54,038 nt of DNA, taken from positions 1 to 54,038 of the forward strand of contig CAIMOJ010000017.1 in the NCBI GenBank assembly GCA_903843045.1, written 5' to 3'. Source of the DNA: Candidatus Uhrbacteria bacterium. Lineage in GTDB: Bacteria > Patescibacteriota > Patescibacteriia > UBA9934 > GWF2-40-263. A program made the position numbers and the translations under genes. Positions 1 through 54,038 of the stretch are shown in pieces. Every line of letters starts with the position of its first letter. The first letter of the stretch is position 1. Under the pieces are notes generated by a model. That model ran no database searches, had not been told where the DNA came from, and was given only the letters and a program-made list of their open reading frames with translations.

Positions 1-1
1 A

Positions 2-30
2 TTGACAATTCTCCCGTTTCCCCGCACACT
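2..30 (+). promoter_or_regulatory. Promoter of the M50 peptidase gene
   Basis: TTGACA at 2-7, 17-bp spacer, CACACT at 25-30. The promoter and leader (1-60) are almost the same as those at 2871-2929, so this is a duplicated promoter cassette. A clear AGGAGG precedes the start codon. Confidence 0.75.
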
Positions 31-59
31 CGCGCAACGTTCCTTTCACAGGAGGACGC

Positions 60-1424
60 ATGGAATCTCCTTCGAAGCTGAAGCCGTCGTGGATCGCCCT
101 GGCCATCAAGGCGGGCAAGCTCGTGTTTCCGCTGCTCATCAAGCTGGCAACCGTGCTCGCGAAGCTGTTCAAGAGCGCGGCGACACTCAAGCTCGGGCTC
201 GCGATGGCATCGTTCGGCACCTACGCGATTTTGCTCGATCCGCGGTTCGCGGTCCTGCTCATGGTCACGCTCGCGCTCCACGAGACCGGCCACGTGCTCA
301 TGATGCGCCGGTTCGGCATGGTGACGCGCGGGTTCTACTTCATCCCGCTCATCGGCGGTGCGGCCGTGGTGGAAAGCGCGTTCGCGAACGCGTGGAACGA
401 GGCCGCCGTGGCACTCGCCGGACCCGCCGTCGGGCTCCTCACCGCGCTCGTCCCGCTCGCGCTGTACCAGGCGACCGGGGAAAAGGTGTTCGAGGTGTCC
501 GCCTGCTGGATCGCCTTCGTGAACCTGCTCAACCTCCTCCCGGTCCACCCGCTCGACGGCGGCCGCGTCATGCGCGCGCTCGGCATGGGACTGACCGGAA
601 GGCGCGGCGCATGGCTTTTCGCGGCGATCACCCTCCTCGGAATGGGTTACTGCTCGTCGCAGGGATACGGCATCTTCGTCCTCTTCGGAGCGCTCGGGCT
701 CGGCGAGGAGCTGGGACGACGCTATAGGAAGAGCAAAAATGCGTCGTCTCCTACCGCCATCTGGAAACAGGCGAACCACCGCGAGTTCCGCCGCAAGCTC
801 TCCGTCGCGCTCGGCCTTCCGCCGGACACAAGCCAGATCGACGTGATTCTGCTCGAGCTCACTCGCTGGCAGGACGACTCTCTGAATGCCGAGACCGTAA
901 ACGAGGTCACAGAGTTTTTCGCGCGCAACGCGCAAATTGCAAAAAAGGGCGCGGACGCGCAAGCTCGTTTCGAACGGGTAAAAAACGACCCGGCGAAAGC
1001 TCCTGAACAAGCGCGATTGCACGCGCAGATCGTTATCGAGATTCTAACGGTGCTGTCATCCTGGGAGGAGGCGGCCAAGCGCGTTCGCCACCACTGGGAC
1101 GCATCCTCCGCATCGAATTCGTTCACGATGCCACAGCCGACAGACGCGGAACTTCTTGACGGCGACTACAAGGACATCTTCGGAACGATGCAGCACGACA
1201 CGTTTTCGGCCATGTGCCTCTTTTATGACCGAAAGGCCGCCGCATCGTTCACCCATGACCATGCCGAAAACCGGTCCGACGCCGAGCTGGCCTTCACCCC
1301 GCGCGAAGCCGCCGCTGCCATCCTCGGCTACGGGATCCTCGTCTTCGCCCTCTTCGACCTCATGGAACTCACCGGCGGACACGACGCGGCATCGCAGGCC
1401 GTGACGTTCTTCAAGGGACTCTGA
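60..1424 (+). CDS. Site-2-protease-like (M50) membrane metallopeptidase
   Basis: A protein of 454 residues. It carries the M50 zinc motif HETGH (about residue 76) inside a hydrophobic segment, and a second metal-ligand motif NLLPVHPLDGGR near residue 160. This is the usual pair of intramembrane metalloproteases, which cut membrane-anchored proteins such as anti-sigma factors. Several hydrophobic segments fill residues 20-220. The C-terminal half (about 225-454) is a soluble region I do not recognise, so the protein is roughly twice the length of a minimal M50 core. AGGAGG lies just upstream of the ATG. It has its own promoter and terminator. The substrate is unknown. Confidence 0.85.
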   Translation: MESPSKLKPSWIALAIKAGKLVFPLLIKLATVLAKLFKSAATLKLGLAMASFGTYAILLDPRFAVLLMVTLALHETGHVLMMRRFGMVTRGFYFIPLIGGAAVVESAFANAWNEAAVALAGPAVGLLTALVPLALYQATGEKVFEVSACWIAFVNLLNLLPVHPLDGGRVMRALGMGLTGRRGAWLFAAITLLGMGYCSSQGYGIFVLFGALGLGEELGRRYRKSKNASSPTAIWKQANHREFRRKLSVALGLPPDTSQIDVILLELTRWQDDSLNAETVNEVTEFFARNAQIAKKGADAQARFERVKNDPAKAPEQARLHAQIVIEILTVLSSWEEAAKRVRHHWDASSASNSFTMPQPTDAELLDGDYKDIFGTMQHDTFSAMCLFYDRKAAASFTHDHAENRSDAELAFTPREAAAAILGYGILVFALFDLMELTGGHDAASQAVTFFKGL

Positions 1425-1451
1425 CTCTGGGCACATCGCTCGGAGTTTTTT
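1425..1451 (+). terminator. Terminator after the M50 gene
   Basis: CTCTGGGC pairs with GCTCGGAG, allowing two G-U pairs, followed by six T. Confidence 0.6.
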
Positions 1452-1465
1452 CTTTGCCGCGACGG

Positions 1466-1494
1466 TTGACAATTCCCCTCAAATCGCCTACCAT
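1466..1494 (+). promoter_or_regulatory. Promoter of the PPDK-N-like gene
   Basis: TTGACA, 17-bp spacer, TACCAT. The upstream bases tttgccgcgacg are shared with the promoter at 2872. Confidence 0.75.
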
Positions 1495-1543
1495 CCTCCC
1501 TCCGCGCGCACGTTGCCGTGGATTCCTTCTCTGGGAGAACTCA

Positions 1544-2833
1544 ATGGAAAATCGACCGTTCGACATGAACGCCTGGAACTACGACAAGGCACGCCCGCGA
1601 CGAGCGGAGCCAATGGGCGGAAAGGCAACCGGCCTCACCCTGTGTCGGAAACTGGCGGACGGAAACCCGCGCTTCTACGTTCCCAAGTGGTTCGGAATGA
1701 ACGAGAACGCCGAAAGCCTCGCCGACCGCCATCTCGGAATTTCACTCTGGCTTTCGGAATACCATCCGTGGGGCGTCATCGTCCGAAGCTCCGGCCGCGA
1801 CGAGGACTGGTTTGATGGACGGAGCGGCGTCGAGCGAAGCGTTCGCTGCCGCACCGACGAGGTGTCCATCAAGGCGGCCCTACGGGAACGCGTCGCGACG
1901 AACCGTCTTCCCGTCGTCGTCCAGTCAATGGCGGACGGCTACGGCTGCGTCGTCGACGTGGGCTGGAGCCATCTCCTCGGGAAGGCCGTCGTCCGCGTCG
2001 CGAGAGGAGGGACGTCGAACGAGGGCGGGGGGACGCGGTTCACCTCGGCCACGTGGGACAACGAGGCGACGTTCGGCCTGTACGACGCCGAAACCGGCGA
2101 GGCGATCATCGCCCTCGCGGACGGCGAGCTCGACGTGGCGATGCCAGACCTCGCACGGGAATTGGTCGCCGGGCTGCGGCGCATCGGCATCAACTACGGC
2201 GTTCAGCTTGAGATGGTCATCCATCCCAAATATCCGTTCAATTGGATCCTCGTCCAGCTCCGCCCGTCGCCAAGCGCGATGCGCGGAACGACGGAAACGC
2301 CTCCGCGGAACGGACGACTGCTGATGACAAGCTGCCGCGTGAGCAAGCCCGGCGCGTGCGAGGGCGAGTCCATCGTCATGGGCGACCGCGACAAGGACCG
2401 CGAGATAGAGATGGACGCCTGCGCGATCGCGCGCGAAGACGGAACCGAGCGGGAACATTGGTTCGACGACCACCCGCATCGCCACGCACTCGCCGGAAAG
2501 ATCGTCCTCTGGTCCGATTCCAGCGTGCCGAAGTCCGAGCAAAGCGTCCTGCGCGCGCTCGGCGTCGCGCTCATCGGCGCCGTCGGCCAGGTCTCGCTCC
2601 GGCCGCTCGTGAACTCGAGCCACGGGACGAGGACCGACCCGGGCAGCTGGCGCGGAGGACAGGCAACGGCCGCGCGCGCGACCAAGGCCAAGGACGCAAG
2701 CCTCCTCATCGGCACCCCAAGGGCCCACGGCTCCCTCTTCGGCCAGTGGCCCCGCGACGCCTGGCCCCGCACCCCGGTCCGCCTTCGCATCGTCAGCGAC
2801 GGGCTGGTCGGCGAAATCTATCAGCTCGACTAG
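1544..2833 (+). CDS. PEP/pyruvate-binding (PPDK N-terminal)-like protein
   Basis: A protein of 429 residues from the ATG at 1544. The longer open frame runs back into the promoter, so the later ATG is preferred. Three stretches resemble the ATP-grasp part of pyruvate phosphate dikinase and PEP synthase: GGKATGLTLC near residue 26, VIVRSSGRDEDW near 80 (family VRSSxxxED), and ILVQLRPSPS near 235 (family lxxlQxRP). The central phosphohistidine domain is not recognisable and there is no TIM-barrel domain, so a full PEP synthase reaction is unlikely. It may be a stand-alone ATP-dependent kinase or a degenerate relative. It is a monocistronic unit with its own promoter and a strong terminator. Confidence 0.55.
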   Translation: MENRPFDMNAWNYDKARPRRAEPMGGKATGLTLCRKLADGNPRFYVPKWFGMNENAESLADRHLGISLWLSEYHPWGVIVRSSGRDEDWFDGRSGVERSVRCRTDEVSIKAALRERVATNRLPVVVQSMADGYGCVVDVGWSHLLGKAVVRVARGGTSNEGGGTRFTSATWDNEATFGLYDAETGEAIIALADGELDVAMPDLARELVAGLRRIGINYGVQLEMVIHPKYPFNWILVQLRPSPSAMRGTTETPPRNGRLLMTSCRVSKPGACEGESIVMGDRDKDREIEMDACAIAREDGTEREHWFDDHPHRHALAGKIVLWSDSSVPKSEQSVLRALGVALIGAVGQVSLRPLVNSSHGTRTDPGSWRGGQATAARATKAKDASLLIGTPRAHGSLFGQWPRDAWPRTPVRLRIVSDGLVGEIYQLD

Positions 2834-2857
2834 CCGACCATGCGTGGTCGGTTTTTT
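2834..2857 (+). terminator. Terminator after the PPDK-N-like gene
   Basis: CCGACC, loop ATGCGT, GGTCGG, then six T. Confidence 0.9.
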
Positions 2858-2871
2858 CTTTGCCGCGACGA

Positions 2872-2900
2872 TTGACAATCCGCCCGTTTCCCCGCACACT
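2872..2900 (+). promoter_or_regulatory. Promoter of the HTH-like gene
   Basis: TTGACA, 17-bp spacer, CACACT. It nearly duplicates the promoter and leader at the left edge of the window (1-60). Confidence 0.75.
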
Positions 2901-2928
2901 CGCGCAACGTTCTTTCAAAGGAGAGCGC

Positions 2929-3597
2929 ATGACCGTCAAAAACCTGTTTCAGACCCTCTGGGCCAAGCGCGGCCTGAGCATGATTCGGCTCGCCGACGAG
3001 ATCGGAGTCCATCGGAACTGGCTGATCGATCTCCGCGACGGGATCGTTCCAATCGCAAAGGACGGCCGCCTGCTCGCGGGATCCGATCCTCGCTATCTGG
3101 CGCTTGGAACGTATCTTGAACTCCACGGAGTCGCCACGAAGGACGACTTCGTTCGCCAAGCGGAATCGGAACAGTCCCGTCCCAAGGCCGACACGCGTCC
3201 GGGAATGGACGGGCTGTCCCTCGCCGTCATGACGCGCCTCACTCGGCTGGGGGCAAAGGACGCGGTCCCGGCAATGGAAATCTGGATGTATGTCACCCAG
3301 GTCGTTTCGAAGCACGGGATCGACCGCGCCGACGCGTTCGTGGTCGCCTCCGCGAAGAAGTGGCGGCCAGCGGAATGTCCCAAGGCACCCGCGGACTTCC
3401 CGGACAGTCTCTGGGGCCTCGACGTCGGATGGAAAAAACCCGAGGACGTTCAACGCCAGGCCCGTGAGATTTTCACGACCGTCCTTTCGCACGCTACCGC
3501 CGACCCGTCGATCAGGGATCCGATCGCGCGCATCCTTTCCCGTCTCCAGCATTTCCCGCCCGACCACCTGACCGGCCTCATCCGACAGGGCGCGTAA
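2929..3597 (+). CDS. HTH-like orphan protein
   Basis: A protein of 222 residues. AAGGAG precedes the ATG at 2929, and the open frame upstream of it overlaps the previous gene and is not real. Residues 5-40 (FQTLWAKRGLSMIRLADEIG, then VHRNWLIDLRDG) read like an XRE-type helix-turn-helix. The rest is helical and unrecognised. A role in DNA binding is inference. The next small gene starts 25 bases after its stop, so the two are probably co-transcribed. Confidence 0.6.
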   Translation: MTVKNLFQTLWAKRGLSMIRLADEIGVHRNWLIDLRDGIVPIAKDGRLLAGSDPRYLALGTYLELHGVATKDDFVRQAESEQSRPKADTRPGMDGLSLAVMTRLTRLGAKDAVPAMEIWMYVTQVVSKHGIDRADAFVVASAKKWRPAECPKAPADFPDSLWGLDVGWKKPEDVQRQAREIFTTVLSHATADPSIRDPIARILSRLQHFPPDHLTGLIRQGA

Positions 3598-3622
3598 CTT
3601 CTTTCCAACGGAGAAAACCCCG

Positions 3623-3901
3623 ATGATCACCATTGTCTTTACCCTGCCTCCCGATTTCCCAGCCGCCACTCTCGCCGCATGGATCGGCGGCATCATCTAT
3701 GGCCCGGATGCCTCCGACAGTGTCAGGTTTCCCGACGACAAGAAGTGGGACCTGGCAGGCCAGGGAAACTGGTTCCTGCGCGTCGACGACGACCGCCGCT
3801 GCGCCGTCACGTCACGCGGACACCACCCGCCCGACGTGTATCGCGCGATCGTAACCGTCCTCACGTACTTCGCATACGTTCGGGACGCCACGATCACCTG
3901 A
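3623..3901 (+). CDS. Small orphan protein
   Basis: A protein of 92 residues with CGGAG nine bases before the ATG. It has no motif I know. The N-terminus (MITIVFTLPPDFPAATLAAW) is hydrophobic but looks like a beta strand and helix rather than a clear signal peptide. It is the second gene of a two-gene unit with the HTH-like gene and is followed by a strong terminator. Confidence 0.6.
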   Translation: MITIVFTLPPDFPAATLAAWIGGIIYGPDASDSVRFPDDKKWDLAGQGNWFLRVDDDRRCAVTSRGHHPPDVYRAIVTVLTYFAYVRDATIT

Positions 3902-3913
3902 GTCTGAACTTCG

Positions 3914-3940
3914 GCCCCGAGCTTTGCCCGGGGCTTTTTT
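3914..3940 (+). terminator. Terminator of the two-gene unit
   Basis: GCCCCG and CGGGGC enclose a 9-base loop, followed by six T. Confidence 0.85.
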
Positions 3941-3984
3941 ATCCAAAAAAAATCGACCGTCGAGACGACGGTCGGAGGCGCGGG

Positions 3985-4257
3985 CTATTCGATGCGGTCG
4001 ATGATGTAGCGGAGGCAGTGGTTCCCGCCGATGGGACGGAGCAGTTCTTCGAGAAGTCGCTTGTACGCGCCCCTTGTCCCGAGCGCGCGGCCCTTGTCGG
4101 CCTCCGCCATGGAAACCTCGAAAACGACGGAGTACGAACCGACCACGGCGCGCACCATGACCGCGTCCGGCGCGTCCACCAGACAGCGGAACGTCGCGTC
4201 GACCAACTTCCTTGTCTCCTCAATCCGCTGATCCTTGTCCATTTCACTAGTACGCAT
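3985..4257 (-). CDS. KH-domain RNA-binding protein, KhpA-like
   Basis: A protein of 90 residues on the minus strand. The span from DAPDAVMVRAVVG to the end fits the small single-KH KhpA/YlqC family in length and pattern: a strand, then VSMAEADKGRALGTRGAYK where KhpA has the GxxG loop, then a final strand LRYIIDRIE. The loop here is GTRG, which keeps the two glycines. KhpA binds RNA and in Firmicutes works with KhpB in cell-envelope control. An AGAGG sits six bases before the ATG; a start at the sixth codon is also possible. It is divergent from the gene at 4403. Confidence 0.65.
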   Translation of the reverse strand: MRTSEMDKDQRIEETRKLVDATFRCLVDAPDAVMVRAVVGSYSVVFEVSMAEADKGRALGTRGAYKRLLEELLRPIGGNHCLRYIIDRIE

Positions 4258-4278
4258 GCATGCCTCTTGCTGGCGCGA

Positions 4279-4307
4279 GTTATACGCGGGTCGCGCGCGA
4301 CTGTCAA
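4279..4307 (-). promoter_or_regulatory. Minus-strand promoter of the KH gene
   Basis: On the minus strand, TTGACA (4307-4302), 17-bp spacer, TATAAC (4284-4279). Confidence 0.75.
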
Positions 4308-4326
4308 TTCTTTCCGCTTGGATTCA

Positions 4327-4355
4327 TTGACATTTCCGCCATTTTATGGCATACT
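4327..4355 (+). promoter_or_regulatory. Promoter of the orphan gene at 4403
   Basis: TTGACA, 17-bp spacer, CATACT. It diverges from the KH promoter, with 19 bp between the -35 boxes. Confidence 0.75.
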
Positions 4356-4402
4356 GTGCCCTCCGACCGATCCACGGCCGGACGATTTCCAGGAGAACGA
4401 AG

Positions 4403-4828
4403 ATGACTGACAACGTACCAGGACCGCTGATGAATGCCAGCAACCGCATGACCTTGAAACGCCACGCTGGACGTTTCGGCGACAACTGCCAGCATGACGA
4501 CCGCGCGAACCTGCTTCTGCGCGGCTGCCTCCACGAGGGCGCGCGGATGATCACGATCCGGTGCGACCTCTACGGGGACCTGTGCCTCTCGGTCGTCGAG
4601 CACATCGTCCTTTTCCGAGGCCCGAAGTCCGACGAAGATCAGACGACCGTGGACCAGGGCGTCCAGTTCATCGGCTGGGAGCATGGCCCGCGCAGCCCGA
4701 GCGGATGGCGCGTCGCCTATCGTTTCGTCTCTGACTTCGCGTCCGAGACCTTCACGGTCGACCGCATCGACGTCGCGCCCGACAGCCTGGCCGGCGACGC
4801 CGAAATCGTCTCCGTCCCGCCCGCGTAA
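4403..4828 (+). CDS. Orphan protein
   Basis: A protein of 141 residues. AGGAG lies eight bases before the ATG at 4403, and the longer frame would start inside the promoter. Residues 30-130 alternate hydrophobic strands (MITIRCDLYGDLCLSVVEHI, then WRVAYRFVSDF), suggesting a small beta-rich soluble domain. No family is recognised. Its stop codon lies in the stem of its terminator. Confidence 0.6.
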   Translation: MTDNVPGPLMNASNRMTLKRHAGRFGDNCQHDDRANLLLRGCLHEGARMITIRCDLYGDLCLSVVEHIVLFRGPKSDEDQTTVDQGVQFIGWEHGPRSPSGWRVAYRFVSDFASETFTVDRIDVAPDSLAGDAEIVSVPPA

Positions 4829-4848
4829 CTCCGCGGGCTTCTTTTTTT
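4819..4848 (+). terminator. Terminator overlapping the stop codon
   Basis: GCCCGCG and CGCGGGC, with the TAA at the start of the loop, then CTT and seven T. Confidence 0.85.
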
Positions 4849-4865
4849 GAAATCAGTCCGCTCCG

Positions 4866-4894
4866 TTGACAGTTCGTCCGAACCGTATCATCAT
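4866..4894 (+). promoter_or_regulatory. Promoter of the orphan gene at 4940
   Basis: TTGACA, 17-bp spacer, CATCAT. Confidence 0.6.
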
Positions 4895-4939
4895 CTTGTC
4901 GTCCGACCGCTGCCGGTCGACACCCCCATGGAGGAACCG

Positions 4940-5338
4940 ATGATCTCTCTGCTCAGTCCGGCTCTCAGCGCGAAAATATACGTGGACTCCCTGCGCGCGT
5001 ACAGGATCGGCCCGCGATTCTGCGGATCCGGCGATAGTTCCCTCGCGCGCATCCTCGACGCGTCACCCGAGGAACTAACCGCGGCCGACCGGCTCCTGCT
5101 CGCCCAGGTCGTCGGCGTCTCGCTCGACCTGGGCGGAGGCGCGAAGAACAACTGGCTCGGCGTCTCCGAGACGCTGGTCCGCGCAACCCCCGACGCGCTG
5201 CGGCGTCTGGTCGAGCTGCGCGTCCTCGAGATCGAGGTCGGGATCGTGGACGAGAACAGCCACGCGCTCGACCGCGCCTACTGGCCAAGCCGCACGCTCA
5301 TCTCCCGGATGGTCGATCAGTGGCCGCCCAGCATGTAG
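4940..5338 (+). CDS. Orphan protein
   Basis: A protein of 132 residues from the ATG at 4940, chosen because GGAGG sits five bases upstream. The ATG at 4928 would place the ribosome binding site inside the gene. The sequence is mostly helical and has no recognised motif. It is monocistronic between its own promoter and terminator. Confidence 0.55.
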   Translation: MISLLSPALSAKIYVDSLRAYRIGPRFCGSGDSSLARILDASPEELTAADRLLLAQVVGVSLDLGGGAKNNWLGVSETLVRATPDALRRLVELRVLEIEVGIVDENSHALDRAYWPSRTLISRMVDQWPPSM

Positions 5339-5341
5339 CCT

Positions 5342-5370
5342 GTCCCGTCCTTCCGAGGACCGGGACTTTT
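5342..5370 (+). terminator. Terminator after the orphan gene
   Basis: GTCCCG/CGGGAC outer stem and TCCT/AGGA inner stem, then TTTTTCTTT. Confidence 0.8.
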
Positions 5371-5376
5371 TCTTTC

Positions 5377-5406
5377 TTGACTTCTCCCCGCCCGCCGGCG
5401 TACTCT
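5377..5406 (+). promoter_or_regulatory. Promoter of the GNAT-like gene
   Basis: TTGACT, 18-bp spacer, TACTCT. Confidence 0.55.
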
Positions 5407-5428
5407 CCAGCCTACCCATGAGTGACAC

Positions 5429-6406
5429 ATGAGCGATCCTTCCTGTTCCTCCGCTCCTTCCATCGGTTCGATCGGCTCGATCGTTTCCGACACGTACAAC
5501 GACCGGTCCAAGGGATTCCTGCCGACCGTGACCGGATCCAACGCAGAGCTCGACCGCTTCTTGCGGGTCGTGACGAACCGCAACACATTCGGAACCAGGC
5601 TGAACGTCCGCACGTTCGGATGCCGACAGCCGCGCGACATCCCTCAGTTCGTCCACAGGCCGCACGGCCTGGAATGGAACGAGCGCGATCAGCCGTCCAT
5701 TCTCTGGCGCGGGGAGATCCCGCTCCGACCCGAGGCGATCATCCCGGTCCGCAACCACCCGAAGGTCGGTTCGATCCTCTACTTCGGCGCGAACCACCAG
5801 AGCCGCCTCCCCTCCGACGACGTCCGTCGGCTCGAGCACTCCCTGCTCGGACGCGTCATGGATATGCCGCGCAAGGCGCCGCGCGAGGACCTCCACGTCG
5901 AAATCCTCTCGCGACGTCCGTCCGACCGGGACGTCGCGGACATCGTGGGCATCTACGTCGACCGATACACCACGTATCTGACGCCGTTCACCGAGGAGTC
6001 GGTCCGCGGCATGGCGGCAGGCTCGCAAGTGGTGGTCGTCCGCGACGCGCATGGGCGCATCGCCTCGATCTGCGTCTCCGAGATCGCGCACATCCCGGTC
6101 CCGAACGCGCCGCCGATCCACTTCGTGGAAATCTCCGACGCGGCCACGCGCAAGGACTGCGAGGGGCAGGGGATGTATACCGCCGCCAAGGCCGAGAGCA
6201 TCCGCTTCATTCGACAGGCCAACCCCGACGCGGTCATCACCACCGAGGCGCGCGCCAACTCCATCGGCGTCCTGCGCTCGAACGTCAACCTCGGCATGCA
6301 CGTCGCCGGCCGCCAGCTCGCGCATTGCGTCATCTCCGCCAAGAGCAACGAGGACGTGGCCCAGACCAGCAGGTACGGCAACCTCGTCGTCTTCTACGTC
6401 CCCTAG
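5429..6406 (+). CDS. Putative GNAT-fold N-acetyltransferase
   Basis: A protein of 325 residues. The C-terminal part (about 170-325) follows the GNAT order: a helix (DVADIVGIYVDRY), strands VVVVRDAHGRIASICVSEIA, then HFVEISDAATRKDCEGQGMY where the acetyl-CoA-binding loop is expected, and ANSIGVLRSNVNLGMHVAGR, which resembles the region of AblB-type acetyltransferases where neighbouring molecules are compared. The N-terminal 160 residues are unassigned. There is no Shine-Dalgarno. A four-codon frame (M-S-D-T) at 5418 ends in TGA overlapping the ATG, which could couple translation. The acetylated substrate is unknown. Confidence 0.55.
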   Translation: MSDPSCSSAPSIGSIGSIVSDTYNDRSKGFLPTVTGSNAELDRFLRVVTNRNTFGTRLNVRTFGCRQPRDIPQFVHRPHGLEWNERDQPSILWRGEIPLRPEAIIPVRNHPKVGSILYFGANHQSRLPSDDVRRLEHSLLGRVMDMPRKAPREDLHVEILSRRPSDRDVADIVGIYVDRYTTYLTPFTEESVRGMAAGSQVVVVRDAHGRIASICVSEIAHIPVPNAPPIHFVEISDAATRKDCEGQGMYTAAKAESIRFIRQANPDAVITTEARANSIGVLRSNVNLGMHVAGRQLAHCVISAKSNEDVAQTSRYGNLVVFYVP

Positions 6407-6424
6407 CCTCTGGGGGATTTTTTC
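6400..6424 (+). terminator. Terminator after the GNAT-like gene
   Basis: CCCCTAG and CTGGGG enclose a short loop that starts at the stop codon, then a T-run. Confidence 0.7.
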
Positions 6425-6441
6425 TTTATAGTGCTTGAGAT

Positions 6442-7602
6442 ATGAACATCCCCGATTCCGGCTACACCGACCACCACACGCACCCGTCCTCCCGATGTCG
6501 AATCCTCACGGAATGCGACGCGCGGGCGGCTGCGACGTGGGACGAGGCAAGAACGATGATCGCGGCGCATATCGTTGCGAATCCGACGCGCGATCTCTAC
6601 GTCGTCCACGGATGGAACCAATCGACGTGGGGAACGCCGGCCCAGGCGGATCTCGACGCGCTGACGGACGTGGGACTCGTCGTGATCAACGTCTCGTACC
6701 ACGGGGCGCTGTTGAATACCGCTGCGGCTGAGAAATTTCCAGGGACGATCGGACACCTGGTCTCCGAGAAGGACTTCGAGGAACTCGCCATCGAGACGCT
6801 TCCGAAGTGCGACGACCTCCTCGTCGCGATCCCGAAGTATCACGAGTATCTCTCCACGCTCGGCGTCGTCTCGGCGCACGACATGCACGTTGCAACGATG
6901 GACCAGATTGACGCGTACCGCGAACTCGACCGTCGCGGGGAACTCGCCATCGACACGACCGCGTTCGTGAACGCGCGCCTGCTCGACGATCCGCGGCTCG
7001 TCGAGGCCGTCGCGAACCCGTCGCCGCGCTTCCGCGTCGCGGGACTCAAGCTGTTCCTCGACGGCGCCATCGGCGTGCACACCGCGTTCGTGACCGAGCC
7101 GTACCTCGACACGCACGGTCACGGGATGCTCCGGCACTCGAAGGACGAGTGCGTCGCGCTCATAAAAAAATCGCTAACGCTCGGCCTCGCGACCCCGGCG
7201 ATCCACGCGATCGGCGACGCGGCGGTCGCGACCGTGCTCGACGTCTACGAGGAACTCAAAGCCGACGGTCACGACACGCGCGGCTGGCGCATCGAGCACT
7301 GCGAGATGGTCCGCCCGAATGACATCCCGCGCATCCTCGCCCTCGGCGCCGTCCCCGTCATGCAACCAAACTTCCACTGGGACCTCGACCACTACGGCGA
7401 CCGCCTCGGCGACAACCTCCGGCTGATCAACCCGTTCCGCCCGCTCCTCGACGCGGGAGTCAAAATCCTCTTCGGCTCCGACGGCATGCCGGAAGGCCCG
7501 AAGGTAGGCATCGAGTACGCGATGAACCGCGCGAGGTTTCCGGAGCAACAGATCACGCTCGAGGAGACGCTGATTGCGTATGGGATAACCGGCCTGGATT
7601 GA
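6442..7602 (+). CDS. Metal-dependent amidohydrolase (amidohydrolase 3 / YtcJ-like)
   Basis: A protein of 386 residues. The hallmarks of the amidohydrolase-3 family are present: HHTHP near the N-terminus (metal-binding HxH position), AIHAIGDAAV near residue 252, RIEHCEMVRPNDIPR near 280, and LFGSDGMPEGP near 345, the C-terminal aspartate position. Family members hydrolyse N-formyl, carbamoyl or similar amides, and the substrate cannot be told from sequence. It is shorter than typical YtcJ proteins (about 530), lacking most of the N-terminal beta-sandwich. No strong ribosome binding site or consensus promoter is visible; TATAGT at 6427 may be a weak -10, or there may be read-through. Confidence 0.75.
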   Translation: MNIPDSGYTDHHTHPSSRCRILTECDARAAATWDEARTMIAAHIVANPTRDLYVVHGWNQSTWGTPAQADLDALTDVGLVVINVSYHGALLNTAAAEKFPGTIGHLVSEKDFEELAIETLPKCDDLLVAIPKYHEYLSTLGVVSAHDMHVATMDQIDAYRELDRRGELAIDTTAFVNARLLDDPRLVEAVANPSPRFRVAGLKLFLDGAIGVHTAFVTEPYLDTHGHGMLRHSKDECVALIKKSLTLGLATPAIHAIGDAAVATVLDVYEELKADGHDTRGWRIEHCEMVRPNDIPRILALGAVPVMQPNFHWDLDHYGDRLGDNLRLINPFRPLLDAGVKILFGSDGMPEGPKVGIEYAMNRARFPEQQITLEETLIAYGITGLD

Positions 7603-7621
7603 CATCCGGCCGGTTTTTTTT
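7587..7621 (+). terminator. Terminator after the amidohydrolase gene
   Basis: AACCGGCC and GGCCGGTT around a 13-base loop, followed by eight T. Confidence 0.85.
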
Positions 7622-7635
7622 CGGACACGGCGGGT

Positions 7636-7787
7636 GCGGATACGGTGGGGTATCGGAATTCGGATCTTACGGAATTACGGAACTGCGGATGTTCGGATAT
7701 ACGTACGTCCGTAGTTCCGAACATCCGCAAATCCGAAGTTCCGAACATCCGCAAGATCCGAATTCCGATACCCCACCGTATCCGTAC
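7636..7787. repeat. Long palindromic element A1
   Basis: About 150 bp with 31-bp perfect arms: left GGATACGGTGGGG...TCGGATCTT, right its exact complement ending CCCCACCGTATCC. The centre is built of short CGGA/TCCG words such as TTCGGAACTTCGGAT. The element at 9243-9365 is its reverse complement with about 25 bp missing from the centre. The two flank the gene at 7933-9186. Confidence 0.85.
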
Positions 7788-7793
7788 CCATCA

Positions 7794-7822
7794 TTGACAC
7801 CCGCCCACTTTTCCACTACCCT
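7794..7822 (+). promoter_or_regulatory. Promoter of GHKL-like gene 1
   Basis: TTGACA, 17-bp spacer, TACCCT. A leader of about 105 bases follows. It contains CCAATCCTGGC, which is also found in the leader of the paralogue at 26105. Confidence 0.7.
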
Positions 7823-7932
7823 CACCCCGACGCTGCCACGTCACCAACGACGGCTTCTCCAATCCTGGCGAACCGACGCGTGCCGTTGCGACGGACCGAT
7901 GGGGGACGGATTTCTCCCGAGGCTCGAAGACA

Positions 7933-9186
7933 ATGTCGGCATTCGAAAAGGCTCTCCGCGAAGCGGCCAGCAAGTTCAAGTCGTTCACGGACGCAGTCAA
8001 CGCGCACCTGCGCAACGCGTTCGATCGCGGCGCGACGGACGTGAGGATCTCGTACAACGACGCGGGCGAGGGAAGCACGTTCCTCATGATCGAGGACAAC
8101 GGCCGTCCGCTCACCCGCGACCAGTTCGTGGCCGTCACGAACCCGTCCCCCGAACCGGGGAACGCGCACGAGACGCTCGCTCTCACGGGCGTGCACCACG
8201 CGCGGATGCTCACCGTCGACAACGCGGGAGCGATGCGGACGGTGAACTTCGCGGAATACGACGAGTCGAAGCCGGAGCGCTACAAGCAGCTGTACCCCAG
8301 GGTCGTCGAGCGCGACGGCAGCCTCTCGAAGGCCAACGTCGCCATCCAGCTCTGGTACCTCGGCGCCGGCGACGGCGTGGACCCGCGCCAGGACCGCACC
8401 GCCGCGCGGCTGATCAAGCGCCTTCCGGCAATGCTCACCCCTCGCGAGGCGGGGATGGTGACGGTGGTGGACGAGAAGGGAACGGCCACGCGGCTCTCCG
8501 TCATGGCGCGCATGACGGGGGATGGCGAATACGTCGTGTGGATTCCCGAGCCCAAGGCTTCGTTCGACCACGGACAGCCGCTCGCGCTGAAGTACGGAGG
8601 GGTGCGCATGTCGGTCGACCGTCTTGGCCGCGCAATCCTCAGGATGCAAAGAGGCAAGACCAGCGGCCTGTACGTCTCACCATTCGTGCGGTCGCCCTGG
8701 CTGACCGGAACGATCGAGATTGCACGCGTCGACGGCGCAACCGAGTTTCCGGATCCGCGCAACGACTTTCCGGACGCGCAGTATGAAAACGGGTTCGTCG
8801 AGATGCTGTCCGAACTGCTGCTCACGGGATTGAATCGCGAGGGGACGCGACAGGCGATCCTCCGCGCGGCGGACGGAATCTGGACGACGGTAGGCTCCGG
8901 AAACGGCACGTTCAGATTCGACAGGTTCCAGTACGCCGTGGCATGTCGCGCCGAGATCTTTCGGTCCGACGAGCCTGTCCAGCTTGTCGACGCCGTCAAT
9001 ACGAGACGCTCCATCGAGATCAGCGTCATCCACCCGCTCTTCCAGGCGGACGACGGATCAAAGGCCGTCGGCGAGCGCATGCTCTGGGCCGTCGCCGAGT
9101 TCCTGCACCGCATGCATGACCGGAAGACCCTGGTCTCCAACTCGTACCTCGACCTCCGCGAAGCCATCGACAAGGCGCGCGGCTGA
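7933..9186 (+). CDS. GHKL ATPase-like orphan protein, paralogue 1
   Basis: A protein of 417 residues. The N-terminus resembles the Bergerat ATP-binding fold: an N-box-like helix (DAVNAHLRNAFDRGATDVRI, about residues 19-38) and a G1-like box MIEDNGRPLT near 53, as in Hsp90, MutL and MORC relatives. The catalytic glutamate before the N-box asparagine is not conserved, so ATP hydrolysis is doubtful. The rest is a mixed fold. It shares layout and local sequence with the protein at 26105, including SPWLTG, ..REF.., HP.FQ and a final D.REAID-type helix. There is only a weak ribosome binding site. The gene sits between palindromes A1 and A2. Function unknown. Confidence 0.55.
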   Translation: MSAFEKALREAASKFKSFTDAVNAHLRNAFDRGATDVRISYNDAGEGSTFLMIEDNGRPLTRDQFVAVTNPSPEPGNAHETLALTGVHHARMLTVDNAGAMRTVNFAEYDESKPERYKQLYPRVVERDGSLSKANVAIQLWYLGAGDGVDPRQDRTAARLIKRLPAMLTPREAGMVTVVDEKGTATRLSVMARMTGDGEYVVWIPEPKASFDHGQPLALKYGGVRMSVDRLGRAILRMQRGKTSGLYVSPFVRSPWLTGTIEIARVDGATEFPDPRNDFPDAQYENGFVEMLSELLLTGLNREGTRQAILRAADGIWTTVGSGNGTFRFDRFQYAVACRAEIFRSDEPVQLVDAVNTRRSIEISVIHPLFQADDGSKAVGERMLWAVAEFLHRMHDRKTLVSNSYLDLREAIDKARG

Positions 9187-9191
9187 GCCCT

Positions 9192-9221
9192 GACCGTTCC
9201 CGTGGGGACGGTCATTTTCTT
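9192..9221 (+). terminator. Terminator after GHKL-like gene 1
   Basis: GACCGT and ACGGTC enclose a 10-base loop, followed by ATTTTCTTT. Confidence 0.75.
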
Positions 9222-9242
9222 TACGGATACGGTGGGGTACGG

Positions 9243-9365
9243 ATACGGTGGGGTATCGGAATTCGGATCTTGCGGATGTTCGGAACTTCGGATTTACGGA
9301 TATCCGAACATCCGCAGTTCCGTAATTCCGTACGATCCGAATTCCGATACCCCACCGTATCCGTA
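9243..9365. repeat. Long palindromic element A2
   Basis: About 125 bp, the inverted and centrally shortened copy of A1, with the same 31-bp arms. An extra 18-bp unit (TACGGATACGGTGGGG type) precedes it at about 9222. Confidence 0.85.
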
Positions 9366-9377
9366 CCGTCTCCGTAC

Positions 9378-9406
9378 TTGACAGCCTTTTCCCCCGGTGT
9401 TACTTT
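9378..9406 (+). promoter_or_regulatory. Promoter of nrtR
   Basis: TTGACA, 17-bp spacer, TACTTT. The last bases of the -10 are part of the palindrome at 9404-9424. Confidence 0.8.
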
Positions 9407-9424
9407 GTGTACATCAGACACAAA
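9404..9424. promoter_or_regulatory. Candidate NrtR operator (autoregulatory)
   Basis: A perfect 21-bp inverted repeat, TTTGTGT-N7-ACACAAA, overlaps the -10 and probable start site of nrtR. NrtR proteins are known to bind roughly 21-bp palindromes. Two related 21-bp sites lie before pncA. Confidence 0.65.
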
Positions 9425-9435
9425 CACTCCACCCT

Positions 9436-10113
9436 ATGACCCAACCCAAACAACCAGCCGAGCAAAGCATCAAGGTCGCCACGGACGCCGTGATCTTTAC
9501 CGTCCGGCGCGGGGAGCTCATGGCGCTTCTCATCCAGATGAAGAAGGTTCCGTACACCGGCAAGTGGGCCGTGCCGGGCGGGATCATCGGGCAGGCCGAG
9601 ACCACCGAGCAGGCGGCACGACGCATCCTGACGACGCAGACCGGGGTGAGCGACGCGCACCTCGAGCAGCTGGCGACGTTCGACGATCCGAAGCGCGACA
9701 AGCTCGGACGCGTGATCAGCGTGGCGTACGTGGCGCTCGTGGCGAGCGAGAAGGTGATCCTCAAGACGACCGAGAAGTACGCGGACGTGCGCTGGTGGCC
9801 GACGAGCAAATTGCCGGCGCTCGCGTACGACCACAAGGACATGGTCGCCGTGGCCGTCGATCGCCTGCGCGCGAAGCTCGAGTACACGAACGTGGCGTGG
9901 AGCCTGCTCCCTCCGCAGTTCACCCTGACCGAGCTGCAGGAGATCTACGAGATCATCCTCGGGCGGCCCGTCGACAAGCGCAACTTCCGGCGGCGCGTGC
10001 TCGACCTCGGCATCGTGGTCGGGACCGGGACCAAGCGGATGGGAGGCGCGCACCGTCCCGCGGAACTGTACGCATTCAAACGGCGAAGCATGGAATACAT
10101 CGAGGTGCTGTAA
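9436..10113 (+). CDS. nrtR: NrtR-type NUDIX-related regulator of NAD metabolism
   Basis: A protein of 225 residues. Residues 10-150 form a NUDIX-like domain (AVPGGIIGQAETTEQAARRI). The catalytic box REUxEExGU is changed to RRILTTQTGV, so the metal-binding glutamates are lost, as in NrtR sensors that bind ADP-ribose or NAD rather than cleave it. Residues 155-225 match the NrtR winged helix (LTELQEIYEIILGRPVDKRN, then FRRRVLDLGIV). The ATG at 9436 is chosen because the in-frame GTG at 9397 lies inside the promoter. No Shine-Dalgarno is visible. It heads a cluster of NAD salvage genes and probably represses it. Confidence 0.9.
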   Translation: MTQPKQPAEQSIKVATDAVIFTVRRGELMALLIQMKKVPYTGKWAVPGGIIGQAETTEQAARRILTTQTGVSDAHLEQLATFDDPKRDKLGRVISVAYVALVASEKVILKTTEKYADVRWWPTSKLPALAYDHKDMVAVAVDRLRAKLEYTNVAWSLLPPQFTLTELQEIYEIILGRPVDKRNFRRRVLDLGIVVGTGTKRMGGAHRPAELYAFKRRSMEYIEVL

Positions 10114-10123
10114 GCGCGGGGAA

Positions 10124-10142
10124 GGCGGCCGGCAAGGCCGCC
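10124..10142 (+). terminator. Hairpin after nrtR
   Basis: GGCGGCC and GGCCGCC around a 5-base loop, followed by TCTCTCC rather than a full T-run. A weak terminator or attenuator. Confidence 0.5.
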
Positions 10143-10159
10143 TCTCTCCAGCCCGATTG

Positions 10160-10180
10160 TTCGTGTAACTTCTACATGAA
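10160..10180. promoter_or_regulatory. Candidate NrtR operator O2
   Basis: TTCGTGT-N7-ACATGAA, 21 bp with six of seven arm pairs. It matches the nrtR site in length and core TTYGTGT/ACAYRAA. It lies about 105 bp upstream of the pncA -35. Confidence 0.55.
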
Positions 10181-10189
10181 CATACCCCG

Positions 10190-10210
10190 TTCGTTCGGAT
10201 CGGACACGAA
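10190..10210. promoter_or_regulatory. Candidate NrtR operator O3 (weaker)
   Basis: TTCGTTC-N7-ACACGAA, 21 bp with five of seven arm pairs. It starts exactly 30 bp after O2, so the two would lie on nearly the same face of the helix. Confidence 0.4.
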
Positions 10211-10266
10211 GTGCGACAAATTTTTGCCAAGGCTGGTCATTTTTCCAGGATTCCTCTGGTTCCCCC

Positions 10267-10295
10267 TTGACGAAACCGAAGAAATTGGCTAATAT
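10267..10295 (+). promoter_or_regulatory. Promoter of the pncA-nadE operon
   Basis: TTGACG, 17-bp spacer, TAATAT. An 80-base leader follows, with an AGCCG/CGGCT stem around 10322-10346. Confidence 0.75.
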
Positions 10296-10375
10296 CAGGC
10301 ACTCTTTGGAGTCTTTACCCAAGCCGCCCGCATCCCGCGGACGGCTAGGAAGAAGACTTCAAAAAGGAGCGTTCC

Positions 10376-11140
10376 ATGTCGGCACCACACCCGATCGTTC
10401 GTACGGTCGAAGGCCCCATCATCATCAACGACGTCCTCTGGGCGGTCCTATCCGTGGACATCATGCGCACGTTCATGATGGGCGGCGGCCTCGGCGTACA
10501 GGGCGGACACGAGATCGTCCTTCCGGGTCTGAGGATGATCCGCAAGTTCAGCCGGGAATTCCGGTACGCACTGATGGACATCCACGCGCCCGGAAGCGTC
10601 TCCATCGTCACCAGCTTCGTCGGGTACGAGGCGTTCTACAAGCTCACCTATGACGAGGTGAAGGGGTGGACCCCGAAGAAGAACCGGATCGCCGCGCACG
10701 CGCGATTCACCCTGCGGGAGCTCAAGCGGTACCTGCGGAAGGTCGGCTTCCAGATCCTCTGGCCCGAACACGCGATGGAAGGTACGGACGAGGCCCGCGT
10801 GGAGCCCGAGATCCTCAACGAGTCAACGCTCCCGTGGTTCAAGGGCAACCGTCCGCACTCCGACTCGAATTCCGGATTCGAGGAGAACGACGGGCACGAC
10901 ATCGGTCTCGGCGCTCAGCTCTGGTGCCGAGGAATCAGGAAAATCGTGGTGTGGGGAATCGCGGGCGACGTCTGCGCGGGTCTCACGGCGCTGCACGGAG
11001 CCAAGCGGGGCTTCGAGGTCTACTTCGTCACCGACCTCTCGCCGTGCATCAGCCCCGAGGGCCGCGACGCGATGTACCAGCGTCTCATCGACGCCGGCGT
11101 CCACCTGATCACCTCCGACCAGATCCAGCAAGCGGCCTGA
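10376..11140 (+). CDS. pncA: Nicotinamidase
   Basis: A protein of 254 residues of the isochorismatase/nicotinamidase fold. It converts nicotinamide to nicotinate and ammonia. Visible motifs: SVDIMRTF with the catalytic aspartate (about 28), a GGLGVQGG segment, LWPEHAMEGTDEA (family WPxHCxxGTxGA, a metal-site region), KGNRPHSDSNSGF with the catalytic lysine (family KGxxxxxDSYSAF), and WGIAGDVCAGLTA with the nucleophilic cysteine near 200. AAGGAG lies 7 bases before the ATG. It is the first gene after the operon promoter and feeds pncB downstream. Confidence 0.9.
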   Translation: MSAPHPIVRTVEGPIIINDVLWAVLSVDIMRTFMMGGGLGVQGGHEIVLPGLRMIRKFSREFRYALMDIHAPGSVSIVTSFVGYEAFYKLTYDEVKGWTPKKNRIAAHARFTLRELKRYLRKVGFQILWPEHAMEGTDEARVEPEILNESTLPWFKGNRPHSDSNSGFEENDGHDIGLGAQLWCRGIRKIVVWGIAGDVCAGLTALHGAKRGFEVYFVTDLSPCISPEGRDAMYQRLIDAGVHLITSDQIQQAA

Positions 11141-11148
11141 CCGCTCTC

Positions 11149-11175
11149 CCCGAGACGCTCTCGGGACTTTTCTCC
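11149..11175 (+). other. Junction hairpin 1, pncA/nadD-nadK
   Basis: CCCGAGA-CGC-TCTCGGG followed by ACTTTTCTCC. Same form as the other operon junctions: a possible weak terminator or RNA processing element. Confidence 0.65.
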
Positions 11176-11234
11176 GGATGCTTGCGCCGTGCAGGCCGCC
11201 GAACAGAAGTCACTCGGAACCAGGAGACCTTTCC

Positions 11235-12641
11235 ATGAACATCGTCCTATTTGGCACGAGCGCGAACCCGCCGACGCGGGCGCATCGGCTGGCCGCGGAA
11301 CAGCTTGCCAGGGTCTTTGACCGCGTGGTCGTGATTCCGTGCGGGATCCGTCCGGACAAGCACACGACCAACGTGGTGAGCGTGGTCCACCGGGCGCGGA
11401 TGTGCCAGATGGCATTTTCCGGGATCCCCAACGTCGAGATCGACCTGTCCGATCTCGAACGAACGGAATTCATGACGACCGTCGAGCTCGACCGCCACTG
11501 GAAGCGGCGCGAACCGGGCGCGGACATCTGGCACGCGGTCGGGTCCGACCTGATCCGCGGCGGACGAAGCGGCGCGTCGGACATCCAGCGCGAATGGCGC
11601 GAAGGCAGCACGGTCTGGCAGACTCTGCGCTTCGCGGTCATTCCGCGGCAGAGGTATCCGTTCTCCGACGACGATCTCCCGACGCTCGGGCGCGTCATGG
11701 CGTTCGAGATTCCGGACCATTCGAGCACGGAAGCGAGGCGTCTCCTGTCCTCCGGGCAGAACGCAAGCGACATCGTCTCGCGACGGGTGGCAGAGTATGC
11801 GCTGCGGTTCGGCCTGTACGGATTCGCTCCCGGCAGCCGGACGGAAGGGCGACTGCTTCTCCCGTCAGGCCCGAGTCTGTTCGTGGTCCCGGACCTGAAC
11901 AATCCGGCCGCCGTCCGCCGCGCACGGCGGCTGACCGGCCAGTGCGAACGGCCCGAGGACGCCGACATGATCGTGGCGATCGGCGGCGACGGTCACATGC
12001 TACACGTGATCCGGCAGACGCACCGGCATTGCGTCCCAATTCTCGGCCTCAACGCGGGCCACGTGGGATTCCTGCTCAACGAGCTGTCTCCCGAGGCGCT
12101 CAAGTCGCGCATCGCGGCCGGCGTTCCGTTCACCACGCACCTGCTCCCGATGCTCGCCGTGAGCATCCGGGGGATCGACGGAACGTGGGGCGACGAGCGG
12201 CTGGCATTCCAGGACGCATGGCTCGAGCGGTCCGGAGAGCAAACCGCGCGATTCAAGATCGGCGTCGAGGGACGGAGAACCCGCGCGTTCCAGATCACGT
12301 CCGACGCCATCCTCGGATCCAACCCCGCCGGATCCGGCGCGTATGCCGGCTCGATGGGCGCGCCGCTCATCCCGCTGAACTCCGCGTCCCTGATCCTCGC
12401 GGCCGGATGCGTGGCTCGTCCGAGAAACTGGACGCCAAAGCTGCTCGCAAACGGAACGCGCCTGACCTTCGAGGCGATGGAAACGGAAAAGCGTCCGGTC
12501 CGGGCGGTCATCGACGGATTGGGACACGGACCGGCAATCGGCATGCGCATCCGCCAGAGCGTGCTCGCCGGCGTGGAACTCGCCTTCGACCCGGAACTCA
12601 CGCTCGACCAGAAGATCGAGGACCTGTCCTTTCCAGCCTGA
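11235..12641 (+). CDS. nadD-nadK: Bifunctional NaMN adenylyltransferase / NAD kinase fusion
   Basis: A protein of 468 residues with CAGGAG before the ATG. Residues 1-205 are NadD-like: FGTSANPPTRAHR at the nucleotidyltransferase motif, where TxAH replaces the usual HxGH, and IPDHSSTEARR near 155 (family ISSTxxR). This part would make nicotinate adenine dinucleotide from NaMN and ATP. Residues 210-468 are NAD kinase-like: IGGDGHMLHV (catalytic GGDG), LGLNAGHVGFLLNE (family INxGxLGFL), and GSGAYAGSMGAPLIP in place of the family TGSTAYxxSAGGPI. This part would phosphorylate NAD to NADP. The fusion links the steps before and after NadE. The altered motifs leave activity to be shown, though both folds are clear. 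Confidence 0.85.
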   Translation: MNIVLFGTSANPPTRAHRLAAEQLARVFDRVVVIPCGIRPDKHTTNVVSVVHRARMCQMAFSGIPNVEIDLSDLERTEFMTTVELDRHWKRREPGADIWHAVGSDLIRGGRSGASDIQREWREGSTVWQTLRFAVIPRQRYPFSDDDLPTLGRVMAFEIPDHSSTEARRLLSSGQNASDIVSRRVAEYALRFGLYGFAPGSRTEGRLLLPSGPSLFVVPDLNNPAAVRRARRLTGQCERPEDADMIVAIGGDGHMLHVIRQTHRHCVPILGLNAGHVGFLLNELSPEALKSRIAAGVPFTTHLLPMLAVSIRGIDGTWGDERLAFQDAWLERSGEQTARFKIGVEGRRTRAFQITSDAILGSNPAGSGAYAGSMGAPLIPLNSASLILAAGCVARPRNWTPKLLANGTRLTFEAMETEKRPVRAVIDGLGHGPAIGMRIRQSVLAGVELAFDPELTLDQKIEDLSFPA

Positions 12642-12645
12642 CCCT

Positions 12646-12672
12646 TCCGAGACGCTCTCGGATCTTTTCTCA
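12646..12672 (+). other. Junction hairpin 1, nadD-nadK/draG
   Basis: TCCGAGA-CGC-TCTCGGA followed by TCTTTTCTC. Confidence 0.65.
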
Positions 12673-12720
12673 GGAACCCCACCGCCGGTGGGGAGTCTGA
12701 CCGAAGACAACGTTCTTTTC
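12663..12720 (+). repeat. 58-bp direct repeat, copy 1, before draG
   Basis: Almost identical to 13863-13920, exactly 1200 bp downstream. It holds TCTTTTCTCAGG, a CCCCACC-GCC-GGTGGGG hairpin (12677-12693), and CTGACCGAAGACAA next to the ribosome binding site. Confidence 0.85.
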
Positions 12721-12733
12721 AGGGAGACATTCC

Positions 12734-13798
12734 ATGTCATTCAGAGATCACATCGTCGGGTGCGCCGTCGGCGTCACCCTCGAGGCGCTCGGCGTCCCGC
12801 ACGAGACCATCACGCCCGAGGAAATCCTCGCGCTCACGAACGGCGCCGGGCTCACGGGGCTTCACCCCGCGCTCAAGCCGCCGGCGTTCCACAGCGTCAC
12901 GCGCATCCCGCTTGGCGGAACGTCCGACGACTGGCAGCTCTGGCGCGCGGTCGCGCGGTCGCTCATCGCCCGCAGGGGCGAGTTCGACGCGATCGACATG
13001 GGCCGCGAGCACGTGCTCGAGCTCAACCGCTGCACGGACGGATGGGGATCGAGCACCGAGGACGGCGCGCGACGCATCGAGCGCGCGCTCGACTTCGGCG
13101 GCATCGAGCGCCTCTACCCCGAAATCCCGCCGCGCACACCGCATCCTCCCATCCCGGGCGAGGATCCGAACGCGAAGGGATGCGGCAACGGCGTGGCCAT
13201 GAAGGTCGGCCCGCTCGCCATCGCGTCGCTCCGATTTGAGAGCCGCGACAGGTGGCTTTGGGAAAGCTGTCAGAAACTCGGCGAGCTCACCCACCCGAAC
13301 CCGCGCGCATGGATCGCGGCCTACGCCCTGGCCTGGTGCATTCGCGAGTGTCTGCACCGCGCCGAGATCGGAGAGAGGCCGTTCCGCGAGGGATGGGCCC
13401 CGGACGAGTTCCTCCACACGCTCCTCAACGTGATGACCTGTCACGAACCTGTCGGCGGAGATCGCGTGGAAGACCGGCTGCGCCGTCTCCGGCAGCCCGG
13501 CGTCCTCCGTTCGGCCGAGGCGCTTCGCGAGGCGACCGGAACGAGCTGCTACGCGCTCGAGTCCGTCCCGTTCGTCATCGGCACCTTCCTGCGCCATCCC
13601 GCGAACGTCCGCGCCGGAGTCCTCGAGACGCTGAACGCGGGCGGCGACACGGACACGAACGTGGGGATGTACGCCTCGCTCGCCGCCGCGAACGAAGGCT
13701 ATCGCGCGATCCCGAAGAAATGGCTCGCCCAGATCCCGAACTCCCGCCAGGCGTTCGCGCTCGGCGAGGCGCTCTACAATCTCCACGAGAGGCACTAG
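12734..13798 (+). CDS. ADP-ribosylglycohydrolase family protein (DraG-like)
   Basis: A protein of 354 residues. Family motifs: GCAVGVTLEALG at the N-terminus (usual GxxxGDALG), GGTSDDWQLW near 57 (usual TDDT metal site), GCGNGVAMKVGPLAI near 155 (usual GNGAxMRxxPlg), and NAGGDTDTNVGMYASLAAANEGYR near 300 (usual GGDTDTxgai, binuclear Mg site). The enzyme removes ADP-ribose from modified proteins or small ADP-ribosylated molecules. The conserved DTDT makes activity likely; the first metal site is TSDDW, slightly changed. In this operon it would return ADP-ribose for recycling. GGGAGA precedes the ATG. Confidence 0.85.
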   Translation: MSFRDHIVGCAVGVTLEALGVPHETITPEEILALTNGAGLTGLHPALKPPAFHSVTRIPLGGTSDDWQLWRAVARSLIARRGEFDAIDMGREHVLELNRCTDGWGSSTEDGARRIERALDFGGIERLYPEIPPRTPHPPIPGEDPNAKGCGNGVAMKVGPLAIASLRFESRDRWLWESCQKLGELTHPNPRAWIAAYALAWCIRECLHRAEIGERPFREGWAPDEFLHTLLNVMTCHEPVGGDRVEDRLRRLRQPGVLRSAEALREATGTSCYALESVPFVIGTFLRHPANVRAGVLETLNAGGDTDTNVGMYASLAAANEGYRAIPKKWLAQIPNSRQAFALGEALYNLHERH

Positions 13799-13872
13799 CC
13801 TCCGTCCCTCAAGCCATTCTCGGCTTGTCCTCAATAGCTCCCGCTCAGGAGCGACGGAGGAATCTTTTCTCA
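13799..13872 (+). other. Branched hairpin at the draG/pncB junction
   Basis: CCTCCGTC (from 13799) pairs with GACGGAGG (to about 13861). It encloses AAGCC/GGCTT and GCTCC/GGAGC hairpins, so a three-way junction can form, followed by AATCTTTTCT. The block TTGTCCTC-N-ATAGCTCCCGCTCAGG recurs after the nucleoside hydrolase gene (17915). Confidence 0.6.
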
Positions 13873-13920
13873 GGACCCCCACCGCCGGTGGGGAGCCTGA
13901 CCGAAGACAATACCCTTTTC
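13863..13920 (+). repeat. 58-bp direct repeat, copy 2, before pncB
   Basis: Partner of 12663-12720, with the same CCCCACC-GCC-GGTGGGG hairpin at 13877-13893. Confidence 0.85.
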
Positions 13921-13933
13921 ACAGGAGGCACAC

Positions 13934-15220
13934 ATGTGCATGGCACAACGCGGGCTGATCGAGGAAATTCTCGACGGTCCGGTCGTCGGCGGAATGCTCG
14001 ACGACGACTTCTACACCGAGACCATGGGACAGTTCGTCCACGAGCGTCACCCGGACGTCGAGGTCGTCCTCGGGCTGAAGAACCGCTCGAAGGAACGGCT
14101 CGCCGAATCGGTCGGCGAGAACGAGCTCGGCGACGAGCTGACGCGGCTGCAGGCCCGTCGCTTCACCAGGACGGAGCTGCACTACGTTCTCGGCACGGAC
14201 GAGTACGGCGACCGGATGTTCCGCACGCCGTACATCCGGCACCTCGAGGCGTTCCAGATGACGCCGTTCGACCTCTCCGCAAGGGACGGGCAGTTCCATC
14301 TCCAATTTCCCGGCCAATGGAAGTTCGCCATGCGCTGGGAGGTCCCGGCGCTCGCCACCATCAACGGGCTGCGGACGCGCAACCGCCTTCGCGGGATGTC
14401 CAGCGGGGAACGCGACCTCGTCATCGCGACCGGCATCACCCGGCTGTGGGAGAAAATCCGCACCATCAGGAAGTATCCGAAGCTCACGTTCACGGACTTC
14501 GGGACGCGGCGCAGATTCCACCGCGCGTGGCAGCGCTACGTCGTGAAGACCCTGCGCGACGAGCTTCCCGGCCAGTTCCTCGGCACCTCGAACACCGAGG
14601 CTGCCATGGACTTCGGCGTCATGCCGATGGGCACGAACGCGCACCAGCTCTACATGGTGATCGCGGCCATCCTGTCCGCCACGGACGAGAGCCTCGTCGC
14701 CTCCCACAACCTCGTGCTGCGCGAGTGGTGGAACCTGTACGGCTGGACGCTGTCGATCGCGCTCACCGACACCTTCGGGAGCGACTTCTTCTTCCGAGAC
14801 TTCACGGCCAAGCAGGCCGAGGAGTGGAAGGGCCTGCGCCAGGACTCCGGCGACCCGGTCGCGTTCGGGCACAAGGCGCTCGCGTTCTACCGCAAGCACG
14901 GCATCAACCCCATGGACAAGCTGCTGATCTTCAGCGACGGCCTCGACATGGAGATGATCGTCCGGCTGTGGCTCGAATTCGAGGGCCAGATCAAGGTGTC
15001 GTTCGGCTGGGGCACGCTTCTCACGAACGACCTCGGCCTCAGCGCGATCTCGATCGTCATCAAGGTCCTGGCCGCGCGCCTGAACGCGGATTCCCCGTGG
15101 GTGGGAACGGTGAAGCTCTCGGACAACATCGAGAAGGCGATGGGCTCCGCCGAGGACATCGAGCGATACAAGCGCGTCTTCCAGTACCTCACCACCTACG
15201 CCGCGGAGTGCCGCGTCTGA
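13934..15220 (+). CDS. pncB: Nicotinate phosphoribosyltransferase
   Basis: A protein of 428 residues. It condenses nicotinate with PRPP to NaMN, the step after PncA. Motifs of the PncB family are plain: LDDDFYTETMGQ near 22, WEVPALATIN near 137, FTDFGTRRRFHRAW near 191 (usual DFGTRRRxS), FLGTSNTEAA followed by MPMGTNAHQLYM (usual GTSNxxxA...PxGTxAHE), and LRQDSGDP near 307. Length fits bacterial PncB. AGGAGG precedes the ATG; the third codon is another ATG. It lies directly upstream of a PRPP synthase gene, which makes its co-substrate. Confidence 0.9.
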   Translation: MCMAQRGLIEEILDGPVVGGMLDDDFYTETMGQFVHERHPDVEVVLGLKNRSKERLAESVGENELGDELTRLQARRFTRTELHYVLGTDEYGDRMFRTPYIRHLEAFQMTPFDLSARDGQFHLQFPGQWKFAMRWEVPALATINGLRTRNRLRGMSSGERDLVIATGITRLWEKIRTIRKYPKLTFTDFGTRRRFHRAWQRYVVKTLRDELPGQFLGTSNTEAAMDFGVMPMGTNAHQLYMVIAAILSATDESLVASHNLVLREWWNLYGWTLSIALTDTFGSDFFFRDFTAKQAEEWKGLRQDSGDPVAFGHKALAFYRKHGINPMDKLLIFSDGLDMEMIVRLWLEFEGQIKVSFGWGTLLTNDLGLSAISIVIKVLAARLNADSPWVGTVKLSDNIEKAMGSAEDIERYKRVFQYLTTYAAECRV

Positions 15221-15277
15221 GCGAGACCGTCTCGCTTCTTTTCTCCAGGCAACGAGCGCATTCCGCGTTCGCTGCCT
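15221..15277 (+). other. Tandem junction hairpins, pncB/prs
   Basis: GCGAGA-CCG-TCTCGC starts at the base after the stop, then TTCTTTTCTCC, then a longer imperfect hairpin AGGCA...TGCCT (15247-15277) that ends next to the ribosome binding site GAGGTGAAG. Confidence 0.7.
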
Positions 15278-15289
15278 CGAGGTGAAGAA

Positions 15290-16231
15290 ATGGCTCTTCT
15301 CAACAGACTGCTTTTGTTGGCGACTCCCGAGATGGAGGCGGTGGCATGGACGATCAAGGCGACCGCGGCGTTCCAGGTGGACGTCGAGGTCCTTGAGTGG
15401 GACCGGCGGTTTCCGGACGGGTTTCCCGACCAGAGGATCGTGTCGCCCCTGCGCGGCAGGGACGTCTGCGTCCTCGCGTCGTTCCATTCGCCCGACGCGA
15501 TCGAGCGGCAGTCCGGCATCATCTGCGCGATCCCTCGCTTCGGCTCGCGGTCGCTGCGCGTGGTGGCGCCGTACTTTCCCGGGACGATGGAGCGCGTTCG
15601 GAAGCCCGGCGAAATCGCCACGGCCATGACGTACGCGCGGCAGTTGTCGGCGACGCCGGCCTGTCGAATCGGCGGCATGGCGGAGTTCGTCTTCTACGAC
15701 ATCCACCAGACCGGCATCCAGTTCTACTTCGGCGACGGCGTGGCCGTCCGACTGGAGACGGCGATCCCGCTGCTCAAGTCACGCCTGCACACGCTCGGAT
15801 TCTACGAGCGGGAAACCCTGGTCATGTTCCCCGACGACGGGGCGCACAAGCGGTTCGGCGACGACTTTCCCGAGTTCGACCAGGGAATCTGCGCGAAGGT
15901 TCGCGGCGAGGGCGACGAGCGAATCGTCCGCCTGATCTGCGGGAATCCGCGCGGCTGCAAGGTCGTGGTCGTCGACGACCTGATCCAGCGCGGAGGGACG
16001 ATGATCGAGACGGGGAAGCTCATGCGCGACCTGGGCGCGACCGACGTGATCGGCTTCGCCACGCACTTCGTGGGCCCCGACTTTGCCGAAGCCCGCTTCG
16101 TGCCGAACGAACCGTTCTCCCGCGTGATCGTCACCGATTCGCATCCGTCCGCGGCCCGCGTCGACATTCGCGAGCCGTTCGAAGTCCTTTCGCTCGGCGC
16201 AGCGATCGCAGCCATCATCCGCGAGGAATGA
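15290..16231 (+). CDS. prs: Ribose-phosphate pyrophosphokinase, plant-like class
   Basis: A protein of 313 residues. It makes PRPP from ribose 5-phosphate and ATP. The PRPP-binding loop VVVVDDLIQRGGTM is near residue 228 and the YDIHQTGIQFYFGD segment near 142. Several blocks match the class of PRPP synthases known from plant isozymes 3 and 4 rather than the usual bacterial class: PYFPGTMERV (plants FFPTGTxER), ETAIPLLKSRL, FPDDGAHKRF and GNPRGCKVVVVDDL. From memory, that plant class is phosphate-independent and accepts several nucleotide donors. It stands between its consumer pncB and a NUDIX hydrolase that could supply ribose 5-phosphate. Confidence 0.88.
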   Translation: MALLNRLLLLATPEMEAVAWTIKATAAFQVDVEVLEWDRRFPDGFPDQRIVSPLRGRDVCVLASFHSPDAIERQSGIICAIPRFGSRSLRVVAPYFPGTMERVRKPGEIATAMTYARQLSATPACRIGGMAEFVFYDIHQTGIQFYFGDGVAVRLETAIPLLKSRLHTLGFYERETLVMFPDDGAHKRFGDDFPEFDQGICAKVRGEGDERIVRLICGNPRGCKVVVVDDLIQRGGTMIETGKLMRDLGATDVIGFATHFVGPDFAEARFVPNEPFSRVIVTDSHPSAARVDIREPFEVLSLGAAIAAIIREE

Positions 16232-16232
16232 C

Positions 16233-16790
16233 ATGTTCAGACTATTCGCAACGCTCTACACCGGCTTCGTCTCGCTCGAGGCGTGGGCCCGCGGGAATGA
16301 GACCAAACCGATCCTCGTCGTCCGATCGACGGACTCGTGCTCCGGCCTTCTCTACGACCGACCGCGCAACCGCGTCCTCCTCGTTCGCCAGAACCGCGCG
16401 CCGATGGTGCGCGATGACAATCCCGACGGCTCCATCGTCGAGCTCGTCGCCGGACGCTTCGACCGCGCGGTCGGACCGAAGGCGCTGTTCGTCGCCGAGG
16501 CAAAGGAGGAAGCCGGCGCGAATATCACGGAAGAAGACGTGGAGCTCCTGAACGGCGGCCGGCCGATGGCCCCGTCGCCCGGAATCCTCACCGAGCGCTG
16601 CACCCTGGCCTTCGTCGAGATTCGCGAGGAGCATCTCGACGCGGGAGAAACGTTCGGCGTCGCTGCCGAGCACGAGGTCACCAATCGCGAGTGGATGTCC
16701 GTCCAAGGTTTCCTCTCCGGCCCGCACGATGACCTCCGCGTCTACACGCTCGCGCGCGAGCTCGAGTGCAGACTCCTTCGGAAGCGCTGA
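16233..16790 (+). CDS. NUDIX hydrolase, probable ADP-ribose pyrophosphatase
   Basis: A protein of 185 residues starting one base after the prs stop, so translation is coupled. Residues 60-130 follow the ADP-ribose pyrophosphatase pattern: ELVAGRFD (usual ExPAGxxD), then ALFVAEAKEEAGANI at the NUDIX box, then SPGILTERCTLAF (usual SPGxxxExxxxf). The box keeps E, E and E of the ExxEE core but lacks the canonical arginine and the first glutamate, so metal binding is partly altered. If active, it would split ADP-ribose into AMP and ribose 5-phosphate, the PRPP synthase substrate. The stop codon forms the loop of a hairpin. Confidence 0.75.
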   Translation: MFRLFATLYTGFVSLEAWARGNETKPILVVRSTDSCSGLLYDRPRNRVLLVRQNRAPMVRDDNPDGSIVELVAGRFDRAVGPKALFVAEAKEEAGANITEEDVELLNGGRPMAPSPGILTERCTLAFVEIREEHLDAGETFGVAAEHEVTNREWMSVQGFLSGPHDDLRVYTLARELECRLLRKR

Positions 16791-16838
16791 CGCTTCCGTC
16801 TTTTCTCCAGGACTCGATCGCATTCCGCGCTCAAGTCC
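16780..16838 (+). other. Tandem junction hairpins, NUDIX/nucleoside hydrolase
   Basis: GGAAGCG-CTGA-CGCTTCC holds the stop codon in its loop, followed by GTCTTTTCTCC and then a second imperfect hairpin, AGGACT...AGTCCT, before AAGGTGAAG. Confidence 0.7.
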
Positions 16839-16851
16839 TCAAGGTGAAGAT

Positions 16852-17901
16852 ATGACGTCCCCAACCAACGTTCTCATGATCGGCGATTTCGGAAAGGACC
16901 TGGACGACGAGTTCGCCCTGCTCCTTGCCGTGGCGCTCGAGCGGCTCGGATACATTCGCCTGCTCGGCGTCGTCGCGAACCTCGCGCCGGCAATCGAGCG
17001 CGCGCGGCTTGCGAAGGGCACGCTTCAGACCCTCGGGCTCGGGCGCGTCCCGGTCGCGATCGGACGGCCCGTCACCGACGCGGGACGAACCTGCCCGCAC
17101 GATACGACCGTCCCGTATCTCGCCGACGCGTCCGAGCTGTCGGGCGAGGGGATCGACCTGATGCGACGGGTCCTCTCGGAAGCGGACGACCGCTCGGTCA
17201 CGCTCGTCCTGAATAGCGCGTTCACGGACGCCGCCGCGCTCGCCCGATCGAGCCCCGATCTGTTCCTGAGCCGCGTCTCCCACGTCGCCATCATGGGCGG
17301 CGTTACTGAGCGCGACGGACGTCTCGTTCCGGACGACGCCGCCAACAACGCGTTCGACCCGGCCGCGGCCGAGTTCCTCTACCGCTGGCTCCAGGACAAT
17401 CGCGTCCCGACCACGGTCGTGATGCGCGAGGCGGCCTACGCGTGCCAGATGGCCGCGTGGCTTCCCGTGAAGCTCGCCGAGATCGGGCACCCGGTGGGCC
17501 TCTCCCTCGCGCGTCGGCTTCCGCTCGTGATGGACGACCTCTGGGAGGCGGTCCACGCGCCAATCGGCTCGCCGATCCGCGGGACGCTCCCGCCCTCGCG
17601 GACCCGGGACTGGTACGTTCGCACCACCACCGGCAACAAGGACCCGGGCGTGCCGGGCGACGAGACCGTCTGGCCGTTCGTGGAAACGTTCCGCCTGTAT
17701 GACCCGATGAACCTCCTCGCCGCCGTGCCGGAACTCGCGGACCGGTTCTATGACGCCGATACGTTCACGGTGAACGGCACCGCGCACAAGGTCATCGGGC
17801 GCACCAAGGAATGCAACGGCATCCGCGACCCGCTGGCCCTCCGCGAAACCCTCGCGCAGTTCGCCACCGAGGCGCTTGCCCCGTTCGCCGGCGAGGACTA
17901 G
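16852..17901 (+). CDS. Nucleoside hydrolase (IU-NH family)
   Basis: A protein of 349 residues from the ATG at 16852 (AAGGTGAAG upstream); the longer frame runs back over the NUDIX gene. The N-terminal calcium-binding motif is DFGKDLDDEFALLLA (family DtDpGxDDxxAl). AIMGGVTERDG near 145 and NNAFDPAAAEFLY near 165 match the family middle (GG...N...DPeAa). Family members cleave the N-glycosidic bond of nucleosides to base and ribose, and some act on nicotinamide riboside. That makes salvage of nicotinamide or purine from nucleosides the likely role here. Specificity is inference. Confidence 0.8.
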   Translation: MTSPTNVLMIGDFGKDLDDEFALLLAVALERLGYIRLLGVVANLAPAIERARLAKGTLQTLGLGRVPVAIGRPVTDAGRTCPHDTTVPYLADASELSGEGIDLMRRVLSEADDRSVTLVLNSAFTDAAALARSSPDLFLSRVSHVAIMGGVTERDGRLVPDDAANNAFDPAAAEFLYRWLQDNRVPTTVVMREAAYACQMAAWLPVKLAEIGHPVGLSLARRLPLVMDDLWEAVHAPIGSPIRGTLPPSRTRDWYVRTTTGNKDPGVPGDETVWPFVETFRLYDPMNLLAAVPELADRFYDADTFTVNGTAHKVIGRTKECNGIRDPLALRETLAQFATEALAPFAGED

Positions 17902-17915
17902 CTCCTCCTCGCCTT

Positions 17916-17987
17916 GTCCTCCATAGCTCCCGCTCAGGGGCGACGTAGGACTCTTTCTCCCGGCCGCCGAATCGTCGACGCCCGGGA
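17916..17987 (+). other. Tandem junction hairpins, nucleoside hydrolase/radical SAM
   Basis: GTCCT...AGGAC outer stem and GCTCC...GGGGC inner stem, followed by TCTTTCTCC, then a second imperfect hairpin CCCGGC...GCCCGGG. Confidence 0.65.
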
Positions 17988-18011
17988 CCGAAGAAATGCA
18001 AGGATACCCTC

Positions 18012-18932
18012 ATGCAACTGCGAGCTCTTTCCCTTTCGATCATGACGAGCGACCGCGAGAACTGCAACGCGGGATGCCAGTTCTGCATCTCGCGAACCAC
18101 CCCGGGCGACGTCATCGACCCGCGCGAACCGAAGCACTGCTCCGAGGCGCGGCTCCAGGTCGCGCTCGGCTACGCGAAGGCGCTCGGCGCCACGCACGGG
18201 ATCCTGACCGGCAAGGCCGACCCCACGCAGGAGAAGCCCGAGTACCTGTGCGGGCTGGTGCGAAGCGTCCGCCAGCACCTTCCACTGTGCGACATGCACA
18301 CGAACGGCTTCCTGCTGCACCCGGGCAAGAACCGCGAGCACCTGCTCGCGGGGCTCGTGGACGCGGGCCTCACGATGGTCACGCTCTCAATCGCAAGCTT
18401 CGACGAGGACGGGAACCGCGAGCTCATGGGCATCCGCCAGAGCGCCGCGGAGCTCATCCCCCTCGCGCGCGAGCTCGGCCTCATGGTCCGGTGCTCGCTC
18501 GTGGTCTGCAAGGGCGGAGCGAGCAACACCGATGAGGTGCTCGCGTACGTGCGACAAGCCGGCGAGCTCGGCGCCCAGTCCGTGGTCGTCCGCGAGGTGT
18601 GGCGCCCCGAGGTGCTCACCCCGGTGAACGAGCGCGTCTACGCGTGGAACCACGAGAACGCCATCGAGATCCAGCCCATCGAGGACGATATCGCGGATAT
18701 CGCGGAAACCAAGGGGAACCCGCACAGTCTCCACAAGCTCTACACGCTGCCGTGGGGCCGCAAGGTGTTCGCGTTCGGCGAAGGGACCTTCCGTGACCCG
18801 AGCCACGCCGTGCAGGTCGTCGTCTCCACGAGCGGAGACAACTTCCGCGGTGGTACCTACCAGACCCTCGTCCTCCGCCCCGACGGCAACGTCTACGGCG
18901 GATGGGAAAGCAAGGGCTCCATCCTCGCCTGA
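18012..18932 (+). CDS. Radical SAM protein of unknown role in NAD operon
   Basis: A protein of 306 residues. CNAGCQFC at residues 18-25 is the CxxxCxxC motif that binds the radical SAM 4Fe-4S cluster. GILTGKADPTQEKPEY near 63 resembles the GGE region, and LVVCKGGASNT near 166 and VVVREVWRPEV fit later strands of the barrel. There is no second cysteine cluster, so no SPASM domain is seen. AAGGA lies before the ATG. Position between a nucleoside hydrolase and a DUF1152 gene, with matching junction hairpins, makes it part of the operon. The reaction is unknown. Confidence 0.8.
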   Translation: MQLRALSLSIMTSDRENCNAGCQFCISRTTPGDVIDPREPKHCSEARLQVALGYAKALGATHGILTGKADPTQEKPEYLCGLVRSVRQHLPLCDMHTNGFLLHPGKNREHLLAGLVDAGLTMVTLSIASFDEDGNRELMGIRQSAAELIPLARELGLMVRCSLVVCKGGASNTDEVLAYVRQAGELGAQSVVVREVWRPEVLTPVNERVYAWNHENAIEIQPIEDDIADIAETKGNPHSLHKLYTLPWGRKVFAFGEGTFRDPSHAVQVVVSTSGDNFRGGTYQTLVLRPDGNVYGGWESKGSILA

Positions 18933-18933
18933 T

Positions 18934-19014
18934 CGCGACCGTCGCGGTCTTGTCCTCCGAAGCTCGCCGAGCAATGAGGACTCTTTTCTCCAGCCGCCGA
19001 AATCCTCGGCGGCT
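18934..19014 (+). other. Tandem junction hairpins, radical SAM/DUF1152
   Basis: A small GCGAC/GTCGC hairpin, then GTCCTC...GAGGAC with an inner GCTC/GAGC stem, then TCTTTTCTCC, then a perfect AGCCGCCGA-N5-TCGGCGGCT hairpin (18992-19014). Confidence 0.75.
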
Positions 19015-19031
19015 GGATCCAAGGAGATTGA

Positions 19032-20141
19032 ATGCCACGCTTCAGCAACGTCCTCTTCGTCGGAACCGGCGGGGGAAACGACATCTTCTCGACAGCGCTC
19101 GCGATGCTTTCGCTTCGCCGGGCAGGGTACGAGTGGGATTCCTGCTCCGTCGCGGGAGTGCTCAGCCCGTTCCATCGTTACCGCGGACTGACTCGAACGG
19201 AATGCAAGCACGTCGATTCCATTCCCGACCGGGAAATCAAGCGCATCGTGCCGTGCCTCGTGGACGTCATCGAGCTCGACATGGTCGAACGAACGGTCGC
19301 GTCGCTCGCCCGGGCCGAACGGGACCTGAACGTCGGCGCGGTCTACGGACTGTCGCTGACCGAGGGAACGAGCGGTCTGGAGGAAGCGTTCCGCTGGCTC
19401 GCGTCCACGCATGACTTCGTTGTGCTCGTGGACATCGGCGGCGACATCCTGTTCCGCGGGTTCGATACGGATCCGCGCGTGCTTTCCCCGATGTTCGACG
19501 CGATGGTCCTCGAGGCGTTCTGCGCGTCCGGAGCGCCGGGCATCCTGTTCGAGGCCGGCCCGGGAACGGACGGCGAGATCAGCCCCGGGTCGCTCAAGGA
19601 AACGCTCCTTGACCCGACGGTTCAGAGCTGTCCGCTCGCGGCGTCCGTCGTCGACGAATGGGATCGGCTGTTCCGAACGCACGTCGAACCCGTCCGTGCC
19701 GGCCGCACGGTCCCGAAGACCATCGAGGCATTCCGGTCCGAACGGCCATCGCTCACCCTCGACTACCGCGCGCGATGCCACCTTGGCAAGCGGCGCTGGT
19801 ACGCGACGTTTCCCCACGAGATCGACACGGCCCTGAACCGTTCCTTCTACCTCGTCCCTCCCAAGTGGGCGCGACGCCGCAACCCCTTCTGCGTTCCCTG
19901 CCGATCCGTTGAGGAATGGATCGGGATGACGCGGCAGCCGGGCTGCCATGTCAACGGGGAGTTCCAGTTCGAATATCTGACCGCGGACAGGAGCGTCTGG
20001 CTCCTTGCGCTCCCGTCCCCGCTGTTCACGCCCGACCAGCGGAAGGAGATGGTCGACGCGGCATTCGAGGACGCGCGCCGCGGCAACTGCCACGGCGTGA
20101 TCGTCGACGGCCCGGAAGGCCTGGTCTGCCGCACTTCGTGA
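19032..20141 (+). CDS. DUF1152 family protein
   Basis: A protein of 369 residues. It begins with LFVGTGGGNDIFSTALAM, the DUF1152 glycine loop, and has VLVDIGGDILFRG near 135 followed by SPMFDAMVLEAF, both typical of that family. The fold suggests a nucleotide- or phosphate-binding Rossmann-like enzyme, and no activity is firmly known to me. AAGGAG precedes the ATG. The operon location, between radical SAM and nadE, is the best clue: a link to nucleotide or NAD recycling is inference. The stop codon lies in the stem of the next junction hairpin. Confidence 0.75.
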   Translation: MPRFSNVLFVGTGGGNDIFSTALAMLSLRRAGYEWDSCSVAGVLSPFHRYRGLTRTECKHVDSIPDREIKRIVPCLVDVIELDMVERTVASLARAERDLNVGAVYGLSLTEGTSGLEEAFRWLASTHDFVVLVDIGGDILFRGFDTDPRVLSPMFDAMVLEAFCASGAPGILFEAGPGTDGEISPGSLKETLLDPTVQSCPLAASVVDEWDRLFRTHVEPVRAGRTVPKTIEAFRSERPSLTLDYRARCHLGKRRWYATFPHEIDTALNRSFYLVPPKWARRRNPFCVPCRSVEEWIGMTRQPGCHVNGEFQFEYLTADRSVWLLALPSPLFTPDQRKEMVDAAFEDARRGNCHGVIVDGPEGLVCRTS

Positions 20142-20197
20142 TCCGGCTCGGATCACTCTTTTCTCCAGCCCTCGAGCGCATGTCGCGCTCGAGGGCT
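20138..20197 (+). other. Tandem junction hairpins, DUF1152/nadE
   Basis: GTGATCCG-GCT-CGGATCAC contains the TGA stop, followed by TCTTTTCTCC, then AGCCCTCGAGCGC...GCGCTCGAGGGCT (20167-20197). Confidence 0.75.
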
Positions 20198-20233
20198 CGA
20201 AACGAAGAGCACCTTACACTCGGAGAAAACAAC

Positions 20234-22270
20234 ATGGGAACCAAGCCCTACATCGTTCGCGGTCGCAGCAAGACGCTCGGGTTCGCCCGGGTCTCGCTCG
20301 CCACCTTCTGGACCAAGGCCATGGACGTGCCCGGCAACCTCACCAAGCACATCGAGATGGCATTCGCGGCCGAGGAGGCCGGCGCGCAGATCTGCGCGTT
20401 TCCGGAGCTCGGAATTTCCGGGTACAACTGCAAGCAGGCCTTTCGCGACCGCATGATCCAGGTTGCCTCGCTCGAGGCGCTTCGCACGTTCTGCGTGCGG
20501 ACGTCCTCGAGCCGGACCGTATTCGTGGTCGGACTGCCGCTCGCGCTGGAGAAGATCTTCAACGTGGCGGTGTTCGTGAGCCACGGCAAGGTCATCGCGA
20601 TCATGCCGAAGAGCTACCTCGCCGCGCGCGGCGAATGGCAGGAAGGCGACTACTTCTCCGCGGCCAAGGAGCTCTCGCAAACCGAGATCAAGCTCGACTG
20701 GCAGGAGGAGATGGTTCCGATCGGCACGGACATCCGCGTCCAGGTGCTCGACGAGAACGAACAGCCGCAGTTCGTGACCGCGGCGGAGATCTGCGAGGAC
20801 GGCTGGCAGAGCAACTCGCCCGGCGACCGTCACGCGCACAACGGCGCGCACGTCATTGCGAACCTGTCCGCGTCCAACTGGATCCTCGGCAAGGACAGCT
20901 GGAGGCGCGTGACGTTCCCGGCCAGCTCGGGTCGGCAGAAGTCGGTGTACCTCTATGCCACCGGCGCGGATTCCACCTCCTCCGTAGTGTGGGACCAGCA
21001 CTGCATGATCATCGAGGACGGCGCGATTCTCGGCGAGACCAAGCGCTGGACCGTTCCGCAGAAGGACCCGCCCGAGCTGCTCGTGCGCGACGTGGACATC
21101 GACAAGCTGATCCACGACCGCCAGGCCGACGGCGGCTGGAACGCGGCCGCGGAGGCCAACAGGCACCCGTACCGGGACGTCGTCACGCACGCGCGCGGCT
21201 ACGTCCCGAACGCGAAGGACTTTCGGCGCCCGCTCACGCGGCTGCCGTTCGTCCCCGCGGACCCGGCGGCCATGAAGCGCGTGGGCGAGGAGCTGTTCAA
21301 CGCCCTCACGCAGGGCCTGCTCGGCCGCGCGATCCACGTCACGGGAAGCATCGAGCGCCCGCTCGACGGCTACATGGGCCTGTCGGGAGGATTGGACTCG
21401 GCCCTCGCGTTCATCCTCTGCTGCGTCGGCTACGACCGCGCCGGCTGGAGCCGCACGCACATGTACGCGGTGCGGATGCCCGGCCCCGGGTCGAGCAAGC
21501 ACACCCAGAACGATTCGCTGCGGCTCGCGGAAGCCATGGGCGCGTCGATTGAGACCGTGGACATCACCGAGATGGCCGCTACCGACCTGCGCGCCACCGG
21601 CCACGAGCCGTGCTGGGACTGCGAGAAGTGCGAGAACGCGCAGGCCCGCGTCCGCACGCTCGTCCTCAAGACCTTCGGGTTCAACTGGGGAACAGGCGAC
21701 ATGGACGAGGGCGCGAAGGGCTGGTGCACCGAGGGCGGCGACCAGTCGAGCATGTGGCACGTCATCGCCAACATGCCGAAGACGCTGGTGCGGTTCCTGG
21801 TGCTCTACTTCATCGAGTACCTGGCAACCCCGGAGGAACGCAAGTCCCTCCGGAGCATCCTGCGCACGGTGATCTCTCCGGAGCTCCGCAAGCGCAAGCC
21901 CGGCCAGAAGGCGCAGGCGTCGGAAGACAAGATGGGGCCCTACGACCTCACCGGATTCTTCCTCTACCACATCCTCCGCACCGGCGGGGAACCGGAGCGC
22001 ATCGCGTTCCTCGCGGAAGTCGCGTTCGGACGCGCCGAGCGCTCCGTGAAGGACGCGATCTACGACCGCCGCATGATTCTGCGATGGCTCAGGGACTTCT
22101 ACGTGAAGTTCAACTGGTCGCAGTTCAAGCGCCAGACCGCGCCCGACTCGTCGCTCACCGGCTCGATCGGCCTCGGCCAGCACGACAAGCTCCGCTGGCC
22201 CACCGACGGCTCGTCCGTCGTCTGGTCAAACGAGTGCGACCGCCTCATCGCCGAGCTCGGCACGGCATGA
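20234..22270 (+). CDS. nadE: Glutamine-dependent NAD+ synthetase
   Basis: A protein of 678 residues, the length of the mycobacterial-type enzyme. It amidates nicotinate adenine dinucleotide to NAD with glutamine as nitrogen source. Residues 15-300 are the nitrilase-like glutaminase: glutamate in FPELGISGY, lysine in MPKSYL, cysteine in AAEICEDGW. Residues 330-678 are the synthetase: GLSGGLDSALAF (PP-loop), ENAQARVRT and WGTGDMDE. An unusual CWDCEKC cluster directly before ENAQARVRT is not part of the enzymes I remember. CGGAG precedes the ATG at 20234; the long upstream frame overlaps the previous gene. Last gene of the operon. Confidence 0.92.
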   Translation: MGTKPYIVRGRSKTLGFARVSLATFWTKAMDVPGNLTKHIEMAFAAEEAGAQICAFPELGISGYNCKQAFRDRMIQVASLEALRTFCVRTSSSRTVFVVGLPLALEKIFNVAVFVSHGKVIAIMPKSYLAARGEWQEGDYFSAAKELSQTEIKLDWQEEMVPIGTDIRVQVLDENEQPQFVTAAEICEDGWQSNSPGDRHAHNGAHVIANLSASNWILGKDSWRRVTFPASSGRQKSVYLYATGADSTSSVVWDQHCMIIEDGAILGETKRWTVPQKDPPELLVRDVDIDKLIHDRQADGGWNAAAEANRHPYRDVVTHARGYVPNAKDFRRPLTRLPFVPADPAAMKRVGEELFNALTQGLLGRAIHVTGSIERPLDGYMGLSGGLDSALAFILCCVGYDRAGWSRTHMYAVRMPGPGSSKHTQNDSLRLAEAMGASIETVDITEMAATDLRATGHEPCWDCEKCENAQARVRTLVLKTFGFNWGTGDMDEGAKGWCTEGGDQSSMWHVIANMPKTLVRFLVLYFIEYLATPEERKSLRSILRTVISPELRKRKPGQKAQASEDKMGPYDLTGFFLYHILRTGGEPERIAFLAEVAFGRAERSVKDAIYDRRMILRWLRDFYVKFNWSQFKRQTAPDSSLTGSIGLGQHDKLRWPTDGSSVVWSNECDRLIAELGTA

Positions 22271-22278
22271 CCGCATCT

Positions 22279-22304
22279 CCCGCTTCGTCTCGAAGCGGGT
22301 TTTT
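22279..22304 (+). terminator. Terminator of the NAD operon
   Basis: CCCGCTTCG-TCT-CGAAGCGGG followed by TTTTT. It is the only operon junction with a full intrinsic terminator. Confidence 0.9.
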
Positions 22305-22332
22305 CTATGGGACGATTCGCCTCGTCGACTCG

Positions 22333-22361
22333 TTGACAGCCCTCCGCTCGCCTGCTACATT
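22333..22361 (+). promoter_or_regulatory. Promoter of the small membrane protein pair
   Basis: TTGACA, 17-bp spacer, TACATT. Confidence 0.75.
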
Positions 22362-22386
22362 CCACCCGCTTCCAAGGTGGAATCTC

Positions 22387-22644
22387 ATGCGGATGAAAAT
22401 ATCTCTCCCGGTCCGTGGCCAGATCATCTCCGTCGGCAAGGAGGTCGCCGGATTCGCCCTCGCCATGGTCGTGCCCGCGCTTCTCGTGTACGCGATACCG
22501 TCGCTCGTTCCCGTATTCGTAATCCTCGCCCTGATCGGCGTCGTCGCCATCGTCAGCGAGCCGCGCGGACGTGTCCCCCCGCGGAACCCGTCCCCGCGAA
22601 AGATCATCAGGTTCGTGCGCAAGGTGCCCGAGGAGAAGTCATGA
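22387..22644 (+). CDS. Small membrane protein
   Basis: A protein of 85 residues with AAGGTGG six bases before the ATG. Residues 18-58 are strongly hydrophobic and broken by a proline, so either two short membrane helices or one hairpin. The C-terminus is basic (RGRVPPRNPSPRKIIRFVRK) and would lie in the cytoplasm. It overlaps the next gene by four bases (ATGA), so the two proteins are probably made together. No family recognised. Confidence 0.6.
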   Translation: MRMKISLPVRGQIISVGKEVAGFALAMVVPALLVYAIPSLVPVFVILALIGVVAIVSEPRGRVPPRNPSPRKIIRFVRKVPEEKS

Positions 22645-23207
22645 ACGCGCTCTGGGAAAAGTACGCGGCGGACCGCGAAACGCGCATGTCGTTCAACGCC
22701 GGAACGTGGACAAGCGTGGTTGAGCGGCGCAACGAGATGCTCTCGCGATGCTATCCGAACCCCGGTATCGACAAGGCGGACGTCGCGGCACGAATGGACT
22801 GCCTCAAGGCCGATCTCGTCGAGGCGACCCACACGCTTTCGTCCGTCCGCAGGAACCAGCTCCCGGTCGCGCTCACCGCGACGACGAAAGCCGTCTCGGA
22901 GCCCCGGGATATCGACCGCGCGTTCCGCGCGCTCGTCGACGCGATCGCGAAGGCGTCGCTCGCGACCGACCTGCGCCGGGCCGAAACCTGGCTCCGCGAC
23001 CGCAAGCGCCCGTGCCCGACCAACACGGACCTCACCTGGCTCGCCGTCTCGGAACTCAACGCGAACCGCGCGGACGGACAGCTCCCGCCCATTCTCGTTC
23101 TCCCGAACTACAACCAGCTCTACAACCCGCTGTTCGTCCACGCCGGAACCGGCTCGATCCACGACCACGCCGTCGCCGAGTTCCTGAGACTCCTCTTCAG
23201 CCGCTGA
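22641..23207 (+). CDS. Orphan protein, translationally coupled
   Basis: A protein of 188 residues whose ATG overlaps the stop of the membrane protein gene; GGAG lies upstream. Mostly helical, with no motif I recognise. The coupling suggests a partner of the upstream membrane protein. Confidence 0.6.
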   Translation: MNALWEKYAADRETRMSFNAGTWTSVVERRNEMLSRCYPNPGIDKADVAARMDCLKADLVEATHTLSSVRRNQLPVALTATTKAVSEPRDIDRAFRALVDAIAKASLATDLRRAETWLRDRKRPCPTNTDLTWLAVSELNANRADGQLPPILVLPNYNQLYNPLFVHAGTGSIHDHAVAEFLRLLFSR

Positions 23208-23230
23208 GCAACGCTTCGCGGTATTTTTTT
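23201..23230 (+). terminator. Terminator of the membrane protein pair
   Basis: CCGC...GCGG with an inner AGC/GCT pair, followed by TATTTTTTT. Confidence 0.65.
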
Positions 23231-23234
23231 CGCA

Positions 23235-23880
23235 TGGCATGCAAGACCTACCGGAAGTTTTTTGTGGCGGCCGCCACACGGCGTTACTTTCTTTCCGCGG
23301 AGAAAGAAAGTAACCAAAGAAAGCCGCCGCCCGGTCTCCATGGCGGGATGGGACGCAAAACCTGGCCTCGGCTGCGGAACTCGCTAGCTGCGCCAGACGC
23401 AAACCCCTGACGCGCCGCTTCGCTCAGGCAATCCTCGCCCGTCCTGACCGACCCGGCCAAGTTTTACGTCCCATCTCCCATCCGCCATTCCGACAGGGCG
23501 GGTTGACCGGGCGGTGTTTGCGCAATTGTTTGTGGCTGATGCCGTTTATTTTTCCATGTTCCCCCTCCTGATAGGCAGGAGGGGTCAGGGGTGGTCGTCG
23601 CGCCGTAAAATCAAGGAGACTTCCATCCGGTCAGCCGCCCTGCCGGAGCGACCCAGCCAGGACGTGAAAATCTGACGGCGGCCTCAGCCGGGCGAGGATT
23701 GTCTGAGCGTACGAGCCCGCAGGCGAGAAGCGAGTTCCGCAGCGAGTCAGATTTTTACGTCCTGGCGCAGGAGCGGATGGCCGGGCGGTAGCGGCTCTCT
23801 TTGGTTACTTTCTCTGCCCGCCCTACAGAGAAAGTAACGCGGGTGCAGGGCGCAGCGCCTGCGGCAAACAATCTTCCGCC
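23235..23880. repeat. Composite intergenic repeat block, no gene
   Basis: A 750-bp gap holds only repeats. Parts seen: a hairpin TTACTTTCTTTC-N6-GAAAGAAAGTAA (about 23284-23313); an inverted pair GATGGGACG...CGTCCCATC around 23346-23480; an inverted pair CCAGGACGT-AAAATCTGAC...GTCAGATTTT-ACGTCCTGG (about 23656-23765); and GTTACTTTCTCT...AGAGAAAGTAAC (about 23810-23839). The interiors of the two large inverted pairs share CGGGCGAGGATTG and GCGAGTTCCGCAG in opposite orientation. No start with a ribosome binding site was found. Part of it recurs at 30998-31280. Confidence 0.8.
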
Positions 23881-23893
23881 GACCATGTTTCCA

Positions 23894-23922
23894 TTGACAA
23901 AACAAGGAATTTCCGCTATACT
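23894..23922 (+). promoter_or_regulatory. Promoter of the aminotransferase-like gene
   Basis: TTGACA, 17-bp spacer, TATACT, the closest match to consensus in the window. Confidence 0.85.
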
Positions 23923-23959
23923 TCGCCCCTCCAGATTTTTCCCTGGAGCAGGAGTACCC

Positions 23960-24949
23960 ATGGCTCTTTTGCCAACAGAACTGCAGGATTTTGAAGAAGC
24001 CCTCACCGCGGAACCGAGCATACCGACCGCAAACGCGATCCCGACCATCTACTCGCTGTACTACCCGGAAGTCCGGGCAACGGTCGAGGAGCTCTGGGCG
24101 TCGGAACCCCACCTGCTGTACGAGCGGGCGTTCAACAAGGGCCAGGAGAAGCTCCCCGGCCTGTTCCTCGACGCATGGCGCGCATGGACCACCGTCGAGC
24201 TCGGCGACGCGTTCCCGCACGGGTACGCCACGGCCGGTGCCTCCGAGGCGCTGCGCGAACTCATCATGCCGGGCATCCGCGTGAACACGTTCGAGGGCGA
24301 CTACGAGGGGTTCTGGCGGCTGGCGGACGACCGCGGCATCGAGCGTCGAATCCATCCGCGCGAAGGATGCCTCACCGCGTCGTACGACGCGCGCGACGTC
24401 TTCTTCGTGTCCGACCCGTCATCCATCGACGGCGATCACTGGGACGGGCTCGACCTTTGGCTGAAGATGATGCGCGAGGTTAATCCGACGATCCGCGTCG
24501 TCATCGACGTCACGTACGTCGGCGCGACGAAGGCCAGCCGCGTCCGGGACTTCGCCAAGCACCCGAACGTGACGGCCGTCGTCTTCTCCCTCTCGAAGCC
24601 GTTCGGCGTGTACTACCACCGCATCGGCGGCGTGTTCAGCCGCAAGCCAATCCCCGTGCTCGAGCACGGCAACAAGTGGTTCGTGAACCCGTTCTCGCTC
24701 GCCCTCGGCACGATGCTCATGCGTCGCTTCCTGCCCGGCGAGCTCCCGCGGCGATACGCGCACGTCCAGGAGCGTGTCCTCGCCGGCGCGATCGAGCAGG
24801 GAATCGTCCCCGCGTCCGCGAAGGCGGGAAACGTGCTCCTCTTCGGGATCGGCCCCGAGGGCGACGCCCGCACCCGCCGCGCCGACGGCGCCTACCGCTT
24901 CTGCCTCACACCCGGCATTTACCGCAACTTGCACGGAGAATCGAAATGA
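23960..24949 (+). CDS. PLP-dependent aminotransferase-like protein (fold type I)
   Basis: A protein of 329 residues from the ATG at 23960, which has AGGAG upstream; the longer frame begins in the repeat. Features of class I/II aminotransferases: FFVSDPSSIDGDHWD near 155 (usual NPxNPTG position), VVIDVTYVGA near 185 (usual aspartate and tyrosine that hold PLP), and FSLSKPFGVYYHRIGGVF near 213, where the lysine should form the Schiff base and the arginine binds PLP phosphate. It is shorter than the usual 380-400 residues, with a reduced C-terminal domain. The substrate is unknown. Coupled to the next gene by an ATGA overlap. Confidence 0.7.
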   Translation: MALLPTELQDFEEALTAEPSIPTANAIPTIYSLYYPEVRATVEELWASEPHLLYERAFNKGQEKLPGLFLDAWRAWTTVELGDAFPHGYATAGASEALRELIMPGIRVNTFEGDYEGFWRLADDRGIERRIHPREGCLTASYDARDVFFVSDPSSIDGDHWDGLDLWLKMMREVNPTIRVVIDVTYVGATKASRVRDFAKHPNVTAVVFSLSKPFGVYYHRIGGVFSRKPIPVLEHGNKWFVNPFSLALGTMLMRRFLPGELPRRYAHVQERVLAGAIEQGIVPASAKAGNVLLFGIGPEGDARTRRADGAYRFCLTPGIYRNLHGESK

Positions 24950-25788
24950 ACCTGCGTTCCACGATCGTCGCGCAACGTCCGCTCGACCTCATCAAGACCG
25001 ACGAGCAACGCCATGACCGGCGCATGCGCGAGATGGACGCGGCCCTCGGCGTGGTCCTCACGAGCGACGACCCCGCCCTCGACGCGCACGGGCACTTCCC
25101 GACGTACTTCGGCATCGTGCCGGTGCGAAGGCGGTACGCGCCGCAGCCGGTCCTTTCCGACCTGTTCACGCGGCACGAGCTGTGCCACACGGCGCGGTTC
25201 CGCGAGGGATACGGCCGGGCAAAGAACTTCCAGGACTGGACGCGCCGCATGGTGCGGATCGAGCTGGAGGCCAGCCTCGACAGCGAGTGCTACGTCTATC
25301 TCGACATCCCGTCGCTGCGCCCGCGCACGTTCGGACACGAGATCTGGATGGACCGGTTCATCGGGCCGGAAACGCGCGAAGACGGCATCGGAATCATGCG
25401 GCTGATCCGCCTCTCCCTCCTCTCATCGAGGACGGGCCGCGCATGGATCCGGCGCCAGCGGCTACGCGCCCTGAACGCGCCGGACTTCGACGACTACGTC
25501 GAGCACCAGATCTGGAACTACGGCCAACAAAACATGAAGTGGTGCGCCGCCTGGGGTCGTCCCGTCGGATACGGCCCGTTCTCACGCCTCCCGGCATGGC
25601 GCGTCGTGGAAGACCACATGTCCGCGCTCCGACCGGGCAGCGACGGCTGGGTCGACCGCCACCGCGACTGGCTCGAGCGCGTCACCGACCCGGCGACCGG
25701 CATCCCGTTCCAGGCCCAGGCGTCCGCCTTCTCGCCCATCTACGAGCAGTCGTCCCGCGACTTCGGAAACGACGTGCTTGCGTCGTGA
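24946..25788 (+). CDS. Orphan protein with HELCH motif
   Basis: A protein of 280 residues whose ATG overlaps the stop of the aminotransferase-like gene; ACGGAG lies upstream. FTRHELCHTARFREGYGRA near residue 75 contains HELCH, which fits the HExxH zinc-metallohydrolase pattern. A downstream glutamate (RIELEAS or GHEIW) could be the third ligand. No peptidase family can be named. It also carries many aromatic and arginine residues. The tight coupling suggests it acts on the same substrate as the aminotransferase-like protein. Confidence 0.55.
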   Translation: MNLRSTIVAQRPLDLIKTDEQRHDRRMREMDAALGVVLTSDDPALDAHGHFPTYFGIVPVRRRYAPQPVLSDLFTRHELCHTARFREGYGRAKNFQDWTRRMVRIELEASLDSECYVYLDIPSLRPRTFGHEIWMDRFIGPETREDGIGIMRLIRLSLLSSRTGRAWIRRQRLRALNAPDFDDYVEHQIWNYGQQNMKWCAAWGRPVGYGPFSRLPAWRVVEDHMSALRPGSDGWVDRHRDWLERVTDPATGIPFQAQASAFSPIYEQSSRDFGNDVLAS

Positions 25789-25799
25789 TCCTTGGCCCT

Positions 25800-25829
25800 G
25801 ACCGTCACTTGTGTGGCGGTCATTTTTTT
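25800..25829 (+). terminator. Terminator of the aminotransferase pair
   Basis: GACCG-TCAC...GTG-CGGTC followed by ATTTTTTT. Confidence 0.8.
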
Positions 25830-25835
25830 GTAAGA

Positions 25836-25973
25836 CGATGACGGTTTTGGTACGGAGTTCGGATCGTACGGAATTACTGAACTGCGGATATACGGAGTTT
25901 GCCGTGCACCATCCGTCACATCCGTAGTTCTGGACATCCGTACGATCCGAACTCCGTACCAAAACCGTTTCCG
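25836..25973. repeat. Long palindromic element B1
   Basis: About 138 bp. Arms CGGTTTTGGTACGGAG...GTACGGA and complement are perfect over 31 bp. The centre contains ACTGAACTGCGGATATACGG. With B2 it flanks the gene at 26105-27295. The outermost bases of B1 and B2 are mirror images (GATGACGG outside, CCGTTTC inside). Confidence 0.85.
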
Positions 25974-25978
25974 TACCC

Positions 25979-26007
25979 TTGACTTTTATCCCCACCCCCC
26001 CTATCCT
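25979..26007 (+). promoter_or_regulatory. Promoter of GHKL-like gene 2
   Basis: TTGACT, 17-bp spacer, TATCCT. The leader carries CCAATCCTGGC like that of paralogue 1. Confidence 0.65.
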
Positions 26008-26104
26008 TCCCTCACGCCAACGACGACCGGCCGCTGCCAATCCTGGCACGGACGGGCAATCGCAAACGTAGAACCAGGAGGACCGAATCCTCCAAGGAAG
26101 TCAG

Positions 26105-27295
26105 ATGGACGATACCGAAAGAAACAGGCTGGACGGGGCGATCCTGGAGGCGGCAAAGCCGTACGAGGCGTTCGTCGACGCGGTTTGCGCGCACGCGAAG
26201 GACGCGTTCCGGCGCGGCGCCAAGCAGGTGCGCATCGTCTTCTACCCGCAGGGCGGCATGTCGATTTCCGACGACGGCCGCGAGCTCACGGAGAAGCAGC
26301 TCCTTGCGATGACGACGCTGCGCGAGAACAAGTTCAAGTCCGCGCACGAGCGGCTCGGCCTCGCGTTCGTGCCGCACGCCGCGTGGCTCGAGGTGTTCAG
26401 CGGGTCGCGCAGGAACCAGACCCGGCTTCCGAGCACGGAGGGGTTCTGCCAGATGTCGGACAAGGTGCAGCACACCGGCAGCGTCACCGCCATGTTCCAC
26501 GAGATGAGCGGCGGACGCCACGCCGGTACCGTCCTCCAGCTGCTCCCGTCGAAGCTCAGCCGGCCCCAGGCCGCGCGCGTGACCGTCGTCGACGCGTGCG
26601 GCATCGAGTGGAAGCTCGGGAAGGCCGGCCCGGACGTCGTTGCCGAGCGAGAGGTCCATCTCCGGACAGAGTTCAGAACGGGAAGGCCGATCGGCCGGGA
26701 ACACCCGCTCATGCTCCAAGTCGGCTTGGTGAACGCGCCGTTGCGCGAGGTCCTTCTGAGACGAGCTTCCCACTGGAACGACGCAGGGGTTGAGGCGTTC
26801 GCGCCACTCCGGTCTCCGTGGCTGACCGGGGAAATCCTTGTCACCCGCAAGGACTCGGCGCGGGAGTTCCAGACCAACGCGCGGGAGTTTCCGCCGGATG
26901 CGTACGAGGACGGGACGGTGGACGCGATCCTCGGCGCGATCGACAGATCCAACGCGAACATGCGCGCGCACGACGCGATCGCGGTGATCGCCGCGGACGT
27001 CTGTCGACGCGCGATCGAGATCCCGCTCGTGATCCGTGGCACGCCCTACCGCGTCGAACTGCTCAAATACGGCCGGGGCACCTGGCCCGTCAGGCTCGTG
27101 GAACACTCGCGCGAATCGGAGACCCGCCAGATCCAGTTCGACCCGATGCACCCGATCTTCCAGGTCAACGCCAACCCCGCCGCCATCCTCGAGCGCCTGC
27201 TCTGGTGCGTCACGGACCTCATCCGCGGCGACGTCCCCGCGCAGGTGATCTACCTCGAGCTCCGCGCCGCCATCGACGCCACGAGGAAGCACTGA
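26105..27295 (+). CDS. GHKL ATPase-like orphan protein, paralogue 2
   Basis: A protein of 396 residues with AAGGAAG before the ATG. The same layout as the protein at 7933: an N-box-like helix (DAVCAHAKDAFRRGAKQVRI, about residues 22-41) and MSISDDGRELTEKQ near 53 where the other has EDNGRPLTRDQ. Here the N-box asparagine is an aspartate, so the ATPase site is more degraded. The middle and C-terminus share short blocks with paralogue 1 (SPWLTGEI, AREF, MHPIFQ, LELRAAID). Two genes of one family, each boxed by its own palindrome pair, point to a common origin as a cassette. Function unknown. Confidence 0.55.
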   Translation: MDDTERNRLDGAILEAAKPYEAFVDAVCAHAKDAFRRGAKQVRIVFYPQGGMSISDDGRELTEKQLLAMTTLRENKFKSAHERLGLAFVPHAAWLEVFSGSRRNQTRLPSTEGFCQMSDKVQHTGSVTAMFHEMSGGRHAGTVLQLLPSKLSRPQAARVTVVDACGIEWKLGKAGPDVVAEREVHLRTEFRTGRPIGREHPLMLQVGLVNAPLREVLLRRASHWNDAGVEAFAPLRSPWLTGEILVTRKDSAREFQTNAREFPPDAYEDGTVDAILGAIDRSNANMRAHDAIAVIAADVCRRAIEIPLVIRGTPYRVELLKYGRGTWPVRLVEHSRESETRQIQFDPMHPIFQVNANPAAILERLLWCVTDLIRGDVPAQVIYLELRAAIDATRKH

Positions 27296-27323
27296 CCGTC
27301 ACTGAGGTGACGGTTCTTTTTTT
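27295..27323 (+). terminator. Terminator after GHKL-like gene 2
   Basis: ACCGTCAC-TGAG-GTGACGGT, then TCTTTTTTT. Confidence 0.85.
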
Positions 27324-27324
27324 A

Positions 27325-27462
27325 CGAAACGGTTTTTGTACGGAGTTCGGATCGTACGGAATTACTGAACTGCGGATATACGGACTTTGACGCGTACCCG
27401 TCCGTCACATCCGAAGTTCCGGACATCCGTACGATCCGAACTCCGTACCAAAACCGTCATCG
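27325..27462. repeat. Long palindromic element B2
   Basis: About 138 bp. Its centre (ATCGTACGGAATTACTGAAC) runs in the same direction as that of B1, while its outer ends are inverted relative to B1. Confidence 0.85.
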
Positions 27463-27467
27463 ATTTA

Positions 27468-27500
27468 CAAAAAAAACGACCGTCATTCGCATGACGGTCG
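27468..27500 (-). terminator. Minus-strand terminator of the 29159-27507 unit
   Basis: CGACCGTCAT-TCGC-ATGACGGTCG; an A-run at 27468-27476 gives the T-run on the minus strand. Confidence 0.85.
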
Positions 27501-27506
27501 AGAGCG

Positions 27507-28115
27507 CTACGCCTGCGCCGCGGGCTGCGTGGGCTGCGCCGCGAGGGTGTGGTCGGCCACGACCTTGGCGATCTGCTGGGTGGTGAGGCGGCGGTGGGTG
27601 CCATAGGCCTGGCGGAAGGCGTCCCACGCGTCGCCGTCGCGGATCTGGATGCGCGCCGCGACGATCACGCGCTTGTCGGCGTCGTCGGCCTGGCGCTCGG
27701 CGTGGCCCTTCGCGGGTGGCTCCGTCGCCTTGCCGCCGTTCATTACGTGGATGCGCGGCGGCCAGTTCGCCGGGTTCGTGCGGTCGGTTGGGCTGACAAC
27801 CGGCGCGGCGGCCGCCTCGTTCTCCCTGCGCGTGGCATGGGAGAGAACTCCCGCCACCTGGCCCGGCGTCAGGTCGAGCTCCACGCACACGGCGTCGCGG
27901 GCGTGCTGCATCCAGACGAAGTTGCTCACGGCGCGGTTGGCCGCGACGATCTTCGGCTTGTCGTCCTCCGTCACGTCGCGCGTGATCTCCCTCGGGACGC
28001 CGTTCGCGGCGTTGAAGCCGACCTTGCGCGCGAGCCCCCGCAGGAGCGCGAGCTCCCGGGCCGTCGCGAGCGTGCGTTCCGCGGTATCTTCCAGCGCCTT
28101 CAGTGCGTCTTGCAT
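27507..28115 (-). CDS. Orphan protein
   Basis: A protein of 202 residues, second gene of a minus-strand pair; GAGGAGAAGG precedes its ATG. The N-terminal half is helical. Residues 100-145 are low in order and rich in proline and alanine. The last 60 residues (VAARIQIRDGDAWDAFRQAY, then GTHRRLTTQQIAKVV) look like a small helical domain. No family recognised. Confidence 0.6.
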   Translation of the reverse strand: MQDALKALEDTAERTLATARELALLRGLARKVGFNAANGVPREITRDVTEDDKPKIVAANRAVSNFVWMQHARDAVCVELDLTPGQVAGVLSHATRRENEAAAAPVVSPTDRTNPANWPPRIHVMNGGKATEPPAKGHAERQADDADKRVIVAARIQIRDGDAWDAFRQAYGTHRRLTTQQIAKVVADHTLAAQPTQPAAQA

Positions 28116-28127
28116 GGTCCTTCTCCT

Positions 28128-29159
28128 CTACGGGTTGTTGATCGTGACTTCCATCCCTTCGGACGAGATGTAGGTCAGGGGGGTGCGGAATGCCAGGTCC
28201 CAGACCTGGCGGAGCAAGTCCTGGACGGTCCTTCCGTCCGCGTGGTCCACGGCATAGAACCGCACGAACCAGGTCTGCATCGGCTGGTGCTGCGGCGAGT
28301 AGTACAGGAAGTGCCGGAACGCGGTGGGCCACATGGTGACCGTCCGCCGCCCGAGCGCCTCCGCGAGGCCGCGGTCGCGCGTGAGGCGAAACGCCTTCGT
28401 CGAACGCGTGTCCTTCAGCGAGTCCCGGATCCTGCGGATGCCGGGCGAGATCGCGTCGCGAAGGTACGCCCCGTCATACGTTCCATACGCGGACCCAGAC
28501 CCGTCCATGAGGCCCATCCCGATGACGAGCCACCAGAGAAACCCGAGCTCGCGGCACAAATGCGTGATCGGCTTCGCTTCCGCGCAGGGAAGCATCCCCG
28601 CGATGATCGCGTACCGCCGTTCCATGATCCCGAGCTGCGTGACCACCTGGTCGAGGTCGTCGATGCCGGACGCGAACTTGCTCGCGTGCTCGATCCCGTT
28701 GGCGATGCCATGGACGCGCGCCGCGTAGCTTGTCACGGCCAGGTGCGCCGCGTCGTCGCCGTTCGGCGGAAGCAGGCGGAACAGCGAGAGAATCTCGGCC
28801 GCGTGCGAGTCGTACCCGCCCTCCAGGTCCACGTTCGCGAACCAGAGCCGGGGCGACCGCTCGCGCATCAGGATTTCGGCCGCGTCGAGAACCGACCCGG
28901 CGATGAGCCGAATGCCCTGCGCGCGGTCGATCACGTCGGGAAGGCGATCGAGATCCCGCTCCGCCCCGACCAGCTGGCCGGGCGCGATCCCCTTGGCAAG
29001 GTAGCCCGTAAGCTCCAGGTTTTCCCAGCTGGGAAGGTAGAGCCCGATCGGCCTGAGCGGCCCGCGGGCAGGACGGACATGGTCGAAGGACTCGGGAAGA
29101 AAGCTCATCCACGCGTCCCGCATCCGGTTCTTTGGCGCGTTATCGTGGCTGTGGTACAT
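28128..29159 (-). CDS. Putative Rossmann-fold (methyltransferase-like) protein
   Basis: A protein of 343 residues; AAAGGA precedes the ATG at 29159, and the longer frame runs into the promoter. Residues 45-150 suggest a Rossmann-like order: LELTGYLAKGIAPGQLVGAE with a possible glycine loop and acidic end, IRLIAGSVLDAAEI, and LWFANVDLEGGYDSH. This could be a SAM-dependent methyltransferase, but the motif I glycines are not convincing. The C-terminal half is helical and unassigned. It starts 12 bases upstream of the next minus-strand gene. Confidence 0.4.
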   Translation of the reverse strand: MYHSHDNAPKNRMRDAWMSFLPESFDHVRPARGPLRPIGLYLPSWENLELTGYLAKGIAPGQLVGAERDLDRLPDVIDRAQGIRLIAGSVLDAAEILMRERSPRLWFANVDLEGGYDSHAAEILSLFRLLPPNGDDAAHLAVTSYAARVHGIANGIEHASKFASGIDDLDQVVTQLGIMERRYAIIAGMLPCAEAKPITHLCRELGFLWWLVIGMGLMDGSGSAYGTYDGAYLRDAISPGIRRIRDSLKDTRSTKAFRLTRDRGLAEALGRRTVTMWPTAFRHFLYYSPQHQPMQTWFVRFYAVDHADGRTVQDLLRQVWDLAFRTPLTYISSEGMEVTINNP

Positions 29160-29198
29160 GGTTCCTTTCTTACGCCAACCCATTCGGCGCAAGGCGAA

Positions 29199-29227
29199 AA
29201 CCTATCAGATCATTGACAATTGGTCAA
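29199..29227 (-). promoter_or_regulatory. Minus-strand promoter of the 29159-27507 unit
   Basis: TTGACC (29227-29222), 17-bp spacer, TAGGTT (29204-29199). Confidence 0.7.
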
Positions 29228-29241
29228 GGATCGCATAGGGT
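29213..29241 (+). promoter_or_regulatory. Promoter of the gene at 29281, overlapping the minus promoter
   Basis: TTGACA, 17-bp spacer, TAGGGT. The two -35 boxes form the near-palindrome TTGACAATTGGTCAA, so each promoter's spacer covers the other's -35. Confidence 0.7.
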
Positions 29242-29280
29242 AGGCCACCGCCCCTTCACAATTCAACCGGAGAAAGATAG

Positions 29281-30906
29281 ATGGAAAACAACGGCAATAT
29301 CCCAGACGGCGTCCCGCTCTTCACGTACGACATGCATCCGCACGCGTACGTGCAGGAAAGGATCTGCGAAGACATCGCAACCGCGAAGCGCATCCACAAG
29401 ATGCTTCGCGGCCAGGCGGAAAACATCGCCAAGCGCGACGGGATCCCGATCGAAAGCGCCTTCGTCAGGACATTCGAATCGCACCGCGACAGCCGCGTGA
29501 TGACGGAATTCCGCATGGCGTTCAACGCGGAAAACCTCCTGGGAAGGCTCTATTGGGGATTCACGTATCCCGAGGAAAACGAAGCAATGCTTCGGTGGAT
29601 CCAAGAGCGGTTCAAGTCCGTGTGGGCCGGCAAGGAGCCGGCCGGCCAGGCGGCGCTGTTCGAGAGGTGCCTGTTCGGAATCGTCCGGGTCATCTACGGG
29701 CACATGTCGTGCGGCTTCGTCATGAAGACGACGGCCGAGTACGTCCCGATGCGCGACATCACGGACGCGCTCGACCTCTGGGCCGAGGTAAACTGGCGCG
29801 TGCCGTTCTGCCACTACCGCCGCCTGCTCCAGGCCGCCGAGGTTCGGAACCTGCCGCGCGCCAAGATCGCGACGCTCCTTCGGACGCACGGGACCGCGCG
29901 GCTCGGGGACATCATCCAGCTGCTGATCGACGACGCGCTCAGCCCGGCGCTTCTCGACGAGTTCCTCGCCGAGCCCGCGCTCTTCGCCGCGCTCTCCTAC
30001 GACGACGTCCGCGCGATCATCCCGACGCGGACGGACGAGCCGTTCCGCGACGTCGCGCGGACGCTGGCAAACATCCTGCCGTCGCTGTCCAAGGCGCCGG
30101 CGAAGAAGGACGATCCGCCGATCCGGCGCGGGCTCGTCATGGCGCTGGACGGCCTGCTGCCCGGATGGAGGAGCTCCGCGACCGTCACGACGAAGCGGGA
30201 AGACGTCGCCCTGAAGGTCTCCGCGTTCGACCACGTCCTCGACGCGAACGCCTTCGTTCCGATTGACCGCGCGATCCTCCAGGGAAAGAAGGCGGACGCG
30301 GAGCCCCAGGCCATCCTGGACGAAAGGAGTACGGCAACGGAGCAGAAGGTCGCGCTCGTCAAGCGGGTCACCGCCGGGCTGAGCGACGTGTGTCCGCACA
30401 TCGAGCGCAACCTGGCGCATGCGCACAGGGACCTCGGGATCGAGATCGACGTGGCGGGCATCGACGAGAAGATCGTCCTGTTCGCCCAGATGGTCACCGT
30501 GCACCTCCCGTGCCTCGAGAGCAATCCGGCCGTACTCAACTCGATGAGGACCGGGGACGTGTGCTTCGGGACGTTCGTCCTGTTCAGCTGGTGGGGAGGC
30601 GAGGTGGCCCCGTGCGTGTGCATGGAGCTCTCGCATCTGCTCGCCATCCGCGGAATCGCGCCCCAGGCCCGGCTCGATCTCCTCCCCCGTCTCTTTCAGC
30701 CCGAACGCGCGGCAGACCTCCTCGGCCTCGCGCGCCGCGCCGAATTCGATGCCGAGGAAGTCGGCGTCATGATCCGTTCGTCGGAGGTCATGGAGCGCAA
30801 CGACTTCGCATCCCTCGTCCGCATGCTCGCCGAGTGGAGGCATGACAACCGCAAGCACAGCCTCTACCGCTACGACCGCAGCCCGCTTCGATCCGCCTCG
30901 CCCTGA
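29281..30906 (+). CDS. Large orphan protein
   Basis: A protein of 541 residues; CGGAGAAAG lies before the ATG. Largely helical, with no recognised domain. The N-terminal 60 residues include a helix with basic and acidic alternation. Residues 420-490 contain several hydrophobic helices (VLFAQMVTVHLPCLE, FGTFVLFSWWGGEV) that are too short and polar to be sure membrane spans. The stop codon is in the loop of the terminator. Monocistronic. Confidence 0.6.
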   Translation: MENNGNIPDGVPLFTYDMHPHAYVQERICEDIATAKRIHKMLRGQAENIAKRDGIPIESAFVRTFESHRDSRVMTEFRMAFNAENLLGRLYWGFTYPEENEAMLRWIQERFKSVWAGKEPAGQAALFERCLFGIVRVIYGHMSCGFVMKTTAEYVPMRDITDALDLWAEVNWRVPFCHYRRLLQAAEVRNLPRAKIATLLRTHGTARLGDIIQLLIDDALSPALLDEFLAEPALFAALSYDDVRAIIPTRTDEPFRDVARTLANILPSLSKAPAKKDDPPIRRGLVMALDGLLPGWRSSATVTTKREDVALKVSAFDHVLDANAFVPIDRAILQGKKADAEPQAILDERSTATEQKVALVKRVTAGLSDVCPHIERNLAHAHRDLGIEIDVAGIDEKIVLFAQMVTVHLPCLESNPAVLNSMRTGDVCFGTFVLFSWWGGEVAPCVCMELSHLLAIRGIAPQARLDLLPRLFQPERAADLLGLARRAEFDAEEVGVMIRSSEVMERNDFASLVRMLAEWRHDNRKHSLYRYDRSPLRSASP

Positions 30907-30920
30907 GACGGATCTTTTTT
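30890..30920 (+). terminator. Terminator around the stop codon
   Basis: GATCCG and CGGATC enclose the stop codon, then six T. Confidence 0.8.
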
Positions 30921-30997
30921 ATTCCTACGGCGGGGTTGCGAATAACGAATTAGTTACTTATTACACACATGCAACGGATTGCTACGAATGTTTCAAA

Positions 30998-31260
30998 ATA
31001 AACTTCCACCCGGTCGCCGCCCTGCCGGAGCGACCCAGCCGAGCCAATTTTTCGCGTCCTGGCGTAGGAGCGGATGGCCGGGCGGAAGGTTCTCTTTGGT
31101 TACTTTCTCTGTCCGCCTGCAGAGAAAGTGACGCGGGTGCAGGGGTTGAGGCGCAGAGAGAAGCCAACTGCTTGGCTTCGAACCGCCGAAACGGGCAGGA
31201 CGATGCCGAAGGCCGGACTGCCCCGGGGCAGCGCCTGCGGAAAACAACTTCAACCCGGTC
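30998..31260. repeat. Second copy of the composite repeat, no gene
   Basis: ACTTCCACCCGGTCGCCGCC, GGAGCGACCCAGCC, GGAGCGGATGGCCGGGCGG and TTGGTTACTTTCTCT...AGAGAAAGTGA all have close matches in 23620-23860. The inner hairpin arm present there is replaced here by a shorter spacer. A 450-bp gap without a supported gene. Confidence 0.75.
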
Positions 31261-31279
31261 GCCTCGACCGCCCCATCGC

Positions 31280-31308
31280 TTGACCCCATCCCTAATTTCT
31301 GATACGTT
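31280..31308 (+). promoter_or_regulatory. Promoter of the gene at 31358
   Basis: TTGACC, 17-bp spacer, TACGTT. Confidence 0.65.
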
Positions 31309-31357
31309 CCCCGTCCGGCACGCGCCGGAAAGCTTCCTCAAAACCCCAGGAGAACCT

Positions 31358-33133
31358 TTGGCCAGACACAACAAACGCCCACGCAGCCAGGACCCGAAAA
31401 ACCACGACGCGAAGGGGATCAAGGAGCGCGTCGTTCGCGCCTCCTCCGCCACAGAATGGCTTGTCGGTCCCGTGAAGGATTGCAAGATCCAGCCAGGAAC
31501 CTGGCAGCCCGGCCAGAAGCCCGTCGTCCACGAGCGCCCCGTCATCATCCTCCCGGAGATCTCTCCGGCGGACATCGTCGAGTTCGTCGACGCGGACGAG
31601 ATGGCCGTCGACGAAGCGGTCGTCGCAACGGAAACGATCGTGCCATCCGTTGAGCCCGAACACGAGTACGGGCCGGACACATCGCTCTGGACGGAACGCC
31701 CGCCCTTCGACGACGAGCCGATCCTGTTCACGCACGGCCCCGACCCGTTCGAGCCTGTCGTCGCGCCCGCAGTCCCTGAGCCCGTCGCTCCGCCCGCCCC
31801 GGCCCCGTATGCGGACTACCCCTTCGAGGACATGGTCCTCTTCGCGGAGCAGCTCGGCGACGAGGAGGTGCGGATTCGCAACGCCTGCGCCGACAACGAT
31901 CCCGACCTGCGCGCCCTTGCCGTCCTCGCGGTCGATTCGACCGCCATGACGCACGTCGCCCTCGGCGACATCGACGGCGCGAAGGAGGCGGCGAGCGACG
32001 TCAGGATCAAGACGGAAAAGTGCCTGGACACCCTGCGCGTCCGGCTCGCGAAGCCCGTCGTCATCGTCGAGCGTCCTCCGCTCTCGGAACCGGAACAGCG
32101 CGCCGCGGCGATCGCCTATCTCGGGCGTACCGTCGCGAGCTTCACGGAACAGTCGCTTGCGCTGCGCGTTTCGGCTTCCGAGCTGGACGAGCTCGCGAGG
32201 AGCGTCAGCCTCGGATACCTCCGGACGCGCGCCGCATGGGACGCGCTCATGGACCGGCTGTCCGACGCATGGCGGCCGCTCAGCGTGGCCGTCCTGTTCT
32301 ACCAGGCGCAGAAGCCCGACGCCTCGCAGGAAACGCTCTCAAGCTTCCGCGCGGTCGCCGACCGCGTCCTGGCCGAAGAGAAGAACATGGACGAGGCAAG
32401 GGAGGCGAACGAGTCCGCCGTCGAGCGCATCCATAAGATGCACGCGACCTGGATGGACAGCCGAAACCGCGCGCAGGAAATCCGACAGAAGTTCCACTCC
32501 GTCCGCGCGGCCTGCCAGGTGTTCGACGTCCTGGAGGGAGCCTTCGCCAAGACCCTCGAGGCGGGGATCGAGACGTGCGACCGCGCGCTCGAGGACATGG
32601 ACGGAGCAAAGGCGCTCGTCGCCTTCGAGCCGCTGTCGTGCCCGAACGACATCGCACGCGTCCAGTCGCAGTTCCCCCAGATCCGCGAGCTGCTCGCACG
32701 TCTGAGCCAGCGCGGCGCATCCGAGCTTGGATCCATGATGCTGATGGCCTACCACGTCGCGGTACCTGCCGACGGACGGTCGAACGGAAGGACGCCGCAG
32801 GTGGTCGCAAAGATGCTCCATCGCGGAGGCGTCATCGCGGAGTCGGAGATCGCGCTCGCGCGGGACGCGATCAAGCCGGAGCTCGAACGATTGTTCAACA
32901 AGTCCGTAAAGGGACGGTTTACCCTCTACGTGCCGAACGCGCTCGGACGCACCGTCGCGACGGGCTGGCTCTCGGAACACTCGGACGCGACGGACTTCGA
33001 GGCGAAAATCCTCGAGGCGAGGCGCGTCATCAATGCCGAACAGCGCCAGGCGATGCTCGAACGCATCGCGCGAAAGAAGGCGGCAAACGAAGCCGCCGCC
33101 GTGGAATCGGACGAGGACGAGGAAGCCTGCTGA
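31358..33133 (+). CDS. Large orphan protein with coiled-coil regions, TTG start
   Basis: A protein of 591 residues. CAGGAG lies seven bases before a TTG at 31358. The open frame upstream continues into the repeat block, so TTG is the most credible start. Residues 1-170 are low-complexity and rich in proline, acidic and basic residues. From about 175 to 480 it is long helices with heptad-like spacing, probably coiled coil. Residues 490-591 look like a compact helical end with an acidic tail (VESDEDEEAC). No family recognised; a scaffold or cytoskeletal role is only a guess. Confidence 0.6.
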   Translation: MARHNKRPRSQDPKNHDAKGIKERVVRASSATEWLVGPVKDCKIQPGTWQPGQKPVVHERPVIILPEISPADIVEFVDADEMAVDEAVVATETIVPSVEPEHEYGPDTSLWTERPPFDDEPILFTHGPDPFEPVVAPAVPEPVAPPAPAPYADYPFEDMVLFAEQLGDEEVRIRNACADNDPDLRALAVLAVDSTAMTHVALGDIDGAKEAASDVRIKTEKCLDTLRVRLAKPVVIVERPPLSEPEQRAAAIAYLGRTVASFTEQSLALRVSASELDELARSVSLGYLRTRAAWDALMDRLSDAWRPLSVAVLFYQAQKPDASQETLSSFRAVADRVLAEEKNMDEAREANESAVERIHKMHATWMDSRNRAQEIRQKFHSVRAACQVFDVLEGAFAKTLEAGIETCDRALEDMDGAKALVAFEPLSCPNDIARVQSQFPQIRELLARLSQRGASELGSMMLMAYHVAVPADGRSNGRTPQVVAKMLHRGGVIAESEIALARDAIKPELERLFNKSVKGRFTLYVPNALGRTVATGWLSEHSDATDFEAKILEARRVINAEQRQAMLERIARKKAANEAAAVESDEDEEAC

Positions 33134-33140
33134 ACGCCAA

Positions 33141-33167
33141 GCCCGACCGTCTGGTCGGGTATTTTTT
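33141..33167 (+). terminator. Terminator after the coiled-coil gene
   Basis: CCCGACC-GTCT-GGTCGGG, then TATTTTTTT. Confidence 0.9.
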
Positions 33168-33170
33168 TAT

Positions 33171-33202
33171 CAAAAAAAAGACCAGGGAGAGATTATCCCT
33201 GG
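33171..33202 (-). terminator. Minus-strand terminator containing a stop codon
   Basis: CCAGGGA and TCCCTGG enclose the stop TAA of the minus-strand gene; the A-run at 33171-33178 is its T-run. Confidence 0.85.
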
Positions 33203-34248
33203 GCGGTGTCGGGCACGACGATGTCGTCGTAGTAGAGGTATGCGCCTCGCAAACGGAGGAGCCGTTCGGGATCGTCGACGCTCGGCCCGGCGGGCTTGCG
33301 TTCCATGAGCGCCGCGAGCTCGCGTTCCCAGGCGTTTCGCGTCTCGGCGCGCGACTCGATCTCGCGGATCGCCTCTTCGATCGACTCCTTGGACCGGATC
33401 GTCCGCAGGGCCGGCTTGGCATCTGCGACGGGCGTGGCGGAAGACGATGAGGGTTGGAGGCGCAGGACTACGAAGCGCTGCGTACGCTCAGCCGTGGGAC
33501 CCGCTGGTGCGGCAACCGGATCGGCGGCGGGCGGATCGGCGGGCTTCTCCGTCGGCTTCGACGGAATGGCGGGCTTCCCATCGGTCGCGCCGGGCTCGAC
33601 GGGTTCGACGGGAACGTAGGTCGTCCCGTCCCGGGCGGTCGCGGACCTGCCGGTCAGGCGGTGCTTCCTCGGCCCCTTTTCGACAGGGACCACCTCGATG
33701 GCGCCAGCCTCAGTGAGCAGACGAAGCCGGTCGTAGTACGTCGGCATCTTCCAGTCCGACGCGACGGCACGGTGTCCTTCGCCCCCGAGGAACTCGGTGC
33801 GGCCGTAGTGCTCGTCGAGCTTCCGGAGAAGATCGACGGCCAGGGCGGAGACGAATACCGGCTCGTCGTTCCCGGACTCCGCGGGGGCATCCTGCGGATC
33901 CTCCGACGCGGGGGCGGGAACGGGCCAGAACTGGGTCAGCGTGCCGCTCACTTTCGCGAAGACCGACTTGTCGACGAACGCGATCCGCGACCGGTTCTTC
34001 TCCTGGGCACCGTCGCAGCCAAGGAATCCTGCGCGTTCGAGGTTGAACAGGATGAGCGCGTAGTTGCCGAGGTGCTTCAGGATCTCCTTGCACTGCTCGA
34101 ACGGAACGGGCCTGCGCCCGCCCTCGAGGTAGGCAGTGGCCATGACGACCGCGCCCTTCGCGAGGTTTTCGCTCACCTTGATCTGATTCGGACCGACCGG
34201 GGCTCCGGCCCTCTCAACGACCTGCTGTTCCAACGTAAGGGCTTCCAT
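33193..34248 (-). CDS. Orphan protein with winged-helix-like segment
   Basis: A protein of 351 residues from the ATG at 34248 (GAGGAG upstream); the longer frame covers the promoter. Residues 40-200 contain helices and KMPTYYDRLRLLTEAGAIEV near 160, which resembles the recognition helix and wing of a winged-helix domain. Residues 215-270 are proline- and alanine-rich linker. The last 70 residues are a charged helix (EEAIREIESRAETRNAWERE), probably coiled coil. DNA binding is inference. Confidence 0.5.
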   Translation of the reverse strand: MEALTLEQQVVERAGAPVGPNQIKVSENLAKGAVVMATAYLEGGRRPVPFEQCKEILKHLGNYALILFNLERAGFLGCDGAQEKNRSRIAFVDKSVFAKVSGTLTQFWPVPAPASEDPQDAPAESGNDEPVFVSALAVDLLRKLDEHYGRTEFLGGEGHRAVASDWKMPTYYDRLRLLTEAGAIEVVPVEKGPRKHRLTGRSATARDGTTYVPVEPVEPGATDGKPAIPSKPTEKPADPPAADPVAAPAGPTAERTQRFVVLRLQPSSSSATPVADAKPALRTIRSKESIEEAIREIESRAETRNAWERELAALMERKPAGPSVDDPERLLRLRGAYLYYDDIVVPDTAQG

Positions 34249-34291
34249 GTGACTCCTCTGGTTTTGCCTCCGACGACGTGCCGGAGCGAGA

Positions 34292-34320
34292 ACCCTATGC
34301 GGTCTTGCCAATTTTGTCAA
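34292..34320 (-). promoter_or_regulatory. Minus-strand promoter of the gene at 34248
   Basis: TTGACA (34320-34315), 17-bp spacer, TAGGGT (34297-34292). Confidence 0.7.
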
Positions 34321-34333
34321 TGTCTGATATGTT
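34305..34333 (+). promoter_or_regulatory. Promoter of the triple-HTH gene, overlapping the minus promoter
   Basis: TTGCCA, 17-bp spacer, TATGTT. The -35 boxes of the two promoters are separated by 4 bp, the same layout as at 29213-29227. Confidence 0.65.
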
Positions 34334-34412
34334 CCCAACCTTCTGGATGCCCGGCCGTCGGGCGCCAGAACGACGTTTCCCAATCGAACAGCACAAAACA
34401 AAAGGAGAGGAC

Positions 34413-35882
34413 ATGACCGGAACATGGAAAAAGCTTGAACGGATGCCAGCGGGCCGCGAGGCCACCCTCGGGAACGCCCTGCGTGCCTGGATGGAGCTGA
34501 ACGGCGTGAACATCCACGAGGCCGCCGCGTTCCTCCAGGAAAGTGGCGTCAAGGGGTCCGCGAAGAACATCCACAGCTGGATGAACAACGATCCCGCCGG
34601 CGAGCTGTTCAGCGCCCAGACAAAGGCGCTCCTTGCCGCGACGGGAATCCAGGCGGATCCCATCATCGTGGCGGCCGCGAAGGAGGCGGCGATCGCGAAG
34701 GACGCCACGCTCGAGCAGGTCATCTCGTTCGACACGCTCTGCACGCGCGCGGAGATTCTCACGCGGCTCTCGGAGATCGTGGAGTCATACAGCGGAAACG
34801 CGAAGCTCGTCGCGCGGGTCATCGGCATTCACGACCGAAGCATCTGCGCGTGGAAGGGCGGCTCGCACCTTCCCGCCGGCGACAACCTCGAGAGGCTCGT
34901 CGTCGCGCTCAGCCGCGGGGTCTTTCCGGCGACCTGCCAGGAAGATTACCACCTGTTCCACCTGTGCCGCGAGATGTTTGGCCTTCCGACCGACGCGGTC
35001 TTCCCCGGAATCACGCGGTTCGAGCACGTGCTCGACGCGCTCGCGAAGGAGCTTGGCGACACGAACTCGGGCCCCGAGAAAATCCGGGTGTACGGGATGA
35101 GCGTCAACGCCGCGAACCAGATGCGGAAATGGCTTCCGTGCGAGAACAAGCTTCCCATGGAATCCGTCACCCGCGTCGTGCGCGCGCTGGTCAGCCTGCG
35201 CTATCCGCAGACGCTCTCCGCGTACGACGAACGAGCAAAGGAGCTCATCGAGACGGACGAGGTCCGCGAGAAGATCGCCCTCGACGGAACGGTCCCGGCA
35301 AGGAAGTCGCCGAGGACGGTTGCGCCTGCAAAGGCGGTCGCGCCGGCGAAGGAGATCGTCCCGGACCCAGTCCGGCCGGTCGAGGCGGCCATTCCCGAGC
35401 CGGAACGCGCGCTCGACCCGTCTCCGGCGCCGATCGACGACGCGTTCCTCGCGAGGCTGAAGGCCGGCGTTCCGCACCTGCGGGCGCTCGTCGACGTCCT
35501 CGATCCCGAGGGCGCGAAGCCGAAGGAACGGACCTTCGAGTCGACGCTCGGCGAGACGGTCGACGGGATGCGGAACTGCCTCGGCGAGTCCGGGTTTCCG
35601 AACTTCCCCGACGGAACGGCATCTCCCGAGGCCGTCGCGAAGTTCATGGAGGCATACGCGCTCTTCCGCGGAATGCTGCTCGCCCTGAGCGGCATTCCCG
35701 AAGCGGAACGGGTGAAGGTGAGGAACGCGCTGCGAGGGACCGTCGAGGAGACGATCCTCCTCGAGTACGGCGTGTTCAGATACGACGACACGAGCGCGGC
35801 CTTCCGCATCATCAAGGGCAATCTCGACATGGGCCGGAAGGAACGCCGGTCCGCAACCACAACGACCAGCAGGAGCAGATAG
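34413..35882 (+). CDS. Protein with three HTH-like modules
   Basis: A protein of 489 residues; AAAGGAGAGG lies before the ATG. Three segments read like repeated XRE-type helix-turn-helix modules: about 20-75 (LRAWMELNGVNIHEAAAFLQ, then NIHSWM), about 118-165 (AKLVARVIGIHDRSICAWKG) and about 215-265 (YGMSVNAANQMRKWL). A proline/alanine linker (300-345) leads to a helical C-terminal domain. It is followed within 2 bases by a large gene, so the two are one unit. Multi-HTH layout suggests recognition of a long or repeated DNA site. Confidence 0.55.
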   Translation: MTGTWKKLERMPAGREATLGNALRAWMELNGVNIHEAAAFLQESGVKGSAKNIHSWMNNDPAGELFSAQTKALLAATGIQADPIIVAAAKEAAIAKDATLEQVISFDTLCTRAEILTRLSEIVESYSGNAKLVARVIGIHDRSICAWKGGSHLPAGDNLERLVVALSRGVFPATCQEDYHLFHLCREMFGLPTDAVFPGITRFEHVLDALAKELGDTNSGPEKIRVYGMSVNAANQMRKWLPCENKLPMESVTRVVRALVSLRYPQTLSAYDERAKELIETDEVREKIALDGTVPARKSPRTVAPAKAVAPAKEIVPDPVRPVEAAIPEPERALDPSPAPIDDAFLARLKAGVPHLRALVDVLDPEGAKPKERTFESTLGETVDGMRNCLGESGFPNFPDGTASPEAVAKFMEAYALFRGMLLALSGIPEAERVKVRNALRGTVEETILLEYGVFRYDDTSAAFRIIKGNLDMGRKERRSATTTTSRSR

Positions 35883-35884
35883 CC

Positions 35885-37956
35885 ATGACCGCAACGCAAA
35901 CCGACAAGCAGACCAGGAAGCCCGCGCAACGCACCGAACGGGTTCGCTCCGGAATCAACCCCGACGTATTCTTCCAGAGCACGCGCCCGTCCAAGGACTA
36001 CAACCGCGCGATCGCCGAGTTCATAAGAACGAGCTCGACTACCGCGTCCGCGGGACGGTCCCCTGCATCGCGGTCCAGTACTTCATGGAAGGAACGACGA
36101 AGTGCGTGGGGATCACGGGCCAGGGACGCGGCGCAAGCGAGGCGGGCCGCCAGGGCCTGACGAGCTGGGGCGAGTCCGAGGGGCGCGGCGACGGGAGCAA
36201 AACCGGCGACAAGGGCAGCGGATCGAAGGGTGCCATCTGGCACTGCAAGGAGGTCGTCATCGAGACGGTCCCCGAGCCGGGAAAGCTGTACAGCGTCAGC
36301 TACACCGTCGAGGAGCTGCTCGCGTGGATCCTGCGTCACGAGGAGCACGAGTGGGTCATCTCGGACAAGCCGGTCCGCCATCCGATCCGCACCACCGGGA
36401 CGCGCGTCATCCTGCGCGGCCTCGGCGAGGGCACCGGGTACCTGTACCGCGAAAAGCCGCTCGTAAACCCGAAGGAGGTTCGCACCGCGGAGCGCCTGGT
36501 CGCGGAGCTCGCGGAGCGCCTGCCGCCGAACGCCCATCGGTTCGTCACCATCACGGACTACGACGGAACCACCAAGCCGCTGCAGGTTCGGAAGATCGAG
36601 GGCGAGCCCATCATCGGGGAGGCGCTCAGCGTCCCTGGCGTCGGCGACGTCAGCTGGGACATGGCCGTCGTGGCCAACCGCAATCCCGACCTCGACGGTC
36701 TCAAGATCGGCGCGGACGGAACCAACACCACCTGGCAGGAGTTCGCCCGGCTCATCCGCCGGAACAAGCGGCTCGCGACGCTCCTCGCCCAGGTCGACGA
36801 GGCGTTCGGCAACCCGCGCCTGTCGGGACTCATCAACGTCCCGAAGCTGAACGAGTACCGCGCGATCGGCTCCGGCGCGTTCGAGGCCGACATCGCCGAC
36901 GACGAGGCGTTCTGTGAGGGGCTGCTCATCACCCTCATCGACCGCCCGCTTCCCGGCGTCAACAAGGCGCTCAGGACGGACACGGCGCGCGTCACCACCG
37001 ACCAGCGCACGTTCGTCGCGGAAATCGTCCAGTCGATCCACGCGGCGACCGGCGAGAAGCCGACCGGACCCGGACAGAAGACGAAGGTCTCCAACCACAA
37101 GAAGACCATCACGGTCGAGGCGGGCGAGACCCACGAGATCGAGGTGGTCCTGCCGCCCGGGATCGACGCGGTATGGAACGTTCGGAATTGCGGCGGGACA
37201 CTCAACGTCAAGCGCGGCAACACGATCGCGTACACGGCCGGCAAGACGTGCGGGAACGACTTCGTCCTCGTCGCGAACAATCGCGCCGACGCGACGCACG
37301 TCCTATTCGAGATCCGCATCGTGATCGTGGAGAGGATCCCGTTCGCGTTCGAGGCGCTCTACCGCCTCTTCACGAACGAGCGCAAGCGCATCAACCTCGA
37401 CCCCCGCGCCGTGAGGCACACTTCCGGGAAGGTCGTCATCGAGCTTGCGAAGACCCAGGCCCCGGACAGCCCGACCGACGTTCGGATCGAGCACAAGGCC
37501 GGCGACGCGGAAGCCTACGTCGTCTCCGGAACGCAGACCGGGTTCGTGGAGGTGGTCGCCTACGACCGCGACCAGCCGACCCTGTACCACGCCAGCGCGC
37601 GCGTCTTCGTCGAGCCGGGCACCCGCGACCGCGCGAAGCCGACCTCCGCGCTCGACACGGCGTTCGTCTACAACGGACGCCGGTACGAGGTGGCCATCTC
37701 GAGCTACTCCGGTGACCCGGAAGCCCTGCGTCACGCGAGCTACCTCACCCGGGGCACCGAGCGGGAAACCATCACGGTCAACCTCGACCACCCCATGTTC
37801 AACGGGGTCCCGGACGCGGTTCGGCGGGCCATGTGCCTGAACCAGATCTCGTTCCGCATCGCCGAGGCGCAGAGCCCCGACGGAGCGACCGGGGACATGG
37901 TGATGCAGGAGTGCTCGGTCATCTACGCCACCATCTCCGCGGGAAAGTCCGCCTAG
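35885..37956 (+). pseudogene. Large orphan gene with an apparent frameshift near 36024
   Basis: The ATG at 35885 has a good AGGAG and opens a frame reading MTATQTDKQTRKPAQ...YNRAIAEF. Near 36024 that frame becomes arginine/serine-rich nonsense and ends at 36160. The -1 frame takes over directly (HKNELDYRVRGTVPCIAV) and stays open to 37956. The ATG at 36085 inside that frame has no ribosome binding site. One missing base in the genome or assembly explains this; no slippery heptamer is seen. The restored protein would be about 690 residues. From about residue 400 it is beta-rich, with Ig-like strands (KTITVEAGETHEIEVVLPPG). No family recognised. Confidence 0.65.
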
Positions 37957-37966
37957 TCGGCTCTCG

Positions 37967-37994
37967 GCCATCGTCCCCTGACGATGGCCTTTTT
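37967..37994 (+). terminator. Terminator before trigger factor
   Basis: GGCCATCGTC-CCCT-based loop-GACGATGGCC, then TTTTTC. Confidence 0.9.
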
Positions 37995-37996
37995 CT

Positions 37997-38025
37997 TTGA
38001 CAAACCGCCCGTCCCACGCTAGAAT
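37997..38025 (+). promoter_or_regulatory. Promoter of tig
   Basis: TTGACA, 17-bp spacer, TAGAAT. The ATG lies only 12 bases after the -10. Confidence 0.8.
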
Positions 38026-38037
38026 CCCGGCACAAAT

Positions 38038-39327
38038 ATGCATACATACATCCTTGAGCCGCAGCCGAAGAACAGCATGAAAATCACCATTACCGTCCCG
38101 CACGAGGACGTCGTCCCGTACCTCGAGGCCGCCGCGAACAAGGTGTCCGAGGAAAACCCGGTGAAGGGATTCCGCCCGGGAAAGGCCGGGTACGAGACCG
38201 TGAAGGCGAGCCACGGCGAGATGAAGATTTACGAGGCGGCGCTCGAGCCGATCATTCGCAAGACCTTCGTCGCCACGCTCGAGGCGAACAAGATCGAGAC
38301 GGTCGGGTCGCCGAAGATCGACGTGCAGAAGCTCGTCCCTGGCAACGAGATCGTGTTCTCGGCCGAGGTGGCGCTGATGCCGAAGATCACGAAGCTCGCC
38401 GACTGGCGCGCGATGTCCATCGAGCAGAAATCGACCGAGGTCACCGAGAAGGACCTCGACCAGGCGCTCAAGGACCTGCGCAACATGCAGACCAAGGAGA
38501 TCCGCGCCGAGGCCGGAACGCCCGCCTGCGACGTCGACAAGGTGGTCGTGTCCATGAACCTGAAGAAGGACGGCGTCGCGGTGGAAGGCGGCCAGTCGCC
38601 GAACCACGCGGTGTACCTCACCGAGGAATACTACGTCCCGGGATTCAAGGAACAGCTCGTCGGGATGAAGGAAGGCGAGCAGAAGAGCTTCACGCTCACC
38701 TTCCCGGAAAACCACACGAGCAAGATGCTCGCCGGCGCGGCCGTCGAGTTCGACATATCGCTGAAGGAGGTCCACAAGCTCGACCACCCGGACCTCGACG
38801 ACGCGTTCGCCGCCTCGCTCGGCCAGGCCGACATGAAGGCGCTGCGCGAGATCCTCTCGAAGAACATCGCCGGAGAGAAGGAGATGGAGGAGAAGGGCCG
38901 CCAGGAGCGCGAGCTGCTCGAGAAGATCGCAAACGAGAGCCGCTTCGACGACATGCCGGACCTGCTCGTCAACGAGGAGGTCAACAAGATGATCCACGAG
39001 CTCGAGCAGGGCGCGAAGGAGCAGGGAATGGACTTCGACGAGTACCTCAAGTCCATCAAGAAGACGATCGCGGGCCTCAAGCTCGAGTTCACCCCCCAGG
39101 CTCTCCTCCGCATCAAGGTCGCACTGATTCTCCGTGACATCACCAACTCGGAGAACATCGAGATCACCGACGCCGAGGTCGAGGAAGCGCTCGACAAGAT
39201 CGCCGAGCGCCACGAGGACAAGGAAGAACGCGACCGCATCTACAACCCGGAGTACCGCGGGTACGTCGAGTACACGCTGAAGAACCGGAAGGCGGTCGAG
39301 ACGCTGCGGAAGGCGATGTTGAAGTAA
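38038..39327 (+). CDS. tig: Trigger factor
   Basis: A protein of 429 residues, normal for the family. It is the ribosome-bound chaperone with peptidyl-prolyl isomerase activity. The ribosome-binding signature appears as KGFRPGKAGYE near residue 43. The middle FKBP-like domain (about 150-235) includes YYVPGFKEQLVGMKEGEQKS. The C-terminal arms (240-429) are long charged helices. There is no Shine-Dalgarno, and the ATG is so close to the -10 that the mRNA is probably leaderless or nearly so. The ATG at codon 14 is an alternative start. Confidence 0.92.
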   Translation: MHTYILEPQPKNSMKITITVPHEDVVPYLEAAANKVSEENPVKGFRPGKAGYETVKASHGEMKIYEAALEPIIRKTFVATLEANKIETVGSPKIDVQKLVPGNEIVFSAEVALMPKITKLADWRAMSIEQKSTEVTEKDLDQALKDLRNMQTKEIRAEAGTPACDVDKVVVSMNLKKDGVAVEGGQSPNHAVYLTEEYYVPGFKEQLVGMKEGEQKSFTLTFPENHTSKMLAGAAVEFDISLKEVHKLDHPDLDDAFAASLGQADMKALREILSKNIAGEKEMEEKGRQERELLEKIANESRFDDMPDLLVNEEVNKMIHELEQGAKEQGMDFDEYLKSIKKTIAGLKLEFTPQALLRIKVALILRDITNSENIEITDAEVEEALDKIAERHEDKEERDRIYNPEYRGYVEYTLKNRKAVETLRKAMLK

Positions 39328-39339
39328 GAACCGTCGCAA

Positions 39340-39348
39340 TTATCCACA
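39340..39348 (+). promoter_or_regulatory. DnaA box downstream of tig
   Basis: TTATCCACA, a perfect consensus, in the loop of a GAACCGT/ACGGTTC hairpin (39328-39354). It stands alone, about 5 kb from the dnaA region. Confidence 0.55.
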
Positions 39349-39358
39349 CGGTTCGCGT

Positions 39359-39387
39359 TGACAAAACCGTCGATTCGTGATTAAATT
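39359..39387 (+). promoter_or_regulatory. Promoter upstream of the ORF6N gene
   Basis: TTGACA starting at 39359, 17-bp spacer, TTAAAT. Confidence 0.65.
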
Positions 39388-39399
39388 GAATCAGAAATA

Positions 39400-39434
39400 A
39401 GTCCCCAACATGAAATTCATGCGGGGACTTTTTG
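39400..39434 (+). terminator. Terminator-like hairpin in the ORF6N leader
   Basis: AGTCCCC and GGGGACT enclose ATGAA/TTCAT pairs, followed by TTTTGTTT. It lies between the promoter and the coding sequence, so it may act as an attenuator or end a short RNA. Confidence 0.6.
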
Positions 39435-39456
39435 TTTACTCACTTTGTCGAACCAT

Positions 39457-39969
39457 ATGAACGATCTCATTCCTACGGAGCTAATTGAAAACAGAATCTA
39501 TCTGTTCCGGGAACAGCGCGTTATGATCGATCGCGATCTGGCAGAGATGTATGGAGTTACGACGAAAGTTCTGAACCAGGCAGTAAGCAGAAACATGGAG
39601 CGATTTCCAAACGATTTTATGTTCAAATTATCGCTCTATGAAGCCAAACGTTTGAGGTCACAAATTGTGACCTCAAACGTCGGACGCGGCGGAATCCGAT
39701 GGCAGCCGTACGCGTTCACCGAGCAAGGCGTCGCCATGCTCTCCAGCGTCCTGAAGAGCCCTCGCGCCATCGCGGTGAACATCCAGATCATCCGTACCTT
39801 CACCAAACTTCGCGCCATGCTCGCGGAAAATGACGATCTGCGTCGCAAGATCGAGGCGATGGAAAAACAATACGACGAAAACTTCGCGGTCGTGTTCGAC
39901 GCGATCCGCCGGATGCTCGACGATAACGCGGAGCCAAAGGTAGAGATCGGGTTTCGTGCCGACAATTGA
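39457..39969 (+). CDS. ORF6N domain DNA-binding protein
   Basis: A protein of 170 residues. Residues 8-100 are the ORF6N/KilA-N-type domain typical of phage and mobile elements: ENRIYLFREQRVMIDRDLAE, NMERFPNDFMFKLS, and RWQPYAFTEQGVAMLSSVLK. The C-terminal part (ENDDLRRKIEAMEKQYDENF) is coiled coil. There is no ribosome binding site, and a TTG four codons upstream is an alternative start. Its 5' half is less GC-rich than its neighbours, which with the family suggests transfer from a mobile element. Confidence 0.85.
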   Translation: MNDLIPTELIENRIYLFREQRVMIDRDLAEMYGVTTKVLNQAVSRNMERFPNDFMFKLSLYEAKRLRSQIVTSNVGRGGIRWQPYAFTEQGVAMLSSVLKSPRAIAVNIQIIRTFTKLRAMLAENDDLRRKIEAMEKQYDENFAVVFDAIRRMLDDNAEPKVEIGFRADN

Positions 39970-39994
39970 CAATTTGCCAATTCCATGACACTCT
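39966..39994 (+). promoter_or_regulatory. Promoter of the lipoprotein gene
   Basis: TTGACA, 17-bp spacer, CACTCT. The -35 overlaps the stop codon of the ORF6N gene. Confidence 0.65.
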
Positions 39995-40027
39995 TCATCT
40001 CCGCAAACAAGCGGATCCGGAGTTTCC

Positions 40028-40600
40028 ATGAAGCGTTCCCTCCTGCCCTTTCTCTCGCTCGTAAGTCTTCTGTCCGCGGGCTGCGCGCCCACGCCCGCGT
40101 ACATCGCATTCGATGGCGGCGACGCGGGAATTGTCATCCACACCATGGACAACGTTCCGCTGCGTCGTGCCGTCGTCCTCGACGCGGACGGCAATACACT
40201 CGATCCCCAACCGTCCCCCACGAATCTGTCTTGGACCGTCACGCCCGCGAGCGTCGCGACCTTGGACACGCACATGGTCAAGCCCGTCGGCAACGGCAAT
40301 GCCACGGTCGAGGTGCGGATCGGCGATATCCGCGGCAAGTACGCGCTCACGGTCGATCTCGACGACGGCGAGCCAACGGACACGAAGCCTCCGTCCACTT
40401 CCTACACCAACTGTCCGGCCGCGGATTACGGCAACGGGGTGTACGTATTCGGATGCGGCAAAGGCAACTTTCCTTCCGCCCTCACGGACTTCCTGAAGAC
40501 CCACGCCGTCGTCGTCTCGGCCGTATCGCCGCTCGTCGAATACATGGGCGGCGGTCGCACGGAAGCCAACTCCTACCTCGTCGTCACGCGCCCCAACTAG
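40028..40600 (+). CDS. Lipoprotein with Ig-like domain
   Basis: A protein of 190 residues; GGAG lies before the ATG. The N-terminus is a lipoprotein signal (MKRSLLPFLSLVSLLSAGC) with lipobox LSAGC, so the cysteine at 19 would be lipidated. Residues 25-110 resemble a bacterial Ig-like (Big-2) domain: LSWTVTPASVATLD, then GNATVEVRIGDIRGKYALTV. The final part has two cysteines (NCPAADYGNGVYVFGC). An anchored surface protein of unknown role. A terminator overlaps its end. Confidence 0.75.
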   Translation: MKRSLLPFLSLVSLLSAGCAPTPAYIAFDGGDAGIVIHTMDNVPLRRAVVLDADGNTLDPQPSPTNLSWTVTPASVATLDTHMVKPVGNGNATVEVRIGDIRGKYALTVDLDDGEPTDTKPPSTSYTNCPAADYGNGVYVFGCGKGNFPSALTDFLKTHAVVVSAVSPLVEYMGGGRTEANSYLVVTRPN

Positions 40601-40614
40601 CGGGCGCTCTTTTT
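40588..40614 (+). terminator. Terminator of the lipoprotein gene
   Basis: GCGCCC and GGGCGC enclose the stop codon, then TCTTTTT. Confidence 0.75.
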
Positions 40615-40618
40615 AATT

Positions 40619-40648
40619 TAAAAGACCGTCAACACCGAGTGTTGACGG
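40619..40648 (-). terminator. Minus-strand terminator of the ASCH-like gene
   Basis: CCGTCAACAC-CGA-GTGTTGACGG, with the A-run at 40619-40623 on its 3' side. Confidence 0.75.
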
Positions 40649-41012
40649 CAGGCTTCGCGTCGACTTCCGCAAGCTCGAACACCACCGCGTGACCCTCCTC
40701 CTGGTGCGGCAGGAAGATCCGTCCGAGGAATGACATCGTCTGCGCCTTGTCGCCGTGCGCGAGTCGGGCGAGATCCTCGCGGTCGACGATCTCGAACATG
40801 TTTGCGTACGGCCGCACCGCGACGATCTTCCGTCGACAGCGTCGCATCTTGCCGTTGAACTCCGACTGAATATCGATCGTGTCCCCGGGATTCGCCGGCG
40901 GAAAGATCCAGCTCACGGACCGCACCAACAGGTCCTTCTGTCCGCTCTCGATCAGAAGGAACGTCGCCTTCTTCACGGAAAAGATCGTGGGTTTTTTCCT
41001 TTGCCCCCTCAT
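40629..41012 (-). CDS. ASCH/PUA-like domain protein
   Basis: A protein of 127 residues; AAGGAGGTAT precedes the ATG at 41012. The sequence follows the ASCH pattern: LLVRSVSWIFPP, then NPGDTIDIQSEFNG (usual vGD.i.i), then RRKIVAVRPYANMFEIVDRE, and a closing strand HAVVFELAEV. ASCH domains bind RNA or modified nucleosides and some are RNases. Which applies here is unknown. The last codons lie in the terminator hairpin. Divergent from the secreted protein gene, with a shared -35 region. Confidence 0.55.
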   Translation of the reverse strand: MRGQRKKPTIFSVKKATFLLIESGQKDLLVRSVSWIFPPANPGDTIDIQSEFNGKMRRCRRKIVAVRPYANMFEIVDREDLARLAHGDKAQTMSFLGRIFLPHQEEGHAVVFELAEVDAKPAVNTRC

Positions 41013-41032
41013 GGATACCTCCTTGGACGAGG

Positions 41033-41061
41033 ACCGTACACGATCCCGCGACGATTGACAA
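41033..41061 (-). promoter_or_regulatory. Minus-strand promoter of the ASCH-like gene
   Basis: TTGTCA (41061-41056), 17-bp spacer, TACGGT (41038-41033). Confidence 0.6.
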
Positions 41062-41083
41062 TGAGCCGTTCCCATGCTACGTT
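41055..41083 (+). promoter_or_regulatory. Promoter of the secreted protein gene
   Basis: TTGACA, 17-bp spacer, TACGTT. Its -35 shares five bases with the minus-strand -35, so the two promoters cannot be occupied together. Confidence 0.7.
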
Positions 41084-41118
41084 CTTGCCACGCAATCATG
41101 CGGAACACTGGAGGTTTC

Positions 41119-41532
41119 ATGAAAGCCAGCACCATGGGAAAGATGATCGCCGCTGCGTTTGTCGTCCCGCTCGTCGTCCTTCCACTTCTGTACCCGTCGG
41201 CATTCGCCGCCACGCCGGCCCCGGTCGCGGGCACCGCGCCGTCGGCCAGCCATGCCGACTACTCGAAGTGCAAGGACCCGACGCTGCCGTCGGTCTCCTG
41301 CCAGACGCCCGTCTCGTACGGTACCTGTCAGGTGTACGTGTACGACAACGGCATCCGCGAGTTCGTCTGCGACCGCGGCGAGCCGCACGCGTTCCCGAGC
41401 GGTCTCGACACGTACCTCTCCGTGAATGACGCGCAGGCCGTGTCCTCCATGATCCAGATCGAGGACGCCTTCGCCTGCCCGTACCGCGCCGGCTGCGACA
41501 CCTTCGTTGTCATCACGCAGTACGCGAGATGA
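41119..41532 (+). CDS. Small secreted cysteine-containing protein
   Basis: A protein of 137 residues from the ATG at 41119 (GGAGG upstream). Residues 1-29 are a signal peptide with a probable AFA-A cleavage site. The mature part has six cysteines in pairs (KCKDP, SCQTP, TCQVY, VCDRG, ACPYR, GCDTF), so disulfides are likely. No family recognised. It overlaps the following membrane protein gene by four bases. Confidence 0.65.
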   Translation: MKASTMGKMIAAAFVVPLVVLPLLYPSAFAATPAPVAGTAPSASHADYSKCKDPTLPSVSCQTPVSYGTCQVYVYDNGIREFVCDRGEPHAFPSGLDTYLSVNDAQAVSSMIQIEDAFACPYRAGCDTFVVITQYAR

Positions 41533-41720
41533 CACCCGCGACCCTTTGGCCCGGCGCGCGCTGGCTCTGCGCGCGCGAGACGACTTTCTACCAGCCGCCG
41601 GACTACGTCTCGGGTCCTCTCCAATCGTCGCAGGACCAGCTCCTCCTCGCGGCGATCCTCTTCGGCCTCGCGATCGGCCTGGCCGTTGTCGCCGTCACCC
41701 AGATCCACTCAGAACGCTGA
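41529..41720 (+). CDS. Small single-pass membrane protein
   Basis: A protein of 63 residues whose ATG overlaps the stop of the secreted protein (ATGA), with no separate ribosome binding site. Residues 38-58 (LLLAAILFGLAIGLAVVAVT) form one membrane helix near the C-terminus. It is probably made together with, and may act with, the secreted protein. Confidence 0.6.
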   Translation: MTPATLWPGARWLCARETTFYQPPDYVSGPLQSSQDQLLLAAILFGLAIGLAVVAVTQIHSER

Positions 41721-41749
41721 CCCGTCTATCCCAATGGACGGGAATTTTT
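41721..41749 (+). terminator. Terminator of the secreted/membrane pair
   Basis: CCCGTC and GACGGG around a 10-base loop, then AATTTTTA. Confidence 0.75.
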
Positions 41750-41806
41750 ATTGCGTGATTTCTCGATCCATCATACGATGGTCATTGTCACTCCTGTTTT
41801 TATTTT

Positions 41807-42640
41807 ATGAAATTTGGCGCGCACGTATCGGCGGCCGGCGGGCTTTGGAACGCTCCCATCAATGCGGGAAAACTTGGGTGCGAAGTGCTCCAGATGTTTT
41901 CGCGTCCGCCGCAGGGAGGAAAGCCGTCGGCGATTACCGGGGAGGTCGAGGCAAAGTTCAAGGCGGAGATGAAAGCGAACAAGATCGAGCGCGCGTATAT
42001 CCATACGCCGTATTTCATTAACCTGGCGAGCGGAACCCAGCGGATCGTCGACAACTCCATCGCCGTCATCCGCGAGGAGCTGATGCGCGGATCGCAGCTT
42101 GGGTGCCACGCGGTGATGTTCCATCCTGGGTCGGCGAAGGATGTCGGCGAGGAGAAGGGGATCGCGATGGTGATCGACGGGCTGAACCAGATCATGAGCG
42201 GATACCGCGGCTCCTGCCAGCTTCTCATCGAGATATCGGCGGGCGCCGGGGCGGTGATGGGCGACTCGTTCGAGGAGATCGCGGCGTTTCTCGACGGCGC
42301 GAAGCGCGGGAAGGACATCGGGGTGTGCTTCGACACGCAGCACGCGTTCGCGTCGGGGTACGACCTGCGGACGGCGGAGGCGGTCGAGGCGACGTTCAAG
42401 AAGTTCGACAAATTGATCGGGCTCGAAAAGCTCGTAGCCTCGCATTGCAACGACTCGAAGGTCGAGCTTGCCGGTCACAAGGACCGGCACGAGCATCTCG
42501 GAAAAGGACATATCGGGCTCGACGGATTCCGGGCGATCGTCGCAAGCAAGAAACTCCAGCATCTGGACCTGATCCTTGAAACGCCAATGGACGACGGTGT
42601 CGAGGCAGACCTCGCGTTTCTCAAGGCCGAACGGGACTAA
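41807..42640 (+). CDS. nfo: Endonuclease IV
   Basis: A protein of 277 residues, the usual length. It cuts DNA at abasic sites in base excision repair and uses three zinc ions. Visible family blocks: FGAHVSAAGGLWNA at the start, YIHTPYFINLAS near 64, HPGSAKDVG near 106, EISAGAGAVMG near 143, CFDTQHAFASGYD near 175, HCNDSK near 213 and DRHEHLGKGHIG near 225, which together give the zinc ligands. There is no Shine-Dalgarno. Followed 14 bases later by suhB. Confidence 0.93.
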   Translation: MKFGAHVSAAGGLWNAPINAGKLGCEVLQMFSRPPQGGKPSAITGEVEAKFKAEMKANKIERAYIHTPYFINLASGTQRIVDNSIAVIREELMRGSQLGCHAVMFHPGSAKDVGEEKGIAMVIDGLNQIMSGYRGSCQLLIEISAGAGAVMGDSFEEIAAFLDGAKRGKDIGVCFDTQHAFASGYDLRTAEAVEATFKKFDKLIGLEKLVASHCNDSKVELAGHKDRHEHLGKGHIGLDGFRAIVASKKLQHLDLILETPMDDGVEADLAFLKAERD

Positions 42641-42654
42641 TATCCCAACACTCT

Positions 42655-43461
42655 ATGCCATCACGATCCCCAAAGCCACTTGCAACCGCCATCGCCGCCG
42701 CCCGGGAAGCCGGGAAAATTTTGATGGCCGCGTATTCGGGCGGGAGGGAAAGTCTGGACGTGAAGTATAAGAAATTTCTGGAGCCGGTGACGCTCGCGGA
42801 CAATGCAAGCAACGACGCGATCCTTCGGAGGATCAGCAAGACGTTCCCGAACGACGACATCGTAAGCGAGGAGGGAAACGGGGCGGATACGATCGGGACG
42901 AAGCCCGTGTGGGTGATCGACCCGCTGGACGGGACGACCAACTTCATCAACCACATCCCGCTGTTCGCGGTCGCCATCGCGCGCATGGAAAACGGCGTGC
43001 CGACCGTGGCGGTCATCTACGACCCGGTTCACGACGAGATGTTCGCGGCGGAGAGGGGAAAGGGGGCGACGCTGAATGGAATGCCGATGCATACGACGAC
43101 ACGGGACGTCACGCGTGGCGCGCTGCTCATCGCCGGCCGCGGATATCGCGACCACGACCGGGTCCGACACGGCAAGATCATCTATTCCCTGGAGCGCGTA
43201 ACGCCATATTTCCGACGATTGGGCTCCGCGGCCATCATGCTCTCCGCCCTCGCCGCCGGACGCGCCGACGCATTGATCCTGACGGGCAACAAGCCGTGGG
43301 ACACGGTCGCCGGGACGCTGCTGGTGGAGGAAGCTGGCGGGAAAGTGACGGATTATTGCGGGCGCAGATGGACCCATAAAAGCCAGGATTTGCTTGCTAC
43401 CAACGGTCCGATCCATCCGCAGCTCGTCATCGTGACGAAAAAGAAGTGCAAGGCCGTATGA
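42655..43461 (+). CDS. suhB: Inositol monophosphatase family protein
   Basis: A protein of 268 residues of the Mg-dependent phosphatase family (SuhB, CysQ, archaeal FBPase). Motifs: VSEEGN with the metal glutamate near 70, WVIDPLDGTTNFIN near 86, and GNKPWDTVAGTLLVEEAGGK near 221. The substrate could be inositol phosphate, fructose bisphosphate or PAP and is not decided here. It overlaps the next gene by four bases. Confidence 0.85.
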   Translation: MPSRSPKPLATAIAAAREAGKILMAAYSGGRESLDVKYKKFLEPVTLADNASNDAILRRISKTFPNDDIVSEEGNGADTIGTKPVWVIDPLDGTTNFINHIPLFAVAIARMENGVPTVAVIYDPVHDEMFAAERGKGATLNGMPMHTTTRDVTRGALLIAGRGYRDHDRVRHGKIIYSLERVTPYFRRLGSAAIMLSALAAGRADALILTGNKPWDTVAGTLLVEEAGGKVTDYCGRRWTHKSQDLLATNGPIHPQLVIVTKKKCKAV

Positions 43462-43679
43462 TCGTCACGGTCCACGCGAAGCCGAACGCGCGCACAAACT
43501 CCATCGCCTGGCTCGACGACACGACCGCGAAAGTAACGGTCACCGCGGCTCCAGAATCGGGGAAGGCGACGATCGCGATCGCCGATTTGCTCGCCGAGCA
43601 CTACGGGATCGCGAAGTCGCGAGTGACGCTCGTGCGCGGCGCGACGACGAGGATGAAGCAGTTTGACGTCGAGATCTAA
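43458..43679 (+). CDS. DUF167 (YggU family) protein
   Basis: A protein of 73 residues. Matches the YggU pattern: VHAKPNARTNSI, KVTVTAAPESGKATIAIADLLA, and SRVTLVRGATTRMKQFDVE. The start at 43458 overlaps the suhB stop, so it is coupled. The role of the family is not established. Confidence 0.85.
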   Translation: MIVTVHAKPNARTNSIAWLDDTTAKVTVTAAPESGKATIAIADLLAEHYGIAKSRVTLVRGATTRMKQFDVEI

Positions 43680-43680
43680 A

Positions 43681-43706
43681 AAGAACGCCGATCGGCGTTC
43701 TTTTTC
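43681..43706. terminator. Bidirectional terminator between DUF167 and yidD
   Basis: A perfect palindrome AAGAACGCCG-ATCGGCGTTCTT, followed by T-rich sequence on the plus side and preceded by A-rich bases for the minus side. Confidence 0.85.
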
Positions 43707-43949
43707 TTATTCCGGCACTTCATCAATCCCGCCGGCAGAGAATGGATTGCACCGCAGTATCCTCCAAGCCGTCAGCTTTCCACCCTTTATCAAGCCGTGC
43801 CGATCAACGCACTGGTACCCGTATTCCGAGCAGGTCGGGTGAAATCGGCAATACCCATCCGGAAAGAACCGCTTCGGCCAGCCATGGTCCATCGAGAAGG
43901 TCCGCTGGTAAATACGTATCGACCAAAGGACAATGATCTTGCCCATCAT
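43707..43949 (-). CDS. yidD: Membrane protein insertion efficiency factor
   Basis: A protein of 80 residues. YidD signature: CRFHPTCSEYGYQCVDRHG, then KGGKLTAWRILRCNPFSAGG. It helps insertion of membrane proteins with YidC. The ATG overlaps the rnpA stop by four bases, giving the usual rpmH-rnpA-yidD order. yidC does not follow here, unlike in many genomes. Confidence 0.92.
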   Translation of the reverse strand: MMGKIIVLWSIRIYQRTFSMDHGWPKRFFPDGYCRFHPTCSEYGYQCVDRHGLIKGGKLTAWRILRCNPFSAGGIDEVPE

Positions 43950-44284
43950 AGGATTCCCGCCTTACGCAGACTTCCAAGCACGTGCTTCTCCAGCTCGCCG
44001 TACGTTTTCCCAATCGCCTCCTTGCGTACCAGCATCATCACGTCGAATCCCGGCTTTAATGATGCCAGGCGCAGACGGATTATCTCACGAATCTGACGGC
44101 GCAGACGATTGCGAATCACGGCGCGCTTCGACACCTTTGTGCCAACAACCACGGCAAATCGCGACGACTCCGTTCCGTTCTTGCGAAACTTCAAGCCGCA
44201 GCAAACATCAAAGACGCCCTTGCCTTTGGCAAAGAGCGTCTTGATGTCCTTGTCGAGGTGGAGCCGGTGGGCTCGCGGAAGCAT
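43946..44284 (-). CDS. rnpA: Ribonuclease P protein component
   Basis: A protein of 112 residues, the usual length. The RNase P signature is KRAVIRNRLRRQIREIIR near residue 53. It binds the catalytic RNA and the 5' leader of pre-tRNA. Lies nine bases after rpmH and overlaps yidD. Confidence 0.95.
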   Translation of the reverse strand: MLPRAHRLHLDKDIKTLFAKGKGVFDVCCGLKFRKNGTESSRFAVVVGTKVSKRAVIRNRLRRQIREIIRLRLASLKPGFDVMMLVRKEAIGKTYGELEKHVLGSLRKAGIL

Positions 44285-44293
44285 AGGACGGTC

Positions 44294-44446
44294 CTACTTC
44301 TTCTTCGCCTGGACGCTGACGCGCTTGCGGCCCTTGGCGCGGCGCGCGTTGAGCACGTTCTGGCCCGATCGGGTGCGCATGCGGATGCGGAATCCATGAA
44401 CCTTCGCCCGCTTCTCCTTTTTCGGCTGATATGTGCGCTTTGGCAT
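44294..44446 (-). CDS. rpmH: Ribosomal protein L34
   Basis: A protein of 50 residues: [20 protein letters not shown], then a tail ending [11 protein letters not shown]. It is slightly longer than the usual 44-46. No Shine-Dalgarno is visible. Divergent from dnaA, as in many bacteria. Confidence 0.93.
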
Positions 44447-44485
44447 ATAATACGTAAGAATTTCGAGTACCGGGATGCTATCATA

Positions 44486-44567
44486 GTATCCACAATTTAT
44501 CAACCTTATCCCCATGATCTGCACAGCGAGCGGCGATAATATCGACCCCTTGCTTGCTTGTGGATAA
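44486..44567. promoter_or_regulatory. DnaA-box cluster between rpmH and dnaA
   Basis: GTATCCACA (44486-44494), TTATCCCCA (44506-44514) and TGTGGATAA (44559-44567, perfect on the minus strand). It may autoregulate dnaA or form part of the origin. Confidence 0.65.
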
Positions 44568-44615
44568 ATGGTTAAGATGTCGGAGTTCCTAAGTCGTCGT
44601 TCATCGAATCGTGTT

Positions 44616-46058
44616 ATGAATACCAACGAACTGTGGCAGGCGGTTCTTGGAGAGCTTGAGCTTTCACTCGGCAGGGCGAATTTCACGACGTGGTTCCGCA
44701 GTACGTTCATCATTTCCTACGATGCCGGCCAGCTGTGCATTGGCGTACCGAATTTGTTTACCAAGGCATGGCTTGAGAAGAAATATCACAAGGAGATTTA
44801 CCAATCCCTGCAAACGCACACGGGAAACGGCATCCGCGTCATCTGTTACAAGGTGGAGGCGAAGGCCGGAGCGGCCCAACAGATTCCGGAACGCAACGTC
44901 GAGGTTGTCGTTGTCGCGGAACCCCGTCCACGGGTCACGGAGCCGGTAATGCGCCCCGTATTCGTAAATCCGATCGTGTCGTCCACAGTCTATCAACAGG
45001 ATCCGGAACCGGTTGTAAACAAAGACTTCGGGGAATTCTCCCTGAATCGAAAATACACCTTCGGAAACTTTGTCGTGGGCAAGCAAAACGAACTCGCTCA
45101 CGCTGCGGCCCAGGCCGTGGTGACCCAGCCGGGCGGCGTCTACAACCCACTGTTTATCTACGGAGGCGTCGGACTCGGAAAAACACACCTTTTGCAGGCC
45201 GTCGGCAATGAGATCATCAAAAAGAACGGCCAGGCGAAGGTCCTGTACGTCACCAGCGAGAAATTCACCAACGATTTCATCAATGCGGTGCGGACCGGCC
45301 ACGCGAAGGAATTCAAGAACCAGTATCGCAACGTGGACGTGTTGCTGATTGATGACATTCAGTTCATTACGAGCAAAGAACAGACGCAGGAGGAGTTTTT
45401 CAATACGTTTAACCAGCTATACCAAACCAACAAGCAGATTGTCATCTCGTCGGACCGCCCGCCGAACGCCATTATTGGACTGGAACCAAGGCTCCAGTCC
45501 CGACTGCTCCAAGGAATGATCACGGACGTTGGCGCGCCGGACTTTGAGACCCGCGTCGCCATCCTCGATACGAAATGCCGCGAAAAGAGCTTTCCGCTCG
45601 ACCGCGACATTCTTCATCACATGGCCACGCTCGTGCAGAGCAACGTCCGCGAGCTCGAAGGGGCTCTCAACAAAGTCATTGCGTTCCACCAGTTTAAGAA
45701 CCAGACGCCGACGGTTGAGTCCGTCCGTCCTATTCTTTCCAGTTTCCAGCCAAACTCTGCAAAAAAATCTGTCACCCCTCGCCAACTTATCCAAATCGTC
45801 GCGACATACTTCGACCTTCAGATTCCGGACCTGCTTGGAAAGAGCCGCGAAAAACGACTCGCCTTCCCGCGGCAGATCACGATGTATCTCATGCGCGAGG
45901 AAATGAAGTCGAGCTATCCTTCCATCGGGACGGAACTCGGCGGCCGCGACCACACCACGGCGATGCACGCGTACGACAAGATCAGCGGGATCGTGACGGA
46001 GGATGAAAAGCTCCAGCATGACCTCGAGCTGATCAAACAGCGCCTATACGCGTTATAA
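44616..46058 (+). CDS. dnaA: Chromosomal replication initiator protein
   Basis: A protein of 480 residues from the ATG at 44616, where homology starts ([15 protein letters not shown]). An ATG at 44568 would add 16 residues directly after a DnaA box. Domain I spans 1-85. Domain III (AAA+) holds the Walker A motif [12 protein letters not shown] near 188, the Walker B motif VLLIDDIQF near 249, and sensor elements. Domain IV (390-480) has the box-binding signature near [15 protein letters not shown]. It opens the origin. Confidence 0.95.
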
Positions 46059-46312
46059 CCTGAGGATAACCGTGTGGAAACCCGTGTGAGTGGATTGTGA
46101 AGACAGTGTGGATACGTATTGGGTTCGCAATGTCCCGCCGGTCGTCCACAGCCAACTCCACCGTCCCTTCCACACCTTTCCACGGCAATCCACAGGATAA
46201 ATTAAGCTTAACGAAGAGGAATTCTGTCACCTGTCCACTTCATCCACTCCTCTACTATCGTCGTTAATCCTTAATTTATTAAATTAAAAAATTCTAATAA
46301 CAGTAAGAAGGT
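46059..46312. other. Probable oriC between dnaA and dnaN
   Basis: A 254-bp gap rich in DnaA-box-like sites: TGTGGAAAC near 46073, TGTGGATAC at 46107-46115, several TCCACA/TGTGGA variants near 46140-46195, and CACAGGATAAA near 46190. It ends in an AT-rich tract (TTAATTTATTAAATTAAAAA, about 46270-46295), which fits a DNA unwinding element. No gene. Confidence 0.7.
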
Positions 46313-47446
46313 ATGAAGCTGACGTGTACGAGGGACAACCTTCACCAAGGGCTTTCGATCGTAAGCCATCTCACGGGAAAGAACGTGAACCTGCCGATTT
46401 TGCAGAACGTTCTGGTAAAGGCAGAGGGCGGATCGATCCGATTTACGACGACGAATCTCGAAATGGCCGTCAGCTGCCTGATTCGCGGCAAAGTGGACGA
46501 GCCGGGAGAGACGACGATCCCGTCCAAATTGTTCTTCGATTACGTATCGCTTCTTCCGAACGATGCCGTCACGCTCGACGGAACGCTCGAAAACGTGAGG
46601 ATTATCTGCGGAAGCCACAAGACGAAGATGAACACGCTCTCTTCCGCCGAGTTTCCGCTCGTTCCGCGCGTCCAGGGCAACCGGACGTATGCCATCCCCG
46701 CCGAGGATTTTCGCACGGCGCTCGCCCAGGTAACCTTTGCCGTCGCGTCCAACGAGTCTCGACCGGAACTGACGGGCGTTCTCATGCGATTCTCGAAGGG
46801 GACGGGAGAAGGACGCCTGACGATGGCCGCGACCGACTCGTACCGTCTCGCGGAGCGCACGATTCCCGTCGTCACGCCCATCGAGACCGAGGACACGGTC
46901 ATTCTTCCCGCAAAGACCCTTTCCGAGGTGAGCCGAATCCTTTCTGTGTTCCGCGACGACATGGAATGTCCGCCGAGCATCGAGATGACCATATCCGAGA
47001 GCCAGGCGGTTTTCTCTTACGGTCCCGTTGAACTCACCAGTCGCATTATCGAGGGGAATTATCCCGACTATACCCAGATTATCCCCAAACAGTTTGAGAC
47101 ACAGGCCGTGATTGACCGAGAGGATCTCATCAAGGCGGTGAAGACAGCCAGTCTCTTCTCGAAAAATGGCCTGTTCGATGTTATCCTGGAGTTGGACCCG
47201 TCTCTGAAGCAGGCATCGCTCAACGCGGTTGACGCGGCGCGCGGTGAGAACACGACGGTTTGCGGCGCGGACGTGACGGGAAAGAAGAACGTCGTGACGC
47301 TGAACTACCGATATCTCCTCGACGGCTTGAACTCGATGACGGAGGAGAAGGTTCGCTTCCAGATGATCGACGTGACCAACCCATGCGTGGTCGTTCCCGA
47401 GGGAAACGCCGCGCACCTGTACCTCGTGATGCCAATTCGCCAATAA
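46313..47446 (+). CDS. dnaN: DNA polymerase III beta subunit (sliding clamp)
   Basis: A protein of 377 residues, normal length. Three clamp domains; blocks include PILQNVLVKAEGG, FTTTNLEMAV, PELTGVLMRF, AATDSYRLAERT, IIEGNYPDYTQIIP and the C-terminal VVVPEGNAAHLYLVMPIR, ending with the conserved MPxR. AAGG lies immediately before the start. Standard position after dnaA. Confidence 0.95.
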   Translation: MKLTCTRDNLHQGLSIVSHLTGKNVNLPILQNVLVKAEGGSIRFTTTNLEMAVSCLIRGKVDEPGETTIPSKLFFDYVSLLPNDAVTLDGTLENVRIICGSHKTKMNTLSSAEFPLVPRVQGNRTYAIPAEDFRTALAQVTFAVASNESRPELTGVLMRFSKGTGEGRLTMAATDSYRLAERTIPVVTPIETEDTVILPAKTLSEVSRILSVFRDDMECPPSIEMTISESQAVFSYGPVELTSRIIEGNYPDYTQIIPKQFETQAVIDREDLIKAVKTASLFSKNGLFDVILELDPSLKQASLNAVDAARGENTTVCGADVTGKKNVVTLNYRYLLDGLNSMTEEKVRFQMIDVTNPCVVVPEGNAAHLYLVMPIRQ

Positions 47447-47449
47447 TCC

Positions 47450-47488
47450 TTTGTCATTGCGAGCTCATCAGAGCGAAGCAATCCCATC
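47450..47488. repeat. GTCATTGCGAG...GCGAAGCAATCCC repeat
   Basis: GTCATTGCGAGC followed after a short spacer by GAGCGAAGCAATCCC. This is the widely spread short intergenic repeat of the form CATTGCGAGNNGCGAAGCAATC, seen here once. Confidence 0.6.
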
Positions 47489-47493
47489 GTTCT

Positions 47494-48048
47494 ATGGAAA
47501 AGCTCGTCATTCCCAGCGTTCCCGACTCGCTTTACTTCACGATTAGCAAAATGTGGGACGGGTCTCCGTGCGGAGACGAGCGTCTGCACGCGGAGGTCTG
47601 GGTCACGAAGGCGACGGCGGGCCTGAGCATTCGCGTCCACGCGACGATTCTCGATGACCAGCGGGTTCCGAATGCCCCGGTCGACTCGCGGTTCGACGGA
47701 CTGTGGGACTACGACGTGGTCGAGCTGTTCTTCGTCGGCGCGGACGGAAGGTATGCGGAGGTCGAGATCGGCGCGGGCGGCCACTACCTTGTCCTCGCGT
47801 TCGACGACGTTCGCCACCGTTCGAACGACTTCGCCGGCCGAGAGTTCGACCACCGCCACGGAAGCGCCACCCCTGGCACCTGGCAGACCCAGATGACGAT
47901 CCCGTGGGACGCGCTTCCCGCGACGGTCACGAAGCTGAACGCGTTCGCGATCCTCGGAGGCACGCATCTCGCGCTCAGCGCTGTTCCAGGAACCGAGCCG
48001 GACTTCCACCAGCCCGCGACGTTTCCGGACGTCGAAATTGCCGCCTAG
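47494..48048 (+). CDS. Carbohydrate-binding-9-like beta-sandwich protein
   Basis: A protein of 184 residues from the ATG at 47494, without a ribosome binding site. The pattern GLWDYDVVELFFVGADGRYA, EVEIGAGGHYLVLAF and WQTQMTIPWDALP resembles the CBM9-like domain found alone or in glycosyl hydrolases. It has no signal peptide, so it is probably cytoplasmic, and sugar binding is not certain. Confidence 0.6.
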   Translation: MEKLVIPSVPDSLYFTISKMWDGSPCGDERLHAEVWVTKATAGLSIRVHATILDDQRVPNAPVDSRFDGLWDYDVVELFFVGADGRYAEVEIGAGGHYLVLAFDDVRHRSNDFAGREFDHRHGSATPGTWQTQMTIPWDALPATVTKLNAFAILGGTHLALSAVPGTEPDFHQPATFPDVEIAA

Positions 48049-48055
48049 CCCAAAG

Positions 48056-48087
48056 AAAAGCCACCGTCCGTCCGGACGGTGGCTTTT
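48056..48087 (+). terminator. Terminator after the CBM9-like gene
   Basis: AAAAGCCACCGTCC-GTCC-GGACGGTGGCTTTT. Confidence 0.9.
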
Positions 48088-48093
48088 GGGTTT

Positions 48094-48125
48094 GTCTTGA
48101 CGAAAACGTCAAGACGCGGTACACC
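48094..48125 (+). promoter_or_regulatory. Promoter with palindromic operator for the HicA-like gene
   Basis: TTGACG (48097-48102), 17-bp spacer, TACACC (48120-48125). A perfect inverted repeat GTCTTGACG-AAAA-CGTCAAGAC (48094-48115) covers the whole -35. Confidence 0.65.
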
Positions 48126-48173
48126 GTTCCGACCTCGCGCGCATCCGGTGCGCGAACGCCCTTTGGAGGTATT

Positions 48174-49517
48174 ATGAGACGCAGTTCCGTTGCCGAGATC
48201 CTCTCATTCCCAGGCGAATGCCCCGCTTCCGTGTTCGAGCCATTCGTCCGCGTGGCGGCGGCGCTCGGTCCGTACGAGGAGTTTGCCCCTTCCACGACCA
48301 ACGCGATCGAGTGGGACGATCACTTCGCCCTGGTGAGCCTGATGCAGTCGGCGGGGGTGTTCGACACCGCGTTCCAGAGCGCGCTCTGGTCGACCGTCAT
48401 CCGGATGCGCAGGCATCTGGACGCGTCCGGAGGACACCTGAAGGCCAGGCGGCTCCGCGACTATGACCGGATGACCGATCGGTTCCACCGTCTCGTGACG
48501 CGGGCATACAACGCTCTGCGCGATTCGGGAAGGCCTCTCGCCGTTCTGTTCCTCCGAGAGGTTCTGCTCGCGGCGCACGTATTCTCGTTCTCGGAGCAAA
48601 TCAAGCGCGTCGGATTTTCCGATGCCAAGAAGATCTCGCTGGCGAACGAGAAGGAAGGGACGACCCCCTTGCTGCGGCGCTCCATCAACTGGTACTCCGT
48701 CGCGGGGGCGTCGTATCCGCTCAAGCCCCTTGAGCTGCTCGTTCGCACCGGGAGCGAGGCGTTCGGCCTGCTGCGCGAGAGCGTCTTCGAGCCAACCGCG
48801 CCAGCCGGCGTCCTGTCGAGTCGCGTGGTAATGACCGACAAGTCCAGAAATAAGTATTACGCGCGGTTCCATGCGTACGAGCGGATGAACCCGATGTCGC
48901 TCATCTCGTTCGACCTGGTGAACGCGCGTGGGCAGACGGTCATCGAGGGCGATATCTCGCGGGTGAACGGAGCGGTTCTCGGGGCGGGCATGCGCCTGCT
49001 TCCGATCGTCACCCCGTACCTTCTGTACGGGAAGGGGAGCACCTATGACGTCCTGCGCCTGAAGACGCTTCTTGCGCTGGAGCAATGCGTCCTCGAAGGC
49101 GCCCTTTGCGAGCGGTCGTTCATCGACGAGGGGGATGACGATTTCCTCGGGAGCGGTGAGGCGTATGATCCGGGGCGCGCGGAGGCTGACGACGCCGGCC
49201 TCGAGGCCTTTGCAATCGCGACGGGTCCCGACGATTCGGCGTCGGAGTCCGTGCCCATCGTGGATCTCACGGAATCGTCCCGGCATCCCGCGCTTCTGTT
49301 TCGCCGTCTGAGCTGGCAGCGCATCATGCGCGGTTTCGTCCGGTACGGCGTCGATGTCTCGTTCGGCGGATCGCACCCGAAGCTGTTTCACAACGGCGTC
49401 ACGACGCGGTTCCTCAACCCCCACGAGACCGACACGCACCGCAACCGCCATGAGCTCTTCCGCGCCCTCCGCGAGCTCAACATCGACCGTCACGACTTCT
49501 TCGCCGCCCTTCGCTAG
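48174..49517 (+). CDS. Orphan protein with C-terminal HicA-like domain
   Basis: A protein of 447 residues; TTTGGAGG precedes the ATG. Residues 1-375 are unassigned and mostly helical, with an acidic stretch at 325-365. Residues 378-447 resemble the HicA toxin fold: LSWQRIMRGFVRYGVDVSFG, GSHPKLFHNG with the histidine that is catalytic in HicA mRNases, FLNPHETDTHRNRHELFRAL and NIDRHDFFAAL at the end. HicA is normally about 60-80 residues alone and paired with HicB; no HicB is seen next door. A fused RNase or RNA-binding role is inference. Confidence 0.5.
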   Translation: MRRSSVAEILSFPGECPASVFEPFVRVAAALGPYEEFAPSTTNAIEWDDHFALVSLMQSAGVFDTAFQSALWSTVIRMRRHLDASGGHLKARRLRDYDRMTDRFHRLVTRAYNALRDSGRPLAVLFLREVLLAAHVFSFSEQIKRVGFSDAKKISLANEKEGTTPLLRRSINWYSVAGASYPLKPLELLVRTGSEAFGLLRESVFEPTAPAGVLSSRVVMTDKSRNKYYARFHAYERMNPMSLISFDLVNARGQTVIEGDISRVNGAVLGAGMRLLPIVTPYLLYGKGSTYDVLRLKTLLALEQCVLEGALCERSFIDEGDDDFLGSGEAYDPGRAEADDAGLEAFAIATGPDDSASESVPIVDLTESSRHPALLFRRLSWQRIMRGFVRYGVDVSFGGSHPKLFHNGVTTRFLNPHETDTHRNRHELFRALRELNIDRHDFFAALR

Positions 49518-49532
49518 GGGCGGTATTTTTTT
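49504..49532 (+). terminator. Terminator of the HicA-like gene
   Basis: CCGCCCT and AGGGGCGG enclose the stop codon, then TATTTTTTT. Confidence 0.8.
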
Positions 49533-49565
49533 AGGCGGTATCTATTGGGTTTCGCAACCGAAACG

Positions 49566-49582
49566 ACCGTCCGCATTGGACG
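49566..49582 (-). terminator. Weak minus-strand hairpin after the PBP gene
   Basis: CCGTCC-GCATT-GGACGG; only a short T-rich tail on the minus strand. Confidence 0.45.
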
Positions 49583-49596
49583 GCCGCTTTTGTTTC

Positions 49597-52575
49597 CTAC
49601 GGCTTCGTCGTCGCAAATGGGTCGAGCGTCGGAAGCGGCGCCGGCGGGACGACCGGGGCGGTCGCGTCCGTCGTCGGAATCGTCGCGTCCGGCGGGGGAA
49701 CCGTCGAGGGCTTTGTCACGTGGACGATGATCCCGGAGGTCTCCAGATGGTCGCCTCCGCCTTTCGGAACCGCGACTGCGCTGAGGGCCCAGTCTCCGGA
49801 CTGCGGCAACTGCCACGTAAAGGTCAGGAAGGGGCTTGAGGGGTCGTATTTGGTCTCCACGAGGCTCTTGTTGCCGTTGCCGATCTCCTGGGCATAGACG
49901 CTCACGTTCGAGAACTGCGTCGGGTCCTGGAGCGACGTCACGATCGTGTACGTCTCGGCGGTGCGCTCGATGGTCTGGCCGCTCTTCGGGTCGATCATCT
50001 CGAACCCGGTCGCGGCGGCTTCGGAGTTGACCTTGATCCCGACGGTGTCGGATCCGCTGTTGTCGGCGTCGTCGTACGCGACGGCCTTCAGCGTGTGGTA
50101 GCCGCGGCTGAGCGTGTTCGGGATCGTCGCGAATAGCTGCCACGGGTACGACGTGTCGGCTCCGAGGAAGTATCCGTCCACGTAGAACTCGACGCGTCTC
50201 ACGCCGCGCGGGGCGTCGGCCTCCGTGGCGATATCGATCGAACGCGCGTCGAACTCCGCGTCCCTGGCCGGCGAGGTGAGGCGGACGACCGGAAGGTTGG
50301 CCGGCACGTGAACGTCGTCAAACTCGGTCGGCGCGGAGGCCTGCACGATCTGGGTTCCCGTCTCAAGCTCGCGCTTCGCGATCCAGTCGGCGATCCCTTT
50401 TTCCCATGCGGCATAGAACGGGTCGGCGGTCGGGTCCGTCGGGGCCGGCCCGAGCGGATTCGCGCGGTCGACGTAGTGGAGGATCGAGTGATACTCGGCG
50501 TATGTCCGCTCTTCCTTTTTCGATGCCGGCGTGTACTCGGTCGCGAGCTTGCCCGAGAAGGTGTCGACCGTGACGGTCGTGGCCGGCATGATCCCGTCGA
50601 TCACGGACTTGCCGGTAATCGGGATGTTCGGGGCCGTGAAATAATCGATCGGCTTTCCGGCGAGGGCGCGCGACATGAACCCGTACCAGATCGGGGCCGC
50701 GACGATCGAGCCGTCCGAGCCCTTCCTCATCGGGACGTACTTGTTGTTTCCCACCCAGACTCCGGTCACGATCGACGGGGTGTATCCCATCGTCCATGCG
50801 TCGTAGAAGTCGTTCGTCGTTCCCGTCTTCGCCGCCACGGGGCGGTCGGAGAGGTGGAGTAGGTTGTTCGGGCCGAACACGGCCTCGCGCGCCGGCTCGT
50901 CGGAAAGGACGTTCGACGTCATTCTCGCGACGTTCGGGTCGAGCACGTTCTTGCCCGGGTCGGCCTTCCATTCGTCGAGCACGGTTCCGTCCGCCCCCTC
51001 CACCTTCAGGATCGAGACGGCCGGGTGTCGGACGCCCTCGTTCGCAAGCGTCGCGAACGCGTCCGCATGCTCGAGCAGCGTGACCTCGCCGGCGCCGATG
51101 CCGACCGAGAGTCCGAAGCGCGAGCGGTCGCCGAACGTCGTATATCCCATGCGCTCCGCGAAGTCGAGCACTCCCGAGACGCCCACGAGGTAGGTCATCT
51201 CAATGGCCGGGAGGTTGAGCGAGCTTTGGAGCGAATTGCGCACTCGGAGCGGTCCGCGCTCTCCAAGGTCGTAGTCGAACGGCTGGTACGGCTTGTCGTT
51301 CCCGTTCGGGAACGACGTGTTCACGTCCCACATGATCGTGTTCGGCGTGTATCCCTTCTCGAATCCAGACGTGTACACCATCGGCTTGAAGCTGGACCCC
51401 GGCTGGCGAGGACGCAGCGCGACGTTTACCTGGCCGTCGATCGCGTCGTCGAAGTAGTCCTTGCTTCCGACCATTGCCAGCACCTGCCCGGTCTTCGGAT
51501 CCATGGAGACGAGCGCGCCGTTCGTAAAGCCGTACTTCTCGCCCTTCGCCTCGACGCCCTTCGTCACCTCCTCCTCCGCGATGGTCTGGAGGTCGTAGTC
51601 GAGCGAGGTCGTCACCTTCAGCCCGCCGTTTTCCGCCGCGTATTGGCCATATTTGTCCTCCAGCTGCTGCTTCACGTAGAAGACGAAGTGCGGGGCGTGG
51701 ATGTTCGAGACCTTCGCGTTGAGCGAGTTGTCCTCGGCCTTGGCCACGATCGACTCGTCCTTCGTAATGAACCCCTGGTCGACCATTCCGTCCAGGATCC
51801 AGTCGCGCCGTGCCGACAGCATGTCGGGGTTGTTGATGTAGGTGGTCGGTGCCTTCGGGATTGCCGCGAGCGTCGCTATCTCGCCGAGCGTCAGGTCCTT
51901 GACCTGCTTGCCGTAGAAGTTCTGCGACGCGGCCTGGATGCCATAGTACGTGGAACCGTACGGGATTTCGTTGAAGTAGATCTGCAGGATCTCGTCCTTG
52001 GAATAGCGGCGTTCCAGCTCGATCGCCACGATCAGCTCCTTTACCTTGCGGCTGATGCTCTTCTCGTTCGAGAGAATCGCGTTCTTCACGAGCTGCTGCG
52101 TCAGCGTCGATCCGCCCCCGCGCGTCCCGCCGAACAGGACGGCGCGCGCCAGCCCCTTGAGATCGTATCCCGGGTGCGTGCAGAACCCGCGGTCCTCGGC
52201 CGTGATCGTCGCCTCGAGCATCTTGAGCGGGATGCCGTTCGGATCGGTCTCGAACGACGGGTCGTCCTTGCAGAACCCTTCCTGCGTCTTCACGAGCGTC
52301 CGGTTCTGGTCGCCGTACACCTCGTAGAGGAGGTGCGTCCCCGTGCGGTCGAAGATTTTGGTCGTCTGCGAGATCTTGCGCTCGGTGAGCTGTGCCGGGT
52401 CGGGAAGGTTGCGCGAATAGAACGCAAACGCGCCAAGAACGCCGAGCGATCCCATGATCCCGAGGAGAATGACGACGAGGAAGGCGTTCTTGAGAATGCC
52501 GCGTGACAGCAGCCGGTTCCAAAGACGTCCCGACCTGCCGTGCTTCTTCCAGCTCCGCATTTTATAATCACCCAT
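49597..52575 (-). CDS. Class A penicillin-binding protein (PBP1A-like)
   Basis: A protein of 992 residues from the ATG at 52575; a longer frame runs into the promoter region. A short cytoplasmic tail precedes one membrane helix (about 25-50, FLVVILLGIMGSLGVLGAFA). The glycosyltransferase-51 domain carries TITAEDRGFCTHPGYD and RGGGSTLTQQLVKN. The transpeptidase domain has SSFKPM (catalytic serine and lysine), the SLN motif in LQSSLNLP, and AAKTGTTNDF. The region after about 740 has Ig-like strands and a proline-rich end. It polymerises and cross-links peptidoglycan. Divergent from the 3D-domain gene. Confidence 0.93.
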   Translation of the reverse strand: MGDYKMRSWKKHGRSGRLWNRLLSRGILKNAFLVVILLGIMGSLGVLGAFAFYSRNLPDPAQLTERKISQTTKIFDRTGTHLLYEVYGDQNRTLVKTQEGFCKDDPSFETDPNGIPLKMLEATITAEDRGFCTHPGYDLKGLARAVLFGGTRGGGSTLTQQLVKNAILSNEKSISRKVKELIVAIELERRYSKDEILQIYFNEIPYGSTYYGIQAASQNFYGKQVKDLTLGEIATLAAIPKAPTTYINNPDMLSARRDWILDGMVDQGFITKDESIVAKAEDNSLNAKVSNIHAPHFVFYVKQQLEDKYGQYAAENGGLKVTTSLDYDLQTIAEEEVTKGVEAKGEKYGFTNGALVSMDPKTGQVLAMVGSKDYFDDAIDGQVNVALRPRQPGSSFKPMVYTSGFEKGYTPNTIMWDVNTSFPNGNDKPYQPFDYDLGERGPLRVRNSLQSSLNLPAIEMTYLVGVSGVLDFAERMGYTTFGDRSRFGLSVGIGAGEVTLLEHADAFATLANEGVRHPAVSILKVEGADGTVLDEWKADPGKNVLDPNVARMTSNVLSDEPAREAVFGPNNLLHLSDRPVAAKTGTTNDFYDAWTMGYTPSIVTGVWVGNNKYVPMRKGSDGSIVAAPIWYGFMSRALAGKPIDYFTAPNIPITGKSVIDGIMPATTVTVDTFSGKLATEYTPASKKEERTYAEYHSILHYVDRANPLGPAPTDPTADPFYAAWEKGIADWIAKRELETGTQIVQASAPTEFDDVHVPANLPVVRLTSPARDAEFDARSIDIATEADAPRGVRRVEFYVDGYFLGADTSYPWQLFATIPNTLSRGYHTLKAVAYDDADNSGSDTVGIKVNSEAAATGFEMIDPKSGQTIERTAETYTIVTSLQDPTQFSNVSVYAQEIGNGNKSLVETKYDPSSPFLTFTWQLPQSGDWALSAVAVPKGGGDHLETSGIIVHVTKPSTVPPPDATIPTTDATAPVVPPAPLPTLDPFATTKP

Positions 52576-52766
52576 AATACGTTCTATCCTAGCCGAAATA
52601 GGTTGTTTTGAACAGTTCGACAAAGGCTCACTGTCTACGACAGTACGTTGCGGGAACCGCCGCGATATGATATTCTTTCGCAGCTCCCAAACGGGGATCA
52701 TTTGTTTCAGCGGTACGTGGACATTCCCTGCGATCTGGTTCGAGAGGGCCGGAGGAATCGCGCGGT

Positions 52767-53306
52767 ATGCCCAATGTGTCGTCGATGGTGTGGAAAAAGC
52801 TCCTTCGCAAGCACGCGAACGATCTTGTAATTGGCGTTGTGTCCGGGCTGGTCATCGCCAACGTTTTTTTTCTGAACGCGGCCTCCGCCGACGTCGATAC
52901 GGGCCCGCACTATCCCGAGTCGTCCACGGTCGCGCTCCTGATTGCCGCGATGCAGAACGAGACGCGAACGTACGGCGACCTTCCGATCGCCGACAACGCC
53001 GCGCCGCGCCGGACGTTCACGATTCCCGTCTCGGCCTACACCTCGGAGTCGGCGCAGACCGACGCGACCCCGTGCATCGCCGCCCGCGGATTCGACCTCT
53101 GCGCGCACGGCGAGGAGGACGTCGTTGCGACGAACTTCCTTCCGATGGGAACGAAGATCCGAATCCCCGAGCTGTACGGCTCTCGCGTCTTCACGGTCGT
53201 CGACCGCATGAACGCACGATACGACAGGCATCTCGACATTTGGATGAAGACGTACGCGGATGCGAAGAGCTTCGGACGCAAGCGCGCGATGATCGAGGTG
53301 TTCTAA
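52767..53306 (+). CDS. Secreted or anchored 3D-domain protein
   Basis: A protein of 179 residues. A hydrophobic segment at 20-41 (LVIGVVSGLVIANVFFLNAA) acts as signal or anchor. Residues 84-179 match the 3D domain of a double-psi beta-barrel: FTIPVSAYTSESAQTD, VVATNFLPMGTKIRIPEL, FTVVDRMNARYDRHLDIWMK and KSFGRKRAMIEVF. The aspartates of the three-D signature are present. Family members include lytic transglycosylase-like cell wall enzymes, which fits the neighbouring PBP gene. Start could be six codons later. Confidence 0.75.
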   Translation: MPNVSSMVWKKLLRKHANDLVIGVVSGLVIANVFFLNAASADVDTGPHYPESSTVALLIAAMQNETRTYGDLPIADNAAPRRTFTIPVSAYTSESAQTDATPCIAARGFDLCAHGEEDVVATNFLPMGTKIRIPELYGSRVFTVVDRMNARYDRHLDIWMKTYADAKSFGRKRAMIEVF

Positions 53307-53344
53307 AGTCTGTCGGCTTAAATCGGACAAAAAAGACAAACAGA

Positions 53345-53370
53345 AAACGGCTCCGTTGGGCCGTTTTTTC
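53345..53370 (+). terminator. Terminator after the 3D-domain gene
   Basis: AAACGGC and GCCGTTT around an 8-base loop, continuing into a T-run. Confidence 0.8.
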
Positions 53371-53399
53371 GTTTTAGCCAAATTTTCGACGTAAAAATA

Positions 53400-53428
53400 T
53401 TGATAGGATCAACGATCGATCGGATACT
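53400..53428 (+). promoter_or_regulatory. Promoter of glmS
   Basis: TTGATA, 17-bp spacer, GATACT. No glmS ribozyme-like core was recognised in the 34-base leader, which is too short for one. Confidence 0.65.
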
Positions 53429-53462
53429 GGATGCAGATCGTTAACCCCATCTTGAAAATCCT

Positions 53463-54038
53463 ATGTGCGGAATTGTCGGATACGTCGGAAAGCGTCAGGC
53501 CCTGCCGGTGCTTATGGACGGGCTGCGGCGGATGGAATATCGCGGGTATGATTCCGCGGGGGTCGCGGTGATGGACGAGAATGATCTCCGCGTCGCGAAA
53601 TCCGTCGGAAAGGTCCGCGCGCTTTCGGATTCGCTCGCCGACAAGACCGTTGCCGGGACGCTTGGCATCGCGCACACGCGGTGGGCGACGCACGGGGTGC
53701 CGAGCGAGGCGAACGCGCATCCGCACGTGAGCTGCGACGGGCGGGTGGCGCTGGTGCACAACGGGATCATTGAGAACTATGCGGAGCTCCGCGCCGAGCT
53801 GACGGCCGCCGGACACGCGTTTGCATCGGAAACGGACACGGAAACGTTGGCGCACCTCGTGGAACATCTCATGAAATTTCCCGGAACGACGCTCGCTGAC
53901 GCGGTGCGCTCCGCCGTCCGCCGCGTGCGGGGAACGTTCGGCCTTGCGGTCGTTTCCGCGGATTATCCCAATGAAATCGTTGTCGCGCGGCTCGGAAGCC
54001 CGATCGTCATCGGCGTCGGTGACAACGAGTATCTCGTC
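53463..54038 (+). CDS. glmS: Glutamine-fructose-6-phosphate aminotransferase, N-terminal part
   Basis: The first 192 codons are in the window; the gene runs off the right edge. The N-terminal nucleophile is the cysteine of MCGIVGYVGKR. The glutaminase domain has RMEYRGYDSAGVAV, HTRWATHGVPSEANAHPH, VHNGIIENYAELR and SETDTETLAHLVEH. It makes glucosamine 6-phosphate for peptidoglycan, fitting the neighbouring wall genes. Confidence 0.95.
   Translation, partial: MCGIVGYVGKRQALPVLMDGLRRMEYRGYDSAGVAVMDENDLRVAKSVGKVRALSDSLADKTVAGTLGIAHTRWATHGVPSEANAHPHVSCDGRVALVHNGIIENYAELRAELTAAGHAFASETDTETLAHLVEHLMKFPGTTLADAVRSAVRRVRGTFGLAVVSADYPNEIVVARLGSPIVIGVGDNEYLV

What the first reader, a model, noticed from the sequence alone, without database searches (positions are those of the whole stretch)
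9378..22304. Self-contained NAD(P) recycling operon under an NrtR-type regulator
Sequence shows pncA, nadD-nadK fusion, draG-like, pncB, prs, NUDIX, nucleoside hydrolase, radical SAM, DUF1152 and nadE in one direction after nrtR, with one strong terminator at the end. Known pathway logic: PncA-PncB-NadD-NadE-NadK makes NADP from nicotinamide. The extra enzymes could recycle the other half of spent NAD: DraG releases ADP-ribose, NUDIX gives ribose 5-phosphate, Prs turns it into PRPP for PncB. If the genome is Patescibacteria, where de novo NAD synthesis is commonly missing, such a complete loop would be notable. It may serve heavy NAD use or resist NAD-depleting defence.
Basis: partly seen in the sequence, partly recalled or inferred. 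Interest (0 to 1): 0.85.

Follow-up and report, generated by a model that had tools for sequence, protein, structure and literature searches.

The report
NrtR-controlled NAD salvage operon in Uhrbacteria
A tiny-genome bacterium that apparently cannot make NAD from scratch keeps one operon, under an ADP-ribose-sensing type of repressor, that rebuilds NAD and NADP from nicotinamide; relatives keep the same kind of operon, with an unexplained radical enzyme and repeated RNA hairpins between the genes.

Summary
In detail: eleven co-directional genes (9436-22270) encode NrtR, PncA, NadD-NadK fusion, DraG, PncB, PRPP synthetase, Nudix, XopQ-like nucleoside hydrolase, radical SAM, DUF1152 and glutamine-type NadE. 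The contig is chromosomal, from a 'Candidatus Uhrbacteria' (Patescibacteria) genome. QRPTase (NadC), obligatory for de novo NAD, is absent from all 73 genomes of its order, so this operon is the apparent NAD route. The same operon type, with varying accessories, occurs in about 17 other patescibacterial genomes. An operator learned only from relatives scores highest in the window exactly before nrtR and second before pncA. Nothing ties the operon to phages or defence. Two unreported parts stand out: a MoaA/viperin-like radical SAM enzyme found only beside NAD genes or nrtR, and a covariation-supported hairpin element repeated before eight genes (also in a few other operons). Verdict: a real new variant of a known kind.

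The parts
9404..9424 (+). NrtR operator 1, TTTGTGTACATCAGACACAAA, between the promoter and nrtR
   Evidence: Best PWM hit in 54 kb (23.7 bits; PWM trained on relatives only; best null score of 30 simulated windows 15.1, mean 7.5)
10160..10180 (+). Probable NrtR operator 2, TTCGTGTAACTTCTACATGAA, before pncA
   Evidence: Second-best PWM hit (14.1 bits; above the null mean but within the null maximum of 15.1); same two-site layout in several relatives
9436..10113 (+). nrtR, Nudix-like sensor plus winged helix; degenerate Nudix box (no RExxEE)
   Evidence: PF21906 88 bits, NF050029 164 bits; motif check
10376..11140 (+). pncA, nicotinamidase-like (Asp, Lys, Cys triad present; one metal His replaced)
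   Evidence: PF00857, PRK11609
11235..12641 (+). nadD-nadK fusion: NaMN adenylyltransferase + NAD kinase
   Evidence: PF01467 + PF01513; TIGR00482 and PRK04761; fusion also in relatives
12734..13798 (+). draG-like ADP-ribosylglycohydrolase (TSDD and GGDTDT metal motifs)
   Evidence: PF03747 123 bits
13934..15220 (+). pncB, nicotinate phosphoribosyltransferase
   Evidence: TIGR01514 285 bits and PRK05321 380 bits, both above cut-off
15290..16231 (+). prs, class II-type PRPP synthetase (GTMER loop, FPDGF lacking the Glu of class I)
   Evidence: TIGR01251, PDB sequence and fold matches; class motifs from PMC13252144 compared
16233..16790 (+). Nudix hydrolase, remote AdpP/NudK relative, EAKEEAG core kept
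   Evidence: TIGR00052 31 bits, weak PDB matches; conserved in relatives' operons
16852..17901 (+). XopQ/HopQ1-like nucleoside hydrolase
   Evidence: NF041355 134 bits, PDB 7jlu/4p5f
18012..18932 (+). Radical SAM enzyme, CxxxCxxC, MoaA/viperin-like fold
   Evidence: PF04055; fold search MoaA 7.8e-12, viperin next
19032..20141 (+). DUF1152 protein, seen only in this operon
   Evidence: PF06626 68 bits
20234..22270 (+). nadE, glutamine-dependent NAD synthetase
   Evidence: PRK02628 498 bits above cut-off; PF02540 + PF00795
22279..22299 (+). Terminal intrinsic terminator-like hairpin with TTTTT
   Evidence: 9 bp stem
11167..11209 (+). Intergenic RNA element before nadDK
   Evidence: R2 18.3 bits, E 0.02
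12664..12706 (+). Intergenic RNA element before draG
   Evidence: Sequence and fold; 90% identical to the copy before pncB; not a model hit
13864..13906 (+). Intergenic RNA element before pncB
   Evidence: R2 15.3 bits, E 0.19; fold z -5.8
15238..15287 (+). Intergenic RNA element before prs
   Evidence: R2 47.5 bits (in the training set)
16800..16849 (+). Intergenic RNA element before the nucleoside hydrolase
   Evidence: R2 45.4 bits (in the training set)
17953..17993 (+). Intergenic RNA element before the radical SAM gene
   Evidence: R2 20.8 bits, E 0.003
18983..19024 (+). Intergenic RNA element before DUF1152
   Evidence: R1 33.7 bits, not in R1's training set
20158..20207 (+). Intergenic RNA element before nadE
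   Evidence: R2 45.1 bits (in the training set); fold z -5.7

Best explanation
An NrtR-controlled NAD(P) salvage operon that is the sole apparent NAD route of an Uhrbacteria cell. Shown by homology: PncA deamidates nicotinamide, PncB joins nicotinate to PRPP, NadD adenylylates, NadE amidates, NadK phosphorylates to NADP. Inferred: NrtR sits on its two operators and lets go when ADP-ribose, the by-product of NAD-cleaving enzymes, accumulates; DraG frees ADP-ribose from modified targets, the Nudix enzyme cuts it to AMP and ribose 5-phosphate, the class II Prs turns the latter into the PRPP that PncB needs, and the nucleoside hydrolase releases pyridine base from nucleosides or handles an ADP-ribose-like compound. 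Unknown: the radical SAM enzyme and DUF1152. The hairpin element between the genes probably sets mRNA processing or translation of single cistrons.
For: Gene assignments; operators; QRPTase over cut-off in 0 of 73 genomes of the order while 12 of 14 controls ring; single NadE and single PncB in the genome; conserved linkage in about 17 other genomes; DraG in four operons, Nudix in ten, Prs in four, from class II (window, G006, G267) and class IV (G247); the XopQ relative was crystallised with ADP-ribose; NrtR-type regulators sense ADP-ribose (PMC9503650).
Against: Accessories vary: most relatives lack DraG and Prs in the operon. The genome has a second Prs-like gene on contig C58, so PRPP need not come from the operon gene. 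The Nudix lacks the first Glu of the box and is only a remote AdpP relative. The window's NadK and PncA carry unusual residues (FQDAW for FNDAW, one metal His lost). No source of ADP-ribose (ART, sirtuin, TIR) was looked for in the genome. The genome is 96% complete in 76 contigs.
Confidence: 0.65

Rival explanations
1. Plain Preiss-Handler salvage operon: the core makes NADP from scavenged nicotinamide, and DraG, Nudix and nucleoside hydrolase are separate house-cleaning or host-nucleotide scavenging enzymes that merely share NrtR control; no closed loop.
For: Many relatives work with the core alone or the core plus Nudix or rSAM (G031, G016, G026, G060); second Prs elsewhere; nucleoside hydrolases appear as one or two different paralogues (G063, G062).
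Against: DraG, Prs and Nudix return to NAD operons in different patescibacterial lineages, and Prs from two classes, which is more than chance sharing.
Confidence: 0.22
2. Counter-defence: the operon rebuilds NAD after depletion by TIR or Sir2 systems, like phage NARP pathways.
For: NrtR senses the product of NADases; Prs and PncB superficially resemble Adps and Namat.
Against: Chromosomal contig with dnaA, dnaN and tig; PncB is above the NAPRT cut-offs; Prs has PRPP-synthetase class motifs; no viral relatives of rSAM, nadDK or prs; no PADLOC hits.
Confidence: 0.04
3. The operon also feeds a modified-nucleotide pathway: the radical SAM enzyme alters an NAD- or ADP-ribose-derived nucleotide made by the neighbours.
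For: rSAM found only beside NAD genes or nrtR in 12 genomes of several families; fold nearest MoaA, then SkfB and viperin; MoaA and viperin modify nucleotides.
Against: Substrate unknown; several operons lack it (G031, G065, G016, G006, G062); the window copy diverges at its C-terminal end.
Confidence: 0.12

Closest known systems
NrtR regulons of NAD metabolism (Rodionov 2008, known from its citation in PMC9503650 and PMC3680494; paper not read here)
   Same: NrtR with its palindromic site next to pnc/nad genes
   Different: Patescibacteria, nadD-nadK fusion, rSAM, XopQ-like hydrolase, DraG and class II Prs in one operon
ADP-ribose recycling to ATP and PRPP, and NadM-Nudix or PncC-COG1058 fusions (Cialabrini 2013, PMC3680494)
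   Same: The logic that the ADP-ribose half of NAD is returned through a pyrophosphatase and PRPP
   Different: There fused enzymes; here DraG, Nudix, Prs and PncB are neighbouring genes
NARP1 (Adps + Namat), phage NAD reconstitution (PMC12774641)
   Same: A PRPP-synthetase homologue beside a phosphoribosyltransferase homologue
   Different: Here a nicotinate enzyme with PRPP logic and a four-step deamidated route; no phage context
ARG-containing conflict systems with Nudix-HTH regulators (PMC9503650)
   Same: ADP-ribosylglycohydrolase with an ADP-ribose-sensing Nudix regulator
   Different: Embedded among NAD biosynthesis genes, no effector or defence gene found
Class II PRPP synthetases (PMC13252144)
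   Same: TMER-type RF loop and loss of the adenine-binding Glu
   Different: Bacterial copies inside NAD operons; loop reads GTMER, not TTMER

Membership tests
NrtR-regulated NAD operon | Nudix-like + winged-helix regulator | tested here: met
   PF21906 above cut-off, NF050029 (the latter below its strict cut-off)
NrtR-regulated NAD operon | Palindromic operator before the regulated genes | tested here: met
   best two hits of the window before nrtR and pncA; the second is weaker
NrtR-regulated NAD operon | Response to ADP-ribose | not testable with these tools
   needs binding assays
Preiss-Handler NAD salvage | PncA, PncB, NadD, NadE genes present | tested here: met
Preiss-Handler NAD salvage as the only route | No de novo route (NadC absent) | tested here: met
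   NadA and NadB not searched
ADP-ribose recycling loop | ADP-ribose pyrophosphatase activity of the Nudix | not testable with these tools
   remote AdpP homology only
ADP-ribose recycling loop | PRPP synthetase linked to the NAD operon in more than one genome | tested here: met
   window, G006, G267, G247
Class II PRPP synthetase | TMER RF loop with FLAG-region Glu lost | tested here: met
   GTMER and F(P/E)DGF in the window, L070 and G006 against the motifs in PMC13252144, which gives TTMER; no tree was built
NARP1 | Namat-type nicotinamide ADP-ribose transferase | tested here: not met
   PncB above the NAPRT cut-offs TIGR01514 and PRK05321
NARP1 | Adps instead of Prs | tested here: inconclusive
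   PRPP-synthetase motifs and fold, no direct comparison with Adps
Known defence systems | Match of the accessory genes to PADLOC models | tested here: not met

The most novel reading that the evidence does not exclude
The MoaA/viperin-like radical SAM enzyme, linked to NAD salvage across several patescibacterial families, makes or repairs a so far unknown NAD- or ADP-ribose-derived nucleotide, and the hairpin repeated before each gene is a new class of regulatory or processing RNA that travels with NAD operons.
Probability: 0.12. Interest if true: 0.85.

Novelty: new variant of a known kind. Interest (0 to 1): 0.52.

Why it matters
It shows how streamlined, probably host-dependent bacteria without de novo NAD synthesis may keep their NADP pool with one regulated operon, and it gives a testable gene set for recycling both halves of spent NAD. 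It also flags an uncharacterised radical SAM family by strict genomic association, and a structured intergenic RNA element with covariation support.

Tried and rejected
Phage or defence origin: no viral relatives, no PADLOC hits, chromosomal genes on the contig. Known riboswitch: no Rfam family at gathering score; the only weak hit, mir-615 over the palindrome at 9238-9365, is below its cut-off and judged chance. RNA element exclusive to NAD operons: rejected, because copies also occur at G000:C3:7004 and in G010, G033:C64 and G008, with hits in G093 too. I also considered that the element hides the ribosome-binding site; it fits the prs and nucleoside hydrolase copies, but before draG, pncB and nadE the ribosome-binding site lies outside it. 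The terminator scan as a whole was no better than shuffles (14 against 11.1).
Full report
WHAT IS THERE. Eleven genes run in one direction from 9436 to 22270. Pfam and NCBIfam name them nrtR, pncA, nadD-nadK, draG, pncB, prs, Nudix, nucleoside hydrolase, radical SAM, DUF1152 and nadE. PncB and NadE exceed their curated NCBIfam cut-offs. Most active-site motifs are present: PncA Asp-Lys-Cys, NadD GTSANPPxxxH, NadK GGDG, DraG TSDD and GGDTDTN, Nudix ExxEExG, rSAM CxxxCxxC, NadE glutaminase Cys. NrtR has a degenerate Nudix box, as expected of a sensor. Departures: FQDAW for FNDAW and GSGAY for GSTAY in NadK, and a lost His in PncA, when compared with relatives.

WHERE IT IS. The window is a whole contig (C17) of a 1.28 Mb, 96% complete genome. 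It carries tig, dnaA and dnaN, so it is chromosomal. Relatives sharing the operon are named 'Candidatus Uhrbacteria'; the genome in the same genus (G002) is RIFOXYB12_FULL_58_10, matched through contig length and position.

NO DE NOVO ROUTE. QRPTase, the NadC domain, is over cut-off in none of 73 genomes of the order, while 12 of 14 control genomes ring. NadE and PncB each occur once in this genome. NadA and NadB were not searched. NadE is patchy in the order (14 of 73), so many relatives may lack NAD synthesis altogether.

CONSERVED OPERON. Neighbourhoods were fetched around NadE, rSAM, PncB and RNA-element hits and compared by BLAST; G275 was read by eye. Compositions: G031 nrtR-pncA-nadDK-pncB-nudix-nadE; G065 nrtR-pncA-nadD-nadDK-pncB-nudix-GNAT-nadE; G007 and G025 nrtR-pncA-SLOG-nadDK-pncB-nudix-rSAM-nadE; G002 pncA-nadDK-pncB-nuh-nudix-x-rSAM-nadE; G063 nadDK-draG-pncB-IUNH-nudix-rSAM-nuh-nadE; G019 nadDK-pncB-rSAM-nudix-nadE; G016 nrtR-x-x-pncA-nadDK-pncB-nadE; G026 nrtR-pncA-nadK-pncB-rSAM-nadE; G006 nrtR-pncA-x-nadDK-pncB-prs-nadE; G062 nrtR-pncA-pncB-IUNH-nuh-nudix-nadE; G247 (a Buchananbacteria genome, L071) draG-nadD-nudix-pncB-nadK-x-rSAM-prs-nadE; G267 (a Parcubacteria genome, L070), on two contigs, nadD...nadK-PncB-like...rSAM and rSAM-draG-prs-nadE; G275, in another family, nadDK-nadE. 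G033, G011 and G060 hold partial versions. DraG was absent from 59 relatives at first look, so it is an occasional part; four operons have it, two of them outside the order.

REGULATION. A position weight matrix made only from eight operator-like sites of relatives was run on the window. The two best of about 54,000 positions are 9404 (23.7 bits) before nrtR and 10160 (14.1 bits) before pncA; 30 simulated windows had a mean best score of 7.5 and a maximum of 15.1. Site 1 is therefore convincing. Site 2 is supported mainly by its position and by the same two-site layout in G065, G025, G007, G011 and G031. NrtR-type regulators are known to sense ADP-ribose (PMC9503650), so derepression when NAD is cleaved is the natural reading; it was not tested.

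PRS. The operon Prs matches PRPP synthetases by sequence and fold (the fold model has a mean pLDDT of only 66). A 2026 preprint (PMC13252144) separates class II (TTMER loop, no FLAG-region Glu, relaxed nucleotide donor) from class IV (STMER). The window, G267 and G006 copies have GTMER and F(P/E)DGF and so are class II-like; the G247 copy has STMER and so is class IV-like (the printed G016 line in that call repeats L071 by a script slip, the G016 sequence itself reads GTMER). No tree was built. Recruitment of two classes next to PncB argues that PRPP supply matters for this operon. A second, different Prs-like gene sits on contig C58.

RADICAL SAM. Strong matches to this family occur in 12 genomes and every one lies beside NAD genes or nrtR. 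Only ten loci were found by the pattern scan of 84,980 species genomes, and a sample of 380 genomes across the phylum held no other than this one. Its model (pLDDT 82) is nearest to MoaA, then SkfB and viperin. MoaA and viperin act on nucleotides, hence the modified-nucleotide rival. Sequence searches alone gave no close solved relative.

NUCLEOSIDE HYDROLASE. It belongs with XopQ/HopQ1 and keeps a GDFGKDxDDE aspartate motif. XopQ was crystallised with ADP-ribose (4P5F, cited in PMC11185476). This makes an ADP-ribose-related or pyridine-nucleoside substrate plausible, not shown. The name implies nothing about injection into hosts here.

RNA ELEMENT. Eight of the gene junctions hold hairpin A, then CTTTTCTC(C/A) or a close variant, then hairpin B, then a start region. 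CTTTTCTC occurs 7 times on the + strand of the window against 0.8 expected and 0 on the other; TCTTTTCTCCAGS occurs 4 times in the whole genome, all in this operon. On 16 and then 22 distinct sequences the structure shows 9 and 10 of 18 pairs with changes on both sides; the covariation scores are 0.37 and 0.38 against 0.07-0.15 for slid controls. The second alignment was fitted to the model and leans towards it. The same element lies in NAD operons of G002, G063, G007, G025, G033, G065, G016, G026 and, in another family, G275. It is not exclusive to them. Whole-genome scans scored only part of the candidates, so counts are lower bounds. Most likely it is a processing or translation element of polycistronic mRNAs; the alternation of hairpin, U-rich strand and hairpin suits nuclease cutting between cistrons. 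This is inference.

JUDGEMENT. The core pathway is secure by homology. The recycling loop is a good hypothesis with comparative support but no biochemical test, and its logic was published for bacteria in 2013 (PMC3680494). Papers describing this operon or NrtR in Patescibacteria were not found in the library searched, which holds open-licence papers only. The operon is a new variant of a known kind; the rSAM and RNA element are the parts a specialist would not expect.

Noticed in passing
7632-7789 and 9235-9367; 25823-25971 and 27326-27475: Two single genes (7933-9186, 26105-27295; no Pfam match) are each flanked by large palindromes whose arms are about 90% complementary across the gene, like a cassette or insulated unit.
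   Followed up: no
23743-23850 and 31040-31144: About 100 nt of similar sequence repeated 7.3 kb apart.
   Followed up: no
L053 (G000:C58:6008-6808): A second, longer Prs-like protein with a GYFPLCRSDKDEG loop; similar proteins occur in many Uhrbacteria genomes.
   Followed up: partly
L023:2089-2859, L026:2070-2813: SLOG (LSDAT) domain proteins, related to the TRPM sensor domain, sit between pncA and nadDK in two relatives.
   Followed up: partly
L171:314-1021: In G001, same genus, a 77% identical nrtR with the same operator is followed by genes other than NAD genes; by eye they look like kinase and von Willebrand-type proteins.
   Followed up: partly
L124:7004-7046 (G000:C3): A further copy of the intergenic RNA element among a small array of similar hypothetical genes of about 200 residues.
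   Followed up: partly
44568-47446: dnaA and dnaN are next to each other in the window, so the origin of replication is probably nearby.
   Followed up: no
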